Below, in pieces: positions 1-43,319 of a stretch of 43,319 bases of DNA; positions within the stretch are counted from its first letter, which is position 1; the number at the start of each line of letters is the position of its first letter. Under the pieces are notes generated by a model. That model was not told the origin of the DNA. It made no database searches and worked only from the letters and a program-made list of their open reading frames with translations. Source of the stretch: Cytophagales bacterium (lineage in GTDB: Bacteria > Bacteroidota > Bacteroidia > Cytophagales > CCMP332); NCBI GenBank assembly GCA_028279065.1, contig JANQSY010000063.1, positions 1-43,319 of the forward strand. Reading direction: 5' to 3'. Position numbers and translations under genes: made by a program.

Positions 1-1330
1 TCAAATTGCTGGTTCAGTTTTTCTCAGGTATTCTCAGTTTCGCTCAAAGTAATTCTCAAGGTTGCTCCTAGGTTCTTAAAGATCACGAGGTGATGACGGC
101 CTTGTTGATGGAGATTAGTTTGCCTGACCTTTATCTCGATCCCCGCTCTCGAGCAAAGTGTTTTTTTGTAAAACAAATTGGAAAAAAATATAATTGTCTT
201 TTAATGTCAACAGCTTACATTTGGCTCCACAATAGAAAAAGATTTAATTCTAACAGCTCAGTACTACCGCGAACACGACCTCAAAGTTTGGAAGATACAA
301 TCAAGAAGCGATGATTCGGGGGCTACCATGAACATCGTAAGGTCTTCAAACATGGGACGGATGGTCGATTCACTTCAAACACGCACTGTTTTTTTTTTTC
401 CATGCAAAATATACAAATATTCCAAGCAAACGTACATTTTAAGACGCTAATAATTGTTGTAATGTAATGTTTGGAATCAAATTAAGCTCCAAAGTCGAAA
501 AAACTTAATCAAAAAAGTAAGGATGTACCGACAAAGGCATTTGACAGATAGACAAAGATTAAACAGTAATGCTAATTTTGTCGGCAGCTGGAGAAATTAA
601 ACTCACGGCACCATAATCCTTTTGTTGTCGGCTCTTTAAAGAATTTCTTTCTCTTCCAACGTAACCTTTGGAATACAGGTCGCTTCATTTTCACAAAAAG
701 GAGTTGCTCGAGCCGAGTGAAAGACTAGGATGGTCTAATTATATCGAGGAACTAGAAATGTTGGAATTAAAAGCATTCACTATTAAACCTATGCAGTCGG
801 TTGAAATGGCAAAAATGTCGCAAATATTAACCCTGAGCCTGAACAAAATGCAGTGTGTAACTGAATTACCGCTGGAACTGATTCCACATGATGTTTTTTT
901 GTTTGTGGGAAGGTAAAAGCAAAATCCCTTTAGCATCCGTACTAAACTGAAAAACATTCTCTCTAGTATCTTTTTGGGATTGCTCTCGAAAGACGTTTTA
1001 TCGTTGCTCTTATACCAGGCTTTTTCCAGTAAAGAATACTGAATTCAGACCCGGTGGTATCACGTTGTCGTTCAAACTCAAGCTGTGACTAAACTCAGTG
1101 AAATTAGAGAGATCAATCTCACGCCAACGCCGGCGGCTGTTATTATTCAGAGCTGTACAGATGATCAATCAACTGGGTTGCCGACTAAAAGTCGGTAAGG
1201 CGCCCTTAAGCTGTTGAATTTCTTTATGGCTTTGATCCACCATACCTTTATCTGTTTATTTTAAATCTTTAACTAGCTAAGTATACAATCACCTCTTGCA
1301 CCTTCTCATACGTATGCTCGCCATACTTAC
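1..1330. other. Eukaryote-like DNA, mostly non-coding, left of the GPCR exon
   Basis: This stretch is AT-rich, with homopolymer runs and only short open frames on either strand, unlike the packed bacterial DNA after 3.5 kb. The part just below 1331 should be the first intron of the receptor gene on the minus strand. I looked for the missing seventh-helix exon (an NPxxY-like motif) on the minus strand and did not find a convincing one. Two open frames of roughly 80-100 codons cover about 668-1044 on opposite strands. Neither resembles a family I know, so they are not called as genes. No bacterial promoter, RNA gene or repeat family is evident. Confidence 0.6.
1325..1330 (-). other. Spliceosomal 5' splice donor ending the GPCR exon
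   Basis: Read on the minus strand, the exon ends TTTG and is followed by GTAAGTATGG, which matches the animal donor consensus. It interrupts the receptor cleanly between codons (phase 0), right after helix 6 where the open frame loses receptor similarity. Seen directly; that it is used is inferred. Confidence 0.75.
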
Positions 1331-2137
1331 CAAATATGGCAACCAGCTGATATAGTAAAGCAGCACGACTATGGCCATCATGAAAGACATTTGTTTAACT
1401 TGCCGAGTTCCCGCGGTTTCCCTCTTTTCCTGTTGTTTCCCGCCAGTTTGCTTTGAAGCCGCCATCACAAATTGGCGTTTTACAAACTTGATGCTGGTAA
1501 CTTTGATGGTGATGAAGCAGATTAAGACCAATACTAGCTGTACAATTCCAATGCTAATCACAATGAATCCATACAACTTTCCAAAATCAAAGAGGTGATA
1601 AAAACAGTAGCCCTTGTTGTAACTGGGATGGCCCACTCCGATGAACGGCAATACCGCCATGAAGATTGAAAACAACCAGATCGCGACCACCGCTTTTCTC
1701 GCCCTTCCAGTTGTAACAAAGATATGGTGCTGTAATGGTCTCGTCAATAAAATAGCTCTATCCGCTGATATCAAAGTTATCGTGCACACTGAGGCAATAC
1801 GAAACGTGTACGTGAGAATAACGAAGACAGCGCACGAAGGCCGCGTCCAAAGATCCGGACCGATAAAGTTGTTCACAACATTCAACATTTGCAATGGAAG
1901 AGCTGCGTTTACAGTGTCCGCCATCGATAGCGAAAATACCAGCCAGTCCGCTACGTTCCATGGCTTGTAGAGGGCAAGTGTTGCAAGAATGAGAAGGTGC
2001 CCACAGATTAAGAAAGCAATCACAAGTTCCACTATCAGCCCAAGAATGGGATTGCTTTGGAAATAAGCGGGGTCGCTTGCAGCTGTGGTTGTAACATTTG
2101 AAGTGAAACTCTCTGCTGTAGTTTGAGATAAAGACAT
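1331..2137 (-). CDS. Class A (rhodopsin-family) G-protein-coupled receptor, first exon, helices 1-6
   Basis: The 269-residue exon product has the layout of a rhodopsin-family receptor. It has a short extracellular N-terminus with an N-glycosylation site (Asn14-Val-Thr) and hydrophobic helices at about 31-57, 65-84, 102-124, 149-170, 189-213 and 250-268. The Cys102/Cys178 pair fits the conserved disulfide. Asp126-Arg127 followed by Ala sits where DRY is usual, and a Trp-Leu-Pro (265-267) marks helix 6. The LPFIGVG segment and the following Cys-Phe pair recall prostanoid-like receptors, but the ligand cannot be assigned. The open frame runs 13 codons further, but the coding sequence should end at 1331: a consensus GTAAGT donor follows in phase 0, so helix 7 lies on another exon. 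This is an animal gene, probably invertebrate; a cnidarian host is a guess. Confidence 0.8.
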
Positions 2138-3532
2138 TTGCGTGAGAATTTGACAGCACTTCCTTAAACCGGCAGAGACTCACAGTTTACATATGAACTG
2201 TCAAATCGAGTTGAATAGCCCGTATTAAATTACTTAGCTTTGGTCAAGAGTTTTGTAGTTTGCTCTCAAAGAACACAAAGCAAACTGTTTCCAATATTTT
2301 GCTCTCTTGGAACGCTTCCAAAAATTTATTCCGCATTCTACTCAATATTATCAACTAAGTGAAAGTTATCTTCACACTAAACGCCTTTATTCCTCTGTGT
2401 TTACATTTCTTGACACACAATGTGTTTACTTAGGCTAAACTGTCTTGCAACAGTAAAATCAGTGAAATACCGCCAAAAGATTCAATATGGAAAAGGTAAT
2501 TACTCCCAAGGGAAGTTTGTACAGGTCGCTTTATTGAGATCTGTTACCAGTTGTTATTAAAAGGCTTAAATAGTTAAGATCAGCTGGCTCAGAAGGAACA
2601 TTAAGTATATAACTGATTTAAGTAAAACTGCCTAGGAATAGCTTAAGCCTTGATATTTTCAATCTGTTTTGTAACCGCTAATAGGAAACATCGCATTGGC
2701 ATGTGTCAACGTCCTTGGACTTTTTAATTGCCTGTTTGTTACCGAATTTACAAAGCAAAACAAATGTCGGTGGTTATTTTATTTTATTTTTTTTTTACGT
2801 AAGGACAATTCAAAACTAAAACATTCATTAGTAATACAATGAAGTGCTTGGTTTGGTTTTTGTTTATTTTGAATCAGCTGTTTTGAAACAAAGCATTGAA
2901 GACGCCTTAGGTCATTTATGCATGTGGGACTCTTTTTGAGCAAGGCACGTGTTCCTGTCAAAACGATGATCCTATTTGCCGAATTCAAGAGCTTCAACCA
3001 CAAAGGAAGCCGATGAATTTCCATTCCAGCTCCTCACAAATATTTTATATGATGAGTGTGGTCATCATTGATTATAAGAAACAAAGCTGTCGCAATAAAA
3101 CTGCGTATCAATACCTACTGAAATCTTGAACTGATTCATCAAGAAAAATTGCTGAATATGTGAAAAATGTACAAAAATTCGCAGACTTAAACCTGGTATA
3201 AGCAGCAATGTAAACTCTGCAATCGTTGTCGTAAGGATCAGAGAGTTTTCTTTTACGATTACGACGCTTATGACTTCAATCGTAAGCGGAGTCGCAGGAG
3301 TGGGAAAAATGCGGACCAATCGCAAAATATTAGTTACCAGTCTTACATATTCGAAAAAATGACAAGATTTTCAAAAGTTGCAAAAAATTTGGAACGCCTT
3401 TATTATTTCTTTGTTAATTTGATGCTCACGGGGATAAATTTTTGCTTTGGAAACAAAGAAACAAACAAACAGAAGGAAAAAAAGCTTTAATAGGGCGGCA
3501 CGAGATAACGGACAATTTCATTTGCTCAGTAA
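2138..3532. other. Eukaryote-like non-coding DNA between the GPCR exon and the bacterial join
   Basis: No credible gene is seen. The stretch is AT-rich with a long T run near 2780-2797, A/C-rich runs near 3455-3480, and scattered short open frames with no family resemblance. Its left end would be the 5' flank or 5' UTR of the receptor gene. Around 3215-3300 there is a segment with repeated TCGTAAG and TACGA words that could be a decayed interspersed repeat, but I cannot name a family. The right end meets bacterial DNA at about 3,530-3,555. Confidence 0.55.
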
Positions 3533-3967
3533 ATGCGCATGCGTAAATTAAATGAAGAAAATCCTAAGACTTCCAAGGAGGAGGCTCCCGCTGTTGAGGA
3601 AGAAGTAAAAGAAGAGGAAGCAAAGGCAGAGGCTCCAAAAGCCGATGACTCTGCTGATTCCTCCATCAAGGCTACGGAATCCAAGGAAGAAGCTAAGGCT
3701 GAAGATCCTGCTCCGGAGGCCAAAGAGCCCGCCGAGGCTAAGGAAGAGCCCAAGGAGGAAGCGAAAGCTGAAACTCCAGTTGCTGAGGAGGCTCCAAAAG
3801 AGGAATCCAAAGCCGAAGAGCCAAAAGCTGAAGCTCCGGCTGCGGAGGAAGCTCCAAAAGAGGAATCCAAAGCTTCTGAGGCTAATTCTTCAGAGGATAA
3901 GGTTGAGGGAGAAAATCCAGAAGAAAAGTCAGACTCCGCTGAAGCTTCTTCAGACAAGAAAGAATGA
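3533..3967 (+). CDS. rplQ: Lys/Glu/Ala-rich C-terminal tail, probably of ribosomal protein L17 (5'-truncated)
   Basis: The product is 144 residues of charged low-complexity sequence (KEE, EAPKEESKA, PAAEEAPK) with no folded domain. Flavobacterial L17 proteins carry a long Ala/Glu/Lys-rich C-terminal extension, and rplQ sits just before carA and eno in these genomes. An intrinsic terminator follows, as expected at the end of the rpoA-rplQ operon, and carA is next. I therefore read this as the disordered tail of L17, cut off by the foreign DNA on its left. An in-frame TAA lies directly before the ATG at 3533. The true bacterial part may start a few codons later, and the MRMR start is probably an artefact of the join. 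It could instead be an unrelated short acidic protein. Confidence 0.55.
   Translation: MRMRKLNEENPKTSKEEAPAVEEEVKEEEAKAEAPKADDSADSSIKATESKEEAKAEDPAPEAKEPAEAKEEPKEEAKAETPVAEEAPKEESKAEEPKAEAPAAEEAPKEESKASEANSSEDKVEGENPEEKSDSAEASSDKKE
3791..3873 (+). repeat. Two identical 23-base direct repeats inside the charged tail
   Basis: The same 23 bases (starting GCTCCAAAAGAGG, ending TCCAAAGC) occur at 3791-3813 and 3851-3873, exactly 60 bases apart, within longer imperfect similarity. They encode APKEESKA twice. The spacing is in frame (20 codons), so copies can be gained or lost without breaking the protein. Confidence 0.85.
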
Positions 3968-3993
3968 TTGGTTGATAAATTCCAAAATCAAAG

Positions 3994-4025
3994 GGGAATA
4001 TTTTAGTCGAATATTCCCTTTTTTT
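3994..4025 (+). terminator. Intrinsic (rho-independent) terminator after the L17 tail
   Basis: A perfect nine-base stem, GGGAATATT (3994-4002) and AATATTCCC (4010-4018), closes a seven-base loop and is followed directly by seven T. It lies 27 bases after the stop at 3967 and just before carA, so it separates the ribosomal-protein operon from carA-eno-divIC. Confidence 0.88.
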
Positions 4026-4035
4026 GTGCCCGACA

Positions 4036-6756
<2,721 letters not shown>

Positions 6757-6794
6757 GGTTCAACTTCAGTTTTCAGCTTAAGATTCACGAGTTA

Positions 6795-6856
6795 TAAGTT
6801 AAAAGTGCTGAGTTAAGAGTTAATATATTAACTCACAACTTCTAATTCACAACTTA
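6795..6856. repeat. AT-rich nested inverted repeat between convergent genes
   Basis: The 18-base perfect palindrome GAGTTAATATATTAACTC (6817-6834) sits inside a larger imperfect inverted repeat whose outer arms are TAAGTT (6795-6800) and AACTTA (6851-6856). The words AGTTA, TAACT and AACTT recur. It fills the gap between the convergent divIC and dehydrogenase genes. It may act as a bidirectional terminator or be a member of a genomic repeat family. No T-run follows the stem. Confidence 0.6.
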
Positions 6857-6864
6857 CAATTGCA

Positions 6865-7953
6865 TCAAAAGATTTCTCTTTTGATGCCCAGTTCATCTTT
6901 CAAGAGCATCAAATTCACCATCACCTTATCCAGAATAGGGATGCCGTTTTCCAGCCTTTCATTTTCGAATTCGAGCTCGGGCTCTCCTGGAATGACCACC
7001 TTTTGATCTTCGTGAATTGGCTTTGCTTCCTTAAAGGCCTTGATCCATTTATCCATGTTCTCAAGGAATTCATCTCTTTCCTGGAAAGCATTGATATCCA
7101 TGGCTCCTAGAAAATGACCAATTCCCTCGCCAACGGGTTTAGCAGGGGGATCCAGAAAACTTACAAAAGGAGGAACCCAGGGTCCGAAATTGGCCTGCGA
7201 AAGGACTCCTGAAAAGATATCTACCCAGGAGCCCAGAATGAAACCCTTATGGCTCCCATGTTCCCGATCTCCGCCCAGAGGAAGAAGTGCACCACCCGCT
7301 TTCACTTCATTCGGGTCTCTTGACGGATTTCCTTCTTTGTCCTGAACCCAACCCAAAGGAGCCTCTTCGCTCTTCCTTTGAAGGATCTCCAGCTTTCCAT
7401 TTGCTGCCGTTGTTGTTGCGAAGTCCCCAACAAAATCGGGATAGCTTTTTGCCGGTATTGCCACTGCGATCGGATTGGTTCCAAGCATGCGGTCGGTAGA
7501 AAAAGTGGGAGATACCAGTGGGCTGGCATTGGTCATTGCCATTCCGATCAATTTCTCCTTTGAAGCCATCATGGCATGGTGGCCCGCTATTCCAAAATGA
7601 TTTGAATTCTTGACCGTGACCCAACCGGTTCCGGCTTCCTTTGCCTTTTTTATGGCGATGTCCATAGCAAAGGGTGCCACTACAAGTCCGATCCCGGCAT
7701 CTCCGTCTATGGTGGCCGTTGAGGCTGATTCTCTGATCACTTTTGGTTTTGCTTTGGAATTGATCCTGCCCTTAGCCCATAGCCTGTGATATCCGTCAAG
7801 CCTTGCCACACCATGGCTGTCGATACCCCTAAGGTCTGCGGAGACCAACACTTCCGATGCTAACAGGGCTTCACCCTCTTCCCATCCCATTTTAATGAAG
7901 GCTTCCTTGCAAAAATCTTTTAGATGTTCTACTGGAGCGATTTTAAAACTCAT
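6865..7953 (-). CDS. Malate/L-lactate dehydrogenase family oxidoreductase (Ldh_2 fold)
   Basis: This is a 362-residue NAD(P)-dependent 2-hydroxyacid dehydrogenase of the Ldh_2 family (malate, sulfolactate, ureidoglycolate and related enzymes), which is unrelated to classical lactate dehydrogenase. The family signature DSHGVARLDGY lies near residues 45-55. NSNHFGIAGHHA is the conserved central motif with a catalytic His, and GTNPIAVAIPA and the HGSHKGF segment follow. Substrate choice within this family cannot be read from sequence by eye; malate is the default guess. It stands alone on the minus strand, divergent from the acyl-CoA carboxylase gene across 131 bases. Confidence 0.87.
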   Translation of the reverse strand: MSFKIAPVEHLKDFCKEAFIKMGWEEGEALLASEVLVSADLRGIDSHGVARLDGYHRLWAKGRINSKAKPKVIRESASTATIDGDAGIGLVVAPFAMDIAIKKAKEAGTGWVTVKNSNHFGIAGHHAMMASKEKLIGMAMTNASPLVSPTFSTDRMLGTNPIAVAIPAKSYPDFVGDFATTTAANGKLEILQRKSEEAPLGWVQDKEGNPSRDPNEVKAGGALLPLGGDREHGSHKGFILGSWVDIFSGVLSQANFGPWVPPFVSFLDPPAKPVGEGIGHFLGAMDINAFQERDEFLENMDKWIKAFKEAKPIHEDQKVVIPGEPELEFENERLENGIPILDKVMVNLMLLKDELGIKREIF

Positions 7954-8043
7954 GGGATTTATTCTTCAATTCAGGGTTTCCTAGGGCTTCCACAATGCTG
8001 TGGCAATTTTCGGGAAAAATTAGCTCTTTCAACCCTCAAGTGT

Positions 8044-8063
8044 AGGCAATATTGCCTTTTTTT
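8044..8063 (+). other. Palindrome plus T-run in the leader of the carboxylase gene
   Basis: AGGCAAT-ATTGCCT (8044-8057) is a perfect 14-base palindrome followed by six T. It lies 22 bases before the carboxylase ATG. It resembles a weak intrinsic terminator or attenuator, but only about four base pairs could form around a workable loop, so function is uncertain. Confidence 0.35.
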
Positions 8064-8084
8064 GCCCTCCCAACAAAGAATTGT

Positions 8085-9653
8085 ATGGCAGATAAGATAT
8101 CGGATTCGCTAAAAGCCAAGCTGGAAAAACTCCAGGAAAAAAATACGATGGCTGAAAAAGGTGGAGGAGAAAAAAGGATCGAAAGCCAGCACAAAAAAGG
8201 AAAACTTACCGCCAGGGAAAGGATCGAACTTCTGCTTGACAAAGGCACCTTCCAAGAAACCGGGAAGCTTGTTACCCACAGGTCCCATGAGTTTGGCCTT
8301 GAAAAACAAAAGTTCCTTGGAGATGGAGTGGTGACCGGATATGGAAGGGTCAATGGCCGCCTGGTTTATCTCTTTTCACAGGATTTCACTGTTTTCGGAG
8401 GTAGTCTTTCAGAATCCCATGCAGAGAAAATAGTAAGAGTGATGGATCTTGCCATGAAGAATGGGGCACCGGTGATAGGATTGAATGATTCAGGGGGAGC
8501 CAGGATCCAGGAGGGTGTGGTTTCTCTTGGCGGATATGCCGATATCTTTTACCGAAACACCGTAGCAAGTGGCCTTATTCCGCAGATCTCTGCAATACTG
8601 GGCCCCTGTGCCGGTGGTGCTGTGTACTCACCTGCTATCACGGACTTCATCATGATGGCAGAGAGTTCATCATATATGTTTGTGACCGGCCCAAATGTTG
8701 TAAAAACAGTAACCGGGGAGGAGGTGAGTTTTGAAGACCTGGGTGGTGCAAGTTCCCACTCGGTAAAAAGCGGTGTGGCGCATGTGACCTCAGCCAATGA
8801 GGTGAAACTGATCCAGGATCTGAAGCAACTGTTATCATACTTGCCACAGAACTGTGATGAGGATCCTCCGTCGGTTCCCTATGAATCCAAAAGCGAAGAG
8901 GTAAGGCCTCAATTGGATGGTATCATCCCCGAGAGTTCCAATCAGCCCTACGACATGAAAGAGGTAGTTGAGGGTATACTTGATGAGGATTCATTTTTTG
9001 AGATCCATAAGGATTTTGCTGAGAATATCATTGTTGGCTTTGGCAGGCTGGCTGGAAGAAGTATTGGGATCATTGGGAATCAACCGGCAGTCCTTGCAGG
9101 GGTTCTGGATATCAATTCCAGTAAGAAAGCCGGCAGGTTCGTCCGGTTCTGTGATAGCTTCAATATCCCCATGCTTGTTTTGGTTGATGTTCCGGGTTTT
9201 CTTCCAGGAACTGACCAGGAATGGAATGGTATCATTACCAATGGTGCAAAACTGCTTTATGCCTTTTCTGAAGCCACCGTTCCCAGGATCACAGTGATCA
9301 CCCGAAAAGCATATGGGGGTGCATATGATGTGATGAACTCCAAACATATAGGTGCAGATATGAACTTTGCATGGCCAAGTGCTGAGATAGCGGTAATGGG
9401 GGCCAAGGGTGCCGCAGAGATCATCTTCCGAAAGGAGATCTCAGAAGCAAAGGACAAGGGCGCTATGCTTGACGAGAAGGTCAAAGATTATGAAGAAAAA
9501 TTCGCAAACCCATACCGTGCCGCAGAAAGAGGATTTATCGATGAAGTGATCGTTCCTTCAAACACCAGAATTAAATGCATTAAGGCCTTCGATATGGCCG
9601 AAAACAAGGCTGTGCAGCACCCCAAAAAGAAGCACGGCAATATTCCATTATGA
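8085..9653 (+). CDS. Acyl-CoA carboxylase beta (carboxyltransferase) subunit, propionyl-CoA type
   Basis: The 522-residue protein is the biotin-dependent carboxyltransferase of an acyl-CoA carboxylase, most like propionyl-CoA carboxylase beta. It transfers carboxyl from carboxybiotin to the acyl-CoA. Both crotonase-fold halves are visible: the N-half has the acyl-CoA oxyanion region [13 protein letters not shown] and [12 protein letters not shown], and the C-half has [13 protein letters not shown], the biotin-site [11 protein letters not shown] and [17 protein letters not shown]. An in-frame TTG at 8052 exists, but ATG 8085 gives the usual MADK-type N-terminus. No alpha (biotin) subunit is nearby. 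With meaB at 16-17 kb it hints at a methylmalonyl-CoA route. The M42 peptidase follows after 10 bases. Confidence 0.92.
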
Positions 9654-9663
9654 TCAAGACAAC

Positions 9664-10737
9664 ATGAAACTGAAAAAGAAGAGTTTAGATTTCTTTGAAA
9701 AATACCTGAACAATCCAAGCCCGACCAGCTTTGAAACAGCAGGTCAGAAACTCTGGCTGGATTATATTTCTCCATATATAGATGAAAAAATTACCGACTC
9801 CTATGGCACCGCTGTGGGAGTGATCAATCCCGATAAGAAATTCAAGGTCGTTATCGAGGCCCATGCTGATGAGATCGGCTGGTTCGTAAACTACGTTGAT
9901 CCCAATGGATATATCTATGTGGTGAAGAACGGAGGATCGGATCATCAAATAGCCCCTTCAATGCGTGTCAACATCTTTGGAGATAAGGGAGTTGTGAAGG
10001 GAGTTTTCGGTTGGCCAGCGATCCATGTCAGGGATAGGCTCAAGGAGGAAGCTCCTGAGCTTAAGAAGCTATTCATCGATGTCGGTGCAAAGGATGCAAA
10101 GGAAGTTGAAGAAATGGGGATCCATGTTGGATCGGTGATCACCTTCGATGAGGACATGGAGATAATCAACGATCAATACGTTTGTGCCAGAGCTCTGGAT
10201 AATCGGGCAGGTGGCTTTATGATCGCGGAGGTTGCCAGGAAGCTTTCCGAGACCAAAACTGATCTTCCTTTTACACTTTATGTTGTGAATTCAGTTCAAG
10301 AAGAGATCGGACTTCGAGGGGCAGAAATGATAGCAGAAAGGTTAAACCCGGATCTGGCGATAGTAACAGATGTTACTCATGATACCCAAAGCCCTATGTA
10401 CAACAAGAAGGAGAGTGGTGATATCACCTGCGGTTCCGGGCCTGTGGTGACCAGGGGTGCCTCAGTACATAATGTTCTTTGTGATAAGATCATCAAGACA
10501 GCTCAGAAAAAGAAGATCCCATTTCAACGCTTGGCGGCCTCTAGATGGACTGGCACAGACACTGATGCATTTGCTTATTCCAACGTAGGGGTGCCCTCAG
10601 CATTGATATCACTACCGCTAAAGTACATGCATACCACGGTGGAGATGGTCCACCTTGACGATGTTCAGAATGTTATCGAACTGATCTTCAATACATTGAA
10701 GGAGATAAAGGCAGGGGAGAAGGTTAGTTATTTATAG
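9664..10737 (+). CDS. M42-family metal-dependent aminopeptidase
   Basis: This is a 357-residue cytosolic dinuclear-metal aminopeptidase of the M42 (glutamyl aminopeptidase/TET) family, which trims peptides and often forms dodecameric tetrahedra. The metal-binding and catalytic residues are visible in order: His-Ala-Asp in IEAHADEIGW, Asp in RALDNRAGG, Glu-Glu in VQEEIGLRGA, Asp in IVTDVTHD, and the last His in KYMHTTVEM. The gene starts 10 bases after the carboxylase stop and is probably co-transcribed with it, though no functional link is obvious. A REP-like inverted repeat follows. Confidence 0.92.
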   Translation: MKLKKKSLDFFEKYLNNPSPTSFETAGQKLWLDYISPYIDEKITDSYGTAVGVINPDKKFKVVIEAHADEIGWFVNYVDPNGYIYVVKNGGSDHQIAPSMRVNIFGDKGVVKGVFGWPAIHVRDRLKEEAPELKKLFIDVGAKDAKEVEEMGIHVGSVITFDEDMEIINDQYVCARALDNRAGGFMIAEVARKLSETKTDLPFTLYVVNSVQEEIGLRGAEMIAERLNPDLAIVTDVTHDTQSPMYNKKESGDITCGSGPVVTRGASVHNVLCDKIIKTAQKKKIPFQRLAASRWTGTDTDAFAYSNVGVPSALISLPLKYMHTTVEMVHLDDVQNVIELIFNTLKEIKAGEKVSYL

Positions 10738-10748
10738 TCTAATCCAAG

Positions 10749-10829
10749 CGTCATTCCACCGTCTTAGATCGGTGGTATCTCTTATTATCATAGATTCCAC
10801 TCATATCCTTCGGAAAGAGCGGAATGACG
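10749..10829. repeat. REP-like nested inverted repeat between convergent genes
   Basis: The outer arms CGTCATTCC (10749-10757) and GGAATGACG (10821-10829) are perfect complements. Just inside the left arm, CCACCG (10756-10761) pairs with CGGTGG (10770-10775) around an eight-base loop. The GTCATTCC...GGAATGAC theme is common in bacterial repetitive extragenic palindromes. A T-run follows on the plus strand, so it could also end transcription of the M42 peptidase gene. I see only one copy here. Confidence 0.65.
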
Positions 10830-10880
10830 AGTCCTTTTTTAGTTACTTGCCTCTGCGCCCTGTTTCAGGACTCTGAGATG

Positions 10881-12062
10881 CTAGGATAGGTTGAATCCGA
10901 ATTTTTGGTATTCAGTCCAAAACCCTGGAAAGGATTTGTTGACCACTTCCGGGTTCTGAATTTCAATAGGTACTTCCGTGGCAAGCATTGAAAGACTCAT
11001 GGCAATCCGATGATCAAAATGAGAGTAAAAGGAAGGGTTTGGCTCTTCATAAACCTTCTTAAACTCCTCATCAAGAACTTTTAGACGGTCGGATTCCTTG
11101 AATTTTAGATGTTTTAGGCCTGAAAAAGTGGTTCCAAAGTTTTTAATTCTTGAAAAAGTGATCAATGGAAGTCCAAGATCCGGGTAATCCTTTAGTTTCA
11201 TTTTTGATGGAAACGAAGGTTGTCCAATCCTCTTGAATTCGATCCCTCCTCCGGATTCAAACGCTTTCATTCCAAAATAACCTGCCCAATCGAACAGAAT
11301 TTCATCCCCCTGAAAATTGTCCTTCCTGAGTCGTGGAAACTCAAGGGTTTGAATTTCCAGGAGAGCCGCAAGGCAAATGAAGAAGCTTGCCGCTGACCAA
11401 TCCCTGTTGATCTGTAACCTTTCCGGCCTTTTCAGATCCCCTCGGATTGAAATTTTGTTTTCACTGCGCTCAACCTTCATTCCAAATACCTGTAGAAGGC
11501 TGAGGGTCATATCCAGATATGGGTTTGAAACCGGCTTACCCACGTTCACTATATCTGCTCCACCTTTGATTAAGGGAGCCGCCAGGCAAAGGGCTGAAGC
11601 AAATTGGCTTGAGATGCTTTGACTTATTTCTACCGCCCCCTCGTTTTTGAGAGGATTTGTATTCAAGATCCTTAATGGAGGAAATCCCTCATTCTTTATG
11701 TAATTGATATCGGCACCGAGGTATTCCAGAGCATCCACCAGGGGAGCAATGGGACGTTCCATCATCCTTGGGCTGCAATTCAGCGTTTTCGGTTGCCCGG
11801 AGGCAGCATAGTAGGCAGTCAAAAACCGGTAGGTGGTACCTCCCTCTCCAAGATTGATCTCTTTTTCTTTGGAACGGAGCGCCTCAGCAAGGGTCTGGGT
11901 GTCGCTCGAATCGGAGTAGGTTATTGCCGAGGCATCAAGCCCTAATTGATTGAGCAAAAGAATTGCCCTGTTGGATTCGCTTTTTGATAAGGGAAGCTGA
12001 ATGCTGACTTTTTCAGGAACCTTGGTGCGTTCAAGACTGATCTTTATGGCAGATCCAGCCAT
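10881..12062 (-). CDS. aroA: 3-phosphoshikimate 1-carboxyvinyltransferase (EPSP synthase)
   Basis: AroA joins shikimate-3-phosphate and phosphoenolpyruvate in the sixth step of the shikimate (aromatic amino acid) pathway. At 393 residues it is shorter than the E. coli enzyme (427) and fits the compact, divergent Bacteroidota type. Visible landmarks are the N-terminal PLSKSESNRAI, where the Lys and Arg bind substrate, GEGGTTYRFLTAYYA, the central QSISSQFASALCLAAPL, NRDWSAASFF, the KFKESDRLKVL segment and DHRIAMSLSM near the C-terminus. It is the last gene of the minus-strand run cinA-E2-aroA, starting 12 bases after the E2 stop. Confidence 0.93.
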   Translation of the reverse strand: MAGSAIKISLERTKVPEKVSIQLPLSKSESNRAILLLNQLGLDASAITYSDSSDTQTLAEALRSKEKEINLGEGGTTYRFLTAYYAASGQPKTLNCSPRMMERPIAPLVDALEYLGADINYIKNEGFPPLRILNTNPLKNEGAVEISQSISSQFASALCLAAPLIKGGADIVNVGKPVSNPYLDMTLSLLQVFGMKVERSENKISIRGDLKRPERLQINRDWSAASFFICLAALLEIQTLEFPRLRKDNFQGDEILFDWAGYFGMKAFESGGGIEFKRIGQPSFPSKMKLKDYPDLGLPLITFSRIKNFGTTFSGLKHLKFKESDRLKVLDEEFKKVYEEPNPSFYSHFDHRIAMSLSMLATEVPIEIQNPEVVNKSFPGFWTEYQKFGFNLS

Positions 12063-12074
12063 AGAAACTTGGGT

Positions 12075-13412
12075 TTAAATACTGGTATTCGGGTCGAATT
12101 GCTCTAGGTAATCCGCAACCCTTCTCACGAACATTCCGCCCAGAGAACCATCAACCACCCTATGGTCATAGGAATGGGAGAGGAACATCTTGCTTCTGAT
12201 CCCGATCACATCTCCTTCTTCCGTTTCAATTACAGAAGGCTTCTTGTTGATGGACCCAAGGGCCATGATACCTACCTGTGGCTGCATAATGATCGGTGTT
12301 CCCATGACATTACCAAAGGATCCGACATTGGAAACGGTATAAGTCCCGCCGGAAAGGTCATCAGGGCTTAGGGCGTTTTTCCTTGCCTTATTTGCAAGTT
12401 CGTTTACAGCCAGTGCAAGACCTTTAAGATTTAATCTATCCGCATTCTTGATCACTGGAACTATCAGGTTTCCATCAGGAAGTGCAACAGCCATTCCCAT
12501 ATTGATATCCTTTTTCTGGATGATCTTATCCCCGTCTACGGAGATGTTGATCTTGGGATAGTCCTTGATGGCATTTACAACTGCCTGGATAAACAATGGT
12601 GTAAAGGTGAGTTTTTGGCCTTCTTTTCTTTCAAATTCCCCTTTGTGCTTGTTTCTCCAGTTCACTATCCTGGTGACATCAGCCTCAACAAATGAGGTTA
12701 CATGAGGAGATATTCTTTTCGACTCAACCATACGCTGAGCGATCATCTTCCTCATCCTGTCCATCTCTATGATCTCATCCTGACCAGAAACCGAGAATCC
12801 AAAGGATGGGAGAGCATCAACAGCTTGTTGCGCTGGGGCAGCAGCAGGGCGTGGAGCTCCAGCTCCGGTTTTCCTTGTTTCAATATAGGATTTGATGTCG
12901 TTCTTGGTTACTCTTCCTTCTCTTCCAGACCCGGAAAGGCTTTCAAGTTCATCCATGCTTATCCCTTCCTGCTTGGAAATATTTAAAACGAGGGGAGAAT
13001 AGAATCTTCCATTGGAACCTCTGCTTTTAAGGCTTCCACCTGTTACAGGGGCTTGTGCTGAAGCCTCTACTACAGGTTCTGGTGCTGGTGTAGCTGCCGG
13101 AGCCTTTTCGGATTTTAAGGTTGATTCTACTGCTGCCTCTGCTTCTGCTAGCTCGGCTTTTCCGTTTCCACCAGCTGTTTCAATGACCGCTATGGGATTC
13201 CCAACAGGGATGACATCACCCTCGTTGGCTAACTTTTTTATAAGGACTCCTTCATGAGTGGCAGGTACCTCTGTGTCAACCTTGTCTGTCGCAACTTCAA
13301 GAACCGATTCGTCCTGCTCAATTTTATCCCCTTCATTTTTTAGCCAGGTTAAAACCGTGGCTTCCATTATGCTCTCGCCCATTTTGGGCATTACCATTTC
13401 TACTTGTCCCAT
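12075..13412 (-). CDS. Dihydrolipoamide acyltransferase (E2) of a 2-oxo-acid dehydrogenase complex
   Basis: The 445-residue E2 core carries the swinging lipoyl arm and transfers acyl groups to CoA. In order it has an N-terminal lipoyl domain (about 3-78, lipoyl Lys44 in ATDKVDTEV), an Ala/Pro/Glu-rich linker, a peripheral-subunit-binding domain (about 135-175, SPLVLNISKQEG to GREGRVTKNDI), a second linker and a catalytic domain ending in SHSYDHRVVDG with the active His and Asp. ATG 13412 is preferred over an in-frame GTG at 13433. The branched-chain or pyruvate type is likelier than the 2-oxoglutarate type, but this is not certain. No E1 or E3 genes are present; it sits between cinA and aroA. 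Confidence 0.92.
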   Translation of the reverse strand: MGQVEMVMPKMGESIMEATVLTWLKNEGDKIEQDESVLEVATDKVDTEVPATHEGVLIKKLANEGDVIPVGNPIAVIETAGGNGKAELAEAEAAVESTLKSEKAPAATPAPEPVVEASAQAPVTGGSLKSRGSNGRFYSPLVLNISKQEGISMDELESLSGSGREGRVTKNDIKSYIETRKTGAGAPRPAAAPAQQAVDALPSFGFSVSGQDEIIEMDRMRKMIAQRMVESKRISPHVTSFVEADVTRIVNWRNKHKGEFERKEGQKLTFTPLFIQAVVNAIKDYPKINISVDGDKIIQKKDINMGMAVALPDGNLIVPVIKNADRLNLKGLALAVNELANKARKNALSPDDLSGGTYTVSNVGSFGNVMGTPIIMQPQVGIMALGSINKKPSVIETEEGDVIGIRSKMFLSHSYDHRVVDGSLGGMFVRRVADYLEQFDPNTSI

Positions 13413-13453
13413 GCTAATTGAAATTCCGGGCACAAAAATACCAATCTTTCAGC

Positions 13454-14698
13454 TCATTTGGATAACCAAAGCCGTAATTGATTAAGGGCAATTTTGGAGG
13501 CATATTGAATATTCAGGCCTCTTTCTTTGGTCAGATTAAGTAGTTTTGACCTCACCTCACTTCCATCGGACACCGCGATCCAAATCGTTCCAACCGGTTT
13601 TTCAGGAGTTCCCCCAGTTGGTCCGGCAATTCCGCTTGTGGCTATCCCGAATGAGGTCCCCAATGCATTACAAATCCCAAGTGCCATTTGTTCCACTACC
13701 TGTTCTGAAACAGCTCCAAATTCTTCCAGGGTTTCATTCGAAACTCCAAGTTGATCAAGCTTGATCTGATTGGAATAGGACACTATGGAACCAAGGAAAT
13801 AGTCTGAGCTACCTGGTTCGGACGTGATCAGATGGGCCAGGTACCCACCTGTGCAGCTTTCTGCTGTCGATAAGGTCAGTCCCTTTTTTCTAAGTAACTC
13901 CCCAACAGTCCTGCTGAGATTGGTATCGTCATAACCATAGATGTACTCGTTCACAAATGGTCTTAGCCGGTTTATCTGATCATTCACTTCGTTCTCCATA
14001 GAGCTTTGGTCCTTACCTTTTGCTGTCAACCGGAGTTTGACCTCCCCAGGACTTGGTAGGTAGGCCAAACTGATATCCTGAGGAAGGGAATCTTCCCAGG
14101 GCTTGATCTTTTCCATCAAAAAGGACTCTCCTATTCCTGCTGTTTTGACAGTTCTGAAGAAGATCTCAGAGGTCTCAAAATATTCCTTTACCATTGGCCA
14201 GCCTCTTTCATTCAGGATATTTTTCATTTCATAAGGTACTCCGGGGAGAGAAATAAGCATTTTCCCTTCCTTCTTGAAAAGCATGCCCGGGGCTGTTCCC
14301 CAATTGTTCAAAAGGGGTGTACATGATGATGGCACCAAAGCCTGGTGGACATTCACTTCAAGAAGCGGCCGGCCATATTTTTCGAATACTCTTTTAACCT
14401 GATCTAGAGAATCCTTGTCCTCCACCAGGTCATCACCAAAGAACTCGGCTACGGTGTTTTTGGTGATGTCATCCTTAGTAGGGCCTAGTCCGCCTGTCAT
14501 GATGGTGAGATCAAAGTTTTCCATACCCCTTTTTAGAGCTTCCAGAATGGCCGGTTTTTCATCTGATATGGTGATCTTCTCCTTGACATGGAATCCCATT
14601 TGTGTCAACTGCTCACTCAACCATTTCGAGTTGGTATCAAGGATCTGTCCTAAGAGGATCTCATCGCCTATCGTACAAACAAGAGCTTCCTTATTCAT
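13454..14698 (-). CDS. cinA: CinA-family protein: MoaB/MogA-like domain plus nicotinamide-nucleotide amidase domain
   Basis: The 414-residue protein has the full CinA layout. An N-terminal molybdopterin-binding-like (COG1058) domain covers about 1-170, with IGDEILLGQILDTN and TGGLGPTKDDITK. A middle linker domain follows, then a C-terminal CinA amidase domain from about 255, with the Ser/Lys-type signature STAESCTGGYLAH and SGIAGPTGGTPEKPVGT. The family recycles NMN (amidase) and hydrolyses ADP-ribose-type nucleotides, and was first linked to competence. It is the first gene of the cinA-E2-aroA run (41 bases to E2). Its start faces the thiol-dioxygenase fusion across 74 bases, so this gap should hold divergent promoters. 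Confidence 0.95.
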   Translation of the reverse strand: MNKEALVCTIGDEILLGQILDTNSKWLSEQLTQMGFHVKEKITISDEKPAILEALKRGMENFDLTIMTGGLGPTKDDITKNTVAEFFGDDLVEDKDSLDQVKRVFEKYGRPLLEVNVHQALVPSSCTPLLNNWGTAPGMLFKKEGKMLISLPGVPYEMKNILNERGWPMVKEYFETSEIFFRTVKTAGIGESFLMEKIKPWEDSLPQDISLAYLPSPGEVKLRLTAKGKDQSSMENEVNDQINRLRPFVNEYIYGYDDTNLSRTVGELLRKKGLTLSTAESCTGGYLAHLITSEPGSSDYFLGSIVSYSNQIKLDQLGVSNETLEEFGAVSEQVVEQMALGICNALGTSFGIATSGIAGPTGGTPEKPVGTIWIAVSDGSEVRSKLLNLTKERGLNIQYASKIALNQLRLWLSK

Positions 14699-14772
14699 TT
14701 AAATTTTGCTCTCCTATTGATCTGATCATTAATTTAGAAAGTAAGGATTAATTGAACGAATCATAAACAGCT

Positions 14773-16134
14773 TTGGAAAAACTAATCCAATCCTTTAAAG
14801 AACTAAACCGTGAAAACCTGGATTTTGATTCTCTGAGAAGTAGTATAGCGGATGTTGATCCTTTTGAATTGGATTTTGGCTCAGCAATGCCCCCTGAACC
14901 AGAACCAGGAAAATACAGTCGGAAAAAGGTTTTGGATGATCCTCTGGAGGTTACTATTGTTAGGTGGCCGGTTCATGGAGAGAGTGCCATTCATTACCAT
15001 GAAGGATTTTGGGGATACGTGGCTGTTGTTTCAGGGATCATTGAGAATGCCGTATATGAGTGGGAAGGGGATCAATTAAAAAAGACCTCTGGTGACCTGT
15101 ATTGCAAAGGGGCCCTGATTCCCGAACCCGATGGTGTTATACATAAAATAAGAAGCCTTGATGTTGGGCCGGCCCTTACCATCCATTTTTATTTCCCACC
15201 ACTGGATTCATTTGAAGGGATGAAGATATTTGATCTTGAAAACCAAAGGATCGGCACCCTGAATGAAAAAGCAAAAGCCGCATCATGGAAGGAGCCGGAG
15301 GAGTGCTTTTCTTCTGTTGAGGAAGATGCTTTTGGGGTGGAACCCGACCTGAATATAAGTCATCAGTTTTCCATGTTGCATTTGTACCCAAAGCCAGAAA
15401 GGCAGGAGATCAGGGATCTTACTAGCAAATATTTCAGTGATATAGCCAATAATTATGACCAATTCGATTCTGAACAAAAGGCGAGATCATCATATATTAA
15501 AAAGATCAATAAACTGGTTTCGGATTCCATAGAAGGCAATGCATCTGAGCTAAAAGTACTTTCTATCGGTTGTGGCACCGGTAGAAGAGATATAGAGATC
15601 AGGGATATGACCAATATTCCGTACTCCCTTCAGGGTGCAGAATTGAGCCAAAAAATGGCTGAAGAGGCAAAACGGAGAGGGATAGATGCAAGTGTCGGTC
15701 CATGGATGGAACTGGAATTTGAAGAGCGATCCATTGACTTTGCATATTTCCTTTTTGGGTTTGGACACCTTTCGGATCGTGAACTAAGAATTGATTTCCT
15801 AAAAAAGGTCAGATCGACACTTAAAAAGGATGGGACCTTCTTCATGGATGTTTTCAATCGGGAGGACCAGTATGAATGGGGACCAAGGGCAATTCGAAAT
15901 TTTGAGGTTAATAAACTTAAGGATCATGGATTCGAAAAGGGTGATGTTTTCTACTCGCGCAACGATGTGGAAGTACCCGTTTTCCTGCATTATTTTTCGA
16001 TCAATGAATTGCAGGTTCTTTTGAAAGAAGCCGGTTTTTCAAAAGTCTCCTTTGACTTTGTAGGCTACAGACATAATCCAGGAGAGCTGGTAGAACAGGA
16101 TGAGGGAGTGATCTTCGTTCGAGCTTCAGCTTAA
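14773..16134 (+). CDS. Cysteine-dioxygenase-like cupin fused to a class I SAM methyltransferase
   Basis: Residues about 45-150 match the type I cysteine dioxygenase fold: WPVHGESAIHYHEGFW gives iron ligands His74 and His76, His124 is the third ligand, TIHFYFPP carries the conserved Tyr140, and Arg50 fits the substrate-carboxylate Arg. Gly81 occupies the position of the animal crosslink Cys93, as in bacterial enzymes. Residues about 215-453 are a Rossmann methyltransferase, with motif I VLSIGCGTG at 262-270, an acidic Glu in LQGAELS, and DFAYFLFGFGHL. A thiol (cysteine or similar) is probably oxidised by the first half and something methylated by the second; both substrates are unknown. The start is TTG at 14773. 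It converges on meaB with a nine-base overlap. Confidence 0.78.
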   Translation: MEKLIQSFKELNRENLDFDSLRSSIADVDPFELDFGSAMPPEPEPGKYSRKKVLDDPLEVTIVRWPVHGESAIHYHEGFWGYVAVVSGIIENAVYEWEGDQLKKTSGDLYCKGALIPEPDGVIHKIRSLDVGPALTIHFYFPPLDSFEGMKIFDLENQRIGTLNEKAKAASWKEPEECFSSVEEDAFGVEPDLNISHQFSMLHLYPKPERQEIRDLTSKYFSDIANNYDQFDSEQKARSSYIKKINKLVSDSIEGNASELKVLSIGCGTGRRDIEIRDMTNIPYSLQGAELSQKMAEEAKRRGIDASVGPWMELEFEERSIDFAYFLFGFGHLSDRELRIDFLKKVRSTLKKDGTFFMDVFNREDQYEWGPRAIRNFEVNKLKDHGFEKGDVFYSRNDVEVPVFLHYFSINELQVLLKEAGFSKVSFDFVGYRHNPGELVEQDEGVIFVRASA

Positions 16135-17118
16135 GAAGTTGGCCTTAAAAGCCTCTACCAATTCGTCAGCGGCTGAAAAGGGGTCTTTTTCTCCATTCTC
16201 TATTTGTTCAAGGAGATTGTCTTTAAGTTCCAGAAGTTTGGAATTCGATCTAAAGATGATCTCCATTTGAGCTTTCCATTCCCAATCAAACCAAATGGCG
16301 TTTTGATGAAAACGGTTTCCTTCCAATTGACCTGACGATTTTAGTCTTTCAAAGAGATTATTTACTTCCTTTTCGGCAACCTCAATTCCGTTCCCTCCAA
16401 GAGAAGAAATGGCCAGAACCTTTGGTTGCTGATCGGAAAGGTTGCTATAAAGGATCGAAAGAGCATTCTCAAGGGATTTTTTCGCTCTCATTGCCTGTTC
16501 CTTGTTTTTTCCGTCTGATTTATTGACGAGTAACAATTGAGCCTTTTCCATGATCCCTTTTTTTATACCCTGTAGTTCGTCTCCTGCTCCGGATATCAGA
16601 ACCAAAACGAAAACATCAACCAGGTCCCCAACACTGATCTCCGATTGCCCCACACCCACGGTTTCGATAATTATATAATCGTACCCCGCCGCTTCCAGAA
16701 TGATGATCGCTTCCCTGGTATTCCTGGCGATCCCACCCAACATGTTGCCAGCGGGAGATGGACGGATAAAGGCATTTTGGTTCTTTGATAGCTTCTCCAT
16801 TCTGGTCTTATCGCCCAGGATACTTCCCTTGGATACAGGGCTGGATGGGTCTATGGAAAGCACAGCTACCTTCTTGCCTGACTCACAAAGCCTGAGACCA
16901 AAGGATTCAATAAAGGTGCTTTTTCCGGATCCAGGCACTCCTGTTATCCCCAATCGGATCGAGTTGCCAGACAGTGTAAGCAACTCTCTCAAAATAATCC
17001 TGGCCTCTTTGCGATCAGCTTCCAAAGTGCTCTCTATTAGTGAGAGTGCCCTACCGATCAAAACCCGATCATTATCCCGAACCCCCTTGATCAATTCCTG
17101 TAGCTTTCCTTTTAGCAT
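16126..17118 (-). CDS. meaB: MeaB/ArgK-type G-protein chaperone of methylmalonyl-CoA mutase
   Basis: MeaB is a GTPase that loads and protects adenosylcobalamin in methylmalonyl-CoA mutase. The 330-residue protein has Walker A GVPGSGKST (60-68), the switch stretch SIDPSSPVSKGSILGDKTRM, the Mg-binding ETVGVGQSE, and the guanine-specificity NKSDG. The signature IRPSPAGNMLGGIARNT also fits the MeaB/ArgK group. ATG 17118 is preferred over an in-frame TTG at 17139. No mutase gene lies in the window, but the propionyl-CoA carboxylase-type subunit at 8-9.6 kb belongs to the same propionate to succinyl-CoA pathway. The 3' end overlaps the convergent fusion gene. Confidence 0.94.
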   Translation of the reverse strand: MLKGKLQELIKGVRDNDRVLIGRALSLIESTLEADRKEARIILRELLTLSGNSIRLGITGVPGSGKSTFIESFGLRLCESGKKVAVLSIDPSSPVSKGSILGDKTRMEKLSKNQNAFIRPSPAGNMLGGIARNTREAIIILEAAGYDYIIIETVGVGQSEISVGDLVDVFVLVLISGAGDELQGIKKGIMEKAQLLLVNKSDGKNKEQAMRAKKSLENALSILYSNLSDQQPKVLAISSLGGNGIEVAEKEVNNLFERLKSSGQLEGNRFHQNAIWFDWEWKAQMEIIFRSNSKLLELKDNLLEQIENGEKDPFSAADELVEAFKANFLS

Positions 17119-17196
17119 TCCTTTGGCATATATGAGCAAATATTTGCGAAATTTAAAAACTCAGATCTACTCTTTGTAAAACCACGAAATGAAGCT

Positions 17197-18414
17197 ATGA
17201 AGAAGCTTTTTTGGGATTCTTTTTTGGGGACGGCCTTCATCTTTTTTTTGATAGGGGTTGTTTTCCGGTTTTCGGCATTTGGCATCTTCAATGTTTTTGA
17301 TCCGATAGGTGAAGCTTTCAGTGATATCGATCTTACTGACATCGTTTTTTCCCGTTTGAGGGAAATCCCTCCGGCTGATACCAATATTGTTCTCATCAAT
17401 ATCGGCAACCTTCCAAGGGCCGGGATCGCAGAGGAGATCAATATCATCTCGAAATATGACCCAAAGGTCATTGGGGTGGATGCACTTTTCAAAGACCTGA
17501 AAGATCCACTCGGGGATAGCCTCTTACGGGCGGCGTTCTTAAATGCCGGAAATATAATTCTCGCTTCTAAACTTGAAGGTTGTAGTGAGGCATCGGGAGG
17601 TTGTGATTCAATGGGAGGTATTCATCCCTATTTTGCCGAAGGAATGGACTTGGGTTATGCAAACCTGATCAGCACTGCAAGCAGTCAGGAAAAATTCAAG
17701 ACCAACCGGACCTTTGCTCCGAAGGTAAAACTACAAGGCAATACTGTAGAGGCCTTTTCTGTAAAATTGGCACGATATGCGCATTCCCTAAATGTGCAGT
17801 TACTGTTAAATCGAAAATATCCCTATGAAGTGGTGAACTTTCGTGGTTATGGAGGGATAGGTGGAAGGTTCTTTTCCCTGGATGTGATGGATGTTTTTAC
17901 AGAGAATTTTGACCCGGCCTTGATCAAGGATAAGATAGTTGTCTTCGGTTTTATGGGTCAGGATTTTAATGATAAGTCCTGGGAGGATAAGTATTTTACT
18001 CCCTTGAATGAAGATTATGCGGGAAGAACCAACCCTGATATGTTCGGGGTGACCATCCATGCGAATATTATCGCGATGATCATAAATAAGGATTTCATTG
18101 GGGTGATGGGTAATAATACGAGTATCTTTTGGGGAATAGTGTTATGTTTTCTGAACGTTATGCTGTTCAGCTTGATTTATTACAAGCTTCCTTTGTGGTA
18201 TGATGGCTTGACGAAATTGATCCAGTTGGTCGAAGTGATCCTCATTTTTTTCATCATAGTAATGGTATTTCACTACTTTTCGTACAAAATCAACATAACA
18301 TTGGGTATTGTGGCCATCCTTTTGGCCGGAGATTCGTTAGAAGTATATCAGGGGGTAGGTAAAAATGCCTATCGCTTAATTAAATTGAAAATTCAAAAGA
18401 AGTTTAAGCTATGA
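17197..18414 (+). CDS. CHASE2-domain membrane sensor without an output domain
   Basis: The 405-residue protein has an N-terminal transmembrane helix (about 7-29) and then a large extracytoplasmic CHASE2 domain. Its signatures include VLINIGNLPRAGIA, PKVIGVDALF, ANLIST, VVNFRGYGG, LIKDKIVVFGFMG, and the final GVTIHANIIAMII. Three C-terminal helices lie at about 306-327, 340-362 and 366-384, followed by a short basic tail. CHASE2 usually senses an external signal for cyclases, kinases or phosphatases, but no output domain follows here. The gene overlaps the next one by four bases (ATGA), so both proteins are probably made together and act at the inner membrane and periplasm. Confidence 0.85.
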   Translation: MKKLFWDSFLGTAFIFFLIGVVFRFSAFGIFNVFDPIGEAFSDIDLTDIVFSRLREIPPADTNIVLINIGNLPRAGIAEEINIISKYDPKVIGVDALFKDLKDPLGDSLLRAAFLNAGNIILASKLEGCSEASGGCDSMGGIHPYFAEGMDLGYANLISTASSQEKFKTNRTFAPKVKLQGNTVEAFSVKLARYAHSLNVQLLLNRKYPYEVVNFRGYGGIGGRFFSLDVMDVFTENFDPALIKDKIVVFGFMGQDFNDKSWEDKYFTPLNEDYAGRTNPDMFGVTIHANIIAMIINKDFIGVMGNNTSIFWGIVLCFLNVMLFSLIYYKLPLWYDGLTKLIQLVEVILIFFIIVMVFHYFSYKINITLGIVAILLAGDSLEVYQGVGKNAYRLIKLKIQKKFKL

Positions 18415-19343
18415 AAAAGCTAATTGTTAAAGTCCTGCCATTGGTATTGATTTCTGCCTTGGGCTATTCCCAGGGCTTTGAATTCAAGGTTTTGGCAAGC
18501 AAAGGAGAAAACAAGGTCCAATCCGGTGGTGAATGGAGTCCTATCAAGACCGGAGCAGCATTGCTTGGTGGTTCCAAGATCGAGGTGGGCGCCTCTTCGT
18601 ATCTGGGATTGATGCACAAGACAGGTAAGACCATGGAAATCAAAACACCGGGCACATATATGATAGACGATCTTTCCAAAAAAGTGCTTACAGGAGGCTC
18701 ATCCGTAGCATCCAAATATGGGGAGTACCTGATGGCCCATATGAGTGAATCGGGCTCCGATGATGTGAATCTTGAGAAGTTGAATAATATGAATGTCACT
18801 GGAGCGGTCTCTCGTGCCACCGATGATGAGACCATGGATATTCTGATTCCCGAAGGATCACAGTTGCTTACGACGGCTGATGCGTTCTTCCGTTGGATGC
18901 CAAATCCAAACAAAGAAGATGACAGCTATGAAGTTACAGTAGTGAATCTTTTGGAAGAAGAAGTTGCAAGGGTCTCGGTTTCCGATCCCTGGTTTGATCT
19001 TGAATCGATTGAAGGGGTGGATATCGAATCCCAAATGGGACTTATTGTATCGGTAAAATCCGCCACGGATGAAAGCTATTTTTCTTCAAAATATGCACTC
19101 AGTGCCTATATGGATCCGAACAGGGAGGAATTGATCAAGCAGCTAACTGAGTATAAATCGGATCTGCCTGTTGAAGAAGATGCAATGAGAAATTTCCTAC
19201 TTGCCATGTTCTATGAGCAGAACAAGATGAATTTTCACGCCTTAAGCTGCTACACTAAACTATTGGTTTCCGAACCTGAAAACGAGTTCTACGCAGCCTC
19301 ATATCTTGACTTTGTCAAAAGAGCTGGTCTGGAGCAAGAGTAA
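18411..19343 (+). CDS. Exported FecR-like protein partnered with CHASE2
   Basis: The 310-residue protein begins with a signal peptide (cleavage probably after GYSQG, about residue 21). Residues about 22-110 resemble a FecR domain: KGENKVQSGGEWSPIKTGAALLGG, a glycine-rich SYLGLMHKTGK and a KTPGTYMIDDL strand. The middle (about 145-235) looks like a beta-sandwich domain (FFRWMPNP, YEVTVVNLLEEEV), and the C-terminus (about 245-305) is helical and TPR-like. FecR domains relay or receive surface signals. Pairing with a CHASE2 protein by a four-base overlap suggests a two-part envelope sensor. There is no sigma factor or TonB receptor next to it, unlike classical iron-uptake FecR loci. Confidence 0.75.
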   Translation: MKKLIVKVLPLVLISALGYSQGFEFKVLASKGENKVQSGGEWSPIKTGAALLGGSKIEVGASSYLGLMHKTGKTMEIKTPGTYMIDDLSKKVLTGGSSVASKYGEYLMAHMSESGSDDVNLEKLNNMNVTGAVSRATDDETMDILIPEGSQLLTTADAFFRWMPNPNKEDDSYEVTVVNLLEEEVARVSVSDPWFDLESIEGVDIESQMGLIVSVKSATDESYFSSKYALSAYMDPNREELIKQLTEYKSDLPVEEDAMRNFLLAMFYEQNKMNFHALSCYTKLLVSEPENEFYAASYLDFVKRAGLEQE

Positions 19344-19346
19344 AAA

Positions 19347-20318
19347 TCAAATGGAAAGGATCTCATTCATTTTGAGCAAATCGGAATGAATGGGCTTCTT
19401 TTTGTTGATCGCATCATCAAAAGATGTGTATTTGAGCTCATTATTCATTATCCCGGCCATATGACAGTTCCGGCCATATAGCAGTCCCTCCACAGCCCCA
19501 ATCCCAAGTCTTCCGGCAAGCATCCGGTCGGCAGCGGTCGGCTTTCCTCCTCGCTGTATATGTCCAAGGATGGAAATACGATAGTCCATTTTTCCCATCA
19601 ACTTTTTGACTTTGCTGGATACTTCGATCGACCCACCTTCCTCATCACCCTCTGCGACCACCACAATAGAAGATCTTTTGCTCCTGTTCCACCCCCTTTT
19701 TAATACGTCGGAAACTTCCTCAATGGAGGTTAGGGTTTCTGGAACCAAAATGATCTCGGCACCTCCTCCGACTCCTGTGTAAATGGCTATATAACCGCTA
19801 TCCCTGCCCATGACCTCTATGAAAAAGATCCTGTCATGGGATGAGGCGGTATCACGGATCTTGTCGATCGCATCAAGGGCTGTATTGACGGCACTATCGA
19901 AGCCAATAGTGAAATCTGTTCCAAATAGGTCATTATCTATGGTCCCAGGAGCACCAACCACAGGTATTCCGAATTCTTCATGAAAAACTTTGGCACCTGA
20001 AAAAGTACCGTTTCCTCCGATTGCTACTATTCCCTGGATTCCATGAGCCTTGAGATTTTTGAAGGCCCTTTCCCTTGGTCCTTTTTTAAAGAACTCTTCA
20101 GACCTGGCTGATTTTAAGATAGTTCCACCGCGTTGGACAATATTACCAACACTTCGAGAGTTAAGTTCTTCGATCTCATTTTCGATTAAACCCTGATAGC
20201 CACGATAGATCCCAAAGGGAACAACATGATGAAAAAGACAGGTTCTGACAGCCGCCCTTATGCAGGCGTTCATGCCAGGTGCATCACCGCCTGAAGTGAA
20301 AATCCCAATTTTATCCAT
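19347..20318 (-). CDS. pfkA: 6-phosphofructokinase (ATP-type family) with Asn103 in place of the Mg-binding Asp
   Basis: PfkA phosphorylates fructose-6-phosphate in glycolysis. The 323-residue protein aligns without gaps to the E. coli enzyme at its N-terminus: GGDAPGMN (10-17), YRGYQGL, catalytic PGTIDNDL with the Asp127/129-type pair, MGRDSGYIA and GHIQRGG. The ATP loop reads GGNGT (101-105). Gly104 keeps it in the ATP-using class (PPi enzymes have Asp there), but residue 103, normally Asp, is Asn (codon AAC). Whether this lowers activity or shifts metal use is unknown. It stands alone on the minus strand, four bases from the convergent FecR-like gene and divergent from the DUF7033 gene. 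Confidence 0.93.
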   Translation of the reverse strand: MDKIGIFTSGGDAPGMNACIRAAVRTCLFHHVVPFGIYRGYQGLIENEIEELNSRSVGNIVQRGGTILKSARSEEFFKKGPRERAFKNLKAHGIQGIVAIGGNGTFSGAKVFHEEFGIPVVGAPGTIDNDLFGTDFTIGFDSAVNTALDAIDKIRDTASSHDRIFFIEVMGRDSGYIAIYTGVGGGAEIILVPETLTSIEEVSDVLKRGWNRSKRSSIVVVAEGDEEGGSIEVSSKVKKLMGKMDYRISILGHIQRGGKPTAADRMLAGRLGIGAVEGLLYGRNCHMAGIMNNELKYTSFDDAINKKKPIHSDLLKMNEILSI

Positions 20319-20364
20319 TGTTATTTTATTCTTTTGAAAAATAGGGAAAAAGGAAAACTATACT

Positions 20365-21678
20365 TTGAAAGTAGTAGTAGAAACTTCGAAACGACATTTT
20401 GATCAAAAGCATAAGACTCTGAATCTGTTCTTTGAACAGATCCTGGGTTGGAATCTTGAGATTGTGGAAATGGCAAATCCGGGATTCAAGATCAATTTCC
20501 CTTCAGGCTCAACCATTGAGACTCCTTCAAACTATTTTGATTCCAATGACCTTGGAATTGATAAAAGCCCGAGGGGTCCAGCTATAAAAGTTTCAACTCT
20601 TAGCCATGAATTGGTCTCCAGAGAGAAGCTCCACATCTTTTTTGGGGAACCAACCATGAGAGTTGTAGGGAAAAAGGCCGTACTGGGATGGGATCTTTTT
20701 GCCTGTATTTTTTTTATGGCCTTTAGAATTGAAGAGATCAACGATACAGATCCGGATGAACATGGCAGGTCCAGGCTTAAAAATAGTCTTGCCTACAGAG
20801 AGGGTTTTTATGGATATCCTCTCGTGAATGCCTTTGCTGATCTGGTAAAAAGTATCGCTTTGGGTTGGGAAGAGGATCTCCCAGGGCCAACCAGGAAATT
20901 TGAGGTTCAACCGACACTTGATATCGATCATCCGTTTAAATATGCCGGGATAAAGGGTAGCGCCAAGTTTCTTCGGGATGTATTGAAAGGGGAGCTAAGA
21001 AAAAGGGGAAATCTTGACCCCTACCTTGACAGGACGGTTCAGCTGATCACAGAATTGAATGAGATCGGATATGTTCCCCTGGTTTTTTTTCTCTTGGGGC
21101 CCTATGGCCCTAATGGTGGATTGGATCTAAGCACTAGAAAGAAACTCAATAAAGAGGTATTGAATTCTATCGCCGGCCTCGATTACATCCCTGGGATCCA
21201 TATTGGTTATTATGATTGGGAGAATTCAAGAGAGGGGATCAAGAAGGAAAAAGAGATCCTGGAGGAAATGCTAGACGAAAAGGTGTCTGCATCCCGTTAT
21301 CATTACCTGAGGTTTCGGTTCCCTCAAATGGTTGGGGACCTTAAACACGGTGGAATAGATAGAGATTTCTCCCTTGGTTATTCCAATGAACCCGGATTCA
21401 GGTCTGGGATCTGTCATCCTTATTTGTTGCAGGACCCAGCTGAGGGTTCAGGGGAGGTCATTTTGGAAACGCCATTGATCTTGATGGATAGAACAATGAT
21501 GAATAAGAGAGGAGATACGAGATACGAGGACCTGGTAAGAGCATTGCTAGAAGAGACCAAAAGATATGATGGAACCTTTTCAATGCTTCTCCACAATTCC
21601 ACCTTTGACGAGCCTGGCGGAATGGAAGTAAATGAATTGTTTTTAGAAATTTGTCGACAAGCTAAAGAAGAGGATTGA
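20365..21678 (+). CDS. DUF7033/polysaccharide-deacetylase-type protein of a sugar locus
   Basis: This 437-residue soluble protein resembles the flavobacterial proteins annotated as polysaccharide deacetylase family, with an N-terminal DUF7033 region (about 1-190: DLFACIFFMAFRIEE, DPDEHGRSR) and a NodB-like TIM-barrel C-half (about 195-435: TLDIDHPFKYAG, GIHIGYYDWEN, LRFRFPQ). The DIDHPF motif sits where NodB deacetylases place the metal-binding Asp. Enzyme activity is not proven by sequence. The start is TTG at 20365; no ATG upstream keeps the frame. Its stop overlaps the aminotransferase ATG by one base (TGATG), so the two are coupled and probably work on the same nucleotide sugar or glycan. 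Confidence 0.72.
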   Translation: MKVVVETSKRHFDQKHKTLNLFFEQILGWNLEIVEMANPGFKINFPSGSTIETPSNYFDSNDLGIDKSPRGPAIKVSTLSHELVSREKLHIFFGEPTMRVVGKKAVLGWDLFACIFFMAFRIEEINDTDPDEHGRSRLKNSLAYREGFYGYPLVNAFADLVKSIALGWEEDLPGPTRKFEVQPTLDIDHPFKYAGIKGSAKFLRDVLKGELRKRGNLDPYLDRTVQLITELNEIGYVPLVFFLLGPYGPNGGLDLSTRKKLNKEVLNSIAGLDYIPGIHIGYYDWENSREGIKKEKEILEEMLDEKVSASRYHYLRFRFPQMVGDLKHGGIDRDFSLGYSNEPGFRSGICHPYLLQDPAEGSGEVILETPLILMDRTMMNKRGDTRYEDLVRALLEETKRYDGTFSMLLHNSTFDEPGGMEVNELFLEICRQAKEED

Positions 21679-22796
21679 TGGAAAACATAAGAATGGTGGA
21701 TCTTGTCAGCCAGTACGAGAACATGAAAGAGGAGATCGATGCAGCCATGCAAAGAGTGGTCAGCGAGTCCAGGTTCATAAACGGACCCGATGTCAAAGAC
21801 TTCTCTGGTAATCTGTCATCATATCTTGGTGCAAAACATGTAATTCCATGTGCCAATGGAACTGACGCTCTTCAATTAGCCCTAATGGCTCTGGATCTTC
21901 CTGCGGGTTCTGAGGTTTTGGTCCCAAGCTTTAATTATGTGGCAGCTGCTGAAATGCTTCCAATATGTGGACTGGAGCCGGTTTTTTTTGATTCGAGGCC
22001 GGACACCTTTAATCTTGATGAAGATAAGATCGAGGATGCGATCTCCGAAAAGACCAGGGCAATAATTGTGGTCCATCTTTTTGGACAGGCCTGTGATATG
22101 GACAGGATCATGTCCATAGCTTCAAAAAGAGACCTTAAGGTCATTGAGGACAATGCGCAATCTATCGGATCTACTACAAATCTTTCAGGGGGAGATCAAA
22201 AATTTCTTGGAACCATCGGGGATATAGGAACTACTTCCTTTTTCCCATCGAAAAACCTCGGTTGCTATGGAGATGGGGGAGCGGTTTATACCCAGGATGA
22301 TGCTTTGGCTGAGAAGGTCCGGATGTTTGCAAATCATGGACAGGTGAAGAAGTATGAATATGATCTGATCGGGATCAATTCAAGGCTTGATACCTTGCAA
22401 GCGTCAATACTTAATGTGAAAATCAAGCGCCTGAACGGATATATTGAAGCAAGGAGAGGTGTTGCCGCATACTATGACGATCAATTGAAGGATCTGGATT
22501 GGCTTGAAACCCCCTACCGAAATGATTTTTCAAAACATGTTTTCCATCAATACACCTTAAGGATCAAGGGTGTAGAAAGGGATGCTCTAAAAGCATATTT
22601 AGAGAGCAAGGGAATTCCATCCATGATCTACTATCCAAAGCCCCTGCATCAAAATCCAGCATACTCCCATTACCGGACCATGGACTTGAAGGTCGCGGAT
22701 CAATTAAGCAATGAGGTGTTGTCTATACCTATGCACACTGAACTTGAGGAAAGTACCCTGGATTTTATATGTGAGACTATTAAGGATTTTAAATAG
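21678..22796 (+). CDS. DegT/DnrJ/EryC1 PLP-dependent sugar aminotransferase
   Basis: The 372-residue aminotransferase places an amino group on a keto-sugar nucleotide during surface glycan synthesis. PLP contacts are visible: the GTDALQLALM phosphate-binding helix, Asp158 in VIEDNAQSIG, and the Schiff-base Lys192 in FFPSKNLGCYGDGGA. The FFPSKNLG form and MIYYPKPLH near the C-terminus resemble 3-keto-sugar aminotransferases such as WbpE/WlbC types, which suggests a 3-amino sugar product. ATG 21678 is used instead of an in-frame TTG one codon earlier. It is coupled to the DUF7033 gene before it. A second, different aminotransferase lies at 36.8 kb. Confidence 0.92.
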   Translation: MENIRMVDLVSQYENMKEEIDAAMQRVVSESRFINGPDVKDFSGNLSSYLGAKHVIPCANGTDALQLALMALDLPAGSEVLVPSFNYVAAAEMLPICGLEPVFFDSRPDTFNLDEDKIEDAISEKTRAIIVVHLFGQACDMDRIMSIASKRDLKVIEDNAQSIGSTTNLSGGDQKFLGTIGDIGTTSFFPSKNLGCYGDGGAVYTQDDALAEKVRMFANHGQVKKYEYDLIGINSRLDTLQASILNVKIKRLNGYIEARRGVAAYYDDQLKDLDWLETPYRNDFSKHVFHQYTLRIKGVERDALKAYLESKGIPSMIYYPKPLHQNPAYSHYRTMDLKVADQLSNEVLSIPMHTELEESTLDFICETIKDFK

Positions 22797-22848
22797 TTTC
22801 AGTTTTTTTGCAGTTTTGGGTTATGATTAACCTGGACCTTTCACTGGC

Positions 22849-23892
22849 GTGCTCAAGTTTTTACAAAAAATAGCCGTTCTCCCTATTCTCTTTTCATGCT
22901 CTACCGATGTAGATGTATCGGCAGAATTCTACGAAACACCGGTTATTTATTCCATTATTGAACCCGGACAGGATTTCCAATATTTCAGAGTCCAAAAAGC
23001 ATTTTCTTCTGGTGCCAGTGGAAATGCAAACCAATTAATCAAAGATCCAAAAAACATCTACTATGACTCTGGAGAGATCGAGTTGAATTTTAAAATAAGC
23101 GACCCTGAAAATCCCGATCGCCCTTTGTTTGACTTCCCTCTGGTTTATAGTCGATGTGATACCTGCAAGGAATCGGGAGATTTTTATTATGATTACCTGC
23201 CTATATATCATACATACAGCTTCCTTCCAATCGACCCTGAAAGCGACAAGGCACTGGTCGCAGATCTATTGTTCAAAAACCTTGAAACCGGTCATGAGGC
23301 AAGAGCTTCAATAGGGTTGATCCCCTGCTTTGAGATAATAAGTCCGAGATGGGAGTGCTCGTATGAAAATTTTCAGCCAACCTTTCTTTTCGACAGCCTT
23401 GATATTCGATTGATAGGACCGGAATATGCCAAAGTGATCTCCGTGTTTATGGACGTAGTATATTTTGAGGTGCCGATCAATGGGTCGGAGTTTGAGGAAA
23501 GAACCACGGAACAGGAGCCATGGTTGGTAGTTGACCAATCCATTTTAAATCGAGACCCTGGATATGAGTATTCCTACAAGAGGGGATCCAACGAATTTGG
23601 GCAGTATCTTTATAGAGCAGTTGACACCAGCAATAACAAGGATATAGATTACAGGGTCATTCAAACAGCCGGTGTAGCCAGATTCAAATTTGTCCTATTT
23701 GACAATGAATATTATCAATATGACCTCTATACCAATAACGTCAGTGAATTACAAGTAAGCTTGGCCTTTACCAATATTCAGAATGGCCTTGGATTAATAG
23801 CTTCACAACTTATAAGGGAGATTCCGGCAATTACAATCGAAGTGGAAGACAAGACATATTGGGATCAATTCCCCAGCCTGAAACACTTTTAG
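22849..23892 (+). CDS. Outer-surface lipoprotein of unknown function, copy 1
   Basis: The 347-residue protein starts with a lipoprotein signal and lipobox Cys17 (LPILFSC). I do not recognise a characterised family. The opening DVSAEFYETPVIYSIIEP resembles Bacteroidota lipoproteins of the form FDVTAxYKE-VVYGLL. It is colinear with copy 2 (25714-26757): both are exactly 347 residues, and 60 of 75 residues are identical from LVYSRCDTC to the last Cys. Four Cys are shared (103, 106, 160, 170). The GTG start at 22849 is supported because the leader GATTAACCT...TGGC before the start codon is shared with copy 2. It runs head-on into a T9SS protein gene with six bases between. Confidence 0.85.
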   Translation: MLKFLQKIAVLPILFSCSTDVDVSAEFYETPVIYSIIEPGQDFQYFRVQKAFSSGASGNANQLIKDPKNIYYDSGEIELNFKISDPENPDRPLFDFPLVYSRCDTCKESGDFYYDYLPIYHTYSFLPIDPESDKALVADLLFKNLETGHEARASIGLIPCFEIISPRWECSYENFQPTFLFDSLDIRLIGPEYAKVISVFMDVVYFEVPINGSEFEERTTEQEPWLVVDQSILNRDPGYEYSYKRGSNEFGQYLYRAVDTSNNKDIDYRVIQTAGVARFKFVLFDNEYYQYDLYTNNVSELQVSLAFTNIQNGLGLIASQLIREIPAITIEVEDKTYWDQFPSLKHF

Positions 23893-23898
23893 ACAAAT

Positions 23899-25638
23899 CT
23901 ATTTTTTTACCACTTTAAGAATTTGGACAGCCATATTGGAATCTTGGACTTTTAAGAAATAGATCCCCGGTTCCACCTCATTTTTCATCAATAATTCATT
24001 GCAACTCTTCCCTTCTACTTCCTGGATGATCTGTCCATGGGATGAAATCAGTTGCACTGATACATACTCCATGGTTGACTGAAATTCAATATTGATTTCA
24101 TTTGTAAATGGGTTTGGGAAGGCCCTCACATTTTTCAATTGGTTTTTTGATTCGATTCCCAACGGGTCACTTATTTTTCGTAGGTATATATCACCATCGC
24201 CTAAAGATGTAAGCCTTCCCGAAGTCCCCGAAGGATCAAAATTTGCATTGAATGTAAAAACCCCTGCTTCGTAGATTTCTCCATTTGGCCCTATTGCAAC
24301 CGATGTGGGTTTCACTGCTCCATCTCCTCCTGCTCTTATCGCCCATATCAGATTTCCATTCGGTTTTACCTTCTCTAAAAAACCATCGCTAATTCCGGAA
24401 GCTGTAAGGTTATATAAGCCAGGCCCTGGATCAAAATCCACTGTTGAATAAAACCCACCAATAAGGTATAACATACCCCGATGATCCGAAGCAACGTTTG
24501 AAATTTCAGTAAGCTTGATACCTCCTATCTTAAAAGCACCCGAATATGAGAAAGATGAAGTTAGAGTGCTGACATAATTGTCACTTGTCCAGGGGTCAAA
24601 GTACTCACCCCTAATAACTTTTGTACCAGGACCGGGGTCGAAATCTACATCCAAATAAAACTTCCCAAAAGAAACAACCTGGTCCTGTTTTGAGAAGTAA
24701 ATCCCTGTTGGAGTCATTGGACTCCCTTCAAATTGGGCAAGACTTTGATAATTCCCAGCGGAATCCAAACGGAGGATATATGAAGTTTGCTCAGAACACT
24801 TTAGTGATAGAACACCAGGTCCGGGGTAAAGGTCTATCCTATATCCAAAAGCTTTGGTATTTCCAGCAATAAATATGTCTCCGGCATCATTGATGTCCAA
24901 AAAGCAGACGTGGTCACGGTCATAGCAGAAAACCGGGCAGGGGACCATATGGGGTGGACGAGGGATAATTCCAAATTCTTTAGCGAACAGGAAATCTCCA
25001 TTTTGATCAAACTTGGCAACAAACCGCTCATCAAGACCATTTGAAGAAATATTGTAAGAAGAGGGACCGGGATCGAAGTCTACAGTTCCTCTAAAATATC
25101 CAAGGAGATATGCATATCCATTTTGAGCTCCAATTCGATTTATGAAGTCCCTGTCTGGCCCTCCAATTCTTTTCAGCCATTCAAATCCACCGTTTTGATC
25201 AAATTTTGCAATGAACCCATCGCTTCTACCATTTGAACTAATTGAATCGTACCCTTGCCCGGAACCGAAGAAGGTTTTTCCTCTAAAGTTTCCTCCCAGG
25301 TAGATCATTCCCAAATTATCGGTGGCCATATCGGAAACCGAATCAAGGCTAGGCCCTCCAAAACTGGTTGCCCAGATCAGATTTCCGCTGGGATCATATT
25401 TTGCAAGAAACACATCATAACCCCCTCGAGAAACTAAATATTCTGAGGCAGGAGAAGGATCCGCATCGATGGTGTCACTAAAAACCCCTGTAATAAGGAT
25501 GTTTCCATTTAGATCGATCTTAATTATGGGATTGTTCAAACCTCTCTTACCACCTAGCTGGATGACCCACTCCAAAGAAGGGGCTTGAGCCAGTGCTTCA
25601 GCACAAAACAATATCAAAATGAACCTGAGAAATTGCAT
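23899..25638 (-). CDS. Secreted DFDPGPG/SBBP-type propeller protein with T9SS sorting domain, paralog 1
   Basis: The 579-residue exported protein has a signal peptide (MQFLRFILILFCAEALAQA) and then repeated blades of about 55-65 residues of the type FLAKYDPSGNLIWATSFGG...DFDPGPG, a beta-propeller-like array found in Bacteroidota surface proteins. A middle blade has LYPGPG and extra Cys. The last about 75 residues (VRAFPNPFTNEINIEF to ILKVVKK) form a type A T9SS C-terminal sorting domain, so it is moved through the outer membrane and probably anchored. ATG 25638 is chosen because a start at 25674 would put 12 odd residues before the signal peptide. It is convergent with lipoprotein copy 1, and related to the genes at 26.8 and 28.6 kb. 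Confidence 0.9.
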   Translation of the reverse strand: MQFLRFILILFCAEALAQAPSLEWVIQLGGKRGLNNPIIKIDLNGNILITGVFSDTIDADPSPASEYLVSRGGYDVFLAKYDPSGNLIWATSFGGPSLDSVSDMATDNLGMIYLGGNFRGKTFFGSGQGYDSISSNGRSDGFIAKFDQNGGFEWLKRIGGPDRDFINRIGAQNGYAYLLGYFRGTVDFDPGPSSYNISSNGLDERFVAKFDQNGDFLFAKEFGIIPRPPHMVPCPVFCYDRDHVCFLDINDAGDIFIAGNTKAFGYRIDLYPGPGVLSLKCSEQTSYILRLDSAGNYQSLAQFEGSPMTPTGIYFSKQDQVVSFGKFYLDVDFDPGPGTKVIRGEYFDPWTSDNYVSTLTSSFSYSGAFKIGGIKLTEISNVASDHRGMLYLIGGFYSTVDFDPGPGLYNLTASGISDGFLEKVKPNGNLIWAIRAGGDGAVKPTSVAIGPNGEIYEAGVFTFNANFDPSGTSGRLTSLGDGDIYLRKISDPLGIESKNQLKNVRAFPNPFTNEINIEFQSTMEYVSVQLISSHGQIIQEVEGKSCNELLMKNEVEPGIYFLKVQDSNMAVQILKVVKK

Positions 25639-25713
25639 ATTTGTGTTTCCAAAATTAAAAAAAAGTAACTTCACGAATTCAGGTCAGGATTAACCTACCA
25701 TTTGTCTAATGGC

Positions 25714-26757
25714 ATGCGGAAATACATATTCTTATTACTGCTCTTACCTTTCCTTATCAACTGCTCGACCGATTTTGATATCACTGCCGAGTTCTATGAA
25801 ACCCCTGTCATATATGGGGTGATCGAACCCAAGAAGGACTACCAATACTTCCGGGTCCAAAAGGCATTTGCTGCTACCAAGGATGGTAATGTATCCGAAA
25901 TGGTTCAGGATGCCGAGAACATCTACTATGATTCCGGAGAGATCGAGATCGTTTTAAAAGTCACCGATCCTGAAGAACCGGAAAGACCATATTATGATTT
26001 TCCATTGGTTTACAGCCGCTGCGATACCTGTAAACAAGCCGGAGAGTTCAATCATGATTATCTGCCACTTTACCATACTTACAGCTTTCTTCCGGTAGAT
26101 CATGAAAGCGATAGACCCCTGGTTGCCGACCTGTTTTTTACCAATCTGGAGACAGGACATGAAGCCAGGGCTTCAATTGGCTTGATCCCATGCTTTGAGG
26201 TGATCAATCCAAGGTGGCAATGCTCCTACAGGAATTCACTGCCGACATTTGTATTCGATAGCTTTGATATAAGGCTGATCGGTCCTGAATATGCCCGAAT
26301 CGTTACAATCTTTATGGAGGTACTTTATTTTGAGGTGCCTCTTCATGGAGGTGATATCATCGAGAAAACCACCCAGGATGAGCCCTGGCTTGTAGTGAAA
26401 AGAGAAGACCTTAGCAGGGATGCCGGATATGAATATTCTTTTAAACGAGGGCCTAAGGATTTTGGAAATTACCTGTATGAAGCCGTGGATACCAGCAATA
26501 ATAGCGAGATCGAATACAGGGTTATTGAGACCTCAGGTGTGGCTACATTCAAGTTTATCCTATACGATAATGAGTATTACCAATACGATCTGTATACCAA
26601 TAATTTGAGCGAATTACAGATCAGCCTGGCCTTCACCAATGTCCAGGACGGGCTTGGGGTTATGGCTTCTCAATTGGTAAGAGATGTCCCCGGGATCTCT
26701 ATACGTTTGAATGATCAGAATTATTGGGATGATTTTCCCAGCTTAAAGCATTTATAG
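25714..26757 (+). CDS. Outer-surface lipoprotein of unknown function, copy 2
   Basis: This is the paralog of the lipoprotein at 22849-23892, with the same length (347), the same lipobox position (Cys17, LPFLINC) and the same four Cys: Cys103/Cys106 in SRCDTC and Cys160/Cys170 in the IPCF...WQCSY stretch. The mature part is predicted beta-rich with acidic and aromatic patches (DNEYYQYDLYTNN). The ATG at 25714 is preferred over an in-frame TTG at 25702, since it lines up with copy 1 after the shared leader GATTAACCT...TGGC. It is convergent with the next propeller gene, with eight bases between stops. Function unknown; partnership with the neighbouring T9SS protein is inferred from the repeated arrangement. 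Confidence 0.87.
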   Translation: MRKYIFLLLLLPFLINCSTDFDITAEFYETPVIYGVIEPKKDYQYFRVQKAFAATKDGNVSEMVQDAENIYYDSGEIEIVLKVTDPEEPERPYYDFPLVYSRCDTCKQAGEFNHDYLPLYHTYSFLPVDHESDRPLVADLFFTNLETGHEARASIGLIPCFEVINPRWQCSYRNSLPTFVFDSFDIRLIGPEYARIVTIFMEVLYFEVPLHGGDIIEKTTQDEPWLVVKREDLSRDAGYEYSFKRGPKDFGNYLYEAVDTSNNSEIEYRVIETSGVATFKFILYDNEYYQYDLYTNNLSELQISLAFTNVQDGLGVMASQLVRDVPGISIRLNDQNYWDDFPSLKHL

Positions 26758-26765
26758 AGGGCTGT

Positions 26766-28514
26766 CTAATACTTGATGACCTTCTTTTGGATCGACCTCG
26801 AATTTTCAACCTTTATTCTTAGTAGGTAGATACCGGGTGGTCCCGGAATTTCCAATTGAAGTTCCTGATCTGGAGAGTAATGAAAGACTCCTTGAGTCTT
26901 GCCTTCCTTGGACAAGATTTCAATGGATACTGGATCATTAACATTTTCAATCTCTATCTTGATTTTTCCAGTTGTTGGGTTCGGATATACCCTACCTGAA
27001 GAAATCTTCTCTGGTTGAAGGTCGGAAATGATATTCGAATGCTTGGTTATGAATAACCCTGCTATGGTAGTATCCGCAGTAAGGGAATAGTTGGAACTAC
27101 CCGGGTCAAAATTTACCGTAGCCTGGAAAGTTCCAGAGGTGTAGATCGTCTCATTTGGCCCCAGGGCAATGGATTTTGCCCTGTCATCCAAACTGTCACC
27201 AAAGGATAGAACCCATCTCAGATCACCGTTTTGACTCATCTGGAAAACGAAAACATCTGTTGAATCTGCTTGAACCAAGGTTGTTTTTGGTCCAGGATTG
27301 AAATCACATAGGTCCTCAAATGTCCCGGCAAAATAAAGATTGCCCAAATCATCTGATGCAATGTCACTGGTTTCCAGAATGTTTGCCCCTGCAAATTGAA
27401 TAGCGCTAACGAAGTTCCTTTCTCTATCCAAAATGCTCAGGTAACTATCAATGCTGTAGTGAGGAATAGTGGGGTGGGGGCTAGGTGTCAATAAAAAAAA
27501 GCTGGTATTGGGATCAAAATCGACTACATCTGAAAAATGCCCTGTATATGCAATTTTTCCACCTACCAGTGAATGGTTTTGGGTGATATTGGCCCCTCCC
27601 TCAATTAGCGGAGCCCAGGCAAAGTTTCCGATTGAATCCAGCTTTAGGTGGAATATGCTGAAATAGGAACAATAATTTGAATATATCCCCTGACCCGGAT
27701 ATAGATCAATTCGGTATGCAACACAGTTTCCCGACACCAAAACTTCATCATTTGATGTCAGCGTGAAGTAGTTTTTTGAAGAAAAATCCGAATTGTTTTG
27801 AAAGTTACCTACGTGACCAAATTCCTTTGCATAGATCAGGTTTCCGGCGAAATCATATGCAAAAAGAACCCTGTCATCAGGGCCGTCTGAACTCAGGTTT
27901 AATTCTGAGGGGCCAAGATCAAAATCTACAGTTCCGGAAAATAGTCCAAAGAGATAGATCCTGTATTTCCCGATCTTTATATTCCTAGCACTGTCCCTAC
28001 CTGACCCTCCAATTATTTTGACCCAATTAAAATTTCCAGAGGGATTCAACGAAAGAATAAACATATCCTGACCCCCAGATGATGTTTTATTCGCTTCACC
28101 TGGTCCTGGGTCAAAGTCTATGGTCCCAACAAAGTGCCCTACAATATAGGCTTCCCCATTTTCTGTTAGATCAAAGTCAAATCCTTTGATCCCAGAAATT
28201 CCGCCAATATGTCTAGCCCAAACCAGATTACCTGATGGAGATATCTTTAAAAAGAGTAGGTCTGGCCTGGGATCCGCATTCCCAATAGAAATAAAATTCA
28301 AGGTTCCAGGTCCGGGATCAACGTCAAGTGTTCCATTGAATTCGCCCAACAGGTACACGTTTCCATCAGCATCCGATTTTATAATTGGATCAAGGCCAAG
28401 ATATGGGGATTGGCTACTGTTATCCACCGCAAAACTTATTGCCCATTCGAATGTGGGGTTTTGACCGAACGATAGGAATGGGAGAAAGAATGCTATAAGT
28501 AGCAGCTGCTTCAT
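26766..28514 (-). CDS. Secreted DFDPGPG/SBBP-type propeller protein with T9SS sorting domain, paralog 2
   Basis: The 582-residue paralog has a signal peptide (MKQLLLIAFFLPFLSFGQ), an array of propeller-like blades with VDFDPGPGE and VDFDLGPSE variants, and a T9SS type A C-terminal domain (GRVYPNPTTGKIKIEIEN to SIQKKVIKY). One central blade keeps YRIDLYPGQGIYSNYC, the same Cys-bearing variant as in both relatives. By eye it is closer to paralog 3 than to paralog 1 (shared PTPHP and FFLLTP segments). It meets lipoprotein copy 2 head-on. Probably a cell-surface or released adhesin or structural protein; no enzyme motif is seen. Confidence 0.9.
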   Translation of the reverse strand: MKQLLLIAFFLPFLSFGQNPTFEWAISFAVDNSSQSPYLGLDPIIKSDADGNVYLLGEFNGTLDVDPGPGTLNFISIGNADPRPDLLFLKISPSGNLVWARHIGGISGIKGFDFDLTENGEAYIVGHFVGTIDFDPGPGEANKTSSGGQDMFILSLNPSGNFNWVKIIGGSGRDSARNIKIGKYRIYLFGLFSGTVDFDLGPSELNLSSDGPDDRVLFAYDFAGNLIYAKEFGHVGNFQNNSDFSSKNYFTLTSNDEVLVSGNCVAYRIDLYPGQGIYSNYCSYFSIFHLKLDSIGNFAWAPLIEGGANITQNHSLVGGKIAYTGHFSDVVDFDPNTSFFLLTPSPHPTIPHYSIDSYLSILDRERNFVSAIQFAGANILETSDIASDDLGNLYFAGTFEDLCDFNPGPKTTLVQADSTDVFVFQMSQNGDLRWVLSFGDSLDDRAKSIALGPNETIYTSGTFQATVNFDPGSSNYSLTADTTIAGLFITKHSNIISDLQPEKISSGRVYPNPTTGKIKIEIENVNDPVSIEILSKEGKTQGVFHYSPDQELQLEIPGPPGIYLLRIKVENSRSIQKKVIKY

Positions 28515-28587
28515 GCCGTTAAGGGTCTTTATGCAAAAGAAGGTAATCTAATGGATTTACTTTCTTTTCTGATTCTTCCAAGAGGCT

Positions 28588-30339
28588 CTACTCTCTGATA
28601 AGTTTGAACTGTTGAGTATTTTTTCCATCGGTCAGGAAGACAAAATACACTCCTGGAGGATGATTTAATTCTGTTTCTTCATTTTTCAATGGATCGATCC
28701 ACCTGGTTTCAAGATGTACCCCCTTGGATGAATAGATGCTCATATTTTGTGGGGAAGAAAGGTCTCCGAAATCGATATGAAATCGTCCTGAGGTAGGATT
28801 CGGATAGATCCTTAATGAAGAAGCCTCACTTTGGTCAATCCTTGAAATGGTCCCCGAATGTTTGGTAATGTAGAAACTGCCATTCTGGGTATTTCCGTTT
28901 AAGGTGAAATTGGAATTCCCTTTATCAAAATTCACGGCTCCCCGAAAAATTCCAGTGGTATAAACAGTACCATTGGGGCCCAATTCCAGGGAGATAGCTC
29001 TATCATCCCTTGCACCCCCGATTTGAAGTGACCAGTTAAGAGCCCCATTTGGACCATATTGGCATATGAATCCATCTATCGAGTCAGCGGTTAAGACGGA
29101 ATCAATGGGCCCAGGACTAAAATCACAAGACTCCGTAAAACTCCCGGCCAAATACTTGTTGCCTTGAACATCTTCTTCTATATCATTGATGTTCAAAATT
29201 TTATACTCACCTAGCTGGACTGCATTTTCTAAATTCCCATCCCTGTCCATAATGCAATAGTAACTATCCACACTGTATTGAAAGATCGGATGAGGGGTAG
29301 GAGTTAAAAGAAAAAAACCCGGATTTGGGTCAAAATCCACCTCAGAATAGAACTTTCCATAATAAGCAAACCGTCCGTTTTTTAGTGAGTTCTGTCCGAA
29401 CGTGAAGGGGTCACCGTGTCCTCTCCCAACGCCAAACTTGGTCCAGGCATAATTCCCAGCCGAATCCAGCTTTAAATTGAATACCCCAAAAAAGGAGCAA
29501 AGGTTTGAATACACACCTTGGCCTGGATAGAGGTCCATTCTATAGGTGTTGCACGTGCCAGAAATATATATCTCATCCCTTTCAGAAATGGACATGTAGT
29601 TTCGTGAATTAAAATCGCTTCCATTCATCAGGAATTCTGCATTCCCAAATTCCTTTGCAAAGATCAAGTTGCCATTGAAATCAAAGGCACAAATTGCTCT
29701 ATCATCAGGACCGATCGGGCTGCGGTTAAGGACGTTTGGCCCCGGATCAAAATCAACTGTACCAGTGAAAATGGAAAAGGTGTAGATCCCGTACTTTCCT
29801 GCCGCTATCCAAAACCCTCGATCTTGGTCGTCACCACCGATTTTATTCACCCAGCGAAAATTTCCCTGGGAATCAAGAGAAAGGATAAAAATATCATCTC
29901 CCTTGGAAGTTCGTTTTACCTCCCCAGGCCCAGGATCAAAATCCACTGTTCCAACAAAATAGCCTGTAACATATAATTCTCCGGTATTTGAAATATCAAA
30001 ATCCATTCCCTTTGCTAGGAATTGTCCCCCAATTGATTTGGCCCAGATCAAATTACCAGCGGGTGAGATCTTAATGAGAAAGATGTCCAGATCTGTTTGT
30101 CCAAATCCTAGTGCTGTTAAGTTGAAGGTTCCGGCGCCCGGATCCGCGTCTATTGTCCCTCTGAATCCTCCCATCAGATAGACATTTCCCAACTGATCGG
30201 TCTTGATCAAAGGTTCATTTATCAAAAGAGGATTATCGTTTTTGGCGTTGGTTTCAAACTTGATTGCCCATTCAAAATCCGGTTTTTTACCATGGATCGA
30301 AAATGGTAACATCAACAAAATCAGCAGCAAGGTCCTCAT
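28588..30339 (-). CDS. Secreted DFDPGPG/SBBP-type propeller protein with T9SS sorting domain, paralog 3
   Basis: The 583-residue paralog has a signal peptide (MRTLLLILLMLPFSIHG), blades with VDFDPGPGE, VDFDPGPN and CDFSPGP motifs, the central YRMDLYPGQGVYSNLC blade and a T9SS type A domain (LRIYPNPTSGRFHIDF to QQFKLIRE). ATG 30339 starts a clean signal peptide. An earlier in-frame ATG at 30363 begins with nearly the same codons (MRTL both times, 24 bases apart), as if the 5' end was locally duplicated. It lies in tandem behind paralog 2 (73 bases) and, unlike paralogs 1 and 2, has no lipoprotein gene facing it. Confidence 0.9.
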   Translation of the reverse strand: MRTLLLILLMLPFSIHGKKPDFEWAIKFETNAKNDNPLLINEPLIKTDQLGNVYLMGGFRGTIDADPGAGTFNLTALGFGQTDLDIFLIKISPAGNLIWAKSIGGQFLAKGMDFDISNTGELYVTGYFVGTVDFDPGPGEVKRTSKGDDIFILSLDSQGNFRWVNKIGGDDQDRGFWIAAGKYGIYTFSIFTGTVDFDPGPNVLNRSPIGPDDRAICAFDFNGNLIFAKEFGNAEFLMNGSDFNSRNYMSISERDEIYISGTCNTYRMDLYPGQGVYSNLCSFFGVFNLKLDSAGNYAWTKFGVGRGHGDPFTFGQNSLKNGRFAYYGKFYSEVDFDPNPGFFLLTPTPHPIFQYSVDSYYCIMDRDGNLENAVQLGEYKILNINDIEEDVQGNKYLAGSFTESCDFSPGPIDSVLTADSIDGFICQYGPNGALNWSLQIGGARDDRAISLELGPNGTVYTTGIFRGAVNFDKGNSNFTLNGNTQNGSFYITKHSGTISRIDQSEASSLRIYPNPTSGRFHIDFGDLSSPQNMSIYSSKGVHLETRWIDPLKNEETELNHPPGVYFVFLTDGKNTQQFKLIRE

Positions 30340-30433
30340 ATCAAGTTTTACCAGGGTCCGCATGTCTAGTTTTTCCTAAAACAAAGGACCTCCAATCAGG
30401 AAAAAGTTTCAATTATTTCTTTTTGCCATTTTT

Positions 30434-31309
30434 TCAGTAATGTAGAATGGCCGATTCCCTTAGCTTCCTGAAACCCTCGTAGATCTCATCCGCACCCATT
30501 TTCATGCAGAGATAATTGATCTTGCAGTCCACCCGGCCCCAGTCATAGCATGGTGCACAGGGAAGGTTTTTATCCAGGACTACTGACTTCTTATAAATGG
30601 GCCTATTCTTCAATATCGAGGTGCTTCCAAATACTATTACGGTAGGGATCTCCAATATATCGGCAAGGTGCATTACACCACTGTCGGTGCCTATGTAATA
30701 CTCGGCTTTGCAGAGCTCATTTTTTAGATCTGCCAGGGAAGGGGTTTGAATATGATTTCCCAATCCAAGGTCATGGTCAAGGGTACAGACCTTATACCCA
30801 TCTTTCTCCAACTTTCCTTTTAATTCTATCCAAGTGTTTTTTGGAACGGTCTTATGGGCCTTCGGGGAGATCCCAAAGATCACCTTTCCTTTTTCAGGGT
30901 CTTTTCCTTCCAGCCTGAATGGAATCTCTTTTAGGGTTTTTCCAAGGACATGATTGTAAAGGTCCAGGTTGTTATCGACCTCGCTTTTGCTTTCATTAAA
31001 TCTCAAGCTCTTATGGTATCCCAATCCTATATGCCTTCCTTTTATTCTGTACTTAAATCCTGCTATTCTGCCCTTATACTTTTTCAATTCGTCCCAAAAC
31101 CAGCTATGGTTATAGTGGAAGACCGTGAAGTAATAATCAGCTTTTTTGTCATTAGAATAGTTTGGGACCACGCCAAGGTCCCTCAAAATAGCGGAGTCGC
31201 TCCAAACCTCATATTCCTTTTGCAATTCCCTGATTACCGGAATGAACTGGATCTGGTTTCCCAGTCCACTTTTTTTTGCAAGGATCTTAACGGTTTTTCC
31301 TAATCTCAT
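30434..31309 (-). CDS. Glycosyltransferase family 9 (heptosyltransferase-like)
   Basis: The 291-residue protein has the two-domain GT-B shape of GT9 enzymes, which add sugars to lipopolysaccharide core or similar glycans from nucleotide sugars at the inner face of the membrane. The N-terminal KKSGLGNQIQFIPVIREL is the acceptor-side glycine loop. The donor-side motif is visible as YYIGTDSGVMHLADILEIPTV followed by VFGSTS, and the C-terminus has the usual Cys-rich CAPCYDWGRVDC. It is short for the family, in which about 330-350 residues are common. It diverges from the GT4 gene across about 100 bases and starts the glycan region. Confidence 0.88.
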   Translation of the reverse strand: MRLGKTVKILAKKSGLGNQIQFIPVIRELQKEYEVWSDSAILRDLGVVPNYSNDKKADYYFTVFHYNHSWFWDELKKYKGRIAGFKYRIKGRHIGLGYHKSLRFNESKSEVDNNLDLYNHVLGKTLKEIPFRLEGKDPEKGKVIFGISPKAHKTVPKNTWIELKGKLEKDGYKVCTLDHDLGLGNHIQTPSLADLKNELCKAEYYIGTDSGVMHLADILEIPTVIVFGSTSILKNRPIYKKSVVLDKNLPCAPCYDWGRVDCKINYLCMKMGADEIYEGFRKLRESAILHY

Positions 31310-31344
31310 CGTTAAGATTCAAAATCGATTTGTTTGGGATATGA

Positions 31345-31352
31345 TAACTTTG
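31345..31352 (+). promoter_or_regulatory. Possible Bacteroidota -7 box (TAACTTTG) before the GT4 gene
   Basis: TAACTTTG matches the Bacteroidota -7 consensus TAnnTTTG and lies 60 bases before the GTG start of the GT4 gene, in the divergent gap with the GT9 gene. No TTG at the ideal -33 distance is clear; a TTTG lies only 12 bases upstream. Weak evidence. Confidence 0.35.
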
Positions 31353-31412
31353 TCCGGCACGGCAATAACCCCTTCAAAAGGATTTCAGGAAGAAAAATTG
31401 AACATTTAATCT

Positions 31413-32714
31413 GTGGCCCATACCCAGGATTCAACAAGACTCTCAATTTTACTTTTTACCTATTACTGGCCTCCGGGAGGAGGTGCAGGGGTGCAAAGAT
31501 GGGTAAAGTTCGTAAAGTATCTGAGTCAGCAGGGGCATGAGATTCATGTGGTTACTCCAAAGGAGCCATCTGTTCCCTTTATGGACCATAGTCTAGAAAA
31601 AGAGGTCCCGAAAAACGTAATGGTTTACAAAACCAAAGCCATCGAGCCATTTGGTTTGTTCAATCTGTTGCGAGGAAGAAAGGGAAAGGGAATGAGCGCT
31701 GGAACCTCCGACCTAATGGGAGGGGGGGGCTTAAAAAGACTAGCCCTTTATATCCGGAGCAATTATTTTATTCCGGATGCCAGAAAAGGATGGAATCCAT
31801 ATGCCAGGAAAAAGGGGGAAGAGATCATAAAGGACAAAAAGATTGATGTGCTGATCACCACCGGTCCACCCCATAGCACCCACCTGATCGGCTTAGAATT
31901 AAAAAGGAAATTTGGCCTTCCCTGGCTGGCTGATTTTCGTGATCCCTGGACAACCATTTACTATTTGAAACTTTTCCCCTTGACAAATTCCTCCTGGAAG
32001 AAGCATCGAGAGCTGGAGAAAAAGGTTTTATCCGAAGCTGACCAGGTTGTTACTGTTTCCGAAAACATGAAAAGGGATCTTCAAAATGGAAATAGTGGCA
32101 TCAGGGTAATTTATAATGGATTTGACGAAGGGGATTTTCCCGAATCTGATTTCTCAGGCAAAGAAGATTCCAATAGATTGATAATGAGTTATATAGGAAA
32201 CTTCAAACCCAATCAGAATTTTCATGGTCTGGTTCAGATCTTAAAGAAAGCAATGGATAGAGTTCCTCAGCTTAAATTAAAGTTTGTAGGCCCCATAGAT
32301 AGGGGAGCCCGGGATGTCTTTCAGAGCGGTCTCGGAGAAAGAGTAGAGTTCATCGGCTCGGTCAGCCATACCAAGGCGGTTGAATACATGTTGAAGACAG
32401 ACATCCTTCTTTTTATTATTCCTCGGGGCCAGAATGAAAAGGGGATCATCACCGGAAAGATCTATGAGTACCTTGCCTCAAAAAAACCTATCCTGGCCAT
32501 TGGCCCGGAGGATGGTGACGCATCGAATATATTGGATCAGGTAGGTGTTTCTTTTCCAATGGTGGATTACTCAAATCATGAGAAAATACTGGACCTTATT
32601 GAAGATACATCGAAGTCCCCGGAACCTCTGCACTATCCTGGATTGGCTAAATTCTCAAGAAAGAATCTAAGCACCGAATTGTCTTCAGTTCTAAAAACTA
32701 TGGTCAATGGCTAG
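31413..32714 (+). CDS. Glycosyltransferase family 4 (GT-B)
   Basis: The 433-residue retaining glycosyltransferase has an N-terminal Rossmann half with the acceptor loop YYWPPGGGAGVQRW (about 17-30) and a C-terminal nucleotide-sugar half. The middle has LADFRDPW, and the donor site includes VIYNGFDEGDF, SYIGNFKPNQN, FVGPIDRG, RVEFIGSVSHTKAVEYM and GIITGKIYEYLASKKPILAIG, where the Glu in KIYEYLA is the GT4-type EX7E-like residue. The start is GTG at 31413. The 3' end overlaps the next gene by eight bases, so the two are probably co-translated. It likely adds a sugar in surface polysaccharide or LPS synthesis; donor unknown. Confidence 0.9.
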   Translation: MAHTQDSTRLSILLFTYYWPPGGGAGVQRWVKFVKYLSQQGHEIHVVTPKEPSVPFMDHSLEKEVPKNVMVYKTKAIEPFGLFNLLRGRKGKGMSAGTSDLMGGGGLKRLALYIRSNYFIPDARKGWNPYARKKGEEIIKDKKIDVLITTGPPHSTHLIGLELKRKFGLPWLADFRDPWTTIYYLKLFPLTNSSWKKHRELEKKVLSEADQVVTVSENMKRDLQNGNSGIRVIYNGFDEGDFPESDFSGKEDSNRLIMSYIGNFKPNQNFHGLVQILKKAMDRVPQLKLKFVGPIDRGARDVFQSGLGERVEFIGSVSHTKAVEYMLKTDILLFIIPRGQNEKGIITGKIYEYLASKKPILAIGPEDGDASNILDQVGVSFPMVDYSNHEKILDLIEDTSKSPEPLHYPGLAKFSRKNLSTELSSVLKTMVNG

Positions 32715-33813
32715 ACATAGAATTGACCTGAACGGATTTAAAAGGGATAAGGATTTCTATGGTAAGATCCCCCTGACCATTACCATAAAGAGCTTTGAAT
32801 TGCAGGAAATAAGGAAAAGGTACCTCGCCAGCAGAAAGAGAAAGGATGGGGTGACTGGAAGTGTTGAAAGAAGGGAACCCAGCCTTGGCGGTATTGCCGC
32901 TATGGAATTATCAAATGGTGGGATCACCAAAACAGAAATACTCAAGGAGATGAGAGAACCCAGGGGAATTGCCCTTAAGAATGGGGAGTTAGCGATATCC
33001 TCTGACAAGGTGGTTTACCTGATAAGAGAAAATGGAATGAGTTCCATTCAGGACCCCTGGTTCAGCTATATTCATACCCTTGATTTTCAACCGGAGACAA
33101 ACAGACTGCTGGTCTCCAGTTCTGGCCTCGATTGTATTTTTTTGGTAGATCCTGATTCGGGAGAAAAGGAATATGAGTGGTTTGCCTGGGAGAATGGCTT
33201 CCCAATAAGCAAGCAGAGGTCTGATGATGGAGGATCGATTTTTTTAACCAGAGATCCGGAAGAAGCCAAAAGGATCAAAGGAACCGGCAAAGAGGTGAGG
33301 TTGATCACTGACCCGCAAAAAGATCATCTGCCTACAGCGCAACGATCCGCATTTATTAATTCCGCCCTGTTTTCCGATCGGAATAAAGTCCTGTTGACCT
33401 TCTTTCATCTTGGTGAGGTTAAGCAATTGGATCTGGAAACGGGTGATTTGTCAGATATGATCAGTGACCTGAAGAATCCTCATGGTGGGAGGGTTTTTGA
33501 AAACTCTGTCATGGCTACCAGCACGGGGGAAGGGTTGGTTTCAAAGCTTGAGAAAGGGGTAAGGACTGATTTCGATTTTTCAAGCTTACCTGGAAAGCCG
33601 GATGAACTGAGAGATAGCGAATGGATTCAAAATTCGGCCACCTATCAGGACCTTATCATTTCTATCGATTCCAATAGGAATTCATTTGTAGTATTCGATC
33701 CTGTAAAGGAATTGATCGACCTTATTCCCTTTGATGAGAATTGGGCTTTGCAGGACTTGGTGTTAGGAGCCCCGGGAGAAACTATTGCAGATATTATTCG
33801 ATCCAGCGAATAA
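32707..33813 (+). CDS. Unknown protein, beta-propeller-like, coupled to the GT4 gene
   Basis: I do not recognise this 368-residue protein. It has no signal peptide or membrane helix. From about residue 60 it shows repeated short strands such as GIALKNGELAISS, LDFQPETNRLLVSS, VLLTFFHLGEVKQLDLETG and DLIISIDSNRNSFVVFDP, which read like propeller blades of the NHL/SMP-30/WD type. The N-terminal 50 residues are strongly basic (RHRIDLNGFKRDKDF, RKRYLASRKRKDG). The start overlaps the GT4 stop by eight bases, and its end overlaps the convergent PIG-L gene by 20 bases. Context points to glycan synthesis, either as a cytoplasmic partner or as a sugar-modifying enzyme; neither is shown. Confidence 0.75.
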   Translation: MARHRIDLNGFKRDKDFYGKIPLTITIKSFELQEIRKRYLASRKRKDGVTGSVERREPSLGGIAAMELSNGGITKTEILKEMREPRGIALKNGELAISSDKVVYLIRENGMSSIQDPWFSYIHTLDFQPETNRLLVSSSGLDCIFLVDPDSGEKEYEWFAWENGFPISKQRSDDGGSIFLTRDPEEAKRIKGTGKEVRLITDPQKDHLPTAQRSAFINSALFSDRNKVLLTFFHLGEVKQLDLETGDLSDMISDLKNPHGGRVFENSVMATSTGEGLVSKLEKGVRTDFDFSSLPGKPDELRDSEWIQNSATYQDLIISIDSNRNSFVVFDPVKELIDLIPFDENWALQDLVLGAPGETIADIIRSSE

Positions 33814-34420
33814 GTTCAAAGCCTTCGGCAAGCTCTGCTCCAGCTTGAACTCCTCTAAGCCTTGCTAAGCCCTTGATAAATTCCGGGTCAGAATAATTCT
33901 TTCCTTTTTGAGTCTGGTAGCAATGAATGGAACTGATCTTTTTTTCCAATTGATCTTGGGTGACCTTAGAAAAGTAACCATGGTGGAATTTTGGAGTGTT
34001 CCATGGAAGTTCATAACCCAATATTGAGGAATTCTTAAATGCCCTTACCCCTTCATCTGAAACAACTTTATGGTCTTGGTGAATATCGAAACTTGAAGGA
34101 AGGAGAACCAGATCAGGTTTTAAGGAGTTTCTTTGTTCGATCAGGATCTCAAGGATCTCCTGTCTGACTCCGGGAAATTCCCTAACCTCAAAATCAAAGG
34201 TATTCACTTTGCTTCCATCGATCCCCAAAATAGAAGCAGACTTTTCCAATTCCCTGTACAATTGGTTCTCCTCAAAGCCTTCAGGCATTGATCTGTTGCA
34301 GGGAGAAAAGGCAAAATACCATATATCATGACCCTGGGAGGCCAGCTTCGAGATAGTTGCTCCACAACCGAATTCAATATCGTCAGGATGCGGCGCTAAC
34401 GCCAGGATCTTCTTGCTCAT
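33794..34420 (-). CDS. PIG-L/LmbE-family N-acetyl-sugar deacetylase
   Basis: The 208-residue zinc enzyme has the LmbE fold: APHPDDIEFGCG gives His11 and Asp14 with the catalytic Asp13, and FDIHQDHKVV supplies His117 (with His114) as the third ligand. PIG-L enzymes remove acetyl from N-acetylglucosamine-type sugars. The C-terminus (GVQAGAELAEGFELIRW) is typical of members in polysaccharide clusters; I think it is not the bacillithiol enzyme BshB. It is the last gene of the run LegC-like, YfhO, PIG-L, and overlaps the YfhO gene by 38 bases. Confidence 0.88.
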   Translation of the reverse strand: MSKKILALAPHPDDIEFGCGATISKLASQGHDIWYFAFSPCNRSMPEGFEENQLYRELEKSASILGIDGSKVNTFDFEVREFPGVRQEILEILIEQRNSLKPDLVLLPSSFDIHQDHKVVSDEGVRAFKNSSILGYELPWNTPKFHHGYFSKVTQDQLEKKISSIHCYQTQKGKNYSDPEFIKGLARLRGVQAGAELAEGFELIRWIE

Positions 34421-36809
34421 CGTCTTTTTTCTTTTTGAATTCCACGAAAATAGCTCCTGCCAACAACAAATAGATCAAAATTGATCCCGTCAATCCGATC
34501 TGATTTCCTGTATGATAAGAGGAGGGTTCAAATTTGAATCTGATCTCATGGTCACCTGCAGGTACCTCCAATCCGCGGAGTACCCAGTTTACTCTTTTGA
34601 TCTCTACCTCATTCCCATCAATTGTTGCTGTCCATCCTTCAGGGTAATAGATCTCTGAAAAAACAGCGAAGCCATCGCTTGGATTTGAGGATTCGTAAAC
34701 CAGGTCATAAGGTTTATAGGATACAGGGTCAATTGAACCCCCGGGCTGGAAATTGTTTAAGTCTACACTGAATTTGCTCTCATCCATGATTGCCTCCCTT
34801 GAGGGATCAAAATTCCCAAGCTCTTCCATCTCCCTGTTTGGATTTTCAACCGTTTTGATCTTTTCGATAAACCAGGAATTTCCCAGAGCCCCTGGATTCC
34901 TTTGAACCGGGTTGTTCTTATCCCTGGTGATCACATACTTGGTATTTAGCATATTCAGTACCGATTGATTTCCCCTTCCAATATGCCTTTCTATGAGGTC
35001 CTGGTATCTCCTCATTTTAGTTCCATGATAACCACCTATACTTTTATGCCAAAAGGAGGTGGTGGCATCATTAAAGGTGTTGACTGCAAGATTGAGCACT
35101 CTGAAGTTGGGATCAGGGTCCTGAAGTATCATTTCATCAGCCTGGGATTTTGGAAACTGCTGTTCCAATTCCTGCTTCACAAAATTTTCCCCATTGAGAT
35201 ATCTCTTATCTACCAACCACAAATCAACCAGGATCAGCACACCAATCAGGGAAATTGAAACATTCAAGTTGGTTTTCCTCAGGCCCCAAAGTACCAGCAC
35301 GGCTAGGGCTGCCCCGGAAAAGAATAAGGTTCTCATCCAGTCCTTTTGAAAAAGGCTTTGGCGGTCCGAGATCATTGCGTTTAAAAGCTGTGGAGAATTC
35401 TCTCCCAGTGATTGATCCTGTGGTCCCCCTTCAAATGAAAATCCCTGTCCAACGAGGAAGACCAGGATTAGGAATCCAAAGTACCCTCCTGAGACTTTCC
35501 AGAATTTTTTATCCTTTAGCAACTCAATGGGACCCTCTTCGGAGAACACCTTGCCCAGGAACAAAGCTGCGCCCAGAGGAAAAACCAATTGAGCAATGCT
35601 CATGGCCATCATAGGGGTACGGAACTTGTCATATCCTGGAAGAAGGTCAAAAAGAAGATTATTGACCATCCCCAAGTTCTTTCCCCAGGAAAGGATTATT
35701 CCAAATCCAGCGGTTACGCCAAGGAACCAAGCCATACGTTTTGGCAGGTAGGCCAGAGATAAAACAAAAAGGAAAACTATGATTGCGCCGAAGTAGATCG
35801 AACCTGCTGTTGAAGGCAGGGGACCCCAATACATTAAGGATTGAGTATACTGCTCTGCGGTCTTCCTTCCATAGTTTCCCTTAATAATATCATAGGTATC
35901 CATGGACTTATATGGATAAACCGAACCAGACCCCCCTCCGGAGGCATTGGGGATCAGAAGGGATAGGGTTTCCTGTTTACCATAACTCCAAGCAAAAGCA
36001 TAATCCCTGTCTTTTTCCTTGGTCTGAACCTTATCGTTGACCAGTTCGGATCTTGCCCTGTTTGAATAATTTGAGTACTCCTGGACTGTAAGAAGTTTAC
36101 CCATGTTGGGCATAAGGCCCAACACACCAGAGGCTGCGAAAATGGCAATTATGACCCCGAGTTCCTTCCAGTCCTTTTCTTTTATAAGAGGGTAGACTTT
36201 AAATCCAAAAAAGATAAAGGCTACCAATGTGGAATAATAGGCGATCTGGTAATGACCTGATCCAATGATCAATGAGGCAGCAAAGGAAGTGACGGCCAAA
36301 CCTGCGATATGCTTTTTCCTGAATACTAGGTTCATCCCTGCAAAAAGCAAAGGCATCAAGCTCATGGCAAGGACCTTACTGTTATGACCCGCCTCCATGC
36401 TGACAATAGAAAAAGAAGTGAAAGCAAATGCAAGCGCACCGATCCCTGCAGGAATTGGTTTTAACCTGAAGGTCAGCAAGAGAACATAAAAACATATCAT
36501 TCCGATCAACATGGTATGGGCAGGAGATTCAAAGATCTTCCCCAGGGTAGAGAGGATCAGTTTATGTTTTTCACCATAATGAAGGGTTGATACCAGATAT
36601 GCTGGCATTCCTCCAAACATAGAGTTTGTCCATAAAGGCTCCTTGCCTTCCGATTCCCGAAACTTAAAAACCTCGGAAGAGCCCCCTTTCCATTGGATCT
36701 TATCATTTTGGAATAAATGTTCATCTCCAAGTACCGAAGGCTGAAAAAACACCGCCGTGAGAATTACAAAAACCAGTACTGGTAGATAAGGAAGATATTT
36801 GTTCGACAT
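34383..36809 (-). CDS. YfhO-family polytopic membrane protein
   Basis: The 808-residue protein has many transmembrane helices (roughly 12-14: one at about 6-24, a set between 95 and 245, a second group at 335-480, others near 495-540 and a last one near 775-795). A large extracytoplasmic region before the last helix contains VLNMLNTKYVI and YYPEGWTATIDG, both typical of YfhO proteins. In Firmicutes YfhO relatives help glycosylate lipoteichoic acid using lipid-linked sugars. In Bacteroidota the substrate is unknown, but a GT-C-like sugar transfer across the membrane is a fair inference. It starts eight bases after the aminotransferase stop and overlaps the deacetylase gene by 38 bases, so all three form one operon. 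Confidence 0.88.
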   Translation of the reverse strand: MSNKYLPYLPVLVFVILTAVFFQPSVLGDEHLFQNDKIQWKGGSSEVFKFRESEGKEPLWTNSMFGGMPAYLVSTLHYGEKHKLILSTLGKIFESPAHTMLIGMICFYVLLLTFRLKPIPAGIGALAFAFTSFSIVSMEAGHNSKVLAMSLMPLLFAGMNLVFRKKHIAGLAVTSFAASLIIGSGHYQIAYYSTLVAFIFFGFKVYPLIKEKDWKELGVIIAIFAASGVLGLMPNMGKLLTVQEYSNYSNRARSELVNDKVQTKEKDRDYAFAWSYGKQETLSLLIPNASGGGSGSVYPYKSMDTYDIIKGNYGRKTAEQYTQSLMYWGPLPSTAGSIYFGAIIVFLFVLSLAYLPKRMAWFLGVTAGFGIILSWGKNLGMVNNLLFDLLPGYDKFRTPMMAMSIAQLVFPLGAALFLGKVFSEEGPIELLKDKKFWKVSGGYFGFLILVFLVGQGFSFEGGPQDQSLGENSPQLLNAMISDRQSLFQKDWMRTLFFSGAALAVLVLWGLRKTNLNVSISLIGVLILVDLWLVDKRYLNGENFVKQELEQQFPKSQADEMILQDPDPNFRVLNLAVNTFNDATTSFWHKSIGGYHGTKMRRYQDLIERHIGRGNQSVLNMLNTKYVITRDKNNPVQRNPGALGNSWFIEKIKTVENPNREMEELGNFDPSREAIMDESKFSVDLNNFQPGGSIDPVSYKPYDLVYESSNPSDGFAVFSEIYYPEGWTATIDGNEVEIKRVNWVLRGLEVPAGDHEIRFKFEPSSYHTGNQIGLTGSILIYLLLAGAIFVEFKKKKDDEQEDPGVSAAS

Positions 36810-36817
36810 GTCTTTTT

Positions 36818-38020
36818 TTATCCCTTTTTAACCAAATCCGCCCGAAAATAGGGAAGCATTTTGAATGAAAGGTCAGGAGAACTAGGTAGAAGTAAAATTT
36901 CAGAGATTATTGTTTTGGCAATTTTCAATCCATCATTGGGATTGTTCATATAAGGAGCTTGATCTGAGATCAAGGGCCATGGAAAAGAATAATGGATGCC
37001 GAGGATCTTTAATTCCATTGCGAATTTTTCTCTTTCTTCCTGGTTCCTAAATCTCAAAACTGTTTGCCAGTGGTTCTGGGTACAACCGGACCTTGGGCCA
37101 AGAACCTCGATATCCGATCCCCTCAATGCGTTTTCCAGGTCCCGAACATAACTCTTTCTGATCCCAATCTTATGGTCCACCCATTCAAGCTCTCTCCCAA
37201 GGATCGAGGCATTGATATTCGCCATTCGAAAATTAAATCCCTTTTCAAGGTACTTCACTTCACTTCCGGATCCCGCCCTCGCATTGGTTGCCAACAATTT
37301 TGCCCTGGAATATAGATCATCATCATCTGTAACCAGACAACCTCCCTGCCCGGAGGTAATGATCTTATTTCCGTTAAATGAAAAGATCCCCATGCTTCCA
37401 TAGGTACCCAGAGGTTTTTGGTCCAGTTTGCTCCCAAAGGCCTGGGCTGCATCTTCGATTACGGGAATATTGAATTCCCTCACTATTTCCCTAAAACCAG
37501 CCATATCGCAGGCATGGCCGAAGATCTGAACCGGAACCACTGCCTTGATCCTTTTCCCCGTTTTCTTGTTTACCCAGCTTCCGTTAGTTTCCTGCCTGGC
37601 ATTTTTTTGGATATGATCTCTTACGCTGTCCGGGTCTAAGGTGAAATGCTTGGGATCAAGGTCAAGAAAAATGGCTTCACCCCCAGCCAGGTGAATGGCG
37701 TTTGCAGTAGCAATGAATGAAAACGGACTTGTTATTACCTCATCTCCCGGTTGTAGGTCCAGGGTTTTGAGAGCCAATTGCAGGGCAGAAGTTCCCGTTA
37801 TGGTGCAAAGGGCATATTTGGCGTTGCAGTAGGAGGCAATTGTTCTCTCAGCCCTTTCGAGAAATTGCCCTTCTGTAGAGAGGTCTCTTGAATTGATACA
37901 TTCAAGGATCTCATTTTCGACACCTTCAGGCAGCATTGGACGGTTCAAGTGCAATGTGAACTCCCTTGAAAAATGTTTTTGAATTACTTTTTCTATTTCT
38001 TTGGCTAATTCCTGACGCAT
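36818..38020 (-). CDS. LegC-type DegT/DnrJ sugar aminotransferase
   Basis: The 400-residue PLP aminotransferase is closest in pattern to the LegC/PglE side of the DegT family, which aminates 4-keto sugar nucleotides on the way to bacillosamine or legionaminic acid. It has the ITGTSALQLAL phosphate-binding turn, SWVNKKTGKRIKAVVPVQIFGHACDM (the N-x-x-TG-x-R-I-x-AVVPV block is characteristic), Asp190 in VIEDAAQAFGS and Schiff-base Lys219 in FSFNGNKIITSGQGG. The divergent neighbour is a NeuD/PglD-like acyltransferase that could acetylate its product. It is the first gene of the minus-strand operon with YfhO and PIG-L genes. Confidence 0.88.
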   Translation of the reverse strand: MRQELAKEIEKVIQKHFSREFTLHLNRPMLPEGVENEILECINSRDLSTEGQFLERAERTIASYCNAKYALCTITGTSALQLALKTLDLQPGDEVITSPFSFIATANAIHLAGGEAIFLDLDPKHFTLDPDSVRDHIQKNARQETNGSWVNKKTGKRIKAVVPVQIFGHACDMAGFREIVREFNIPVIEDAAQAFGSKLDQKPLGTYGSMGIFSFNGNKIITSGQGGCLVTDDDDLYSRAKLLATNARAGSGSEVKYLEKGFNFRMANINASILGRELEWVDHKIGIRKSYVRDLENALRGSDIEVLGPRSGCTQNHWQTVLRFRNQEEREKFAMELKILGIHYSFPWPLISDQAPYMNNPNDGLKIAKTIISEILLLPSSPDLSFKMLPYFRADLVKKG

Positions 38021-38050
38021 ATAGGGCTTATAGGCCTGTAAAATTAACTA

Positions 38051-38698
38051 ATGAATAAGGAAAATATTTTGTTGTTGGGGGCGGGTGGACATGCCCATTC
38101 CTGTTTTCACCTTGCAATGGAAACGGGGCAGGAGTTTGTAGGTTTTCTGGATGATGATCCAGGAAAAGAAGAAATGATGGGATTGAGGAACCTTGGTGAC
38201 CTATCGGAATTAGAAGAAGTTGAGTATTCTTCTTTCGTTTTGGGTCTGGGTGATCATGATAAAGGAAGGCTAAGGGTAAGATTATTTGATCAACTTCAGG
38301 GTATGGGAAAACAGATCCTGGGATTGATCTCCATTCACAGCAATTTTGCAGAGCAGGGTTATAAACTCAGGTCCAATCAGGTGTTTTATGGATCCATTTT
38401 TGGGGGTGGATGTATTATCGGGAACAATAATATCTTCAATCATGGGGCAATTATTGAACACCAATGCAAGATCGGATCACATTGTCATGTGGGATCTGGG
38501 GCAGTGATCGCCGGTGGGGCCATGATAGGGGATCAGGTCCTATTTGGTGCTAATTCTACCCTTATTCCCGGTATTGAGATCAATTCCGGCAGTATCATAG
38601 GAGCAGGTAGTGTGGTTACGAAGTCTATTCTTGAATCTGGGGGGATCTATGCTGGAAATCCTGCCAAAAAGATCGGAGAGTGGGATTACGAGATCTAG
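38051..38698 (+). CDS. NeuD/PglD-family left-handed beta-helix sugar acyltransferase
   Basis: The 215-residue protein has the NeuD/PglD layout. An N-terminal Rossmann-like part has the LLGAGGHAHSCFHLA nucleotide-sugar loop. A left-handed beta-helix from about residue 105 carries hexapeptide repeats (GGGCIIGNNNIFNHGAIIEHQCKIG), with the general-base His in the IEH turn (His137) and the acetyl-CoA site near AGNPAKKIG. Such enzymes N- or O-acetylate amino sugars, so it could act after the divergent LegC-type aminotransferase (31 bases apart). Its TAG stop shares the four bases CTAG with the clpP stop on the other strand. Confidence 0.92.
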   Translation: MNKENILLLGAGGHAHSCFHLAMETGQEFVGFLDDDPGKEEMMGLRNLGDLSELEEVEYSSFVLGLGDHDKGRLRVRLFDQLQGMGKQILGLISIHSNFAEQGYKLRSNQVFYGSIFGGGCIIGNNNIFNHGAIIEHQCKIGSHCHVGSGAVIAGGAMIGDQVLFGANSTLIPGIEINSGSIIGAGSVVTKSILESGGIYAGNPAKKIGEWDYEI

Positions 38699-39270
38699 AT
38701 CTTCTTTTCGATGGCATCCACTATGCCATATTTAAGGGCTTCACCTGCGTCCATCCAATAATCGCGGTCAAAATCCTTTAAGACCTTGTCGTATTTCTGA
38801 CCGGTCTTTTCGGCAAGGATCTTTGCAGATTCTTCCTTTGTTTTTTGGATCTGGTTAGCCGTGATCTCTATGTCAGTGGCTGTTCCCTGCATGTTTCCTA
38901 TACTGGGTTGGTGGATCATTACCTTCCCATGAGGGAATATGGTCCTCTTTCCCTTCTCACCACAGGCCAGTAGGATCGAACCCATAGAAGCAGCCAATCC
39001 CATGCAGATCGTTTTTACCGGGGAGGAAATCATATTCATGGTATCCATCATCACCATTCCCGAGGTCACTATTCCCCCGGGGCTGTTGATGTAAAAGGAT
39101 ATTTCTTTCCCAGGATCTTCCGCTTCCAGATAAAGAAGCCGGTTTACTATCCTTTCGGCACTTTTATCGCTTACCTCTCCCCATAAGAAGATCTTCCTTT
39201 GTTCCAGGAATTTCTTGTCGAATTGTACTCCTTTGAATTCGTTTTCCTTATTGTCCTTTTTTTCCGCCAT
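38695..39270 (-). CDS. clpP: ATP-dependent Clp protease proteolytic subunit
   Basis: The 191-residue serine protease subunit should form the tetradecameric barrel used with ClpX or ClpA-type unfoldases. The catalytic triad is visible: Ser95 in LAASMGSILL, His120 in KVMIHQPS and Asp170 in DFDRDYWMDAGEA. The oligomer-forming FYINSPGGIVTSGM is present. ATG 39270 is preferred over an in-frame start at 39309, which would add a non-conserved 13 residues. No clpX follows, unlike many bacteria where clpP-clpX are adjacent; instead it is convergent with the acyltransferase gene and downstream of fabH. Confidence 0.93.
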   Translation of the reverse strand: MAEKKDNKENEFKGVQFDKKFLEQRKIFLWGEVSDKSAERIVNRLLYLEAEDPGKEISFYINSPGGIVTSGMVMMDTMNMISSPVKTICMGLAASMGSILLACGEKGKRTIFPHGKVMIHQPSIGNMQGTATDIEITANQIQKTKEESAKILAEKTGQKYDKVLKDFDRDYWMDAGEALKYGIVDAIEKKI

Positions 39271-39335
39271 CGGGACTGATTTCTTTGGCCGGCAAATTAA
39301 TGCCAGCAAGTTTTTTTAAACAAACTAATACTTAA

Positions 39336-40334
39336 TTAATACTGGATCAGCGAGGATGCCCAGGTAAACCCGCTTCCAAAGGCTGTTAAACAAACCAACG
39401 AACCCTCCTTGATCCTTCCTTCTTCCCAGGCTTCTGTCATAGCGATCGGGATAGAAGCAGCGGTTGTGTTTCCATATTTATGGATGTTACTAACCACCTT
39501 GTCTTTACCCAAACCAAATTTCTTGGCAATAAATTCAGTGATCCTTGCATTTGCCTGGTGGGGAATGATCAGGTCAATATCTTCGAAGGATTTTCCCGTT
39601 GTCTCCAATGCCTCCATGATCGCTTCCGGCATTCTGGTTACAGCATGCTTAAAGACATGATTCCCATTCATATAAGGAAAGATCTCCGCATTTTTTACCA
39701 TATCAACGGTAAGCCTTTCCTTCCCACTTGAACCAGGGTTGATCACAGCCAATTCTTCAGCAAATTCACCCTGTGAATGAAGGTGGTTAACCAGGATCCC
39801 TTTTCCCTCATTTGTTTCAGGACTGATCACAGCCGCTCCGGCACCATCTCCGAAGATCACAGATACATTTCTGCCCCTTGTGGTCAGATCCAATCCGGAA
39901 GAATGGATCTCAGATCCTATCACTAATACATTGTTGTAAACTCCCGTTCTGATGAAATTATCGGCTATGGCAAGGGAGTAAATAAATCCAGAGCACTGGT
40001 TTCTGACATCAAGCGCCCCAATATTATCCAGGCCCATTTCTTTCTGGACAAGGACCCCACTGCCCGGAAAACAATAGTCAGGGCTGAGAGTTGCCATGAT
40101 GATGAAATCTATATCATCCTTTTTTATTCCTGCCCTTTCGATGGCTATTTCTGCTGCCTTGACCCCCATATTGGCAACTGTGTCGGAGTCCGGATCGTAA
40201 AACCTTCTTTCCTTGATCCCTGTCCTTTCCTGTATCCATTCATCGGAAGTATCCATGATCTTTTCAAGGTCATGGTTGGTGATGACTTTCTCAGGCACGT
40301 AAAAGCCAAGTCCTGCGATCTTTGATCTTCTCAT
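39336..40334 (-). CDS. fabH: Beta-ketoacyl-ACP synthase III
   Basis: FabH condenses acyl-CoA with malonyl-ACP to start fatty acid synthesis. The 332-residue thiolase-fold protein has the catalytic triad Cys114 (VRNQCSGFIYSL), His259 (LIIPHQANARI) and Asn289 (KYGNTTAAS), plus the family N-terminal stretch TSDEWIQERTGIKERR and the C-terminal TAFGSGFTWAS. ATG 40334 is preferred over an in-frame GTG at 40349. Flavobacteria often carry several FabH paralogs, so this one may serve housekeeping or a specialised branched primer; the sequence does not say which. It lies upstream of clpP on the same strand (65 bases). Confidence 0.94.
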   Translation of the reverse strand: MRRSKIAGLGFYVPEKVITNHDLEKIMDTSDEWIQERTGIKERRFYDPDSDTVANMGVKAAEIAIERAGIKKDDIDFIIMATLSPDYCFPGSGVLVQKEMGLDNIGALDVRNQCSGFIYSLAIADNFIRTGVYNNVLVIGSEIHSSGLDLTTRGRNVSVIFGDGAGAAVISPETNEGKGILVNHLHSQGEFAEELAVINPGSSGKERLTVDMVKNAEIFPYMNGNHVFKHAVTRMPEAIMEALETTGKSFEDIDLIIPHQANARITEFIAKKFGLGKDKVVSNIHKYGNTTAASIPIAMTEAWEEGRIKEGSLVCLTAFGSGFTWASSLIQY

Positions 40335-40388
40335 AATTTCATTGTTCACGAGTGAAAACAGGTACCAAAATAACCTTAATTAGCTATT

Positions 40389-40396
40389 CAAACATA
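40389..40396 (-). promoter_or_regulatory. Possible -7 box (TATGTTTG) upstream of fabH
   Basis: On the minus strand TATGTTTG fits TAnnTTTG and lies 54 bases before the fabH ATG. A TTG at the expected -33 distance is not obvious. Weak evidence; listed because the surrounding 220-base gap has no gene. Confidence 0.3.
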
Positions 40397-40556
40397 GCCA
40401 TATAAGCTAATCGGCTTGGCTTTATGCGAACTGTAGATTGTATTATTTACCTGAAAGTCTCCAGCACGATTCCCTTGAGGAGCGAAGAGTCATATATGCC
40501 TACATGCCATCAGAAACAACCATTTCAAGTGTTATCCTGGATTCATAGCCAAGACA

Positions 40557-42065
40557 TTACTTATTCGATCCTTCGACACTCTCTGAATCGTGTGTCGCTT
40601 CTTTCTCAACAGATTCAATGGTTTGAGAAGACAAATCCGCTGAGGGGCTGCCTGACTGTATGTTGATGTCAGACGCATCTCGAACCACCTGGTAATTTTC
40701 ATAACCCTTCCTAACGCTTTTCACCTCCCAATCGAAATCATAATTGCCCTTTCCACCATGCAGTTCCTGAACAACAATGTAGCCTTCCTCCTTCGTGGTT
40801 ACGGCTAATCCCTTTGATTCCAGGCTTAGAGGTGTGAGAGTAACGGTCATATCCTTTACGTTTGCTACTTCAGCAAAGTGGTTTGGTAGGGGTACCTGAA
40901 CATACCCATTGATCAGACTCGCTGTTCCCCTGCAGTATGCGCCTGCTTCAGGGCCTTCTAAGCTGGCATACCAGATCTCTTTCCCGGGTTTACTGGGGTG
41001 ATCCATCCTAAAATTCTTGGTATCACCGAATACAATTCCGTCACCGGTATTGTTGACATACATCCCGGCTTGAATTGTTCCGGAAGCGTCTAAAACAGCT
41101 AAATAGCCATGGTTGCTAAATCCGGAAAGAGCGGCCCCGGCGATATTGAGATTTCCATTTGGCCCAAATGCCTCGAACGCTCCGCCTTGAACCCCGGAAA
41201 ATTGCGAAATACGGAATAGATCTTGGCTAGTCGATCCTTTGATCCCTATCCATCCTACATTCGGATCGGTAGAGTTTAGAGCAATATTTTCCGATCCATT
41301 TCCTCCTTCGATCAAAACGAATCCAACATTTGATGGTGAGATTATGGAGGCGGTCACTTTGTGATCTCCGAGATTATTCGATACCGTTAAGCCACCATAG
41401 TTGCTATTAGCGGTGTTACTCGTAAGTCCCACATTTTCGTTTCCGTTTGGTCCAAAAACCCCAATGGAACCCGGAGATGAACTTCCTCCGGAAAAAAGAC
41501 GAAACTTTCGAACTCCATTGGAGGAATACCCTCCAACTTCTCCAGCTATGTTCAAATCTCCGGTGGCCGAAGAAAGAGCCGAGGTGTTCCCAATTCCAAC
41601 CATTCCCTGACTATAGAAAATGTCGTTTCCGCTGACAGACCAAGTTGAATTTTCAACTGACCCCGCACTCAATGCATAGGGGACACTGAGCAGTTGAGTG
41701 GTTCCTAACAGGGTGTTATAGTTAGTGCCACCAGTAAGGTCCATTTCAACTTTCAAAAAATGGGAATCTCCGCCCCAATCAATATTAGAAAAGTTTCCGC
41801 TGAGAACTGACCCTCCACCTACATCCAGGCCTATGACCCCATAATCGCTTGTTGTGACAGTGTGTTCCTCAGAGTACTCTACTGTGCCTGAACTTGATGA
41901 TGACAGGATACTTAGCTTTACTCCGATTGCTTGATTGACCAATGGATTTCCTGAATTATCCCGGATGACCGCTTGATACTTAAATAAATTTGGGCTCTGA
42001 GCAATTGAGGAAATTGAAATAAATAAGGTCAGTACAATTGCTAATGTGTTGGTTAAGGTTTTCAT
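40557..42065 (-). CDS. Exported tail-fibre-like protein
   Basis: The 502-residue protein starts with a signal peptide (about 1-22, ending SIAQ) and then the Bacteroidota N-terminal domain LFKYQAVIRDNSGNPLVNQAIGVKLSIL, which continues to VPYALSAGS. This domain is found on many secreted proteins that end in fibre-like regions. The middle (about 150-350) is Gly/Asn/Ser-rich with repeats of FGPNGNLNI/VFGPNGNENV type. The C-terminus (about 355-465: HPSKPGKEIWYASLEGPEAG, VQVPLPNHFAEV) resembles the end domain of phage-tail-like fibres, followed by an acidic Ser/Glu tail. No T9SS sorting domain is seen. It starts 14 bases after a small T9SS protein gene, probably one operon. Confidence 0.8.
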   Translation of the reverse strand: MKTLTNTLAIVLTLFISISSIAQSPNLFKYQAVIRDNSGNPLVNQAIGVKLSILSSSSSGTVEYSEEHTVTTSDYGVIGLDVGGGSVLSGNFSNIDWGGDSHFLKVEMDLTGGTNYNTLLGTTQLLSVPYALSAGSVENSTWSVSGNDIFYSQGMVGIGNTSALSSATGDLNIAGEVGGYSSNGVRKFRLFSGGSSSPGSIGVFGPNGNENVGLTSNTANSNYGGLTVSNNLGDHKVTASIISPSNVGFVLIEGGNGSENIALNSTDPNVGWIGIKGSTSQDLFRISQFSGVQGGAFEAFGPNGNLNIAGAALSGFSNHGYLAVLDASGTIQAGMYVNNTGDGIVFGDTKNFRMDHPSKPGKEIWYASLEGPEAGAYCRGTASLINGYVQVPLPNHFAEVANVKDMTVTLTPLSLESKGLAVTTKEEGYIVVQELHGGKGNYDFDWEVKSVRKGYENYQVVRDASDINIQSGSPSADLSSQTIESVEKEATHDSESVEGSNK

Positions 42066-42079
42066 GTTGATTACAATTC

Positions 42080-42559
42080 CTAGTTCTTTATCAGTTTGTA
42101 TACGTTCGTTGATTCGGATTCTTTCGTTTTCAGGATAAGTTGGTAGCTTCCCGAAGACATCATGCTTAGATCAATGTGATTCTTCAGCCCCTCTGTGTTT
42201 CCTCTTGCAACGACTTTTCCATTTATGTCAAATATTTCGAATTCTAGCTGGGATTTTTCCCGTACCATTTCAACTATAAGTAAGTCAACTACCGGATTAG
42301 GATAAACCTTAAATATCCCGAGCTTGGGATTGTCCGATAACCCAGTTAGAGTATAAGCAGGCTGGTTAAACCCTTCTCCAATATGTGAGCTTGGATTTTC
42401 GAAGGATCCGATCATCAATTCCCCTAGGGTCCAGTTTATATGCGCATTGGATGTGCCATCAAATCCTCCTGAACTACCGACTACACTCTGGGCATATGAG
42501 TCGATTTGAATAAATAGCGAAGTAAGAAGGATCAAGATCGAGAAGCGAATAGATTTCAT
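42080..42559 (-). CDS. Small secreted protein with T9SS type A sorting domain
   Basis: The 159-residue protein has a signal peptide (about 1-23, SYAQ) and a short region (AHINWTLGELMIGSF) common in small Bacteroidota surface proteins. The rest is a T9SS type A C-terminal sorting domain beginning at about residue 85 (GIFKVYPNPVVDLLIVE) and ending in NVYKLIKN. Most of the mature protein is therefore the sorting domain itself. It precedes the tail-fibre-like protein by 14 bases, which suggests it helps place or anchor that partner at the surface; this is inference. Confidence 0.85.
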   Translation of the reverse strand: MKSIRFSILILLTSLFIQIDSYAQSVVGSSGGFDGTSNAHINWTLGELMIGSFENPSSHIGEGFNQPAYTLTGLSDNPKLGIFKVYPNPVVDLLIVEMVREKSQLEFEIFDINGKVVARGNTEGLKNHIDLSMMSSGSYQLILKTKESESTNVYKLIKN

Positions 42560-42608
42560 GCCTATGTAGGTATTAAGAACTCAAGGTAATTTTTTTTTCT
42601 TATTCATG

Positions 42609-42638
42609 CCATAACATGAGGTTGTCTTTTTGTTATGG
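42609..42638. repeat. Inverted repeat in the gap before the small T9SS gene
   Basis: CCATAACA (42609-42616) and TGTTATGG (42631-42638) are perfect complements around 14 bases. The site lies about 50 bases upstream of the T9SS gene start (minus strand) and after the amidohydrolase gene. On the minus strand the hairpin is followed by A-rich, not T-rich, sequence, so it does not look like an intrinsic terminator. An operator is possible. Confidence 0.5.
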
Positions 42639-42761
42639 ATTATGATTATTCAATGGAAATGACCTTCACGATGACCCAACAAATACACTATCAGCTTCTG
42701 CCATTCCATAGTGCTTGGGTATACTTCTGTGCAGCTGCTAAAGGCACTAATTCTCCATTGC

Positions 42762-43319
42762 CTACTTTTGGTAGACGAATTCCCCATTGACCATGGTAGC
42801 ATACACTATGGGTTCCAAAACCTCCTTTAAGGGTATGGTCATTATATCCTTTTCGAGGATGACGATGTCCGCCAGATAGCCTTCCTTGATCATACCTTTT
42901 TGGTTTTCCTCGAATTGTGAGAAAGCGGCCCAGGTGGTCATTCCTTTTAAGGCTTCCTCTCTTGAAAGACTGTTTTCCATTTGCCATCCATCCTCCGGAT
43001 ATCCGTCGTGGTCTTGCCTCGCCACAGCAGCATAGAATCCATAAAGGGGATTGATGTCTTCCACTGGAAAATCACTGCCCAAAGGAAGCACACCTGCTTG
43101 GTTCAGCAGGTTTTTATAAGCATATCCATGTCCTACACGTTCAGGGCCTAATCTATCCGCCGCCCACCTCATATCCGAAGTAGCATGGGTTGGCTGCACT
43201 GATGGAAGTATTTTTCTTGAAAACCTCCTTTGATCGTCAGGACTTACCACCTGAGCATGCTCGATCCTCCATCTCGGGTCTTCCTGATCTGCAAGGGTCT
43301 CTTCATAGATATTCAGAAT
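42762..43319 (-). CDS. YtcJ-type metal-dependent amidohydrolase, C-terminal part (gene continues off the window)
   Basis: The visible 185 residues are the C-terminal part of an Amidohydro_3 (YtcJ-like) enzyme, about 530-560 residues when complete and often exported or lipid-anchored in Bacteroidota. RIEHAQVVSPDD has the metal-ligand His of the family. SVQPTHATSDMRWA and GSDFPVEDINPL (the catalytic Asp) follow, and the C-terminal beta-sandwich has KGMIKEGYLADIVILEKD. The frame is open to the window edge, so the N-terminus is missing. An internal GTG at 43250 is not the real start. The substrate is unknown; such enzymes hydrolyse amides, N-acyl groups or cyclic ureides. Confidence 0.9.
   Translation of the reverse strand: MLNIYEETLADQEDPRWRIEHAQVVSPDDQRRFSRKILPSVQPTHATSDMRWAADRLGPERVGHGYAYKNLLNQAGVLPLGSDFPVEDINPLYGFYAAVARQDHDGYPEDGWQMENSLSREEALKGMTTWAAFSQFEENQKGMIKEGYLADIVILEKDIMTIPLKEVLEPIVYATMVNGEFVYQK

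Follow-up and report, generated by a model that had tools for sequence, protein, structure and literature searches.

Type A cargo of the T9SS is usually linked to a glycolipid, and genes for obligate partners are usually organized in operons. For type B cargo, the structural genes are often linked to genes coding for PorP/SprF-like shuttles (PMC12618676, PMC9143113). SprB/SprF and other type B pairs resemble the locus described here in that a T9SS cargo gene is linked to the gene for a surface partner. However, in our case the cargo is of type A, the partner is a lipoprotein and not a β-barrel, and the genes are convergent and not co-directional. Among lipoproteins, the DUF4249 protein BT2173 has been proposed to work with the neighboring TonB-dependent transporter BT2172 (PMC11003636), and a surface-export consensus, SDDFE, has been derived for lipoproteins of F. 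johnsoniae (PMC5080379).

Lipoprotein and Propeller Genes Face Each Other in the Window

The window, i.e., the whole stretch of 43,319 nucleotides that was analyzed from the genome under study (G000), was compared with a congener (G001) and with a related genus (G002, one contig). Its relevant features are:

20365–21678, plus strand: VimE-like sugar deacetylase of a surface-glycan locus, scoring below the VimE cut-off
21675–22796, plus strand: DegT/DnrJ aminotransferase, left border of a variable slot, kept in G001 and G002
22825–22833, plus strand: leader GATTAACCT upstream of lipo1
22849–23892, plus strand: lipo1, lipoprotein of 347 amino acids with GTG start, lipobox LFSC, and mature N-terminus CSTDVD
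23899–25674, minus strand: prop1, SBBP-type propeller with T9SS type A C-terminal domain, whose ortholog is the propeller on contig C412 of G001
25688–25696, plus strand: leader GATTAACCT upstream of lipo2
25702–26757, plus strand: lipo2, 347 amino acids counted from the likely ATG at 25714, mature N-terminus CSTDFD
26766–28514, minus strand: prop2, SBBP-type propeller with about seven repeats and a T9SS type A C-terminal domain
28588–30363, minus strand: prop3, a sister of prop2 from the same propeller subfamily, without a lipoprotein partner of its own
30434–31309, minus strand: glycosyltransferase family 9 (GT9) gene, right border of the slot, kept in G001

An earlier reading of the sequence alone (the sequence-only reading) had placed lipo1, prop1, lipo2, and prop2 exactly, with regard to coordinates, strands, and the tail-to-tail gaps of 6 bp (lipo1/prop1) and 8 bp (lipo2/prop2). 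From the sequence, the likelier start of prop1 is an ATG near 25638. The same reading described one two-gene unit occurring twice. The layout does repeat, but prop3 had been missed, and prop1 is only about 33% identical to prop2 (prop1–prop3, 33%; prop2–prop3, 49%).

The lipoproteins are much closer to each other, with 231 of 347 residues identical (67%) in a gapless alignment when lipo2 is counted from the ATG at 25714. The best stretch of 75 residues contains 61 identities, in good agreement with the near-colinearity and the 60 of 75 claimed before. The common leader was also found where it had been proposed. Within the window, the 9 bases of GATTAACCT are found at these two sites and nowhere else, 15 and 17 bases 5′ of the aligned GTG and ATG starts. 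By chance, 0.49 copies are expected in the window and 7 of 100 shuffled sequences likewise contained two, so that as a bare 9-mer the leader is weak and its credibility comes from the matching position. Recent gene conversion between lipo1 and lipo2 was considered and ruled out, as identity at third positions is only 41% and identity along the gene varies no more than between 0.53 and 0.76.

The Propellers Are Predicted Type A Cargo

As the sequence-only reading had stated, the minus-strand genes encode T9SS proteins with DFDPGPG repeats. Their type A sorting domains (Por_Secre_tail, PF18962/TIGR04183) score above the curated cut-offs, with 30–36 bits versus 27 for Pfam and 32–36 versus 23 for TIGR04183. 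PF06739 (SBBP) exceeds its cut-off in prop1 only (29.6 bits) and stays below it in prop2 and prop3. The approximately seven DFDPGPG-type repeats of prop2 are spaced by 60–75 residues, and its confident structural model (pLDDT 82.4) is an SBBP-type propeller. CylK (7fh7), itself a propeller of the SBBP type, is the best PDB match of prop2 in both sequence and fold (TM 0.57 by query length, E 5e-14); however, CylK has an additional domain and catalyzes Friedel-Crafts alkylation, and no catalytic role is suggested here.

Regarding the secretion machinery, SprA/Sov is present in all three genomes of the family (G000, G001, G002), and PorU is full length in G000 and G002 and in pieces in the fragmented assembly of G001. 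In G000, SprA/Sov and PorU both exceed their cut-offs. By their sorting domains and the machinery of the genome, prop1, prop2, and prop3 are thus predicted T9SS type A cargo. They share the signal peptide, the DFDPGPG-type blades, and the type A C-terminal domain with T9SS type A cargo of the SBBP β-propeller kind but differ from it in belonging to a genus-restricted clade of five, three members of which face a lipoprotein gene. A cargo-immunity pair was also considered and dropped, since the family scan detected no toxin domain in the propellers.

The Lipoproteins Belong to an Old Bacteroidota Family

Lipo1 and lipo2 match no Pfam or NCBIfam family except for one chance-level hit, and they do not match PF14054 (DUF4249) at E-values up to 1. 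Both carry the lipobox cysteine followed by polar and acidic residues at positions +2 to +6 (CSTDxD), a predicted export signal. The lipoprotein was modeled as two β-sandwich domains (pLDDT 83.9), for which comparison with PDB structures gave generic β-sandwich matches alone (Z under 8, TM about 0.2) and no credible sequence relative.

A contig scan with the single lipoprotein sequence found no relative, but a search with a four-row alignment recovered 12 distant relatives in addition to the congener, which is Cytophagales bacterium PL24a_bin.2. Judged by sequence, the lipoproteins of the window are extra copies of an old, unnamed family that is mostly single copy and occurs in Cytophagales, Bacteroidales, Marinilabiliales, and Sphingobacteriales; 18 of 390 genomes sampled from the order contain it (E 1e-6). 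DUF4249 is matched by 12 of 28 family members (best E 1.2e-8), which suggests a distant relationship only. Both groups consist of Bacteroidota proteins, such as BT2173 in the case of DUF4249. In contrast, the pair in the window lacks a match, and the neighbors of the family are dnaK or T9SS propellers and not TonB receptors. A mature N-terminus C-S-T-[DE]-x-[DE] is present in nearly all 28 members, and the CSTDxD form resembles, but does not equal, the SDDFE of F. johnsoniae (PMC5080379).

Members of the family are frequently encoded immediately 5′ of dnaK, with no propeller gene beside them. G000 has such a dnaK-linked copy (contig C59, 39% identical) in addition to those of the window, and so does the congener. 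The lipoprotein gene lies directly 5′ of dnaK across orders (L036:1230-2294, L039:8321-9415, L046:7341-8384, and L084:7944-8966), a linkage that is conserved. Family loci are often divergent from what we take to be panB or, in the taxonomic family of the window genome, lie between presumed nqrE and dnaK genes; the names dnaK, panB, nqrE, WecB, and tryptophanyl-tRNA synthetase in the compared loci are our assignments by sequence recognition and not by family scan. In another group, the lipoprotein gene precedes that of a small membrane protein. The frame of the dnaK-linked lipoprotein of genome G004 (L043:6844-7419) is broken by a stop, leaving an open frame of 191 amino acids beyond which the profile match continues. 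A further divergent copy in G001 (L014:1155-2192) lacks CSTDxD and adjoins a gene that presumably encodes tryptophanyl-tRNA synthetase.

Pairs and Unpaired Copies in Relatives

The pairing was compared in two genomes of the genus, G000 and G001. It recurs in G001 at another locus, on contig C375, where a lipoprotein and a propeller of the same subfamily, both predicted surface proteins, are encoded convergently with a gap of 14 bp. Convergent pairs with propellers of this subfamily were found in this genus alone, at two places that are not orthologous, i.e., the window and C375, and the G000 contig carrying the flank genes of C375 has no lipoprotein-propeller pair beside them. At the family loci that were read outside the genus, no propeller of this subfamily is placed tail to tail with a lipoprotein gene; at one of them (L044), a co-directional gene two genes 3′ of the lipoprotein encodes a protein that scores weakly against the propeller profile.

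The three paired lipoproteins (lipo1, lipo2, and that of C375) form one clade (support 100/99), and the paired propellers all fall inside the clade of five (100/98). Among 390 genomes of the order, those of this genus were the only ones in which members of the clade were detected. The propeller/sorting-domain profile has roughly 80–90 matches per genome, many of which cover just the sorting domain.

In G001, contig C412 is syntenic with the window and comprises GT9, one propeller, and DegT without a lipoprotein, and only 3 bp separate the propeller and DegT genes, leaving no room for a decayed lipoprotein gene. At the collinear locus of G002, VimE-like, DegT, WecB-like, and GT4 genes are present and neither a propeller nor a lipoprotein. 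Slot content thus differs by relative: G002 has a WecB-like gene, G001 a single propeller gene, and the window five genes. Another lipoprotein copy of G001 is located on a 3-kb contig (C145) that has no propeller. The sequence-only reading would have counted unlinked partners against itself, and this is the situation of the C412 propeller and of most lipoproteins in the family. Judged from these genomes, the linkage looks non-random but not obligatory.

A Possible Surface Partnership and Its Alternatives

We consider it the leading possibility, with a probability of roughly 0.45, that the secreted propeller has the lipoprotein as its lipid-anchored partner exposed at the surface, encoded in a variable surface-glycan slot to which genes were added piecemeal. 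The slot between DegT and GT9 would have been filled in this lineage by genus-specific T9SS β-propellers and by additional copies of a lipoprotein of the outer membrane that is itself old. The lipoprotein might be flipped to the cell surface, its two β-sandwich domains might bind the secreted propeller, hold it, or bind a ligand shared with it, and the propeller would gain a lipid-anchored partner besides its glycolipid linkage. Such a partnership is favored because the paired lipoproteins form one clade and the paired propellers one subfamily despite 80–90 profile matches per genome, because each of the two species of the genus has the pair, at places that are not orthologous, and because the conserved N-terminus close to SDDFE, the DUF4249 matches, the two-sandwich model, and the presence of a T9SS are all consistent with it. 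On the other hand, the C412 propeller and prop3 lack a lipoprotein of their own, the C145 lipoprotein lacks a propeller, and convergent neighbors, unlike genes of an operon, are not co-transcribed. In addition, the linkages in the window and on C375 are not proven to be independent, as one old linkage that moved could explain both.

The chief alternative, which we regard as quite possible, is that the genes are plain neighbors without any physical partnership of their products, because genes for surface proteins gather in a variable surface-glycan slot where butted ends are the local norm. The different slot genes of each relative, the existence of unpaired lipoproteins and propellers, and the tightness of convergent junctions in the window, six out of eight of which measure between −20 and +8 bp, are in line with this explanation. 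However, plain neighborhood does not readily account for the C375 pair, which combines the same two subfamilies at a different locus.

If the pairing is functional, type A cargo would have a cognate partner in a lipoprotein, comparable to the SprF-like shuttles of type B cargo. It would also suggest a role for the widespread but unnamed family of lipoproteins whose gene directly precedes dnaK in many Bacteroidota. The broader proposal that DUF4249-like surface lipoproteins were recruited as dedicated lipid-anchored partners of type A propeller cargo, with new tail-to-tail pairs formed repeatedly, would describe a pairing unlike PorP/SprF or glycolipid anchoring alone; we judge it unlikely.

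It is quite improbable that the lipoprotein is dedicated to shuttling its propeller for secretion or anchoring, as PorP/SprF does for type B cargo. Genes for type B cargo and for SprF-like shuttles are indeed commonly linked (PMC12618676, PMC9143113), but type A cargo relies on PorV as a common shuttle (PMC12618676), the lipoprotein is modeled as a β-sandwich and not as a β-barrel, and the linkage is convergent and not an operon. PorP/SprF-like shuttle pairs are the nearest known logic, by likeness only, and the present pairs do not belong among them.

Gene Histories and Convergent Ends

The sequence-only reading had proposed a tandem duplication of the whole two-gene cassette, which is favored by the layout, the equal lengths of the lipoproteins, and the common leader. 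The gene trees of the partners disagree with each other, however. Lipo1 and lipo2 are sisters (100/99), but prop1 groups with the C412 propeller (100/99) and prop2 with prop3 (100/100). In AU tests, a clade of prop1, prop2, and prop3 was rejected (p 0.010), a clade of prop1 and prop2 more strongly so (p 4.9e-5), and a grouping of lipo1 or lipo2 with the C375 lipoprotein was rejected as well (p < 0.001). The C375 propeller may be placed with prop2 and prop3 (p 0.16) or with prop1 and the C412 propeller (p 0.20). From these topologies and tests it follows that the split between prop1 and prop2 is older than the species split and, provided that the C375 lipoprotein is orthologous to lipo1 and lipo2, that the split between these two is younger. 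In addition, DNA similarity between lipo1 and lipo2 ends at the stop codon, and the syntenic locus of G001 has a propeller without a lipoprotein. Block duplication is thus contradicted, unless propellers were swapped by recombination afterward, and we hold it to be very improbable. Instead, the trees indicate that lipoprotein copies joined propellers piecemeal and not via block copying; a repeated gene-pair layout need not reflect a duplicated block.

Least probable of all is that regulation by antisense transcripts from overlapping 3′ ends, the link suggested earlier, is the reason why the tail-to-tail layout was retained. Gaps of 6–14 bp do leave little room for terminators between the genes, but such tight facing ends are ordinary in the window, given its six of eight junctions, and the DegT and propeller genes of G001 abut likewise (3 bp).

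The Surrounding Surface-Glycan Locus

The segments 20365–22796 and 30434–38698 constitute a surface-glycan locus with genes for the VimE-like deacetylase, two DegT proteins, GT9, GT4, a PIG-L deacetylase, a YfhO membrane protein, and a PglD-like acyltransferase. VimE is assigned to the pathway of the sugar that links T9SS cargo (PMC7468200), so that the location of T9SS cargo genes inside this locus may be more than chance, with a VimE match that is below cut-off. At the right end of the window (42080–43319), there are short frames on the minus strand.
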